This document shows positions 1-32,318 of a DNA stretch of 32,318 bases, one piece after another. Each line of letters starts with the position of its first letter. Within the stretch, counting starts at the first letter, position 1. Origin of the DNA: a virus; the IMG/VR virus record IMGVR_UViG_3300029319_000259, positions 1-32,318 of that record. The stretch is one strand, 5' to 3'. A program made the translations under genes and the position numbers. The notes beneath the pieces were generated by a model. The model made no database searches, was not told the origin of the DNA, and saw only the letters and a list, made by a program, of their open reading frames with translations.

Positions 1-6
1 CCTTGT

Positions 7-405
7 GTGAAAGAAAAGGAGTTCATAAACAAAGTGCATAGACACTTATCTAAAGAAGTTTATCGTTGGAAGATAAATGACCCTTACCACGGCGGTGTGC
101 CTGACACTTATTATTCAGGTCCAAATAGTAATTGTTGGATAGAGTACAAATACAAGCAAGCGCTGCCAACAAAATGCACGTCAAAAATAAAAATTAATTT
201 ATCAGAACAACAACGTATTTGGTTGACACGCCAAAAAGAACATGGAATGTTTACGTACACAGTTTTTGCATCAGGAGATTTAGTGTACGTAACCGAAGAT
301 TTTACTCTTACACATATAACAGTAAAAGAATTTAACAAAAAAGCAGTATCTTTTAAAAATTTTATAGAAGCACTTACAAAACATTGTTTGGGAGACAAAA
401 AATGA
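7..405 (+). CDS. PD-(D/E)XK / VRR-NUC-like nuclease
   Basis: This is a small (132 aa) protein that looks like a phage nuclease of the PD-(D/E)XK superfamily, close to the VRR-NUC group. The visible core is G-G-V-P-D at residues 29-33 followed by W-I-E-Y-K at 44-48, so D33, E46 and K48 would be the metal-binding and catalytic residues. Such standalone nucleases in phage replication modules are usually assigned roles in branched-DNA resolution or host DNA breakdown; which applies here cannot be told. The start shown is a GTG only six bases from the window edge, with no Shine-Dalgarno visible. The frame is open to base 1, so the true start may lie outside. Its stop overlaps the start of the next gene (ATGA), indicating translational coupling. 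Confidence 0.7.
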   Translation: MKEKEFINKVHRHLSKEVYRWKINDPYHGGVPDTYYSGPNSNCWIEYKYKQALPTKCTSKIKINLSEQQRIWLTRQKEHGMFTYTVFASGDLVYVTEDFTLTHITVKEFNKKAVSFKNFIEALTKHCLGDKK

Positions 406-629
406 CAGACATGGTTAACTCACCTCCGCATTACAACACAGGAAACGTGGAATGTATTGTGGCAATTCAAGAAAGCATGACACCTGAAGCATTTAGAGGT
501 TACTTAAAAGGTAACATTCAAAAATATATTTGGCGTTATGAAAACAAAAAAGGCGTTGAAGACTTAAAAAAAGCTCAATGGTACCTAAATAGACTCATAA
601 AAACCTTAGAAAAAACTAAAATTGTATAG
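402..629 (+). CDS. DUF3310 family protein
   Basis: This 75-residue protein carries the DUF3310 signature: P-P-H-Y near the N terminus, then G-N-V-E-C-I, then G-N-I-Q-K-Y-I-W-R, then E-D-L-K-K-A-Q-W-Y-L. The family is very common in phages, usually beside replication or nucleotide-metabolism genes. Some members are called nucleotide kinase-like, but no reaction is firmly established. I chose the ATG at 402 because a GGAG at 391-394 precedes it at good spacing and it overlaps the stop of the upstream nuclease as ATGA. An upstream in-frame TTG at 384 is less likely. It is the last rightward gene and converges with the long leftward gene train. Confidence 0.85.
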   Translation: MTDMVNSPPHYNTGNVECIVAIQESMTPEAFRGYLKGNIQKYIWRYENKKGVEDLKKAQWYLNRLIKTLEKTKIV

Positions 630-723
630 AAGCCACGGAGAAGCTCTCTAACGCATTACACATGTTTTTGATGTCTGCACAAGGACTATGCCTTAAAAAT
701 GCATTAGATTAAATACTGTGAGG
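630..723. other. Convergent intergenic junction, no clear terminator
   Basis: This 94-base gap separates the rightward early-type genes from the end of the leftward late genes. A bidirectional terminator would be expected here. I see only weak candidates: GAGAAGCTCTC (4-bp stem) and AAGG-ACTATG-CCTT followed by AAAAA (4-bp stem). Neither is convincing. No open reading frame of note is present. Confidence 0.4.
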
Positions 724-951
724 TCATTTTCTTTTAAAAGACCTATTTTTTGATCTATGTTGTAAAACTACGTTACTTCGTGAATTATTTGCAGGATTCC
801 CATCTATATGGTGTATATCTATAGCACTTCCTTTTCTAACTCTTCCTTCTCTTAACATTTCTCTACGTATTTTATTACGAGCTGCACGTCTTTTCTTTTG
901 TTCTGGAGACGAATGGTAGTTTGCGTATTCACTTTTATAATTTCTAGCCAT
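724..951 (-). CDS. Small HNH-type protein
   Basis: This 75-residue, very basic protein resembles the C-terminal zinc/HNH module of phage HNH endonucleases. The core lies at residues 45-60: D45, H47, H48, D50, G51, N52, N55, N56 and N60, followed by a basic tail ending N-R-S-F-K-R-K. The N-terminal half is arginine- and lysine-rich and probably binds DNA. Comparable small HNH proteins occur in many marine phages, either as free-standing nicking enzymes or as remnants of homing endonucleases. No separate specificity domain is present, so the activity is uncertain. Its ATG directly follows the TAA of the cyclase gene with no spacer and no obvious Shine-Dalgarno, so it is probably read by re-initiation. 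It is the last gene of the leftward train. Confidence 0.7.
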   Translation of the reverse strand: MARNYKSEYANYHSSPEQKKRRAARNKIRREMLREGRVRKGSAIDIHHIDGNPANNSRSNVVLQHRSKNRSFKRK

Positions 952-2703
952 TTATATAGTATACACTTTTAATGCTTTCTCTTTGCCTTTTACTTGAATC
1001 TTTCCGTGTGGGGAACATTTGTCCACTTTTTCTGCTGTACGCTCTCCAATAAGTATATCTACTCCATATTTTTTAGTTGCACTTTCTAATCGTGCAGCTA
1101 CATTTACAGCATCTCCTATAGCTGAATAATCAAACCTAGAATCTGAACCCATGTTACCTACTACTGCTTCCCCAGTATTTACACCTATACCTATAGCAAT
1201 AGGTTCAGGTAATTCTTTTTGTAACACACGAATTGCCGTGCGCATGTCTTGAGCACAGGCGACAGCACGTTGTTCATGTTCATCAATCATTAGGGGGGAA
1301 TTGAATATGGCCATACATGCGTCGCCTATAAACTTATCTACCATACCACCATGTGCCTGGATGCATGTAACTTGTACAGTAAGTACTTTATTCATTATAT
1401 CTGTTACTTCTTCAGGCTGTAGCTTTTCGGACAAATTTGTGAACCCTCTGACATCAGTAAACAAAAACGTACAAGTTCTACGCTCGCCTCCTAGCTTAAG
1501 TAAACTAGGGTCTTTTTGTAATCGTGCAACTTGCCTAGGATCCAGGTAGTGTTCAAACTGTTTTTTTATCTGTTGTCTTAATTTATATTGTTCCCCAAAC
1601 CTTAACCAAAATTCTTGTACAGATAAAAGTGTCATACCAACTGCGCTATAACTAAAATCTATAAGTATATTATTTCGTACAAACCATACTGCAGCTATTG
1701 CAACGCTTGTATATAAAACAACCATACCCACCATAGTGCCTGCAACAGGTAAACTACGTATTATAATTATAGTTAATATTAAACACCCTACTAGTATAAG
1801 CAATTCATATAATAGGCTTGCACCCGGTATTTGAGGTACAGTTACTGTTAAACTTTCAGCCATTGCAGCTTGTACTTCATGCGGATACAACAATCCAACT
1901 GGCGTAGCTATTTGAGGCATGATACCTTTTGCACTTACACCAACAAGCACAAACTTATCTTTTACATTCATCTCTTGAAGTGTAGTCCTTGGAGTATCAC
2001 TCCATGTTACCCATCTTCTACCTATTTCATCTACAGGTATTTCTGCATAATTTGGTAAAGTAAGTTCTACAATTTCACCCTCTTGGCCTTTAATAATGTA
2101 TGTATCTGAACTAGAAAGTATTTTCATAACTTCCATACCAAATGCCGGCGTCCAACCATCTGGTGTTTGTAATAACAAAGGCAATCTTCTTACTAATTTA
2201 TCTACATCTGTTCGTGCAACTGCCAAGCCCTGGCTGCTAGCATTTGCAAGTTCAGAAGTATTTTGTATCACACCTTGTGCAGAGATCCCTTGCACGGGAA
2301 TCCCATCACCTAATATAACTGTGCCTGTTGTAGGCGGAAACTCACCATTATCATTTTCAAACATTGCAAGAATACTTGGTGTGCCTGCCAATGCATCAGC
2401 AAAGACTTTATCTCCACCAAATCTATCTTCTTGTGGAAAGGCGATGACCCAACCCACGCCCCAAGCACCTGCTTCTATGAGGTCTAAATGAATTTTAGCA
2501 AGTTCTTGACGAGGGAAAGGCCACCCACCGGACAGAGATAGGTCATTCTCTGTTATATCTAACAGTACAAAGTTATCAGAAGGTTCAGGTATTTGTACGA
2601 GTGCATCAAAAGTTTTTAGTTTAAGTATTTCAAGTGCCTGCCAGTTAAATAACAAAGGCACGCATAGTATTGGTATGCTAAGTAACGAAATCCATTTCTT
2701 CAT
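952..2703 (-). CDS. CHASE2-domain class III adenylate cyclase
   Basis: This 583-residue membrane protein is predicted to make cAMP. Residues 4-20 form an N-terminal membrane anchor. Residues 25-285 form an extracytoplasmic CHASE2 sensor (opening L-K-T-F-D-A-L, later P-F-P-R). Three membrane helices follow at about 296-360, a linker at 365-405, and a class III cyclase domain at 408-583. The catalytic set looks complete: metal-binding D417 (F-T-D-V-R-G-F-T) and D461 (F-I-G-D), base-contact K457, and transition-state N534 and R538. Position 527 is Ser, where bacterial adenylate cyclases often have Thr; the Glu/Cys pair of guanylate cyclases is absent, so ATP is the likelier substrate. The start overlaps the FecR stop as ATGA with GGGG upstream, so the two are coupled. 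Such cyclases are bacterial signalling proteins, often found beside FecR genes. One in a phage late operon is unusual. The ligand is unknown. Confidence 0.93.
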   Translation of the reverse strand: MKKWISLLSIPILCVPLLFNWQALEILKLKTFDALVQIPEPSDNFVLLDITENDLSLSGGWPFPRQELAKIHLDLIEAGAWGVGWVIAFPQEDRFGGDKVFADALAGTPSILAMFENDNGEFPPTTGTVILGDGIPVQGISAQGVIQNTSELANASSQGLAVARTDVDKLVRRLPLLLQTPDGWTPAFGMEVMKILSSSDTYIIKGQEGEIVELTLPNYAEIPVDEIGRRWVTWSDTPRTTLQEMNVKDKFVLVGVSAKGIMPQIATPVGLLYPHEVQAAMAESLTVTVPQIPGASLLYELLILVGCLILTIIIIRSLPVAGTMVGMVVLYTSVAIAAVWFVRNNILIDFSYSAVGMTLLSVQEFWLRFGEQYKLRQQIKKQFEHYLDPRQVARLQKDPSLLKLGGERRTCTFLFTDVRGFTNLSEKLQPEEVTDIMNKVLTVQVTCIQAHGGMVDKFIGDACMAIFNSPLMIDEHEQRAVACAQDMRTAIRVLQKELPEPIAIGIGVNTGEAVVGNMGSDSRFDYSAIGDAVNVAARLESATKKYGVDILIGERTAEKVDKCSPHGKIQVKGKEKALKVYTI

Positions 2704-3884
2704 CCTGACCCCTGTGTGATTGTAATAGTAGAGTTGCCTCCACCGTTTACTACAATCTGTTGGTATTTACCATCCTGTATTAAAATAATAGTGTAACCTT
2801 GAGCACTGTTTACCGTCAACTGTGCGTTTTGATTAACCTTTCTTTGAAATGCAATTTGTTCTCCTTGCAATAAGGTAATTATCTGCGTTTCTAAATCTTG
2901 TCCTATTTCTGTACCCTGTATTGAAGTGCCTACAGTCAATTTTTTAGTATCTAATTCATCTACTTCTTCTATTATTGCTAATAAATCTTCAAAGAAATTT
3001 ACGTCTAAAAAGTTTATATCGAGTTCTGTAAACTCTAAAGTATCTTCAGCTAAATAATCTTGTTCTAGCTCATTAAACTCTAGGTAATCTATATCTAATA
3101 TAGCTCCGCTATCTGCTACGGACGTTGTGGATGAATCTGTGGATAAGTCTTGTTCATCCGGAGGTGTAACAATAAGCATGTTATCTATTACATCTAAAGT
3201 TAAATCAAGTATTACAGGCTTAGTAGGTGCAGTTTCCCATACCTCTACAGTAGTAGCTTGATAGGGTTTATTAAGAGTAACGCTACCTGTTGCGGTAGTT
3301 ACAAGTATTTCACCACTAGATATGCCGTTTTCATCTGGAAGTAATATTATTAAACTGCGGCCCAATTCATCTACCGTGCAAGTAAAATCAGTTCCCCTAA
3401 TCGCTATATCTGCAGTAGGTGTAGACAGTCTAATGTTTTTCTTGTCTATTTTACCTAATCTACTACTTACAAACCTAGCAGTGCCACTTGCAAACTGCAA
3501 AGCCATTTTTCCTTTTGAAGGGTCAGGATCAAATACGTACTCAGTAATAACTAACTTAGAATGTTCTGTTAATCGTACAACAGAATTGTCCAGGAAAGTA
3601 ATCCCTACACGGCCCGTACTAGTACGGACATCATCCATTTGTTGAATGCCAAAGTCTAACTCAGCCCCGTAAGGCTTATCTCGTATTACTTCAGCAGAGC
3701 CGTTTAGCTCAGATATATCTCCAATATTAGCAGCTTGTGCTTGTACCGCCGTCGTTTTGAACAACGCACACAGTACCATTATTGCCACTAGACATAATTT
3801 TGAGCCAGTCTCTAGCCAATGTAGATGATTGCGTAATATTAAAAGTCCTGCTGTTGCCTGTTTGGTCAAGATAGAAATATCCAT
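2700..3884 (-). CDS. FecR-domain periplasmic protein
   Basis: This is a 394-residue exported protein. Residues 30-49 form a hydrophobic signal (L-C-L-V-A-I-M-V-L core, ending A-V-Q-A-Q-A). Residues about 54-215 are a FecR domain (opening I-G-D-I-S-E-L-N-G-S-A-E-V, with a later S-T-P-T-A-D-I-A-I-R-G-T-D-F). A very acidic low-complexity stretch at 240-315 and a beta-rich tail at 340-394 with curlin-like I-T-I-T-Q follow. FecR domains are periplasmic sensing modules. Here no sigma factor or TonB receptor is nearby, so an iron-uptake role is unlikely; partnership with the CHASE2 cyclase directly downstream is the better guess. The ATG at 3884 is chosen because later starts (GTG 3788, ATG 3779) cut into the signal sequence. 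This gives an unusual overlap of about 158 bases with the curlin gene in another frame. A TTG at 3905 is also possible. Confidence 0.85.
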   Translation of the reverse strand: MDISILTKQATAGLLILRNHLHWLETGSKLCLVAIMVLCALFKTTAVQAQAANIGDISELNGSAEVIRDKPYGAELDFGIQQMDDVRTSTGRVGITFLDNSVVRLTEHSKLVITEYVFDPDPSKGKMALQFASGTARFVSSRLGKIDKKNIRLSTPTADIAIRGTDFTCTVDELGRSLIILLPDENGISSGEILVTTATGSVTLNKPYQATTVEVWETAPTKPVILDLTLDVIDNMLIVTPPDEQDLSTDSSTTSVADSGAILDIDYLEFNELEQDYLAEDTLEFTELDINFLDVNFFEDLLAIIEEVDELDTKKLTVGTSIQGTEIGQDLETQIITLLQGEQIAFQRKVNQNAQLTVNSAQGYTIILIQDGKYQQIVVNGGGNSTITITQGSG

Positions 3885-4425
3885 TTTGATATCCACTTCC
3901 GTCAAATGTTATTGAGTTAGAGTCCCCGTCAACATCTACATAAGATGTTCCTAGGTCGTAATCAATGTCAAAATCAAATGTATTGCTATCTCCATTGATT
4001 ATCCAGTCTAAGTCAAGTGTCGAAGCTAAAGCATTAGTACCAACGTTTAGATTAAAGTCGTTACTAGAACCAGTTACGTCTACATTGTAGTTACCTGAAT
4101 CTGCACCGTAAGTATTAGTTGGGTCTACTTGTATATCAAATGTATTGCTATCTCCATCAAATTCAAAAAATCCTGTAATGCTATCTCCATAAATATCACC
4201 TAAGAATTTGTTTGAGCTACCTATTTGATTTATATCTAAAGTAAGATTTAAACCGTCAAGATCGAGCGCGGTCATAGTACCACTAACAGCGTTTAGTCCA
4301 CCAATGATGTTAGACGAACCTAACTGTTCTATATCTATGTTTGCGTTATTCCCGGACTGGTCGACATACACTTCATTATCAGCATACAAAAAACCAACTA
4401 ACAGTAAGGGTAAAAGTTTTTTCAT
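3727..4425 (-). CDS. Curlin-repeat-like secreted protein
   Basis: This 232-residue protein begins with a signal peptide (M-K-K-L-L-P-L-L-L-V-G-F-L-Y-A, cut after A15). The mature part is built of repeats in which a beta strand leads into D/Q-x-G-x-S-N, as at residues 22-27, 33-39, 66-72, 89-94, 116-122, 143-148, 165-170 and 187-191. This resembles the curlin repeat (Q-x-G-x-x-N) of CsgA/CsgB, but in most units Gln is replaced by Asp, Asn or Thr and the spacing is longer. It is rich in Asp, Asn, Gly and Ser, and ends with a distinctive tail holding two cysteines (residues 220 and 232). Its ATG overlaps the csgG stop (ATGA) with GGAG seven bases upstream. Position beside csgF and csgG makes it the likely exported substrate. 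Whether it forms amyloid, and whether it plays the CsgA or CsgB role, is not shown by sequence. Confidence 0.82.
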   Translation of the reverse strand: MKKLLPLLLVGFLYADNEVYVDQSGNNANIDIEQLGSSNIIGGLNAVSGTMTALDLDGLNLTLDINQIGSSNKFLGDIYGDSITGFFEFDGDSNTFDIQVDPTNTYGADSGNYNVDVTGSSNDFNLNVGTNALASTLDLDWIINGDSNTFDFDIDYDLGTSYVDVDGDSNSITFDGSGYQNGYFYLDQTGNSRTFNITQSSTLARDWLKIMSSGNNGTVCVVQNDGGTSTSC

Positions 4426-5234
4426 TTATAACTCCAATATCCAGCTTGTTCACCCTCCTTGATTATTTCTAATACGGCTGTTTCTATGGCAGAACGCAAA
4501 GCAAGTCCTCCAGACTCATTTCGCACCACACCACTTTCTATCTCCACTAATTCAGTACCAGCTTCGATAAAACGAAACACGTCGTCTGTTAATGATACAC
4601 TAAGAATGGTCTTAGATACTAATTTTTCAAGTAACACTTGACCCGAGTTTACAGACACAAGACGCAATTGTATTGTTATTGAGTCTGTCCTGTAAGCCTT
4701 AGATATACCAATCCCTAAATATCTAGCACCTGCGCCACCAGATGTTACATTAGATTCATATGAAACTACTGACCCTTCTAGTAATAAACCTGCAAATAAC
4801 AAAGTACCTATCTTTGTATTGTCTTTGTTTTCAGTCCTACCACTACGTATTATCTGGCGTTCTTTAGTTAAGTTATCTAGTCCACCTCTTTCTACTACAG
4901 TAAAGAAACCACCATTTTGTTTACATGCGTCTTTAAGAGCTTTAATAAGATAGGCACTAGGTTGTTGGGTTATAGCTGTAGAGAAGCTAGCATACATAGA
5001 ATTGCTAAGTCTTTGGCCTGTCTGGTCAGTAAATGCATTTCCGTACACAGCCACAGTTGGTTTTCTTTCAGGCGTACGGCACTCCTGCAAGTCTGTTATG
5101 ACTAGTTCTTCTATCTGTGCTGATTCGATTTTCCGTATCGGAGTTATGTTATTTTCTATGGGGTCAAATAATAGTGACGCGCAACTAGAAAGTAAAAGAA
5201 CCGATAGGTACCGTAATTTCTGTAGTATTGCCAT
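4422..5234 (-). CDS. csgG: CsgG, outer-membrane curli secretion pore
   Basis: This 270-residue lipoprotein matches CsgG along nearly its whole length (E. coli CsgG has 277). The lipobox is L-S-S-C with acylated C18. Conserved blocks include F-T-D-Q-T-G-Q (68-74), F-S-T-A-I (84-88), L-I-K-A-L-K-D-A (96-103), V-V-E-R-G-G-L-D-N-L (113-122), E-G-S-V-V-S-Y-E-S-N-V (153-163), S-G-G-A-G-A-R-Y (165-172), S-K-T-I-L-S (207-212) and R-F-I-E (221-224). CsgG forms a nonameric outer-membrane channel that exports unfolded curlin. F84 aligns with the constriction Phe56 of E. coli, while the Tyr51 and Asn55 positions appear to be Ser in both cases. The gene starts inside the end of csgF (50-base overlap) and is coupled to the curlin gene. 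The Shine-Dalgarno is weak. The family assignment is firm; what a phage exports through it is inference. Confidence 0.95.
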   Translation of the reverse strand: MAILQKLRYLSVLLLSSCASLLFDPIENNITPIRKIESAQIEELVITDLQECRTPERKPTVAVYGNAFTDQTGQRLSNSMYASFSTAITQQPSAYLIKALKDACKQNGGFFTVVERGGLDNLTKERQIIRSGRTENKDNTKIGTLLFAGLLLEGSVVSYESNVTSGGAGARYLGIGISKAYRTDSITIQLRLVSVNSGQVLLEKLVSKTILSVSLTDDVFRFIEAGTELVEIESGVVRNESGGLALRSAIETAVLEIIKEGEQAGYWSYK

Positions 5235-5679
5235 CTGGGTCTGTTATCTTTAGGGTTATCATTGTACCATCTTCACTTACGCTGTATTCAATAGTGTTGC
5301 CCATTAGTTCGATAATACCTTGTGTTTGAGGAGTATCTCCAAACAAAGCATCTACAAGTTGTCTTGATAGCTGTGCATATATTCTAGACTCTAAGTTACG
5401 TATAAACCTAGCAAGTGTAGTATTTTCTGCATCTCTTTTAAGTTGTTCTTTATAAGCTTTTAGTTCTGCTTTAATATTTTCTTTACGGTTAAACTCTTGG
5501 TTTTCAATTGTAAGATAATGTGAACTAGTGCCTACTCCACTAAAACTAGGGTTTTTAAAACCGTGTACTATCTGATCTGCCCACAAAGGATTAGTTAAAA
5601 GCAAAAGAAAAAAGAAAACACAGAGAAACCCTGCAATTCTATATATCCAAATATTGTCGTCAATCTTTTCTTTGGTCAT
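5185..5679 (-). CDS. csgF: CsgF-like curli assembly factor
   Basis: This 164-residue protein has a long hydrophobic signal region (about residues 14-34, cut near P-L-W-A) and then the CsgF hallmark F-K-N-P-S-F-S-G at 41-48, the segment that in E. coli CsgF plugs into the CsgG barrel. Further conserved features are F-I-R-N-L-E-S-R-I in the helical middle and a C-terminal beta domain with T-I-E-Y, I-T-L-K-I-T-D and T-T-E-I-T-V. CsgF narrows the CsgG pore and links secretion to fibre nucleation at the cell surface. The start is taken as ATG 5679, preceded by GGATAGAG; a TTG at 5697 would add six residues. It overlaps both the upstream membrane-protein gene (20 bases) and csgG (50 bases), so the block is translated as a unit. 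Confidence 0.9.
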   Translation of the reverse strand: MTKEKIDDNIWIYRIAGFLCVFFFLLLLTNPLWADQIVHGFKNPSFSGVGTSSHYLTIENQEFNRKENIKAELKAYKEQLKRDAENTTLARFIRNLESRIYAQLSRQLVDALFGDTPQTQGIIELMGNTIEYSVSEDGTMITLKITDPDGNTTEITVPIGSFTF

Positions 5680-6010
5680 CTCTATCCGCCTTAGCAATTT
5701 TGTTGCTATCTATAAGTTGAGGTACTCCTAGTATAGTCTTTATAAGCGTATCTTGTCTAATAATCTCATTATCCAGACTACGTATTCTATCTATTAAAGC
5801 CACTAAAATACTGTGTTGTGAATCAAGTTTAGTGCCTAGTCTTTCTTCTAACGCTGATATTTGTCCTTCTACTTTTTCATCTACAGTGTCTAATTTGGTT
5901 TCCATACCGTCAACAATACGCATTATTAATTTATATATAAACCAACCTAAACCTAGTGCAGCTGCTATAGGAAACCCAACTTCTTGTATTACGGTAACTG
6001 CTGCTTCCAT
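5660..6010 (-). CDS. Holin-like membrane/coiled-coil protein
   Basis: This is a 116-residue protein with one N-terminal membrane helix (about residues 10-32, rich in Ala, Gly, Leu and Ile), followed by basic residues and a coiled coil (about 35-95, heptads of Val, Leu and Ile between Glu, Asp and Lys). The C-terminal end is charged. The layout recalls small phage holins of the BhlA type or other lysis accessory proteins. The basic residues right after the helix suggest the coiled coil stays in the cytoplasm, which argues against an inner-membrane spanin. It starts inside the stop of the 3TM holin-like gene (TGATG) and its own end overlaps csgF, tying the lysis genes to the curli block. No specific family is certain. 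Confidence 0.6.
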   Translation of the reverse strand: MEAAVTVIQEVGFPIAAALGLGWFIYKLIMRIVDGMETKLDTVDEKVEGQISALEERLGTKLDSQHSILVALIDRIRSLDNEIIRQDTLIKTILGVPQLIDSNKIAKADRDDQRKD

Positions 6011-6480
6011 CAGTCACTCTTATTGGAGGCTCCGAAATAAAATGATATTACTGCAGAAGCTAGGCCACCAAGGTAACCTAATACTAAATTAATCAGAGCC
6101 TCACTGTTCTGTTCTGGTGGTTGGAGAGTTACGAGAAAGATATAACCAAGAAAACCACCAACCATGGCTATACCTATAATTCTAGCTGTCCAGTCTTTGC
6201 TAAACATACCACGAGCATGTTGTTTTTCTGCTGTTTCTAATTTATACAAATCAACATCAAGCTCTTTCATTTTAGCTTCAAACTCTTTTTCTGCTTTTTT
6301 AATTTCAATTAACTGTTCAGGTGTAGCACTTGCTAATGCTTGTTCTATGGACTTAGGATTGTTTTCTACTCCTAATACTTTTGATATGACATCTCCTGCC
6401 ATACCACCAAAGGGTCCACCTAATGCAGTTCCTAATGTTGGAGCGACTGCTCCTACTATATTACCCAGTAACTTCTTCAT
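6010..6480 (-). CDS. 3TM holin-like protein
   Basis: This is a 156-residue protein. It has a glycine-rich amphipathic N terminus (about residues 5-35), a charged helical middle (about 45-95) and two clear membrane helices near the C terminus (about 100-119 and 129-149, the latter V-L-G-Y-L-G-G-L-A-S-A-V-I-S-F-Y-F-G). This matches the 'holin of 3TMs' family found in phages and gene transfer agents, whose presumed job is to permeabilise the inner membrane so that the endolysin reaches the cell wall. The start is set at ATG 6480 with GGA just upstream. A TTG at 6489, which has AAGGAGG about 12 bases ahead, is an alternative. It overlaps the end of the thermonuclease gene by 20 bases. Confidence 0.75.
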   Translation of the reverse strand: MKKLLGNIVGAVAPTLGTALGGPFGGMAGDVISKVLGVENNPKSIEQALASATPEQLIEIKKAEKEFEAKMKELDVDLYKLETAEKQHARGMFSKDWTARIIGIAMVGGFLGYIFLVTLQPPEQNSEALINLVLGYLGGLASAVISFYFGASNKSD

Positions 6481-6883
6481 ATTTTCCAAGCTTTAATAGC
6501 TCCTCCTTGTTTGCTAAATGCTGTGCTTCTATGTCATCTTTGCTTTGACCTGTGTATGCAACAGCAAGATAATTATCAATAAGCGCTTGGTTTAGATCTA
6601 CGCCATCTGCGATAATGACGCCTAGAACTCTACCGAACTTCCCTTTCTTGTCTAGTTTTGTTTGTATTTTTAAATTATCAGCATGCAAGATAGCATCTGA
6701 TAGAAATTTACCAGCTAGTTTACCTCTAGCTTTTTCGTCTAAATCACGTGTTCGTGACTCTGGCGTGTCAATTCCGTATAACCTGACACGGGATGTATAA
6801 GAGATATCAAACCCTAAATCTATTATGGCATCGACAGTATCTCCGTCTACCACTCTGGTTACTTCGCATCTGTATTCGTACAT
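6461..6883 (-). CDS. Thermonuclease (SNase-fold nuclease)
   Basis: This is a 140-residue staphylococcal-nuclease homologue without a signal peptide. The opening V-V-D-G-D-T places the calcium-ligand aspartates at D13 and D15. The loop R-L-Y-G-I-D-T-P-E-S supplies R34, D39 and E42, and K-F-G-R-V-L-G supplies R85. These correspond to the catalytic Arg35, Asp40, Glu43 and Arg87 of the S. aureus enzyme, so it should be an active calcium-dependent nuclease. Marine podophages often carry such genes, and breakdown of host DNA is the usual suggestion. The start overlaps the stop of the small basic protein gene (TAATG). Confidence 0.9.
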   Translation of the reverse strand: MYEYRCEVTRVVDGDTVDAIIDLGFDISYTSRVRLYGIDTPESRTRDLDEKARGKLAGKFLSDAILHADNLKIQTKLDKKGKFGRVLGVIIADGVDLNQALIDNYLAVAYTGQSKDDIEAQHLANKEELLKLGKYEEVTG

Positions 6884-7077
6884 TACTTACCTACAGCTTT
6901 TTGAGCTTTTTTATGTGCAGCAGTAAATGTGCTACCTTTCATCATGAGGTTTTTCATGTATTTCATATGCTTTGCACTATGATGTTTAGAATGCCTTTTC
7001 ATACTTGCCTCTTGTCTTTTAGTAAGAGATTTCTTACGTGTCGGCTTCTTTCTTGTTGTTTTTCTTTTGTACGCCAT
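6883..7077 (-). CDS. Small basic His/Lys-rich phage protein
   Basis: This 64-residue protein is very basic. The first 20 residues are a Lys/Arg/Thr-rich tail. The body has R-H-S-K-H-H-S-A-K-H-M-K-Y-M (residues 28-41) and ends with A-H-K-K-A-Q-K-A-V-G-K. I recognise the pattern from other phages, where it is a conserved protein of unknown function. The composition suggests nucleic-acid binding or a virion-associated peptide, but nothing in the sequence settles this. Its stop overlaps the thermonuclease start. Confidence 0.6.
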   Translation of the reverse strand: MAYKRKTTRKKPTRKKSLTKRQEASMKRHSKHHSAKHMKYMKNLMMKGSTFTAAHKKAQKAVGK

Positions 7078-7085
7078 GCTTTATT

Positions 7086-7448
7086 CTATCCATAAGGGTT
7101 ACTAACGTCAATATCATCAGACGTTGACCACGTTACGCCATCTAAACTAGATAACATAGCATTTAATTCTAGTTCTCTGGTACTAAAATGGTCATTTAAC
7201 CAGCCTTGTACAACAGCGTCTGTTACATCTGCTATGTCTACAAATCCACTAGCTGATGTGTTTTTAGCAAAATAATTAAATGTTATGTTTTGATTTGTAA
7301 CTGTCAAAGTGTTACTTGAGTTTGCTGTTTCATATGCATTAATAGTGTATTCAACTTCTGATACTAATTGTTTACCACCTTGTGTAATTTGTTTTGATTT
7401 AATTACATTTGGGGTAAAAGTAGCTGTATATTTTTTAAGAACTGCCAT
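7086..7448 (-). CDS. Conserved tail-associated protein, function unknown
   Basis: This is a 120-residue protein with no signal or membrane segment. The N-terminal two thirds look beta-rich (alternating Thr/Val/Tyr, such as K-Y-T-A-T-F-T-P), followed by a helix with V-V-Q-G-W-L-N-D-H-F and L-E-L-N-A-M-L-S-S-L at about 80-103. It lies two bases after the J-like tip gene, which suggests a role in the tail tip or its assembly. I do not recognise a named family with confidence. Confidence 0.6.
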   Translation of the reverse strand: MAVLKKYTATFTPNVIKSKQITQGGKQLVSEVEYTINAYETANSSNTLTVTNQNITFNYFAKNTSASGFVDIADVTDAVVQGWLNDHFSTRELELNAMLSSLDGVTWSTSDDIDVSNPYG

Positions 7449-7450
7449 AA

Positions 7451-9367
7451 TTAACTTGCACTAAATTTAACAAACCTAACATCAGCTGACCCTATCTGCC
7501 TAAAGTTTGCATCTCCTTGCCCATATATATAACATTTTACTGTACCACTACCAGTATATCTAAATGCAATTGGTAAATTAGCAGTGTCAGCACTGCTTGT
7601 AAGCCTAGACTCAGTTATGCTTGTGTTTAAATGTTGTATGTCAGGAGTTCTATAAACTACACCAGAACTGCCATCTAATAATTCTGCCGTGTCACTGCCA
7701 CCTGATGTAACTGTAGTGTCGACCGTACCATCAGAAAATAACAAATGTATTGTTTTAACTTGACCATTACCTCCAACTAAACGCACATAACCTTGATAAA
7801 ACCCAGCTCCTGTCCCAACTGTAGTTATTTCTGCATATCTTTTAGAGTTATTGTTAAAGTTTCCAATACTGCTACCTGTAACAAGACCACCACTAGTAGG
7901 TAATACTAAGTCTGTAACATTTATTTTTGCTGCTGTAATAGTGTTAGCACCAATTCTGTCAGCAGATATTGTGCCTGCATTTATCTTGTCAGCACTCAAA
8001 TCATTTATTTTTGCATTAGTGATTTGTGCATCACCTATGAGCGCAGTTGTAATATTTGCCGTCGCAATCTTAGCCGTTGTGATTTGAGCGTCTCCAATCT
8101 TAGCAGTTGTAATTGCCGCGTCCGCTATCTTAGCACTTTGAATAGTTGCGTTAGCGATACGTGCATTTGTTATAGCTCCGTCTTGTATACGTGCGCTATC
8201 TATAAATACTGTACCCCCACTAACTATAAAAGGTGCTACATTAGCGTTAGTTCCGTTCCAAATTGCAAACTTATCTGCTTGAAATTGCACAAAAGATTGT
8301 GCTCCTGAGCCATCACTGGCGTTAGAACCTATGACCATACCAGCTACTGATTTACTATTGTTAGACTCTGTAGCTACTTGCAATACAAACATTGCATTAA
8401 GATCGCCTGTATGACTAGCTGTAGTAGTATTCAACGTATTAATTGAACTAGTGTTGCCATTAACAGTAGAGGTTAAACTAGTTACAGAAGACGCAGTAGA
8501 GTTTTGTGCGTTAGTCACTGTAACAATGTCCGATTGAGCAGTAGCCATAGCTGCAGTTAAAGTGCTACCTGTAAAACTAGTACTACCAAAAAGATTAACT
8601 AGTGTTGCATCACGCCCCGCCACCCAAGCATTATTAGAAGCATTTCGTGTATATATCTGACCATCATCGGTGTCATACCATATGTCATTTAGTTGTAAAG
8701 ATGACCCATCTGCTCTCGTGCTAGGTGTACCAGAAGATCTAATGACCGTGGCCGCAGCTGCTGTAGTAGTAATTAAATTATACCCGGGTAGGTCTGCTAA
8801 AGTTTCTGACAATTGCCCCATAACTTCAGCTATATTTTCTACTGTTGTAGCTTTTGTACCGTTTGTTCTATTAAATGGGCCCCTTACGTTACTGGTGCTT
8901 ACAAACCTAACCCAATAAAAATAAGTTTGATCGTAGCCTACAGGGTCAGTAATAATAAAAGAAGCAGTGGTTGTTATAAGAGTTGCAGTACCCACTTCAT
9001 CATCTCTAGACCTCCATACCTCTGTAAAAGCATGGTTACTATATTGAGCAGGGTTCCAATCGACTATTATTTCTGTAAAAGCACCAGAGGCTTCTAGGCC
9101 TGTAGGGGCAGGCGGAATAGTTAAATCGTTTTTTTGATCGTCGTTAGGTATGAAATCAATAAGCCCATTAGGGTCAAAGGGCCTTTCGCTTAAACGTTTT
9201 GCTAATCCACTTTCTACAAGTTCTCTAAGAGTTACGGCTCTATCTAAAGGGTCGCCACGTCTACCTAATCTAATTTCTTGAGCTTCCCTCATGGACTCAA
9301 GAGTATCTCTTAATTCTCTTTCTATTTTTGGTGGGATATTTTTTAAGGCAGGAACTTTAGTAGACAT
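7451..9367 (-). CDS. Lambda J-like tail tip / host-specificity protein
   Basis: This 638-residue protein is a partial relative of the C-terminal half of lambda J. Residues 1-75 are helical and charged. Residues about 82-175 form a fibronectin type III domain (I-P-P-A-P-T-G-L-E-A, W-N-P, Y-F-Y-W-V-R). Residues about 200-255 hold a small domain with D-I-W-Y-D-T-D-D-G-Q-I-Y. A Ser/Thr-rich helical stretch follows, then a DUF1983-like segment (V-Q-F-Q-A-D-K-F-A-I-W-N). After that come decapeptide repeats of the A-I-T-T-A-K-I-G-D-A type (about 390-470), and a beta-rich tip with a receptor-binding look. The protein should be at the distal end of the tail and contact the host surface. The start overlaps the nozzle stop (TAATG), with GAGG seven bases upstream. 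Finding it in a podovirus-like gene set is uncommon. Confidence 0.8.
   Translation of the reverse strand: MSTKVPALKNIPPKIERELRDTLESMREAQEIRLGRRGDPLDRAVTLRELVESGLAKRLSERPFDPNGLIDFIPNDDQKNDLTIPPAPTGLEASGAFTEIIVDWNPAQYSNHAFTEVWRSRDDEVGTATLITTTASFIITDPVGYDQTYFYWVRFVSTSNVRGPFNRTNGTKATTVENIAEVMGQLSETLADLPGYNLITTTAAAATVIRSSGTPSTRADGSSLQLNDIWYDTDDGQIYTRNASNNAWVAGRDATLVNLFGSTSFTGSTLTAAMATAQSDIVTVTNAQNSTASSVTSLTSTVNGNTSSINTLNTTTASHTGDLNAMFVLQVATESNNSKSVAGMVIGSNASDGSGAQSFVQFQADKFAIWNGTNANVAPFIVSGGTVFIDSARIQDGAITNARIANATIQSAKIADAAITTAKIGDAQITTAKIATANITTALIGDAQITNAKINDLSADKINAGTISADRIGANTITAAKINVTDLVLPTSGGLVTGSSIGNFNNNSKRYAEITTVGTGAGFYQGYVRLVGGNGQVKTIHLLFSDGTVDTTVTSGGSDTAELLDGSSGVVYRTPDIQHLNTSITESRLTSSADTANLPIAFRYTGSGTVKCYIYGQGDANFRQIGSADVRFVKFSAS
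7975..8195 (-). repeat. 30-base periodic repeat encoding decapeptides (A/Q-I-T-x-A-K-I-x-D-A)
   Basis: Inside the tip-protein gene there are six to seven imperfect 30-base units encoding decapeptides, seen as repeated ATCTTAGC...GTTGTAAT blocks in the plus strand. Such Ile-spaced repeats are typical of trimeric beta-helical stalks in phage fibres. Edges are approximate. Confidence 0.7.
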
Positions 9368-11358
9368 TAGATACCTCTTAATTCGTCTATAGATTCTCCT
9401 ACACAGATTTCATTAACGACAGTAGCCCCTTCTACTTCTACTGCAAACGTTTTATGAACGCTGGCCGGTAAACGTACAACAGGTTCTGCAATGGCCGTTG
9501 AACTAAAACTAGGCGTAGTGCCGGTTACAGTAAAAGTACTACCCGAAGAAGCTATACTTGCATTATATACAACACTACCATCTCCGTATACTTTTATCCT
9601 AACAGGATAAGTTTCTGCATCTACTTTTGCAAAACCCATACTTGTAGGTTTAGCCATAGCATATTCTTTTGATTTCCAATTGTAAGTTAAGTTAGTATTG
9701 CTACCTTGAAATTTTTTAATCGTGTTGCTTATAATTAAATATAACTGACTGTCGTCCGGATCTGTATGCCCACCACGTATTAAACCACTAGCATCTAAGT
9801 CTACAAAACTTGTACCATCAGATACTCTTGGGTCAAATATAAAACCACCATACCCGCTACCTGTAGAATAAAAACCTACATACCTTTCTTCCCACATAAA
9901 ACCTGTAATAGTAGCTGGGTAGTAAGTAGCTTGCCATTGACTGGGTGTTATTATTCCCTCTGTAAGGTTTTTTACAGTTGTACCTTCAGCTGCAATTAAC
10001 CCATCTGGGCTAGCATATATAACATAAGGGCCCATATCTACCATAGATCTTTTATTTAAGTTAGCTTGTGAACTTTCTATACGTATGGCAGTCATAGTGT
10101 CTGGGCCAGAACCTGTAACTAAATAAGGAACGCCTTTTGTAGTCACTAGTACACCATTTGATACTACTTTTATAGCTACTATTTCTTCTTCGATAGCTAT
10201 TCTATATGCAGCTGGCCAAGCGTGCGGTAAAAAAGGTTCGCTAAAACATATACGTTTGCCAGTAAAACCTGCAAATATGCCTCCTGGTAAAGCACACATA
10301 CCTTTCATAGGCCCATCTGGATATAAAGTTGTATCATCATCTGGTGGTGCAATCCAAGTAGTTGAGGGTATAACTTCAGCTAATTCGTTGTTATTTGAAG
10401 TATCTGCATAGGTAGCTGTAGCAAGCGTTACCTCTGCAACAAACTGAAATGCGGTAGTATTTGAACCGGTATTAGATCTATATATACGTTTTTTAGATAA
10501 GTTAGTATTTGATTTTGCACTACTAGTTTCTAAGTTACTTAAGTTTACAGTCTGATTATCGTCCGTTGTTACTACAGTAGAAGCAGGAGAGGGCGGCCCT
10601 TCTTCACCATAAGCAGTTACAAAGGTGTAAACATAAGATGTTTCAAAATCTACATTAGCATCAGACGGTCCGCCAAAAGCAGCACCATTTGTTACAGAGC
10701 TTGATGTACCACTGCCTGTAGCAGAACCACTGGTTTCTACAGTAAGAGTTGTAGTAGAGGGAGTAGATACTATTTTAAAATCGCCATTTATTTCATCGGC
10801 AGTAAGACCATTAGTATTACTAAAACCTGCAAGCGTAACAAACTGATTTGCGGCAGTATTATGAGCACTAGCTGTTGTTACAGTTATTACGCCTGAACCA
10901 CTTGTTGTAGTTATGGTTGCATTTATTTGTGTTGGAGAAGCCACCGCTACAGTTGGGGCGGCTGTTGGAGCTGGTACACCTAATCTATAAAAAGCATCTG
11001 GATATGGTGCACTACCTAAAATGATGTCACTTCTACCCATTCTAGGAAAAGATTGACCAGACCAGTAGATCGTGTCATTAGTGTCCCCGGCAATCGGTCC
11101 ACGTACGACGTCTACATCTTCGTCAAATTGTAACCAACGTTCTGGACTATCTGTATATTTAAATATGGTTTGTTTAGTTGTATTTGCAAGAGTAGAAACT
11201 CCATTAGAAGGGTCAGTAGTAGAATTATCTTTTATAGGAACTAAACGTCCGCTTTCTAAATTTACATCGGTTGCAGTTTGCGCAAGGCTATCTGCTAAAA
11301 GTCTAGGAGATATTCTAGGGGCTTTGCCTCCGAATGTATTAAGTTTAAAATATGCCAT
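9367..11358 (-). CDS. Tail nozzle-like beta-propeller protein
   Basis: This 663-residue protein opens with F-G-G-K-A-P-R-I-S-P-R-L-L, then A-Q-T-A-T-D-V-N-L-E-S-G-R-L, an N terminus typical of podophage tail nozzle proteins (compare T7 gp12 and P22 gp10). The C-terminal two thirds carry blades with Y-W-S-G, F-A-G-F-T-G-K-R-I-C-F-S-E, L-V-T-T-K-G-V-P-Y-L-V and V-I-Y-A-S-P-D-G-L-I-A. Between about residues 145 and 240 lies a Thr/Ser-rich beta insertion that may be an extra surface domain. The nozzle closes the short tail and opens on host contact. In T7 this gene sits beside the adaptor gene. Here it is nearly 20 kb downstream of the adaptor, after the fibres and lysozyme. Confidence 0.78.
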   Translation of the reverse strand: MAYFKLNTFGGKAPRISPRLLADSLAQTATDVNLESGRLVPIKDNSTTDPSNGVSTLANTTKQTIFKYTDSPERWLQFDEDVDVVRGPIAGDTNDTIYWSGQSFPRMGRSDIILGSAPYPDAFYRLGVPAPTAAPTVAVASPTQINATITTTSGSGVITVTTASAHNTAANQFVTLAGFSNTNGLTADEINGDFKIVSTPSTTTLTVETSGSATGSGTSSSVTNGAAFGGPSDANVDFETSYVYTFVTAYGEEGPPSPASTVVTTDDNQTVNLSNLETSSAKSNTNLSKKRIYRSNTGSNTTAFQFVAEVTLATATYADTSNNNELAEVIPSTTWIAPPDDDTTLYPDGPMKGMCALPGGIFAGFTGKRICFSEPFLPHAWPAAYRIAIEEEIVAIKVVSNGVLVTTKGVPYLVTGSGPDTMTAIRIESSQANLNKRSMVDMGPYVIYASPDGLIAAEGTTVKNLTEGIITPSQWQATYYPATITGFMWEERYVGFYSTGSGYGGFIFDPRVSDGTSFVDLDASGLIRGGHTDPDDSQLYLIISNTIKKFQGSNTNLTYNWKSKEYAMAKPTSMGFAKVDAETYPVRIKVYGDGSVVYNASIASSGSTFTVTGTTPSFSSTAIAEPVVRLPASVHKTFAVEVEGATVVNEICVGESIDELRGI

Positions 11359-11362
11359 ATTT

Positions 11363-11818
11363 TCATTTTCCAGTGTTAAGAACTGATTTTTGTAGTTCTA
11401 CGCTCCTTCTGCCTACTTGTTTGTACCACCTACTATTTTCCATTTCAGCAGCCATTTTGTCCCAATCATGGGCCCTGCAAGCTCCTAACATATTTTTAAA
11501 CTTAGAAAGCCTCGTGCCGCCTAAATTAAAACACATGTTTACCAACACGTGTTGTATGTTTTCAGGTAAGTTATAAAATGCTTCTTCAGTACCAAATATG
11601 TGCACCGCTTCTGCTAAATGCTTGTTAAAGTCATCTTCATAGTACATATCAACAACATCTTGTGATACTTTTGTGCCAACTTTCCATTTGTATTCTGGAT
11701 CTTCTGGCTTACAAAGATGTCCTATGCCAAGCGTTTTAAACCCTAAACTATCTTCGTATATCTCTAAAACTTCACCCTCGTGTCGTTTTATCTCAGCCTT
11801 ACACTTTTCAATATCCAT
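11363..11818 (-). CDS. T4-type lysozyme (GH24 endolysin)
   Basis: This is a 151-residue muramidase that cuts the glycan strands of peptidoglycan. The catalytic triad of the family is visible: E14 in K-R-H-E-G, D23 in Y-E-D-S-L-G, and T29 in K-T-L-G-I-G-H. Further matches are V-L-V-N-M-C-F-N-L-G-G and S-R-W-Y-K-Q-V-G-R-R. There is no signal peptide or anchor, so it should depend on a holin for release. The holin candidates lie at 12.1 kb on one side and at 5.7-6.5 kb on the other. The gene sits among tail genes, so a role as a virion-borne lysozyme cannot be excluded, but lysis is more likely. Confidence 0.93.
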   Translation of the reverse strand: MDIEKCKAEIKRHEGEVLEIYEDSLGFKTLGIGHLCKPEDPEYKWKVGTKVSQDVVDMYYEDDFNKHLAEAVHIFGTEEAFYNLPENIQHVLVNMCFNLGGTRLSKFKNMLGACRAHDWDKMAAEMENSRWYKQVGRRSVELQKSVLNTGK

Positions 11819-11819
11819 T

Positions 11820-12053
11820 TTATTCTTTTTCTATTTTAACGTTAGGTTTTATTTTATCTTCTTTTAAAATAGCGTTTAATTCAGCAGTTATACCTGCATT
11901 TGCAGCTTGCGCTAGTTTAACACTCATTGCTAATTCATTAAGGTTTTGTTGCCCCTTAAATAACACATTAAAAGCTTCTACTGCTCTAGGCGTTAAGTCT
12001 GCTATATCATACTCTTCGCCATTATAATTAATGGTTTTTATTTCATTTTCCAT
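11820..12053 (-). CDS. Small DUF6447-like phage protein
   Basis: This is a 77-residue acidic/helical protein beginning with T-I-N-Y-N-G-E-E-Y-D-I-A-D-L-T, followed by a long helix. The opening pattern is recurrent in phage genomes (DUF6447-like) and has no known function. AAGGAG lies seven bases before the ATG, one of the better ribosome-binding sites in the window. It is followed after one base by the lysozyme and preceded by the 58-residue membrane protein, so a link to lysis is possible but unproven. Confidence 0.6.
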   Translation of the reverse strand: MENEIKTINYNGEEYDIADLTPRAVEAFNVLFKGQQNLNELAMSVKLAQAANAGITAELNAILKEDKIKPNVKIEKE

Positions 12054-12093
12054 TTAATACTCCTTATTAAGTTATGGTTTGTTTAGTATATCC

Positions 12094-12270
12094 TTAAGAA
12101 AAAAGCCTGTCCACGCCGCTCATACCTATGATAAGTATGTAAAGACCCATAATATACTTAGTATACTTTGAATCCATAGCGTCAAACTTGACATCACCTT
12201 TGTCTAATCTTTTTTCTATATTAGCTACTTTTGTTTGTACTTTTACTAATGTTTCTTTGGTTGTTGTCAT
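12094..12270 (-). CDS. Small coiled-coil/one-TM protein, XhlA-like holin accessory
   Basis: This 58-residue frame starts at ATG 12270 and stops with TAA at 12094. Residues 4-30 form a charged helix with coiled-coil spacing (V-Q-T-K-V-A-N-I-E-K-R-L-D). Residues 36-52 form one membrane helix (Y-T-K-Y-I-M-G-L-Y-I-L-I-I-G-M). Helix-then-anchor is the layout of XhlA-type haemolysin/holin accessory proteins, which work next to endolysins. It begins one base after the stop of the fibre gene, with GAGAAG upstream of the ATG, and fills what would otherwise be a 218-base gap. Placement two genes before the lysozyme supports a lysis role. The family match is by layout only. Confidence 0.65.
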   Translation of the reverse strand: MTTTKETLVKVQTKVANIEKRLDKGDVKFDAMDSKYTKYIMGLYILIIGMSGVDRLFS

Positions 12271-12271
12271 A

Positions 12272-13789
12272 TTACTTCTCTAAAGCCTCTATTCTTGATT
12301 TTAAATCTTCTATAATTGTTTGTTGTTCTTGTATAGCTTTAACTAAATAAGGTGTTAATTTTCCGTAATCAACGCCCCAAACTTCTTCACTAATATCATC
12401 TCCACCTTTTTGAACCACGCTAGGAATTACAGCGTGTAATTCTTGAGCAATCATACCAACTTCGTGATATCCATTTACTTTCCAATCAAATTCTCTTACT
12501 TTTATATTTTTTATTGTATCTAATTGAGAGGAAGCATCGACAATATTTTCTTTTAATCTTTCATCAGAAGATACACCGTAACTAACTTGAGTTCCATTTG
12601 CACAGGTCACTTGACCCATTATGCTATTACCATCTCTATAACGTGTAAAAACACCACCTGTAGCATCATCATCTTCAGTAAACCAAAGAACTTGAATTAC
12701 ATTTCCTGAACCAACAGAAACATCAGTATCACCAAAAAATACAATGCCACCGTGCCCTGATGCTTCACCACCAGCGGCAACTTGTAATTTACCATAAGTA
12801 AGCGAACTGGAAGTTTTGTTTATTAATAATCTTCCTGCAGAATCAATTATCATTTTTTGAGCCGCATTCGTCTGAATTCTTATACCACCAGAACCAACAC
12901 CCGTACCGTTATTGATAATCAAGTCGCCAACACTTCCATTAGCCTCAGCGTAAATCTTTGAACTCATTGCACTAGAATCACCAGGACTTAACCAAAGACC
13001 ACCACCAGCAGAACCATTTACAACAAGTGTACCTATATTAGTGCCTAGAGACCTGTCTGTTGTGCTTCCAACACCTACGCAACCTGAAGCATGAATACGC
13101 ATCCTTTCTGCACCACCAGCTCTAAAGTATTGAAAGTCTGAACTATTATCATAAAGGACACCACCTTGGTCATCAGCAGAAGTATCTCCAAAAACAAAAC
13201 CTGCTATGTTGCTTGTACCAGAAACAATTGAACCTATGGCGTTATCACCTGAAACTTCTACATCTAAAATTCTTGAAGGACTAGTCGTACCAATTCCAAC
13301 TTTACCTGAAGAATCAATACGCATTTTTTCTGAATCATTGACATAAAAAGCGTGATCAGCACTTGATGGTACATGATATTCTAGTAAGCCACTTGATACA
13401 CCAAAACCATAAACATTTGATGAAGTATCCTCAAAAACTTTTAATTTAGTTTTAGCATTACTTCCTGCTGAATTTGCAAAGGTACTACCTAAATTTAATT
13501 CAATAGGTGTAGCTGTTGAAGAACCTGCTGCTACAGTACCAACAATTAAGTTTGTACCATCAAAAGTAAATGTTGATTCTCCTTCTAAAGTATTTGAAGT
13601 ACCACTACCAGTTATGACTCTATTATCAGCATTGTTATTAATAGTTGTTCCTGAAACTGTTGCAAAAGACAATGTACCTGATCCATCTGTCTTTAAAAAT
13701 TGACCTGCTGATCCATCTGACACGTTAAGCTGAGTTATACCTACAGCGTTGTCTGCTATTACGTTAGTTGTGATTTTAGTATTTGCCAT
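12272..13789 (-). CDS. Tail fibre with S74 self-cleaving chaperone (third in series)
   Basis: This is a 505-residue fibre. The N terminus (N-T-K-I-T-T-N-V-I-A-D-N-A-V) is a phage-fibre attachment motif, followed by Gly/Ser/Thr-rich beta segments including M-R-I-D-S-S-G-K-V-G-I-G-T-T-S-P. The last 98 residues are an intramolecular chaperone of the peptidase S74 family: S408-D-E-R-L-K413, then F-D-W-K and G-M-I-A-Q-E-L, and a C-terminal trimeric coiled coil. In this family the chaperone folds the trimer and is cut off just before the catalytic Ser with help of the Lys, leaving a mature fibre of about 407 residues. AGGG precedes the ATG. The chaperone is a close relative of that in the upstream gene. 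Confidence 0.88.
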   Translation of the reverse strand: MANTKITTNVIADNAVGITQLNVSDGSAGQFLKTDGSGTLSFATVSGTTINNNADNRVITGSGTSNTLEGESTFTFDGTNLIVGTVAAGSSTATPIELNLGSTFANSAGSNAKTKLKVFEDTSSNVYGFGVSSGLLEYHVPSSADHAFYVNDSEKMRIDSSGKVGIGTTSPSRILDVEVSGDNAIGSIVSGTSNIAGFVFGDTSADDQGGVLYDNSSDFQYFRAGGAERMRIHASGCVGVGSTTDRSLGTNIGTLVVNGSAGGGLWLSPGDSSAMSSKIYAEANGSVGDLIINNGTGVGSGGIRIQTNAAQKMIIDSAGRLLINKTSSSLTYGKLQVAAGGEASGHGGIVFFGDTDVSVGSGNVIQVLWFTEDDDATGGVFTRYRDGNSIMGQVTCANGTQVSYGVSSDERLKENIVDASSQLDTIKNIKVREFDWKVNGYHEVGMIAQELHAVIPSVVQKGGDDISEEVWGVDYGKLTPYLVKAIQEQQTIIEDLKSRIEALEK

Positions 13790-13790
13790 A

Positions 13791-15311
13791 TTACCCTTCT
13801 AATGTTTTTACTCTTGCTTCAAGTGCGGTTATTTTATCATTTGCTTCTTGTAATGCTTTAGTAAGTACAGCTATATATCCACCTGTCATACCACCTGTAA
13901 GACCTTTTGTTTTATCTTTATCTTCATCAGTAGCTACATATTCAGGTAAAACACTTTCAACTTCTTGTGCTACAAAACCAGCTTTAGTATGTTCTCCATT
14001 TGCTTTCCAATCAAAAGATACTGGATTTAATGCTAATATTTTATCTAATGACCCTGTAATTGGTTTTATATTTTCTTTTAATCTTTCATCTGATGTTGCA
14101 ACAAACGCAACATTTCCAGTACCATTTGCTGCGATAGCACCCATGTTTGTACCAAAATTACTAGCATAGAAATATATGTATCTATTAGCATTTGTTGTAG
14201 TTGTTGTTGCTTTTGACAAACTAATAACACCACAATTATCGTTACTTGATGTATTTCTAATATCTATAACACCACTACCTGCACCAGTAGCACTACCTGC
14301 TATAGATACTTTGTTATCACTTTGTAATGCAGAAGTTGTACCTACTAACAATTGTTGTGAAGCATTTACACGCAAGGCTTCAGTTCCACCAGTAATAATT
14401 TGTACTGTATCACCTGTAGGTCTTGTTATACCTGTATCGGTATCATTATTAAAAGAAAAAGTTGGAGTTGATACTCCTAAAGAAGTTGCTTGAATTTGAC
14501 CTCCTACAGACATATCAATTCTTAATCCTTCAACACTAGAACCACCGTCATCTCCTGCGAATACTATATCTTTATCTTGTGTTGGATTGTTAAAGTAAAA
14601 GTCACCACTTGATACATAAGTTTTACCAAATGTTGTACCTGAAGATAAAAAATGTATTTCAGCATTACCAGCATCAAGTGATACTGTACTAGAATTTTTG
14701 ACTGCTCCTCCAATATATAAATCTTTAAATCTAGCATCTGAGGCACCAATATCCATGTGATTGTCTCTTGCTGCATTTGCTGCAGTTATGTTGAAGAATT
14801 TTGTACCCCCTGAATGAATTCTAATTCCACCATTAGAACCATTTAAAAATCCTGCACTAGCATCAAAAGATGTTGCAGTAACACCTGCATTAAAAGTAGC
14901 TGCACCTGCTTCTGACATATCAAAGGTAACAGCAGTTATCTCTGAGCCACCATCTGTTCCTCTTATAAATAAATCAGCATTATTGACTAAACTTTTGATT
15001 TCTAAATCAGTTCCTTGCATGTCAATTTGACCAACATTTGTGCCACCTGTTGCAAAAATAATTTGTTGACCTGCTGCATCAAGTACAATATCTCCACCAA
15101 CATCAAGCGTTAAATCGCTTGTAGCACTTATTTGAGAAAAGGTTGGTGTAGATCCTACAGTCTCTATTAGATCAGACAATAGAGCTTTCTTCAGAGCATT
15201 GTCCGTGGCATCAAAGATAAGCATAGAATCAGCCCCAACAGCCGTTACCTGAGTTTGTCCAGATATTACTGAAGGATCTAAATATTCGCCATGTATCTTT
15301 GTTTTAGCCAT
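13791..15311 (-). CDS. Tail fibre with S74 self-cleaving chaperone (second in series)
   Basis: This is a 506-residue fibre. It opens with K-T-K-I-H-G-E-Y-L-D-P-S-V-I, then beta-rich repeats such as L-T-L-D-V-G-G-D-I-V-L-D-A and D-K-D-I-V-F-A-G-D-D-G-G, and ends in a 100-residue S74 domain with S407-D-E-R-L-K412, F-D-W-K-A-N-G and G-F-V-A-Q-E-V, plus a terminal coiled coil. The D-K-D-I-V/L-F-K/A-G-N/D-D-G-G block is shared with the 948-residue fibre upstream, so the two have exchanged or duplicated segments. It overlaps that gene's stop by one base (TAATG). Confidence 0.88.
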   Translation of the reverse strand: MAKTKIHGEYLDPSVISGQTQVTAVGADSMLIFDATDNALKKALLSDLIETVGSTPTFSQISATSDLTLDVGGDIVLDAAGQQIIFATGGTNVGQIDMQGTDLEIKSLVNNADLFIRGTDGGSEITAVTFDMSEAGAATFNAGVTATSFDASAGFLNGSNGGIRIHSGGTKFFNITAANAARDNHMDIGASDARFKDLYIGGAVKNSSTVSLDAGNAEIHFLSSGTTFGKTYVSSGDFYFNNPTQDKDIVFAGDDGGSSVEGLRIDMSVGGQIQATSLGVSTPTFSFNNDTDTGITRPTGDTVQIITGGTEALRVNASQQLLVGTTSALQSDNKVSIAGSATGAGSGVIDIRNTSSNDNCGVISLSKATTTTTNANRYIYFYASNFGTNMGAIAANGTGNVAFVATSDERLKENIKPITGSLDKILALNPVSFDWKANGEHTKAGFVAQEVESVLPEYVATDEDKDKTKGLTGGMTGGYIAVLTKALQEANDKITALEARVKTLEG

Positions 15312-18157
15312 TATTTACTCTCCAACTCTGCTACTTTTGCTTCTAGCTCTTGTATCGCTTTAACTAATACAGGCACGAGTTTTTCATATTTCATGCTATA
15401 AGTTTTACCATCAGGAGATAAAGCGTAAGTTAAATTAGTTTTATTAGTTCTGTTGTAACCTGCTGACTTTTCTAATTTTTCTACATCTTGAGCTTTAAAA
15501 CCAATGTCTAATTGGGCTTCTTTATGTGTTCCATCATGTGTAACTGTAAGTAAATCTGTGTCCGGGTTTTTATCCCAGTCTACATAACTTGACCTTTTAT
15601 CCCATTTAAACGTATAAGGTTTAAGGCTCTTTACAAAATCTAATCCTAAATCTAATGCTGTAAAATCAGTTTTATCTCTTTCATCTGATGCTACAGATAA
15701 AGAAACCTGACAATTAAGAGAAGTAATAGCAGTATCCCCTATACAAGCTATATTACTTTGTGAAGTAATTTGTCCTCCTGGTTGACCCGCATTACCTGCT
15801 CTATAGCCAATACCTATATTATTAGCTCCTGTTGTAACATTTTTAATAGTATTAGTACCTAAAGACACATTAAAAGACCCCGTAGTACAGTCCTCTAAAG
15901 CATCAACACCTATAGCAGTATTGTAGCCATTACCTGTTGTTGCACTTGTTCCTGCACGAGTTCCTATAAAAGTGTTATTGTGAGCTGAAGTTATTGCATC
16001 CCCCGCCTGACTACCTACTATCGTATTTGATCCACCTGATGTAATATTGTACCCTGCGTTTCTCCCTATACAGGTGTTGTGGTCATTGCCTGACATACTA
16101 TTACCAGCACCATAACCCACGCAAGTATTCCAGCCTCCCGATGTGTTGGTTGACAAAGCATAATTTCCAACTGCGACATTGTAATCCCCTGTGGTGATAT
16201 TCATACCAGCTCTATATCCTATTCCAGTATTGTGAATTCCGTCTGTCACATCTTCTAATGCTTCATATCCTACCGCTACGTTAGAATCTCCACTAGTTAA
16301 ATTATTTAATGCTCCGTAACCTATAGATGTATTACCTGCTGAATCTGTTATATCTGCTGAAGTTGCTTTGATTTCTCCATTTACATGAAGTTTTTGTGAA
16401 GGCGAAGTTGTACCAATTCCAACATTACCAGAACTCGTAATTCGCACTCTTTCTGATCCACCAGTAAAAAATCTTTGATTTCCACTATCTTTTTGATCAT
16501 AAATTACATCAGAACTATCCATATAGATTTGAGTACCATCTCCTGATCCTACTCCAGTAGTGCTATTTGCAAGTTTAATTCTTGGATTACTTGCATTATA
16601 GACCTGTAAACCACCTCCCGATGGAAAAGCTACAGATGTATTACCTATAGAAACATTACCTGAATTGTCTAGAACCATAGCTCCACTTGTACCAGCAACA
16701 TTAAAATACATGTGATCAAGGCTATGATAATAAATAACTGCACCTCTAGCTCTTGTAGTATCAGAAAAATATATAGCACCTGCATCGCCTGTTGGTGTTC
16801 TAAAATCAATACCTGCTGAACTGTTGTTTTCAATAATTACTAAATCACCACCATCAGCACTATAAGAAGAACCTGATGCAGCTTTTTTAATGTGCAATAT
16901 GTTTTCAGGTGAAGTTTCTCCTATACCAACTTTATTATTAAAGTAAGCACTTCCTGCATCTGACATATCAAGGGTAAGAGCAGTTATACCAGAACCACCA
17001 TCATTTCCTTTGAATAATATATCTTTATCTTGTACTCCAGCTTCCATCACAAAATCACTAGAGCTATTGTTAAATTTGCCTATTTCAGTTCCAGCATCTT
17101 TAAAACTTATTTCACCACCATCAGAATCAAGATTAATACCACCTGCTACATCTACCGTCAAATCACCACTGGCTTTTACTAAATTGCCACCTATGTTTAT
17201 GTGACTAGAAGTTTTTACTTCCCCAACAATATCTACGGGCACGGTTGGTGAAGCAGTTCCTAGGCCTACACGAGAGTTAGCGTTATCTACTACAAAGGTA
17301 GGAGAGTCGAACGCAACGTCGTGAGATCCTACGGTTAGGGTGCCGGGCATAGTAATGTTGCCCGAAAGCTTTGCACTTGTTATGGTGCCGTCACTTGGTG
17401 TACCTATGTTTACTGGGTTTATTACATAAACAGTAACAGTTCTACCTGATACAACACCCGTGTCTAATGTAAGGGTGTTAGAACTAATTGTGTACGCAGC
17501 TTGGTTTTGAAATACACCATCTATAAATACTAGAAGGTTACTTTCTGCTGCTGGAGAGTCAGACAGAGTAAAAGCTGTTTGGTTAGAAGTAGCTGTAAAA
17601 GTGTCTACGGTAAGGTTAGAAGACTGTAGATTAATAAGATTATCGACTATTACTTCTATTTTCGTGCCGTTTACTGGAGCTGCATCAAAAGTTAGTGTGC
17701 TACCACTAAAACTAAAAGTGTCGTGATGTTGCATAACACCATCAAGAAAGACCATAGCATTAGCTTCTACGCCGGGATTTATACCTATATCATATGCAGT
17801 TGCGCTAGAAGCCGCTGTAGCGTTGTAAACAGTTTGGTTGGCTGATTTAGATGCAATGTTCTCTTGTATGTCTGTGAGAAGCGCTGCAGTCGTTCTTAGC
17901 TGTACTGTAGAGCCATTAGCAAAGGTTCTTGCTGTAGTATTGTCTTGTGCACGAACTACAGTCCATGTGGTGCCTGAAACAGCAGTAATCTTAACTATTT
18001 CGTTATTGCTACCATCGTCTATCGTGGCGTAGAAATACTCTCCTGCACCTACGGTAGGGAATGTGCTACTGCTAGTAACGGATATGCTGGTAGCACTTGT
18101 ACTAGTTATAGCCGCTGCTAGAGTAGTTTCGGCATTGTTTGTAAAAACTACGCCCAT
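15311..18157 (-). CDS. Large tail fibre with YadA-like repeats and S74 chaperone (first in series)
   Basis: This is a 948-residue fibre. The N-terminal region (about 1-270) is Thr/Ser-rich with paired repeats (F-L-D-G-V-M-Q-H and F-I-D-G-V-F-Q-N). A fibre body with V-G-I-G-T-T-S-P-S-Q-K-L-H follows. Residues about 605-785 hold around nine YadA-head-like repeats of N-x-x-I/V-G-x-x-A-G/L-x-x-x-T-x-G, expected to form a trimeric left-handed beta roll. The last 125 residues are a more distant S74 chaperone, S824-D-E-R-D-K829, with Y-T-F-K-W and G-F-K-A-Q-D-V. GGAG lies eight bases before the ATG. It is likely the main fibre, with the two following genes as further fibres or branches. Confidence 0.88.
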   Translation of the reverse strand: MGVVFTNNAETTLAAAITSTSATSISVTSSSTFPTVGAGEYFYATIDDGSNNEIVKITAVSGTTWTVVRAQDNTTARTFANGSTVQLRTTAALLTDIQENIASKSANQTVYNATAASSATAYDIGINPGVEANAMVFLDGVMQHHDTFSFSGSTLTFDAAPVNGTKIEVIVDNLINLQSSNLTVDTFTATSNQTAFTLSDSPAAESNLLVFIDGVFQNQAAYTISSNTLTLDTGVVSGRTVTVYVINPVNIGTPSDGTITSAKLSGNITMPGTLTVGSHDVAFDSPTFVVDNANSRVGLGTASPTVPVDIVGEVKTSSHINIGGNLVKASGDLTVDVAGGINLDSDGGEISFKDAGTEIGKFNNSSSDFVMEAGVQDKDILFKGNDGGSGITALTLDMSDAGSAYFNNKVGIGETSPENILHIKKAASGSSYSADGGDLVIIENNSSAGIDFRTPTGDAGAIYFSDTTRARGAVIYYHSLDHMYFNVAGTSGAMVLDNSGNVSIGNTSVAFPSGGGLQVYNASNPRIKLANSTTGVGSGDGTQIYMDSSDVIYDQKDSGNQRFFTGGSERVRITSSGNVGIGTTSPSQKLHVNGEIKATSADITDSAGNTSIGYGALNNLTSGDSNVAVGYEALEDVTDGIHNTGIGYRAGMNITTGDYNVAVGNYALSTNTSGGWNTCVGYGAGNSMSGNDHNTCIGRNAGYNITSGGSNTIVGSQAGDAITSAHNNTFIGTRAGTSATTGNGYNTAIGVDALEDCTTGSFNVSLGTNTIKNVTTGANNIGIGYRAGNAGQPGGQITSQSNIACIGDTAITSLNCQVSLSVASDERDKTDFTALDLGLDFVKSLKPYTFKWDKRSSYVDWDKNPDTDLLTVTHDGTHKEAQLDIGFKAQDVEKLEKSAGYNRTNKTNLTYALSPDGKTYSMKYEKLVPVLVKAIQELEAKVAELESK
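15795..16345 (-). repeat. YadA-head-like tandem coding repeat
   Basis: This is a stretch of imperfect coding repeats within the large fibre gene, each about 20-24 codons, with the pattern N-T/V-x-x-G-x-x-A-G. The units differ at most bases, so the array is old and kept by protein structure rather than by recent duplication. Edges are approximate. Confidence 0.7.
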
Positions 18158-18171
18158 AAATTACTCCTATT

Positions 18172-18600
18172 TTAACTTACTGTTACAGTCCAAGTGATGG
18201 TCATTGAGTCAGCTGAACCCTTATTAACAACTGAGAATACTGTTCTACAAAGCATAGTTCCACCAGAAGAAGCTGTAAGTATACCTGCTTCTGTAACTGC
18301 GCCTGTACCAGTACCTGCTGCAAAAGTAGCTACGTAAGTAACAACATTACTAGAAACAGTAGTACTTGTTAGAGAAACTCTTCCAAGTTCTGTACCTAGT
18401 GCTGTATTACCAGCAGCTGCCGCTGTTGTACCACTACCAATAGCCATGTGAGACATGGTACTAGAGTTGTTCTTCATACGATCTGCTACGTAGGCTTTAC
18501 CTGCAGTAACCACTAAGTTGTCAATATCACGTACAACTTCGCCGTTTAGGCTAATTTGCAAGTGACCTTTCATTTTTAGGTTGTCTTGTATTTTAGACAT
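18172..18600 (-). CDS. Small tail fibre/baseplate protein
   Basis: This is a 142-residue, mostly beta protein. Its marks are M-A-I-G-S-G-T-T-A-A-A near residue 52, L-G-R-V-S-L at 72-77, A-V-T-E-A-G-I-L and T-V-F-S-V-V-N-K-G in the last third, and a closing M-T-I-T-W-T-V-T. This pattern recurs in phage tail fibre-associated proteins. It sits between the stalk repeat protein and the large fibre, so it may link them. GAGG is eight bases upstream of the ATG. No enzymatic residues are apparent. Confidence 0.65.
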   Translation of the reverse strand: MSKIQDNLKMKGHLQISLNGEVVRDIDNLVVTAGKAYVADRMKNNSSTMSHMAIGSGTTAAAAGNTALGTELGRVSLTSTTVSSNVVTYVATFAAGTGTGAVTEAGILTASSGGTMLCRTVFSVVNKGSADSMTITWTVTVS

Positions 18601-18612
18601 AATTACCTCGCT

Positions 18613-19617
18613 TTAAGCGTTTAACATATTATTATTAAGAGCCGCACTATTTATAGGTCCGCCTCCTTGTATCAATTCTACATCAATTGATTCAGTTATT
18701 GTAGCAGTATCTGCAAAAACTGGTGAAACGCCAAAGGCTGTACTTTCACTAATTGTCGCCGTTTCCGCTATAGTTCCCATAGCAAAACTAGCCACATAGG
18801 CCTCTGCTACGGACACTCCTTCTGCAATGTCACCCGGCACGAACGAACTAGCGTAAGATTCGGACACGGAGATCCCCTCTGCGATATCACCTGGAGTGAA
18901 CGCAAATGCAGAGGATTCTGACATTGTAACAATGTTGGTTTTGTTTAAATTACTCTCTGTAGCTAAGTCATCACTAGCAGAAGCTGTGTCATCTAAAGTG
19001 TAAGCATCTGCAAAATCACGTGAATAAACTACTGTTCTAGCTAAAGATTCGCCTACACTAAAGGAATCTTCTAATAAATTAGACACTTCTAATATTTGAG
19101 AATCACTAAAAGAGTAGCTATCAGCTAATGCTGTGCTTACATCAAAAGCTTGTGATTCACTAATAGTTACAGAATCAGATGGGTTTTTACCAAATGCGTA
19201 CGTATGAGACTCCGACATACTAGTAGATTCTGCAAAATCTCTAAGATAAGTAACTACTTTACTAAAATCTTCACTTACAGAAACAGATTCTGTTAAAGGT
19301 TTTTGCATAGCGTTAGCTAGCTGTTCTGTTATTGTTGGTGTGTCGCCTAGCCCTTTACCAAAACTAAACACGTCCGAATCAGTAAAACTAAAGGATTCTG
19401 CATTAGGTGAGTTATATTGTGCAGTAAAGTAAAGGTTTTTACTGTCTGAATCTAATAAAACATTTGCAGCAGTAAGCTGTTGAAATGCAACGATTTGTTG
19501 CATATCTATATATTGTACTGTAGTTTTTAAATGCTCAAATAAGCTTACAGCTTCTGTAGAATCTGTTTGTATTACCAGCTTTAGTTGCTGGTAGTCTACT
19601 GTAAACTTGAATGCCAT
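18613..19617 (-). CDS. Repeat-rich tail stalk/fibre protein
   Basis: This is a 334-residue protein. The first 70 residues are a helical/beta head (Y-Q-Q-L-K-L-V-I-Q-T). From about 72 to 315 it is built of about 13 loose repeats of roughly 15-22 residues in which S/T-x-S/T-E/D-S follows F/A and a D/E-rich turn, such as V-S-V-S-E-D, S-M-S-E-S, V-T-I-S-E-S and A-T-I-T-E-S. Two neighbouring units are almost identical (P-G-D-I-A-E-G-I/V-S-V). The composition is acidic and Ser-rich. I do not know a named family. A fibrous spacer in the adsorption apparatus is the simplest reading from its place between the BppU-like and fibre genes. It starts inside the stop of the upstream gene (TAATG). Confidence 0.6.
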   Translation of the reverse strand: MAFKFTVDYQQLKLVIQTDSTEAVSLFEHLKTTVQYIDMQQIVAFQQLTAANVLLDSDSKNLYFTAQYNSPNAESFSFTDSDVFSFGKGLGDTPTITEQLANAMQKPLTESVSVSEDFSKVVTYLRDFAESTSMSESHTYAFGKNPSDSVTISESQAFDVSTALADSYSFSDSQILEVSNLLEDSFSVGESLARTVVYSRDFADAYTLDDTASASDDLATESNLNKTNIVTMSESSAFAFTPGDIAEGISVSESYASSFVPGDIAEGVSVAEAYVASFAMGTIAETATISESTAFGVSPVFADTATITESIDVELIQGGGPINSAALNNNMLNA

Positions 19618-19991
19618 TAATCAAAGTCGTCACGTACTTTAAACTTTATCAAATCCTGTACTGTTTGTATGTTCCCATCTGATTTTGTAAATTCAAGTTC
19701 TCCTTCAAAAGTACCAGCAGTTGACCATGTTCCTGATGGAAAAGCCAATATACAAGTTCCTGAACTAGGAGCAGAAATAGTAGCTGTAATAGTAGATAAC
19801 ACTGTAGTTTTACCTACTTCTCTTATTCTTAGTTTTACAGAACCACCTGTTAAATTTACAGGAGCCCATGTTGTGCTATCTTCTACATCTAAAGTAGCAC
19901 CAGAAGCAGCACTATTACTGTCTTTTAGATTAAAAGTAAGTTCAGGCAGTGTATCGCCTACTACTAATTTTATTGTGTCTGAATATGCCAT
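19617..19991 (-). CDS. BppU-like baseplate upper protein, N-terminal domain type
   Basis: This 124-residue beta protein has the layout of the BppU N-terminal domain. D-T-L-P-E-L-T-F-N-L-K-D is followed by V-N-L-T-G-G-S-V-K-L-R-I-R-E, then G-T-C-I-L-A-F-P-S-G-T-W, A-G-T-F-E-G-E-L-E-F and closing I-K-F-K-V-R-D. In other phages this domain anchors receptor-binding proteins to the tail. Here it is a stand-alone version directly ahead of the stalk and fibre genes, so it probably serves as their attachment piece. Confidence 0.75.
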   Translation of the reverse strand: MAYSDTIKLVVGDTLPELTFNLKDSNSAASGATLDVEDSTTWAPVNLTGGSVKLRIREVGKTTVLSTITATISAPSSGTCILAFPSGTWSTAGTFEGELEFTKSDGNIQTVQDLIKFKVRDDFD

Positions 19992-20003
19992 AATTAATTA
20001 TAC

Positions 20004-23000
20004 CTATAAATTATTGTAAACAGGAGCTAAGTCTTTTACTTTTAACTGTCCTGTAAATAAATCATACCCTTTTTCTACGGTTGGTCCAAGTGGGCCCACC
20101 CACATAGGGTCTCCATATCTTTTATCTTCCATAAACAAAGGAAGCGCTAAAGTAAAAGGTCCAAGTACTCCAGATCTATCTAAAATCTCTGTGCTATATT
20201 CGCCCCAGTCCATTTCTTGAGACCTTCTATAATTTTTATCTTCTGGACTTATTCCCGGTAACAACCAAGCTAAACCAACTTTAAACCTTTCACGTAAATC
20301 AAAACCTAACATAGTTAAAGGTAATAAAGTTGCAGCGCCTAAAAACAAAGGCACAGCTGCGCCTTTTAATCCTGCTTCTGTATATCTAGCTTGCATTTCA
20401 TTTATAGAACCACCTACGATAGTTTTACCGTAAGCGTAAAAGAAAGACTTAAGTTGCCATACTAGAGCAAATCTAGGGTCAGAAGCCCAAATAGGTCTTT
20501 CTGCTGCGTTTGGTCTAACAATAGATTCATCTACAAACCTAGCTAATGCTAATTGTATTTTTTCATTACCTGCTTGTTTTACGTCTCCTCCTCCCCAAGC
20601 TATAACATCATCTGCTGTTACACCTAATTCTTTTAAATATCTTATAGCTCTTTTATCACCTTTTTTTGCTTTTTCAGCATTATCTAATAAGAAAGCTTTA
20701 CCCATGCCTGCTGCAAAGATTCTAGTAAACCTAGTAAATTGTTCTAGTCCTATGGCCCTAAAGAATTGATTAGTAAACTTTTTAGTTTTTTCGTTTGTGT
20801 ATTCTAATTCTCCTGCACCTACAAAAGTTTCCATCATTGCATCAATACCTACTACTCCTATATCTTTAGCTAATTTTGCTGCTTCATTTGGATCTTTTAT
20901 CATGTTAAAAATAGTTCTAGTTGCAGTACGCAAAGCCCCAAAGTCTTTAGACCTAAGTATAGGACCTGCTAAATCTGGGAAAGAAGCAAAAGTAGCAAAT
21001 GTTAAAAGAGTAGTTACATTAAAAGCTAAACCTATTTGATTAGCGCCTCTAAACAAACCACTAGATATTGGTGTTATTTTACCTAACATAGCCATTACAG
21101 CTTTTTCAGCTTGCGCTCTTTGTTTAGGGTTTTCTATTTGACTAAGCAACTCAGCAATTCTTTCTGGTCCCCCTCTTTTGTTTAGTTCTACCCTTTTTAC
21201 CGTGTTGTCAATATACTTTTGTAAAGCTCTATGTGGGTCTTCTAATAGCTCTGCATCTCTTAAACGTTTAGTAGGTACATTTTTATAAAGAGCTGCTCTA
21301 GATTTTATTAAACCTATATTATATTTAGCACCATCACTATCTATTTCTATTTCATTAGATATATCTGCAATTGTAGCCTCTACTGCTTCATTAGCTTCTT
21401 GTTCGGTTAAATCAGTATCTCTAATTGTACCGTCTGCGTTTTTATCTCCTTTTTTGTTAAATTCCATAAGTAAGTCTACTAATTCTTGTTTCTTTTCAGG
21501 GTTGCCTGCTACTTCTTCTATAAGTAAAGAACGTGGGAAGAAGTTAGAAAGTTTACTTATACCTATTTTTTCTAAACCTAATGAATCGTAATGTTCTGTT
21601 AACCACTCTCTAATTCTTGCAGCTTGTGGCCCTAGTTGCTCTGTAGGTATAGTATTATCTTCAGCTTGTAAAAGAATATCCATTTTTTCTTGCGTCATTT
21701 CACCAGTCTTACGCACCCCTAGGATGTCTTGTATTTCAGTCATTTTACCCCTAGCAATAGTAGTAGCTGCAGTAAGGAACCCTATAGCTTCTGTACTTTG
21801 AGGTTGTCCTCTAAACATTTGTGCAAGTTTTATACCTGCTGGGCCAAAGCCCCTAAGCAAATCATCCTTTGCAAATAAAACCTGTTTAAGAAATGCCCCT
21901 ACGCCAAGAGGTTCTCCTGAATCTATTAATGTGTCTATTGTTTGTTTTATTTTTCTTGGAGCATTAGGATCGTTAAGAGGTATTTCATCTCCTAGTTTTT
22001 CTAAGGTTTCTTGTATTTCTGCAGCTGCTAAATACTTTGTCATAAAATGACCAGGGTCAGTATTTATTCTTTTTAGTTCTACTACATAGTCAGCAAAAGC
22101 AGGATTAACTCCATATCTTCTGTTAGCAAAATTACTAAACTCTTTTACAAAAGCTTTTATTTTATTTGATAAACGTTTAAAGAAAGAATCTGTTTGATTT
22201 TGTGCTTTTTTAGTTTCATCAAGTAAATAAGAACCCACTTGATCAGACATCCATTCTTTAAAACCTTGTTCATCATTTGTATATTGAGCAGTGTCATTAG
22301 TCTTTCTTTCTTCGTTAAATGCATCTAATAAACCTTGTCTTAAAGCAGGCACATTTAAACTAAATTCTAATTCTTGGTTTACAAAAGAATGACCTATTTC
22401 ATGGGCTACAGTAAAAGCTCTAGCCCCTTGGGCGCCTTCACTTAAACCTTCTCTGGTTTGTACAAGAATAACGTCAAAATTTGCCCCTTTTAAATTCATT
22501 CCTCGTGTAGAACTTTCTGGACCCATTTTGGCAAGGGCTCTTTGTACTCTATTAGCTAAATCAACATCACCGTCTAAAACTTCGGCTGTAATGTTTTCTG
22601 TAGTGCTAAATATTCTGTAAGGTTTTTTTAAACCTAATTTAGTATTTGCAATACGTTGAAAGTCTTTAAGAAAAGTAGCATTTAAATGTTGTTCAACCAC
22701 GCTAGAAAAGAATACTCCAGGTTTGGGGCCACCTGTTTTAGTTGAATCTCCTTTTGCATAAGGGTTTTTAAATATTCTTCTATTAAACTCATCTTCTGCT
22801 CTTTGATCTGCAGTAGGTTGTTCAGACCCTAGTTCTTGGTCTTGTTCTTTTAAAGATTCTAGTTCATTTTCAAGTCTTGCAAGTTTTTCATCCATTTTAG
22901 CTAAAACAGATTCTTGGGTAACAGCTTCTCCAGTATCGCTAGTAAATGGTGTGATTGGATTTTTTTGTCTTTCTTCTATTTTAGCTTTTTGGTCTCTTAT

Positions 23001-25730
23001 TTGAGCTTCTAAAGATTCTTGTTTTTCTTTATAGTCTTGGCCTATAAGAGTGTCCCTATCTACAAAAGTTGGGTCTTGTTCTACTTGTTGCGCTCTACCT
23101 TTTTGTAAGTCGCCTAATGTAAACTTATCTTTACCTTTATTTTTTGTATAGATAATAGCGCCTGGGTCATTGTAAGTTTCATTAGTAATAGGTTGGTTAT
23201 CAAAAAATAATTCGTAGTTAGTATCTAAAGACGCTAAAATAAAACCAAACCCCTCTATTGCACTTCCAAATTCATCAGGAGAAAAAACTTCTCCATAACG
23301 TCTTCCTAAAATCCTACCTTGATTTACTAAAGTGGGCATATCTATAGGCACTATTTTTTCACTTTCTGGACTTTTTATACCAAACCTACTACGTATAAAA
23401 CGATTCTTTTCATCTTTAAGACTTCCAGCATTTCTTTTAGCTAATTGCACTGCTTTTGTTATATCTGCAGGGCTAGGTTGAGTTACCCCCGGAGTATAAC
23501 CCATGTTGTATTTAATTAAATTAAACCCACCCCTGTCGGTGTTTTCATTAATTTTATAAAAGGCGCCAGTAGTATCATTTGTATTTTCAGCTATAAAAGC
23601 TTTTAACAAACTCTCTGAATATCTTTTTTTATTTATATTTTCATCAAACTCGCTTTGAAACTCTGCTGGCACTAAAGTTCTAGCTTCTGCCACTAAACCT
23701 TGGTCGTATGTAATATCAGTAGAAGGTATTTGCCATACCTGTTTACCTTTTTGTCTAGGAGTTATAGGGTCAAGAAAAGAACCCCTACCTTCTTCTACAG
23801 CAGTAGGCTCGCTAACATCAAATATGTTTCCTAGTTCTTCTTCTGCTGTTTCAAAAGACTCTTGTTGTTCAGTTGGATCTGTTTCATCTAATCCTTCATC
23901 CTGCATACGTTCATCAATGACTTCTTCTAATGGGCCACTTTCGTAAGTATAACCGGGGGTATTATTAATATATGCTATCGCAGCTTGCTCCGCGGCAGGA
24001 ATACCTTCAGCTGTAGTAGATTGTTGCCAAACAGTGTTGCCGTCTTTGTCTTTAACAGTAGTTGCAAAAGTATCGCCTGGATCTCTAGAACGAGAATACC
24101 CAAGATTATCAGCTAACCATTGGTCTAAAATAGTTTTATCAAGCGTATTAGTAGTCATTACATTTGCAAAAGACTCTGCTTTTTGTTCATTAGTAGTGTA
24201 TAAAGTTCCTACTCCTGCTATATCTACAACTTTCATATTCGGATATTTAGCTTGCATTTTAGCTTCAATAGATTTCATAGCTTCTTTACTTTGGTCTACA
24301 ACCCAAACTAAATCTCTTTCTATAGTTGGGTTACCCATATCAGCAAACTGTGCTTCTAAGTTTGCTGCACTTTCTGGTAAAACTTTTCCTGTTACTTTTC
24401 TTGATTTTAATTCATAAGCTTTTTGTGCAGCTATAGCATGTCCTTGTTTCATCATGTCGTAACTTTTACCAGCTACAGAAGATGGGGCACCTATAATACT
24501 ACCCATCCCCATGCCGCCAAAGAACCCAGCAAATAAAGCATTAGCCCTATCTAAATTAGCCATATCTTTCGTGTAGGCTTCGTCGATCCTAAGTTTTTGT
24601 CGCACGGAAAGTTCTTCTTGCCCTGTTTCTGCTATACCTTCTGCTACTGCAGTTGTTCCTGCAACTTGCGCAAATCTACTTCTTCTGCTTTGTATGTCTG
24701 CGGCGTAACCTTTTTTAGTTACATCAACTAATTCACCATCTTTGGTATATAATGCTCCATCTTTTGTTGTAGGAGGTTTACCACCTTTAGGTTTTTTATT
24801 AATAACTTTTCCTACAGATTTAACTACTGCTACTTCACTACCTAAACCTAAAGCAGCAAAACCAAGCCCTTGTAAACCAGAAGCAAAAACTTCGTCTCTA
24901 CCAGTCATCCCTTGTTCTGCATAATCTCCAAAAGCAATACCTTGTCCCATGACTTGTTCTTGTGACCCAGCACCCGCTAGTGCTCCTATCTTTGCTCCTC
25001 TTTTTTTAGACTCATTACGAATATGTGCATAAAGATTCTTAATCATTATTTCTTCGTCTGGTGTTAAAGGTTTAAGTTTAATGGGATTTTTCTTTGCTTT
25101 GTTTGCTTCTATGGCTATGTATTTATTAACAACTTTTTGTACAGCTGCACGAGTTCCTGCTTCTTGTGCTATGCTGGTGGGCAAAACCCCTTTTGAAGCT
25201 TGTTTTGATAAAAATTTTATACCCAAAGACCTACCGGCAGCGGTTGTAGCCCCTACGCCTGCTGCTGCAGCTACACCACCAGTTCCTATTGCAGCACCAG
25301 TCATAGCTAGGCCAATACTTGCAACAGCAGAAGGTACAAATTGTCCTGTAGCTGAAATAGCTTGATTTATAAAACCTCCAAAAGTAGGTTCATCTAAGAA
25401 CTCTTCAAAAGTTTCTGCGTTTGCTAGGTAAAAAGCACCTGCTGATTGAATTCTTTGAGCTTTATTTAAATGGTCTTGCATATCCTCTTCATTGCCCATA
25501 AAGGACGCAATCGAGGCATTGAAGTTTTCTATTTGCGCTTCAGTGTTAACAAGACCAGTTCTAACAGAAGCTTTAAATAATTTAATAGGGTCATCAACAA
25601 TAGCAGCTTCAGGAACAGTAGGAGTAGCTAGAGTACCAGTTACCGTTCCAGAGGGTATACGGCTTTGGGGGGGTTGAGCTAAGCTACCTCTAACTCTATT
25701 TGTTTGTGATGTTCTTTCCGATTTGGCCAT
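20004..25730 (-). CDS. Giant ejection/internal virion protein with metallopeptidase motif
   Basis: At 1908 residues this is the largest gene. Positions 110-170 are rich in Ala and Gly with hydrophobic stretches (I-G-L-A-M-T-G-A-A-I-G), as is a segment near 390-420 (F-A-G-F-F-G-G-M-G-M-G) and one near the C terminus (V-P-L-F-L-G-A-A-T-L-L-P-L). A coiled coil lies at about 895-985. H1110-E-I-G-H1114 followed by S-F-V-N-Q-E, with E-W-M-S-D-Q about 45 residues later, is a gluzincin-type zinc-peptidase pattern. The C-terminal half is helical, as in podophage proteins ejected into the host to span the envelope. It sits after three other ejection-type genes. It may digest an envelope or host protein during entry, or take part in processing. 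There is no strong Shine-Dalgarno, and it overlaps the upstream gene by 35 bases. Confidence 0.75.
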   Translation of the reverse strand: MAKSERTSQTNRVRGSLAQPPQSRIPSGTVTGTLATPTVPEAAIVDDPIKLFKASVRTGLVNTEAQIENFNASIASFMGNEEDMQDHLNKAQRIQSAGAFYLANAETFEEFLDEPTFGGFINQAISATGQFVPSAVASIGLAMTGAAIGTGGVAAAAGVGATTAAGRSLGIKFLSKQASKGVLPTSIAQEAGTRAAVQKVVNKYIAIEANKAKKNPIKLKPLTPDEEIMIKNLYAHIRNESKKRGAKIGALAGAGSQEQVMGQGIAFGDYAEQGMTGRDEVFASGLQGLGFAALGLGSEVAVVKSVGKVINKKPKGGKPPTTKDGALYTKDGELVDVTKKGYAADIQSRRSRFAQVAGTTAVAEGIAETGQEELSVRQKLRIDEAYTKDMANLDRANALFAGFFGGMGMGSIIGAPSSVAGKSYDMMKQGHAIAAQKAYELKSRKVTGKVLPESAANLEAQFADMGNPTIERDLVWVVDQSKEAMKSIEAKMQAKYPNMKVVDIAGVGTLYTTNEQKAESFANVMTTNTLDKTILDQWLADNLGYSRSRDPGDTFATTVKDKDGNTVWQQSTTAEGIPAAEQAAIAYINNTPGYTYESGPLEEVIDERMQDEGLDETDPTEQQESFETAEEELGNIFDVSEPTAVEEGRGSFLDPITPRQKGKQVWQIPSTDITYDQGLVAEARTLVPAEFQSEFDENINKKRYSESLLKAFIAENTNDTTGAFYKINENTDRGGFNLIKYNMGYTPGVTQPSPADITKAVQLAKRNAGSLKDEKNRFIRSRFGIKSPESEKIVPIDMPTLVNQGRILGRRYGEVFSPDEFGSAIEGFGFILASLDTNYELFFDNQPITNETYNDPGAIIYTKNKGKDKFTLGDLQKGRAQQVEQDPTFVDRDTLIGQDYKEKQESLEAQIRDQKAKIEERQKNPITPFTSDTGEAVTQESVLAKMDEKLARLENELESLKEQDQELGSEQPTADQRAEDEFNRRIFKNPYAKGDSTKTGGPKPGVFFSSVVEQHLNATFLKDFQRIANTKLGLKKPYRIFSTTENITAEVLDGDVDLANRVQRALAKMGPESSTRGMNLKGANFDVILVQTREGLSEGAQGARAFTVAHEIGHSFVNQELEFSLNVPALRQGLLDAFNEERKTNDTAQYTNDEQGFKEWMSDQVGSYLLDETKKAQNQTDSFFKRLSNKIKAFVKEFSNFANRRYGVNPAFADYVVELKRINTDPGHFMTKYLAAAEIQETLEKLGDEIPLNDPNAPRKIKQTIDTLIDSGEPLGVGAFLKQVLFAKDDLLRGFGPAGIKLAQMFRGQPQSTEAIGFLTAATTIARGKMTEIQDILGVRKTGEMTQEKMDILLQAEDNTIPTEQLGPQAARIREWLTEHYDSLGLEKIGISKLSNFFPRSLLIEEVAGNPEKKQELVDLLMEFNKKGDKNADGTIRDTDLTEQEANEAVEATIADISNEIEIDSDGAKYNIGLIKSRAALYKNVPTKRLRDAELLEDPHRALQKYIDNTVKRVELNKRGGPERIAELLSQIENPKQRAQAEKAVMAMLGKITPISSGLFRGANQIGLAFNVTTLLTFATFASFPDLAGPILRSKDFGALRTATRTIFNMIKDPNEAAKLAKDIGVVGIDAMMETFVGAGELEYTNEKTKKFTNQFFRAIGLEQFTRFTRIFAAGMGKAFLLDNAEKAKKGDKRAIRYLKELGVTADDVIAWGGGDVKQAGNEKIQLALARFVDESIVRPNAAERPIWASDPRFALVWQLKSFFYAYGKTIVGGSINEMQARYTEAGLKGAAVPLFLGAATLLPLTMLGFDLRERFKVGLAWLLPGISPEDKNYRRSQEMDWGEYSTEILDRSGVLGPFTLALPLFMEDKRYGDPMWVGPLGPTVEKGYDLFTGQLKVKDLAPVYNNL

Positions 25731-28173
25731 TTTTATCTTCGTATATAAAAGCTTCTAATAAGTTACGAGCGTATGAACCTTCTTGACCAAAGCCCTTTGT
25801 TAATCCTGCTAAATCAATACTACCATCCATTTGATTTCCTTGTGCATCTACATAGTATATTTGATCTATTTGACCATTAGGAAAAGTAGTATATCTAACT
25901 CTATCAAGTATCTGTCCTAAATCAGGAGACTCTCCCCTACGGAAAAGAACATCTCTAAACCAATCTCTTAAGTCTTCTGACCCATTTGCTTCCACAAGAT
26001 TTTGAAATAATATACCTGCAATAGCTTTAGAGGCCTCGTACCCACCCTCGGTTCCAGCACTAATAGTAACTATGCCATCTTTGGTACGTGCAAATTTAGG
26101 AGAGTTTGGATTAGCTTTGGTATCATTTAAAGCCCCTAAAATTTTAGGTGTAACTTGCCTATCAAAAATAGTGTTTGCATCTTGAAGTTCACCTTTATCA
26201 TCCATTGGATAAAGTAAATCTACAATTTTAGTATAGTTTTCTCTAATCTCGTCATCAATCTCACGAAATGCTTTTTGCATGTCCATTTTAAATTTCTGAG
26301 CATTCATAGCAAAAGTATCTGCTGCTCTTGATTTATCACCATAAGCGTCAAAAATAGCCATGTTTCTTTGTAAAGTAACTCCATAATCAGGAACATTACC
26401 CATCCTATCTACACTAGTATTGCCTGCCATAACATTAGCCATAGTAAAAGCATCTATGTTAAAAGCTGATGAAGAACCAAATGGGATCCTTTCAACATCA
26501 TCAACAGAATTTACATCAAACTTAGTAATAATATCTTTTACTTTTTTTACTAAGTCTCCGTCTTTACCCATTTTTTCTAAGCTAGCTTGGTTAGTTGTAA
26601 ACCAATTATTAAACTCTTCGTCACTAGCATCTGCTGCTGGTAAAGGCGTAAAGGTATGTGTTTCCACATCAGATGTAACTTTTACTTCTGCTTGTGTTTG
26701 TGGTATTCCTTTATTAAGTCCTTCTTTTTGTTTAAGTAAATTGTCTTTTTCTGTTTGAAGTTCTTGTAATGCGTTTTGGCTGTATCCAGCTCTTAAAGTA
26801 TCACTATTTAATATATTGTCTATTTCATTGATTCTATTATCTATAGGGTCTGTTTGTTTTTGTATATCTCTTCGTCTGTTTTCACTTGTAGCACCTATTG
26901 CTTTTTCTGCAACTTCTAACCCTCCTTGGATTTTAGCTTGTGCTCTTTGTTTTCTTTTCGCAAGAGTTTCATCGTACTCATTTATAGTTTGATATTTTTT
27001 AACACCAGAAACACCACCAGAACCCACAAAAACTCTAAGTTCTCCATCTTTTACTGAATATTTTTTACCAGGAGACATAGGACCAGAAGCTTCACCAATA
27101 CTGTTAGGGTTTTCAAGAAATTGTTGTTTTATGCTTTCAAATTCTGCTATTTCTTGGTTTACTTTATTAAGCCTAGCACTGTTAAGTGTTACTTCTCTTT
27201 TTGCTGAGTCTAATTGACCTTGTTTCACAACGACTTTACCTTGCGTTCTATCGTTAAGGGGTCTTTTACTAACTCCTGATTGAGCAGCGTCAAATAAAGT
27301 ATTTATCTCATTTGTTCCTAAAGAAACTTCTCCTGCTTTTGCAGCATCAAGAATATCTATAGCAGCGGAGTTAGAACCATCTGCAAGTCTTAAATTACTT
27401 CTATCTGTAGTTGGTGTTGCATCTGTAGGTGGTGTTGTAGTTGTTGGAGTTCCTTGCACTTTATCTAAACCTAACTCTGTATTATCTACAGCACTTTTAT
27501 CAACAGAAGGACTTATTAAACCTTGTATTTCTAAAATAGCTTGTTGTTTCTGTTCCATAGATAATTCAGGGTCATTATCAATTTGGTCTATTTGTCCTGC
27601 ATATTCATCCATTAAATTACCAGCAGAAACAGCTTCACCTCTATTTTTTTTCACTCTTGAATCTATTACCCTGTAATTAGTAGTCATAAAGTCTTTAAAA
27701 TCACCCTTACTTAGTTTTACTACATAATCATTTTCATCTTCACTTGAGAACCAAGTTTTTGGTGCAAATTTTCTATCTGGCCTTTGCATAATTAAACTAA
27801 CAGTGCCATCTTCATTTTCTATAAAGTCAGCTACTTTACCTTGTGCAGTTTCTCCACTTACTGTTTTAAATTGACCTATAGATTTTGTTGCATTTGCAAC
27901 CATAATTGCTTGGGGTTTATTTTTTTGAAATAAATTTTGAAACCCTAAATCTACTTTTGTACCATCGTCTGCAGTAGTTTGGTAAAAATCGCCTCTAGCA
28001 GTTATTATTTGTTCGTCTCCACTCCTAGACTGTAAATAATTAACGAGTTCTGTTTCGTCTCTTAAATTAGTCATACGTTGATCTTCTCTCAACGCTAACC
28101 TTTGTTGTTGTTCGCTATAAGTAGGTCCAAGCGCCTCGCTTACCCTACCTAATAATCCTACTCTTTCTGCCAT
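25696..28173 (-). CDS. Large internal virion (ejection) protein
   Basis: This is an 825-residue helical, charged protein with no signal or membrane segment. It opens with A-E-R-V-G-L-L-G-R-V-S-E-A-L and has long coiled-coil-like stretches around residues 315-370 and 400-490 (R-I-N-E-I-D-N-I-L and L-Q-E-L-Q-T-E-K-D-N-L-L-K-Q-K). A Pro/Thr low-complexity linker lies near 240-258 (P-T-T-T-T-P-P-T-D-A-T-P-T-T). Its place between small gp14-like proteins and the giant protein suggests a core/ejection protein comparable in position to T7 gp15, although I see no clear homology. ATG 28173 is preferred over a TTG at 28185 because it lies directly after the stop of the previous gene. Confidence 0.65.
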   Translation of the reverse strand: MAERVGLLGRVSEALGPTYSEQQQRLALREDQRMTNLRDETELVNYLQSRSGDEQIITARGDFYQTTADDGTKVDLGFQNLFQKNKPQAIMVANATKSIGQFKTVSGETAQGKVADFIENEDGTVSLIMQRPDRKFAPKTWFSSEDENDYVVKLSKGDFKDFMTTNYRVIDSRVKKNRGEAVSAGNLMDEYAGQIDQIDNDPELSMEQKQQAILEIQGLISPSVDKSAVDNTELGLDKVQGTPTTTTPPTDATPTTDRSNLRLADGSNSAAIDILDAAKAGEVSLGTNEINTLFDAAQSGVSKRPLNDRTQGKVVVKQGQLDSAKREVTLNSARLNKVNQEIAEFESIKQQFLENPNSIGEASGPMSPGKKYSVKDGELRVFVGSGGVSGVKKYQTINEYDETLAKRKQRAQAKIQGGLEVAEKAIGATSENRRRDIQKQTDPIDNRINEIDNILNSDTLRAGYSQNALQELQTEKDNLLKQKEGLNKGIPQTQAEVKVTSDVETHTFTPLPAADASDEEFNNWFTTNQASLEKMGKDGDLVKKVKDIITKFDVNSVDDVERIPFGSSSAFNIDAFTMANVMAGNTSVDRMGNVPDYGVTLQRNMAIFDAYGDKSRAADTFAMNAQKFKMDMQKAFREIDDEIRENYTKIVDLLYPMDDKGELQDANTIFDRQVTPKILGALNDTKANPNSPKFARTKDGIVTISAGTEGGYEASKAIAGILFQNLVEANGSEDLRDWFRDVLFRRGESPDLGQILDRVRYTTFPNGQIDQIYYVDAQGNQMDGSIDLAGLTKGFGQEGSYARNLLEAFIYEDKNGQIGKNITNK

Positions 28174-28174
28174 G

Positions 28175-28729
28175 TTATATACCAAATATGGCGCCTATAA
28201 CAGCGCCTCCTAAACCAATCATATTAGAACTATGTTGAGCTTTTGCATTTTTGTATGCTGCTGCTCTTTGCGCTGCCATAGCTGAAGCATCACCTAAACC
28301 ACTTAAAGAAGTTTGATTTATACCTTGTCCAATACCTATCAACTCATTTAAAGTTGCATCGTTTATTTGTCGTTGTTGAATCCTAGCGTTATTTAAAGAA
28401 TTAGTAAGTCCTAATTGACCACCTAACTGCAAGTTTCTTTGTTGTTGTTGTCTTTGGGCGTTTGATAAACCAGCTCCACCGTACCGTTCTATGTTCCTTT
28501 GTTGTACTTGTTGCGCTATTTGATTTTGTCTAATTTGATCTTCTCTTGCTTTATCTATTAAAGAAGTATCTTCTGTAGCTTTTAACAACCTTTCTTCAAA
28601 AGCTCTAAAATTATCTACATAGTCCATGTAGTCTTGTCGAGTTATTTGAGCAAAAGTATCTTCCGGATTTGCAACCGAAGGTAACGTGCTTACGTAGTCT
28701 GTGCCTCTATGTCCTCTAGTATGTGGCAT
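28175..28729 (-). CDS. Small internal virion protein, gp14-like
   Basis: This 184-residue protein has a Gln/Arg/Asn-rich helical middle (Q-Q-V-Q-Q-R-N-I-E-R, R-Q-Q-Q-Q-R-N) and a hydrophobic Gly/Ala/Ile-rich C-terminal segment (M-I-G-L-G-G-A-V-I-G-A-I-F-G-I). Glutamine-rich helices plus a short membrane-active end are usual for podophage core proteins such as T7 gp14, which inserts into the outer membrane upon ejection. The assignment rests on composition and gene order. Its start overlaps the upstream stop by one base. Confidence 0.6.
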   Translation of the reverse strand: MPHTRGHRGTDYVSTLPSVANPEDTFAQITRQDYMDYVDNFRAFEERLLKATEDTSLIDKAREDQIRQNQIAQQVQQRNIERYGGAGLSNAQRQQQQRNLQLGGQLGLTNSLNNARIQQRQINDATLNELIGIGQGINQTSLSGLGDASAMAAQRAAAYKNAKAQHSSNMIGLGGAVIGAIFGI

Positions 28730-29337
28730 TAGAAGCCTAAGCCTCCACCACTTGAATAATTATTATCTACTGCCTCTGGTGTCTTATCTGCTGAACCCCC
28801 AAAGAAACTGTTTGGTCCAAAAAACCCACCATCATTTTGTCTATCTCTTTGTATAAACCCAGAAGCTAAATTTGAACCTACTTTAAAAGCAGCATCTCTT
28901 CTAGCTTGTTTAGCTTTAGCAAATTGTAATTGTTTAGTAGATTCTATTCTTGCAGCTTTAGAAAGACCTTGTTGCGCATCAGCAGCCATACCTCTTGCAT
29001 TTTTAAGAACATTAATTTGGTCACCCCTTTGTGCTGTTAAACCTTGCGCTCTAGCTGCAACAGCTTGTGCTCCAGCTGCTGAAGCTAAATCTGCTGCTGC
29101 GTCTACAGATTGAGCAGCTTTTATACTAGGCCTACCACTCAAAGCTTGCATTGTATCAGCTTGAGCCCTACCAGCTGCTACTCCAGAATAATCTTCTGTT
29201 GTAGACCTATCCCTAAGTTCTGTTAATTTAGGTAAATATTTCTCTCTAAAGTAGTTTTTTTCAGCTAAAGATACAGAAGCAAGAGCTTTTTCTTGCTCAC
29301 TTGCTTTAAAATCTGAACTTTTTGGTTTACTTGCCAT
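28729..29337 (-). CDS. Small internal virion protein, Ala-rich
   Basis: This 202-residue helical protein has K-S-S-D-F-K-A-S-E-Q-E-K-A-L-A at the start, Y-F-R-E-K-Y-L-P-K-L-T-E-L-R-D at about 33-47, an Ala/Gln-rich middle and a Gly/Phe/Asn-rich tail (F-F-G-P-N-S-F-F-G-G). It resembles the first of the core/ejection proteins in related podophages. The C-terminal low-complexity tail is different from the rest. It overlaps the upstream gp13-like gene by 11 bases. There is no enzyme motif. Confidence 0.6.
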   Translation of the reverse strand: MASKPKSSDFKASEQEKALASVSLAEKNYFREKYLPKLTELRDRSTTEDYSGVAAGRAQADTMQALSGRPSIKAAQSVDAAADLASAAGAQAVAARAQGLTAQRGDQINVLKNARGMAADAQQGLSKAARIESTKQLQFAKAKQARRDAAFKVGSNLASGFIQRDRQNDGGFFGPNSFFGGSADKTPEAVDNNYSSGGGLGF

Positions 29338-29767
29338 TTACTTTCTTCCTATATATTCGTGTATCTAATTCCCAACCTATTTGTTTAGTGTACGATTCCA
29401 TTTCTGGAACTCGTGATCTCGCTTCGAGATACTTACAACCTGCTTCTTTTGCTAGGTTATTAAACCACTCTTCGTGAGCTAACCAATTATGCCCACCTTT
29501 ATTATAAGTATACGCTATCCATAGCAGCAATGTCTTGTCTTTTGTAAACTGATCTGTTTCTACAGTCAGTATTAAAAAACCTACAGGAGAGGTGTAAAGA
29601 AAAGCTCTTTCATTTACACATTCACTGTAAACATCTTCAGGGATATAAGTAAGATGAGGATTTTCTTTTAAAACTTCGAGTACCCCCATTTTTATAACAT
29701 TCCAACATTTTCTTATGTCAGTATAAACAGGTTCCTCAATAGTCGATTTCCTTCCCGTACTTTCCAT
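29327..29767 (-). CDS. gp13-like internal protein with GNAT-type fold
   Basis: This is a 146-residue protein with a layout suggestive of a GNAT acetyltransferase fold: a strand with F-L-I-L-T-V-E-T, then L-L-L-W-I-A-Y-T-Y, a helix with W-L-A-H-E-E-W-F-N-N-L-A-K-E-A-G, and a final strand near Y-T-K-Q-I-G-W-E-L. T7 gp13, an assembly-related virion protein, is also described as GNAT-like, and the position here (between tail adaptor genes and core proteins) agrees. The usual acetyl-CoA-binding loop (R/Q-x-x-G-x-G/A) is not visible, so catalysis is doubtful. The start at ATG 29767 has AAGGAG five bases upstream, better than ATG 29788. Confidence 0.6.
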   Translation of the reverse strand: MESTGRKSTIEEPVYTDIRKCWNVIKMGVLEVLKENPHLTYIPEDVYSECVNERAFLYTSPVGFLILTVETDQFTKDKTLLLWIAYTYNKGGHNWLAHEEWFNNLAKEAGCKYLEARSRVPEMESYTKQIGWELDTRIYRKKVNGK

Positions 29768-30410
29768 ACCGTCTCCTTGGCATTCCAATCCCTTTGTACT
29801 TAACAGTTCGTTTTACCCCAAGGTCTCCGCCTCGGGCCCTTAATTCTGCTTGTTTGGTTTCAATATTAAATTGAAATGAGTACTCTTGCGAGGCTCCTAC
29901 ATCTGTCCACTCTCTATTTGGCATACGTAAAAGTCTGTACAAAGCTCCATATATTATGGCTTCTCTATACTGATTTGATACCGTAGTATCTATGTTGTTA
30001 CTTGTCCTTGTAGGTTTTAAAGCAACACTAGCAATAACTTGTTTTGCACCACTAGGAACAGGAACTATCCAAAATAAACTAGGAGATTTTTGTAAATAAA
30101 CGTGTGGGTTACCTGTCTTGTCCCTCCAATCTGGGTAATTTAATTCTAAACTACGTGGACTTATAGGATCCATATCTTGCCCATCATAGGTCATATATAA
30201 AACTTGATGTACTTCAGTCGCAACAGGTATATCAAAATCGTACTCATAAACTCCTGATACTGTAGTAAAAGGGTCCATGTCTAAAATATAAGCTTTTGAT
30301 TTTTCACAAAATTCTATAGCAGAATAACGTAAATGTTGTTCTACTAAAGAATCTGGACACATAGGAACATAAGGTAATACTTCTTTTACTAACGAAGAAT
30401 AAGACGCCAT
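29736..30410 (-). CDS. Tail/head-tail connector protein
   Basis: This is a 224-residue protein with an N-terminal helical pair (L-P-Y-V-P-M-C-P-D-S-L-V-E-Q-H-L-R-Y-S-A-I-E-F-C-E-K-S), a central beta domain (Y-E-Y-D-F-D-I-P, V-Y-L-Q-K-S-P-S-L-F-W-I-V-P-V) and a later helix (Y-R-E-A-I-I-Y-G-A-L-Y-R-L-L). The helix-beta-helix plan is that of podophage adaptor/gatekeeper proteins, and it follows the adaptor-like gene by two bases. The C terminus is basic and Tyr-rich. It has a strong ribosome-binding site (GGGAGG). A second adaptor or tail-tube-like component is the best guess. Confidence 0.65.
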   Translation of the reverse strand: MASYSSLVKEVLPYVPMCPDSLVEQHLRYSAIEFCEKSKAYILDMDPFTTVSGVYEYDFDIPVATEVHQVLYMTYDGQDMDPISPRSLELNYPDWRDKTGNPHVYLQKSPSLFWIVPVPSGAKQVIASVALKPTRTSNNIDTTVSNQYREAIIYGALYRLLRMPNREWTDVGASQEYSFQFNIETKQAELRARGGDLGVKRTVKYKGIGMPRRRYGKYGKEIDY

Positions 30411-30412
30411 GT

Positions 30413-31117
30413 TTAACTACCTCCCATAACTGCTGCATTCATGGTACTTGTTGGGTCTGTGTTAGGGTCTAAAAGAGTTTGAGCTTGTGCTCCTTGTCCG
30501 ACACTAGCGGTAAACAATTGATAATGTGTACCTGCCCTTTGTGCATTTCCAGCATACTCTGCATCTTTTAAGTATGCTTTATATAAAACAAAATCTATGA
30601 TTGCATTCCCATAAATATCATCTATATCTATATTAGAACTTGCACTACTTAAATCATCAGGATTTTTAGAATACACTATTTCTACGTACGCATTACCAGC
30701 CACTCCTGGATACACGTAAAACTTTCTAGGGTCATCTTCATCAAAAACGTAATGTTTAACTTCTGTGCCGTGAGTAGCATGACCGGTTACAGTAGGGTCA
30801 TGCCAATCAGGTTCTTGTGTGTTTAAAATATCAGAACTAACAATTCGAATTGCTCTTTTGCCAGTAGCACTCCCTGTACCACTCATGTTTCTAGTAACCT
30901 TTATTAAACGTAACCCATTAGTAGGTAAAGTCTGTAAAGTACCCGTAACTAATTGAACGTTAGTTGTAACTGCGGAAGCATCAGGTTTAAAATTTACAAT
31001 TTCTCTTTGTGCATCATTAATATAACGAAGCAGCTCTGCTTCAGTCCATCTGACACTAGAAGTATCTTGTAAAGTATCTTTAATTCTACTTAGTAAATTA
31101 GTACCTGTAAGCGCCAT
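30413..31117 (-). CDS. Tail adaptor protein (gp11/DUF6682-like)
   Basis: This is a 234-residue protein with the pattern of podophage head-to-tail adaptors: an N-terminal helix with L-L-S-R-I-K-D-T-L-Q-D, W-T-E-A-E-L-L-R-Y-I-N-D-A-Q-R-E-I-V at about 24-41, a beta domain with F-Y-V-Y-P-G-V and Y-V-E-I-V-Y-S-K-N-P, and a C-terminal helical pair (I-D-F-V-L-Y-K-A-Y-L-K-D-A-E-Y-A). It would join the portal to the nozzle. AGGATG is seven bases upstream of the ATG. Confidence 0.75.
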   Translation of the reverse strand: MALTGTNLLSRIKDTLQDTSSVRWTEAELLRYINDAQREIVNFKPDASAVTTNVQLVTGTLQTLPTNGLRLIKVTRNMSGTGSATGKRAIRIVSSDILNTQEPDWHDPTVTGHATHGTEVKHYVFDEDDPRKFYVYPGVAGNAYVEIVYSKNPDDLSSASSNIDIDDIYGNAIIDFVLYKAYLKDAEYAGNAQRAGTHYQLFTASVGQGAQAQTLLDPNTDPTSTMNAAVMGGS

Positions 31118-31129
31118 AGTTCATCCTAT

Positions 31130-31480
31130 TTATTGCGCAGCTTTTATTTCTTCAATTAAAGTAGCTTTCTTTTTTCGTCTATCAAGCTCAATACCTAAAG
31201 TACGACCGTGTTCTTCTAGTTGTATTTTAGTCATACTTTCAAGATTAATTGAAGATTCTTCTACAACTGGTTCTTCTACAACTGGTTCTTCTACAACTGG
31301 TTCTTCTACAACTGGTTCTTCAGTGTGTGTTGGAATTTCCCCTTTGTATTCTGTGCAACCTTCTTGTAAACAAAGCAATCCTAATTCATGTGAAACTTCT
31401 TTTGGCTCACCAGCTTTTAAAGAAATACTTGCGCCCCAAGTAGAGGCTATATATTTGTCATCTGTGGAAATAATTTTCAC
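31130..31480 (-). CDS. Capsid-associated protein with EEPVV repeats and HeH/LEM-like C terminus
   Basis: This is a 116-residue protein. Residues 1-50 form a small beta domain (Y-I-A-S-T-W-G-A-S-I-S-L-K-A-G). An acidic linker at about 53-75 has four copies of E-E-P-V-V. A compact C-terminal helical domain (M-T-K-I-Q-L-E-E-H-G-R-T-L-G-I-E, then K-K-A-T-L-I-E-E-I-K) is of the HeH/LEM or Rho-N type, seen in small head proteins of many phages. The start is an uncommon GTG, but AAGGAG lies seven bases upstream. It comes right after the capsid gene and hairpin, so it is probably a head decoration or connector protein. Confidence 0.65.
   Translation of the reverse strand: MKIISTDDKYIASTWGASISLKAGEPKEVSHELGLLCLQEGCTEYKGEIPTHTEEPVVEEPVVEEPVVEEPVVEESSINLESMTKIQLEEHGRTLGIELDRRKKKATLIEEIKAAQ
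31256..31315. repeat. Four perfect 15-base tandem repeats
   Basis: Four exact copies of TTCTTCTACAACTGG (plus strand) run head to tail from 31256, followed by a fifth partial TTCTT. They encode the E-E-P-V-V linker of the capsid-associated protein on the minus strand. Identity of all copies at every base points to recent slippage expansion. Confidence 0.97.
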
Positions 31481-31486
31481 TTTTCA

Positions 31487-31492
31487 ACTCCT
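31487..31492 (-). promoter_or_regulatory. Strong ribosome-binding site deciding a GTG start
   Basis: AAGGAG read on the minus strand lies seven bases before GTG 31480. It is the reason for accepting the GTG as start of the EEPVV-repeat gene. The capsid hairpin ends only a few bases upstream of it. Confidence 0.75.
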
Positions 31493-31500
31493 TATTAAAT

Positions 31501-31524
31501 ATGGGTGGCCAAATAGCCACCCAT
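31501..31524 (-). terminator. 9-bp hairpin after the capsid gene
   Basis: ATGGGTGGC and its exact complement GCCACCCAT are separated by a 6-base loop. On the minus strand it lies about 14 bases after the capsid stop and is followed by ATTTAAT, a short T-rich stretch. It looks like a leaky terminator or an RNA-processing or stabilising hairpin that would give the capsid message an excess over downstream genes. It is the only strong intergenic hairpin I found. Confidence 0.75.
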
Positions 31525-31538
31525 AAAATATATCACAA

Positions 31539-32318
31539 TTAATATGCGACATCTAATCTAATTACACCAAAGTCTTCAACTTGACCTGTGTGGTCAGAGT
31601 TATACTTAGGCTTCTTAAGACCAAATATTTTACCAATTGATATACCATTTTGGTTTCCATAGTCAAATGTATCTTCAACTATTTCAGGGATACCAATGTC
31701 AGCCATCGCTAATGCTTGAGCTCCGCAGAATAAACATGCAGAACCGTTAACGTCAGCGTTAGCACCCCATTTGTATCCAGCAGCACCAGCATTTGATGAT
31801 GTACCACTTGTAGCACCTTGAGTGTTAAACACATGTCTAAACTCATGTACCATGATTCCATCAACCATTAAGCTTGATGAACCAGAGAATAAGCTAGACT
31901 GAGGTCCTCTGATACCAGCTTGTCTTACGTTAGCAAGGAAGTCTGAATCGAGTTTTAAATCAGCCATAACTTGTGGTGTTACGAAAAGATGATATGTCTC
32001 GTCGTTACCCGCACCTCTTAGACCTCTGATGTATTGATCTTTAGCATAAGCTTTTAAATCAACAATAGCGCTATAGCTTAGTTTGTCAGCTGCAGCAACT
32101 GCAGTAACATCACCAGCTACAATACCATTTGTAGCATCAAATCTTCTATGTCTATTTGAGGTAGGAGCAGTTACGTCAGATGAGAACGCAAGGTCACCAA
32201 GGTTCTGTCCAGAGTTTTGAACAGGTCTTAATGCACCATTGTTCTTAAGTGTGTAAGCAATACCACTTAGAGTTAAGAATGCTAATTGGTCCATTCTGTC
32301 AGCCATTGCGTAAGCAAG
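31539..32318 (-). CDS. Major capsid protein, N4 gp56/DUF4043-like (5' end missing)
   Basis: This is the C-terminal 259 residues of a capsid protein; the frame is open to the window edge (L-A-Y-A-M-A-D-R), so the start lies outside and the ATG at 32306 is internal. Typical marks are D-R-M-D-Q-L-A-F near the front, Y-H-L-F-V-T-P-Q-V-M-A-D-L-K, D-F-L-A-N-V-R-Q-A-G, a turn I-M-V-H-E-F-R-H-V-F, and D-I-G-I-P-E-I-V-E-D-T-F-D-Y-G-N near the end. This matches the N4 gp56-type HK97-fold capsid family (DUF4043), which full-length is normally some 350-400 residues. It heads the leftward structural train and is followed by a strong hairpin. Confidence 0.85.
   Translation of the reverse strand, partial: LAYAMADRMDQLAFLTLSGIAYTLKNNGALRPVQNSGQNLGDLAFSSDVTAPTSNRHRRFDATNGIVAGDVTAVAAADKLSYSAIVDLKAYAKDQYIRGLRGAGNDETYHLFVTPQVMADLKLDSDFLANVRQAGIRGPQSSLFSGSSSLMVDGIMVHEFRHVFNTQGATSGTSSNAGAAGYKWGANADVNGSACLFCGAQALAMADIGIPEIVEDTFDYGNQNGISIGKIFGLKKPKYNSDHTGQVEDFGVIRLDVAY

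Follow-up and report, generated by a model that had tools for sequence, protein, structure and literature searches.

A six-gene module with curli secretion genes in the lysis region of a podovirus-type late operon

What does a phage gain from genes for curli secretion, a FecR-domain protein and an adenylate cyclase placed at the end of its late genes? The question is raised by a 32.3-kb virus record (the window, i.e., the whole stretch of DNA that was analysed), whose − strand carries, in this order, genes for capsid, head-tail, tail-fibre and internal virion proteins, then for a nuclease and a putative holin, followed by the cassette (Table 1). The sequence-only reading had put the cassette last in the late operon of a podovirus-like phage, beside its lysis genes; this location is confirmed, with the cassette downstream of the holin gene and the genes for virion proteins, all on the same strand.

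Table 1. Features of the late region discussed in the text.
Feature	Coordinates	Strand	Basis and remarks
Class III adenylate cyclase (AC) with a CHASE2 domain, 583 aa	952..2703	−	Pfam
FecR-domain protein, predicted exported	2700..3905	−	Pfam; start codon uncertain
Curlin-repeat protein (putative CsgA/B-like fibre subunit), predicted secreted, 232 aa	3727..4425	−	GxSN repeats, relatives, model
CsgG outer-membrane lipoprotein pore subunit, 270 aa, lipobox LLSSC	4422..5234	−	Pfam, profile
CsgF	5185..5679 (longest ORF to 5697)	−	Pfam, alignment to myophage CsgF
cc116, small TM + coiled-coil protein, sixth module gene	5660..6010	−	tblastn, locus comparison
Putative holin, 159 aa, phrog_1544, two C-terminal TM segments	6010..6489	−	weak PF11351 match (0.054); linked neighbour, not core
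Phage lysozyme (endolysin)	11363..11818	−	PF00959, 3.8e-10
Major capsid protein	31539–32318	−	start of the late − strand run

CsgG and CsgF have been described in pelagimyophages (PMC7029224) and in the phage Melnitz, for which a role in lysis was proposed (PMC9004378). According to Wittmers et al. (2022, PMC9599517), the set CsgF-CsgG-CsgA/B-FecR-(CsgA/B)-adenylate cyclase occurs in HTVC023P-type podoviruses and in myophages, and its transfer across phage families, its ocean-wide occurrence and its expression in marine metatranscriptomes were reported. The earlier supposition that the full set was undescribed in a podovirus-like phage is therefore incorrect. Likewise, the roles suggested for it (lysis pore, surface amyloid, reprogramming of the host by cAMP) had essentially been put forward in these three papers. 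The module itself was thus published in 2022, and what is new here is the delimitation of a six-gene unit, a third phage backbone, linkage to a holin and the correction of a kinase annotation. In our reading, the locus is probably a type VIII (curli) secretion module of six genes, mobile between phages, that sits beside the lysis genes and exports a surface fibre late in infection.

Six genes form one conserved unit

The five-gene set first noticed at positions 952–5679 is real: the ORFs for CsgF, CsgG, curlin, FecR and AC are all there, uninterrupted, and they overlap one another on the − strand (952–5697). CsgG relatives were carried by 60 IMG/VR loci. The check suggested with the original description, a search for recurrence of the set in the same order, was run on 62 loci (L002–L063), comprising IMG/VR loci and the myophages HTVC008M and Melnitz. 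The complete set was found in identical order in 47 of them, while the remaining 15 held a contiguous part of it cut at the contig end, and the order was broken in none. Across loci this order is cc116-CsgF-CsgG-curlin-FecR-(curlin)-cyclase, so that the unit comprises six genes and not five; the ORF at 5660–6010, initially taken for a holin outside the unit, is its sixth member and precedes csgF.

The flanks of the module recur across loci, which rules out a chimera with a bacterial contig. A search of genome contigs for CsgG reached only six contigs, each with the phage-type gene set; several of these sit in MAGs of unrelated organisms and are likely misbinned. Purifying selection acts on each of the six genes: pairwise dN/dS against eight relatives is 0.02–0.31 (0.06–0.19 for the curlin gene), ratios that are rough since several synonymous distances are near saturation. 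An Rfam scan gave zero matches, and the scores of a promoter and terminator scan were no higher than those of shuffled sequence.

The product of the sixth gene, cc116, has 116 aa, with a single N-terminal TM helix followed by a coiled coil. A tblastn search of 50,697 phage records returned six records with homologues, all of them HTVC008M or Melnitz, in each of which two copies lie directly upstream of csgF. The gene precedes csgF in all loci extending that far, in one or two copies (one in the window), and the genes found at this place in relatives encode TM/coiled-coil proteins of about 80–116 aa. The published pelagiphage module is described as having one or two histidine kinases ahead of it (PMC9599517); judging from position and copy number, cc116 is apparently the gene given there as 'HK'. 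A kinase domain was found in 0 of the 39 cc116 members scanned, and HATPase_c, the kinase ATPase domain, in 0 of 13 records, including the complete HTVC008M and Melnitz. Where HTVC023P-type phages are annotated with a histidine kinase, the window thus has one TM/coiled-coil gene without a kinase domain, and on these sequences the kinase annotation is not supported and is corrected here. Assignment of cc116 to a known holin or kinase family was also rejected, as the family search gave weak YvrJ/coiled-coil matches only. In a positive-inside analysis its Lys/Arg residues sit after the TM helix, which leans towards an N-out, C-in topology, but the net charges are equal.

Pore, substrate, FecR protein and cyclase

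The gene identities proposed at the outset are borne out by Pfam, relatives and structural models. CsgG matches its Pfam family with an E value of 1.2e-49, its profile matches the solved E. coli CsgG structures over the whole length (5e-66), and the lipobox Cys is invariant. CsgF (Pfam E 2.4e-15) keeps the N-terminal FKNPSFSG motif after the signal peptide when aligned to myophage CsgF. In a midpoint-rooted tree the CsgGs of viruses group together and are separated from those of five alphaproteobacterial loci (support 100/99).

In the curlin protein, repeated GxSN motifs are visible by eye, yet the repeats are degenerate. The Curlin_rpt match (E 0.0067) is under the curated cut-off, and 22 of 32 relatives match the same family, at best with 4.7e-4. 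A bacterial repeat profile scored the protein barely over shuffled sequences (3% of shuffles as high). Its AlphaFold model is beta-rich (pLDDT 81.6) and its best BFVD matches are models of viral proteins labelled 'Curlin associated' (E 3e-7, TM 0.74); a comparison with the PDB gave no meaningful match.

The module shares with bacterial curli systems (E. coli csg and the alphaproteobacterial csgF-csgG-curlin loci) the CsgG and CsgF families and, putatively, a curlin-type substrate, but it differs from them in having no CsgE. This periplasmic gate (PF10627) was found in 0 of 13 records with the E. coli control detected. Of the type VIII secretion features, the pore and CsgF are present and the gate is absent. 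Published phage modules are also without CsgE.

The FecR domain (Pfam E 1.6e-11 in the window) is found in 31 of 31 relatives. The N terminus of the window protein is signal-peptide-like, ending in TTAVQAQA, and in-frame GTG/ATG codons near 3779–3790 offer alternative starts. No relative has a cytoplasmic domain before this segment, and among the window proteins scanned there was no FecI-type sigma factor or FecA-type receptor gene; a transmembrane anti-sigma regulator of the FecIRA kind was therefore rejected. The AlphaFold model of the protein is of low confidence (pLDDT 42). Its C-terminal tail is glycine/glutamine-rich and conserved, and in the window (YTIILIQDG...NGGGNSTITITQ) it has a curlin-like look. 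Although this tail ranks first of the 83 profile windows that were compared with the curlin profile, the probability is 5.6% only, and we rejected it as a curlin repeat and keep it as a lead. The bacterial repeat profile failed to separate the tail from shuffled sequences (26% as high), and no match was found in the PDB.

The missing gate and the name of the FecR domain would fit another idea, namely that phage replication is supplied with nutrients, cofactors or iron compounds through an open pore, FecR being a regulator for iron (PMC7029224, PMC9599517). We regard it as very improbable: the FecR protein looks exported and has no cytoplasmic anti-sigma part, which gives no support to a role in iron regulation. 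Judging from its place among the lysis genes, the module would be expressed too late for import to be of much use, and the curlin gene is left unexplained.

The cyclase contains CHASE2 (3.5e-30) and Guanylate_cyc (4e-22) domains, and its nearest solved relatives are adenylate cyclases. It has the class III residue set, with two Asp for metal binding, a substrate Lys together with Thr/Ser/Asp, and transition-state Asn and Arg. The two metal-binding Asp, the Lys that selects for ATP and the Arg are kept in 39 of 39 relatives, and the Asn in 38 of 39; judged by these residues, the enzyme is apparently active. A FecR-domain gene lies close by in 4 of the 30 top alphaproteobacterial CHASE2-cyclase loci, and the suggestion that the FecR/cyclase pair may act as an envelope sensor is compatible with such neighbourhoods.

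The intact catalytic residues and these bacterial neighbours speak for a module that mainly signals, in which FecR and the cyclase would sense the envelope, raise cAMP and reprogramme the host, with the curli parts as sensor input. We consider this improbable, as cNMP-binding receptor domains were found in 0 of 13 phage records and, among 60 Pelagibacteraceae genomes, in just two, and the five alphaproteobacterial csgFG loci examined had no FecR, cyclase or cc116 gene within about 9 kb on each side. If the host is SAR11, cAMP from the phage cyclase would meet no usual receptor, a point that we treat as a lead. One of the two cNMP-positive Pelagibacteraceae genomes, a MAG, also includes a contig that carries the phage module.

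A third phage backbone and a neighbouring holin

The resemblance to modules of SAR11 and OM43 myophages noted from the sequence was upheld: HTVC008M (SAR11) and Melnitz (OM43) share all six families in the order of the window, with 35–43% identity between HTVC008M and the window for CsgG, CsgF, FecR and AC. They differ from the window in their two cc116 copies and in a module that is not beside a window-type holin, and Melnitz has a second curlin gene. The HTVC023P-type module (PMC9599517) has the same CsgF-CsgG-curlin-FecR-(curlin)-AC order, also lacks CsgE and resides in a podovirus genome of ~60 kb, but these phages have a different capsid, portal and terminase. In tblastn, the window capsid protein is nearest to those of Pseudomonas KPP25/phiR18 and Aeromonas phiA008 (48%), and HTVC023P, present in the same collection, gave no match. 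The window proteins gave a single weak tail-fibre match to HTVC023P and none to 023Pt_psg01 (first 50 of 60 kb). The terminase of a near relative, G001, is 52% identical to that of phiA008 and 41% to that of phiR18.

GroES, which PMC9599517 counts among the core genes of HTVC023P-type phages, is absent in eight window-type records of 47–64 kb and present in G012 and G013. The terminase, capsid and GroES of G013, which is of HTVC023P type, match HTVC023P at 50–59%. Between G001 and G013 the similarity lies mainly in the module, with the CsgF-to-cyclase proteins 54–66% identical vs. 33% for the terminases. By sequence comparison, the backbone of the window phage (capsid, portal, terminase) is nearest to Kochitakasuvirus-type phages and phiA008, and not to HTVC023P. 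As the module is shared by window-type phages, HTVC023P-type phages and myophages, it is found on at least three backbones, which indicates that it is mobile between phages.

One relative of the protein encoded at 6010–6489 carries a holin annotation. With the 159-aa protein as bait, we took its best 80 matches, fetched 78 new loci and judged 75 of them; in 70 of these 75 the putative holin is an immediate neighbour of the module (27 before cc116 and 43 after the cyclase), a count that speaks for near relatives of one lineage. We count this strong association as new information. In several relatives the lysozyme gene stands directly before holin and module. Two loci, L190 and L229, lack the module, and there the holin is followed by two other secreted proteins.

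These data bear on the view of PMC9004378, in which a repurposed CsgG-CsgF pore permeabilises the outer membrane and assists lysis along with holin and lysozyme. The contiguity of lysozyme, holin and module, the holin in two arrangements beside the latter, the small, holin-like layout of cc116 and the lack of CsgE would all suit such a pore. A bare pore needs neither curlin, FecR nor cyclase, which are nevertheless kept in every complete locus under purifying selection. The low dN/dS of the curlin gene indicates that the substrate gene is maintained and not the pore alone, which counts against a pore-only role. In addition, myophages have the module without a holin neighbour, and the holin-bait sample is biased towards near relatives. 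Lysis by the pore is thus possible, though we hold it to be unlikely.

A probable fibre-exporting module and what it may mean

In the fibre-export reading, which we prefer, CsgG would form the outer-membrane pore late in infection, with CsgF as its cap. The curlin-repeat protein, and perhaps the exported FecR protein too, would pass through this pore and assemble into fibres on infected cells or their debris. In response to the state of the envelope, the CHASE2 cyclase would make cAMP, plausibly reporting on FecR or on fibre export, and cc116 would be an inner-membrane partner and no histidine kinase. As a candidate benefit, neighbouring cells or progeny may be held together, or competing phages may be blocked. 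Several observations point the other way: CsgE is absent from the 13 records, the curlin repeats are degenerate, cNMP receptors are scarce and no clumping was seen in Melnitz cultures (PMC9004378).

A more specific version, in which holin, cc116, pore, fibre, FecR and cyclase act together at the time of lysis so that progeny are released in, or tethered to, an amyloid-like matrix, is speculative and rather unlikely as a whole. It includes, under the same assessment, the idea that curli-less relatives put another secreted-protein module in the slot after the holin.

Phage curli systems are some of the odder accessory modules that abundant viruses of the ocean carry, and the functions given to them are putative. 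The six-gene unit, the unsupported kinase, the third backbone and the tie to holin and lysozyme narrow the hypotheses that can be entertained for them. If surface display at lysis proves true, a phage-built extracellular matrix would be a general strategy of marine phages, spread over at least three backbones.

Possible exchange within the curli module and at its position beside the holin

One relative, L033, carries a mosaic module, in which the two-copy form of the small transmembrane/coiled-coil genes known from other backbones lies upstream of a CsgF-to-adenylate cyclase block of the window type. As this locus joins a gene pair of other backbones to the window-type block, it suggests that recombination has occurred inside the curli module.

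In two relatives without the module (L190 and L229), the position immediately 3′ of the putative holin is occupied by two secreted-protein genes. The first encodes an exported, Asn/Thr-repeat protein of 343–362 aa (phrog_20531) and the second a protein of 667–713 aa. In L190 the order is lysozyme-holin followed by this pair, after which comes a 117-aa transmembrane/coiled-coil protein. The pair may represent an alternative surface module.

Features in the window and its relatives
Feature	Locus	Position	Remark
Mosaic curli module	L033	6917-10469	
Non-curli genes after holin	L190	1377-4798	relative without curli module
Non-curli genes after holin	L229	7850-10994	relative without curli module
Small HNH endonuclease	window	724-951	adjoins cassette end
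Three tail-fibre genes in tandem	window	12272-18157	
Two very large proteins	window	20004-28185	1908 and 829 aa

Other genes of the window

The HNH endonuclease gene holds the same place in most window-type relatives extending that far. The tail-fibre region differs among relatives; within it, the genes at 12272-13789 and 13791-15311 match the same tail-fibre families at their C termini. The two very large proteins have weak or no family matches and vary strongly from relative to relative.

Curli genes under other labels

A CsgG gene was also present in OR851715.1, a 1.5-kb record in the phages collection titled Salmonella phage S.Kent 1-2-1; this sequence is probably host DNA.

Phage-module contigs (L094, PBPT01000002.1; L095/L096; L097; L098) were binned in MAGs labeled Neomarinimicrobiota, Maricaulis, Rhodobacteraceae, and Flavobacteriaceae. 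L094 is part of a 60.8-kb contig with window-type gene order, and the Rhodobacteraceae MAG holds four phage-type CsgF loci in one bin. These contigs are likely misbinned phages, and their presence in bacterial MAGs could mislead surveys of bacterial curli.

Follow-up and report, generated by a model that had tools for sequence, protein, structure and literature searches.

The stretch of DNA analysed here, referred to as the window, is the entire 32,318-bp virus record IMGVR_UViG_3300029319_000259. On its minus strand lies an ORF of 638 aa, opening with ATG, that encodes a lambda J-like protein (Table 1). Relatives of this protein are encoded in 136 stretches of IMG/VR, the best 80 of which were kept, and hence the ORF is not a chance reading frame. 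The J-like protein is real.

Table 1. Positions of the J-like gene, its parts and the neighbouring genes in the window
Feature	Position	Strand	Basis
Tip partner gene, DUF7936 family, 120 aa	7086..7448	(-)	Pfam; co-inherited with tip class
J-like central fibre / presumed tail needle	7451..9367	(-)	ORF, Pfam, PHROGs, fold and profile matches
Exchangeable C-terminal tip, residues 477-638, presumed receptor-binding	7454..7939	(-)	identity drop, model
Decapeptide-repeat stalk, residues about 390-476	7940..8200	(-)	sequence and structure-profile matches
Phage_Tail_Tip / DUF1983, residues 310-419	8111..8440	(-)	Pfam
Predicted long helix, residues 271-297, low confidence, possible coiled coil	8477..8557	(-)	model
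FN3 domain, residues 82-177	8837..9124	(-)	predicted model, Foldseek, VIA
N-terminal dock motif, residues 15-62	9182..9325	(-)	common to other post-nozzle proteins
Nozzle protein, 663 aa	9367..11358	(-)	phrog_511, PDB 8jov
1908-aa late protein, presumed ejection protein	20004..25730	(-)	role inferred
829-aa late protein, presumed ejection protein	25696..28185	(-)	role inferred
SU10-type adaptor 2	29736..30410	(-)	Pfam, PHROGs
SU10-type adaptor 1	30413..31117	(-)	Pfam, PHROGs

An earlier note on this DNA had likened an FN3 domain, a DUF1983-like segment and a decapeptide stalk to the distal half of J, and this comparison holds by Pfam, a predicted model, VIA and structure matches. Pfam assigns Phage_Tail_Tip (PF09327, which we take to be the former DUF1983) with an E value of 7.3e-25. 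We modelled a single chain with AlphaFold2 from 64 sequences. The model is weak overall (pLDDT 69, pTM 0.35); it has an FN3 fold (block pLDDT 82-90), a beta-rich DUF1983 region and a beta-rich tip at residues 492-635. The FN3 region returned at least 50 VIA matches, mostly FN3 domains, with Z of 11.7-13.6 and rmsd of 1.5-2.4 over 84-96 residues; these rows fill the VIA list, which is thus uninformative on the remaining parts. The ten-residue repeats of the stalk are visible in the sequence and match solved pentapeptide-type helices. The top PDB match of the model in Foldseek is lambda gpJ bound to LamB (8xcj_F, E 6.6e-13), with low TM-scores of 0.14 and 0.20. The second match is from podophage DEV, in its tail gating complex (9ze4, chain N; E 2.3e-7).

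Coupling to the nozzle gene and gene order

The J-like ORF comes directly after a nozzle gene, the product of which matches phrog_511 (E 9e-146, PHROGs) and PDB 8jov (E 1.3e-65). The latter is presumably the nozzle of Ralstonia phage GP4, going by the neighbouring entry 8JOU, which is attributed to that phage (PMC13243795). Base 9367 belongs to both the nozzle stop and the J-like start (TAATG), and the placement and coupling proposed in the earlier note recur among relatives. Two scans gave 136 loci (80 + 56, several of them the same contigs) with 72 distinct nozzle/J junctions, the J start in each locus being taken as the start codon nearest the aligned first residue; 70 of the 72 show the one-base overlap, and the two exceptions, L079 and L129, have offsets of 2 and 4. 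The J-like frame also directly follows the nozzle in all five annotated phages checked (phi296, K249, phiARM81mr, CF418P1 and phiA008). For K249, the annotated J-like start lies 102 bp past the nozzle; the frame itself opens with a start codon within the nozzle's last codons. The gene on the nozzle's other side encodes a lysozyme (Pfam).

The description of the neighbours as podovirus-type, with nozzle, adaptor and ejection proteins, stands as well. Two SU10-type adaptors encoded upstream match PF24175 (E 2.7e-37 and 5.6e-11, Pfam), and the two large late proteins would act in ejection. In the 57,682-bp relative G001, the homologue of the 1908-aa protein matches phrog_30152, a virion structural protein, and that of the 829-aa protein has no PHROG match.

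Three consecutive large fibre genes occupy 12272-18157(-) and match relatives only in parts; Pfam finds Peptidase_S74 in the two that were scanned, and the third ends alike by eye. The product of 18172-18600(-) weakly resembles GP4 fibre I gp80 (PF23140, E 0.0065, below cut-off) and is possibly a nozzle-collar fibre. The capsid gene at 31539-32306(-) is truncated where the record ends; its product has 48% identity to those of Aeromonas phage phiA008 and Pseudomonas phage KPP25. Unlike this capsid, the nozzle and an adaptor resemble those of Bcep22-like, Vibrio and Stx phages, and hence the genome is mosaic.

At 952-5697(-) lies a curli-like cassette encoding CsgF (PF10614, E 2.4e-15), CsgG (PF03783, E 1.2e-49), a curlin-repeat-like protein (PF07012, E 0.0067, below cut-off), a FecR protein and a CHASE2-cyclase (Pfam). 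The order of these genes recurs in many relatives. In L073, L071, L072 and L075, the cyclase gene and the homologue of 6010-6489 lie upstream of the nozzle rather than downstream of J, together with the whole curli cassette in L073 and with FecR in L075; the cassette has therefore moved. Phage CsgGF has been reported without csgA and csgB (PMC9004378), whereas the window cassette has a gene for a curlin-like subunit.

Relatives in other phages and the post-nozzle slot

A J-like protein among podovirus-type genes is less unusual than first thought in the earlier note. A J-like gene right after the nozzle is also found in Stx podophages and in Vibrio, Aeromonas and Achromobacter phages, and J-like fibres are present in the Schitoviridae phage DEV and, as described in PMC12309495, in Littlefixvirus. 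Over residues 4-194, the J-like protein has 32-37% identity to Stx and Vibrio phage tail fibre proteins. The spike of Traversvirus (Stx podophages; phrog_496) is encoded directly after a homologous nozzle, is about 32% identical over residues 12-194 and carries the N-terminal motif described below (rank 11, E 0.068, narrow profile). It differs in having 422 aa and is described as lacking a C-terminal Ig-like domain, its gene being followed by those for Ig-like and hand-like proteins (PMC12309495). The same source calls this tail spike of a short-tailed phage similar to gpJ, and treats Littlefixvirus likewise.

A profile built from 64 family sequences was run against 375 frames from the first 40 kb of Kuravirus SU10, and gp18 was the sole match at E values up to 10 (E 4.4e-14). 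The alignment covers the coiled coil, DUF1983 and the start of the stalk. The profile also matches 7z4b_EA (E 2.2e-11), taken as gp18 from its equal length, product name and alignment. Like the J-like gene, gp18 is encoded right after the nozzle gene, and its product is described as a tail needle that plugs the hexameric nozzle (PMC9509320). It differs in having 322 aa, no FN3 in the aligned part and a C-terminal beta-prism (PMC9509320). No sequence likeness was detected between the SU10 nozzle gp17 and the window nozzle.

The same profile matches the short tail fibre gp56 of DEV (9ze4_N) across FN3 and DUF1983 (E 1.1e-17), and DEV, too, is a podovirus in which these two domains are encoded in an overlapping operon. 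The genes for gp56, gp55 and gp54 are reported to form an essential operon in which start and stop codons overlap, and are posited as a module that may spread between phages (PMC12892993). Virions without gp56 leak DNA, gp56 is needed for tail closure, and gp54 is held to be an LptD-binding protein on genetic evidence (PMC12892993). Unlike the J-like protein, gp56 has 429 aa and lies lateral to a separate plug, on a tail with a dodecameric tube instead of a nozzle; its fibre partners are gp55 and gp54.

Lambda gpJ (8xcj, 8xci) has in common with the J-like protein FN3, a DUF1983-type central fibre and a distal tip. Its N-terminal hub domains close a long tube; in the J-like protein, they are replaced by a short N-terminal segment. 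The baseplate hub domains of gpJ are listed in PMC11101478.

This N-terminal segment, the dock (about residues 1-84), contains the motif L..G.RGD....AVT..EL, which recurs in different post-nozzle proteins. This looks new, and no title or abstract opening among the papers listed, subscription papers and bioRxiv apart, mentions such a motif. The comparison set comprised 14 phages from a nozzle search in which no J was recognised; their post-nozzle gene, where annotated, encodes 40-303 aa. A wider dock profile, made from J-like residues 15-62 of the window, its IMG/VR relatives and the five annotated phages, was scanned against the 2993 frames of this set. The post-nozzle gene is annotated in 12 of the 14 phages, and it ranks first in nine (of 116-279 frames each). 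In PH1 it ranks second, in KF-1 fourth and in DC1 seventh. An unannotated post-nozzle frame of ct1fd225 ranks seventh among all 2993. For controls, we used three loci with no clear relative of this nozzle (1246 frames; best tblastn E 0.11, in KPP25), and the best E value of the wider profile was 0.28.

A narrow profile, from the window and its IMG/VR relatives alone, was scanned against 4560 frames from 19 phage loci. Post-nozzle frames take all of the first 12 places, with E values of 2.5e-8 to 0.092 that are individually modest and mostly weak, such that the ranks carry the weight, among phages that are not mutually independent; the first frame from elsewhere has an E value of 0.87. These 12 frames come from 4 of the 5 J-type loci and 8 of the 14 others. 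At the remaining 7 of the 19 loci (phiA008, DC1, PBC5, PH1, Parlo, Atu_ph08 and KF-1) the narrow profile misses the motif, and in SU10 the motif was not found in gp18, which ranks about 50 of 375 frames. It was the profile over all frames that brought out the link to the small post-nozzle proteins; pairwise BLAST of the dock against them gave nothing useful, and the profile against single sequences gave hints only.

The small proteins occupy the same slot in Lessievirus (Bcep22-like), Parlovirus, Lastavirus, Skulduggeryvirus and rhizobial phages, with the N-terminal motif in most. Unlike the J-like protein, they are short, and BLAST found no J-like body in any of the six compared. Of six scanned against PHROGs, four belong to phrog_17319, that of Skulduggery falls in tail fibre families, and that of TM27B has no PHROG; for the three proteins searched, no solved structure was found by sequence. 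Two unannotated frames were also seen in the slot. That of the podovirus ct1fd225 (L162, 9103-9576) carries the motif and has a coiled-coil-like remainder, and that of PBC5 carries a motif visible by eye only. Across 67 loci, the first 180 J-like residues vary with the nozzle C-terminus (rho 0.89), a correlation partly expected from physical linkage.

The C-terminal tip and its partner gene

Sequence identity to the window protein, taken in blocks of 20 residues, is 55-84% up to residue 400 and 24-60% beyond. In L016, identity is 0.98 over residues 1-400 and 0.09 in the tip; in L033, the corresponding values are 0.56 and 0.82. The tip is thus swapped independently of the rest of the protein, and the small gene that follows, which encodes DUF7936 in the window, is swapped along with it, a pattern that looks new. 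No title or abstract opening among the papers listed, again with subscription papers and bioRxiv apart, mentions co-inheritance of tip and DUF7936, and no paper was found that names DUF7936.

The window partner scores 29.4 bits against the DUF7936 model (cut-off 27) and has no Phage_tail_APC domain. Window-like tips are followed by close DUF7936 relatives and other tips by other partner types. Eight of the other partners were scanned: three are DUF7936 (two just under the cut-off), two are Phage_tail_APC and three have no confident family. Both full-length partners scanned from the largest other tip class carry Phage_tail_APC (E 6e-20 and 1.6e-20), and in three loci there is a 58-aa partner without the APC domain.

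Tip and partner distances are correlated over 78 distinct loci (rho 0.65), also when the first 180 residues are controlled for (partial 0.62), and no permutation out of 2000 gave a value as high. Gene-by-gene comparison was made in the 67 of these loci that have all genes present. The tip-partner correlation is 0.67 (partial 0.65), compared to 0.14 (0.02) for the tip and the gene after the partner, and 0.19 (-0.01) for the tip and the nozzle C-terminus. Similar partners accompany 194 of 206 pairs of similar tips but only 65 of 1453 pairs of unlike tips. For the gene after the partner the counts are 102 and 368, respectively, and for the nozzle end 191 and 1327. The correspondence of tip and partner classes is not strictly one-to-one (four thresholds gave an adjusted Rand of 0.58-0.76): DUF7936 of two types accompanies tips of the window's class, five small tip classes have their partner class in common with another tip class, and one class of five has a deviant.

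Because APC-type proteins exchange with DUF7936 in the same slot, DUF7936 is most likely a tip-specific folding helper or cap. Fibre-chaperone pairs common to unrelated phages are known (PMC10579305). Rather unlikely, in our estimate, is that the partner is instead a receptor-binding or adaptor subunit at the needle tip, like DEV gp55/gp54 or T5 pb5, an arrangement that would be compatible with a needle role for the J-like protein. The operon position is the same, the small Ig-like protein encoded there in Traversvirus is proposed to sit at the spike tip (PMC12309495), gp54 of DEV is a proposed receptor-binding protein (PMC12892993), and in siphoviruses the locus adjoining J is said to encode the receptor-binding protein itself in many cases (PMC11990801). 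However, the largest other tip class has proteins with a tail assembly chaperone domain in this slot (2 of 2 full-length ones scanned), and variability is already provided by the tip. The model of DUF7936, with three strands and two helices, also speaks against a subunit of this kind, having no Foldseek match under an E value of 0.001 and a best VIA Z of 3.8.

The J-like protein as a putative tail needle

We propose that the J-like protein is probably the central tail needle, or central fibre, of a short-tailed phage, docked at the nozzle end and bearing a tip that is exchanged with the downstream gene. With precedents in Traversvirus, Littlefixvirus, DEV gp56 and SU10 gp18, a J-like fibre on a podovirus belongs to a kind already known, and there are good grounds for reading it as a needle. 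The earlier note's suggestion of a needle or plug at the nozzle end gains support from the homology to SU10 gp18 and DEV gp56 and from the N-terminal motif that post-nozzle proteins have in common. J-like fibres on podoviruses being already known, it is the dock motif and the tip-partner cassette that look like new additions. Points against a needle are the weak overall model with its low TM-scores to gpJ, the motif not being found in SU10 gp18, the lack of sequence likeness between the SU10 and window nozzles, the lateral place of gp56 in DEV, and the 7 of 19 loci missed.

From sequence, gene order and co-variation, the following mechanism can be put forward. The dock would sit inside the nozzle's distal end or on it, the nozzle being a hexamer by analogy with other nozzles, and may help to seal it. 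FN3, the helix, DUF1983 and the decapeptide stalk, most likely as a trimer, would carry the tip to the terminal receptor. Receptor contact might then pull or loosen the dock, and the opened nozzle would let out the ejection proteins and the DNA. Between phages, the tip would recombine together with the gene just downstream, most likely its folding helper or cap.

A J-like fibre may also guard the exit from the side, and DEV is the main warning here. The J-like protein could be a lateral receptor-binding fibre, standing beside a separate plug and stabilising it until receptor contact through partner proteins releases the plug, but we regard this as improbable. The closest FN3 and DUF1983 homologue that has been placed structurally, 9ze4_N, is indeed lateral: gp56, at first interpreted as the plug, was afterwards located next to a distinct plug protein, gp74 (PMC12892993). 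The DNA leakage from virions without gp56 and the start/stop overlaps of the DEV operon fit such a fibre as well. However, DEV has a dodecameric tube, and its plug is encoded immediately behind that tube (PMC12892993). In the window, the position directly after the nozzle is taken by the J-like gene itself, with an N-terminal motif like that of the small post-nozzle proteins of other phages, and the nozzle's other neighbour is a lysozyme gene.

The tape measure or tail tube that the earlier note had named as pointing to a long tail was sought in G001. This relative encodes capsid, adaptors, ejection-type proteins, nozzle and J-like protein, along with terminase, portal, small terminase and replication genes. 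No tape measure or tail tube was found among the G001 proteins scanned against PHROGs (ORFs of at least 200 aa; the record is not necessarily complete). The scan took in all 11 ORFs of at least 200 aa in the first 19 kb, 6 of 10 in the last 19.6 kb, where the remaining four match window proteins, and three fibre ORFs in the late-gene stretch, where the other long plus-strand ORFs match window proteins; not included is one minus-strand ORF that lies within a fibre gene. Some G001 fibre proteins match families named long tail fibre or baseplate wedge. In the J-like protein, no tail-hub domain was found, Pfam at E values up to 1 giving Phage_Tail_Tip only, and there is too little room for N-terminal hub domains because FN3 starts at residue 82.

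That the J-like protein is an ordinary siphovirus tip, with the podovirus reading of its neighbours wrong, is barely credible and was rejected: its FN3 and DUF1983 parts do resemble siphovirus J proteins, and one record with an FN3 match (1M3-16) has a tape measure gene, but the nozzle, the SU10-type adaptors, the G001 result and the missing hub all argue against it, as do the Stx-phage relatives with the nozzle/J-like pair, which are described as short-tailed (PMC12309495).

A broader reading of the needle and its slot is one that we offer tentatively, with somewhat more doubt than belief. The post-nozzle slot may be a general adaptor slot, in which one short nozzle-dock motif is combined with unrelated cargo: some podophages would have small needle-like proteins there and others lambda-J-type fibres. 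The J of siphoviruses and the needles of podoviruses would therefore be interchangeable, with the foot as their only difference, and DUF7936 would represent a new class of tip-specific fibre chaperone or cap, one that must be swapped with the tip.

How short-tailed phages retain their DNA and time the opening of the tail is settled for few models only. With a sequence motif that marks the nozzle-docked protein, the plug or needle could be identified from sequence in many podophages that lack annotation. The tip-partner pairing tells which small gene travels with the tip, a rule for reading the evolution of phage host range.
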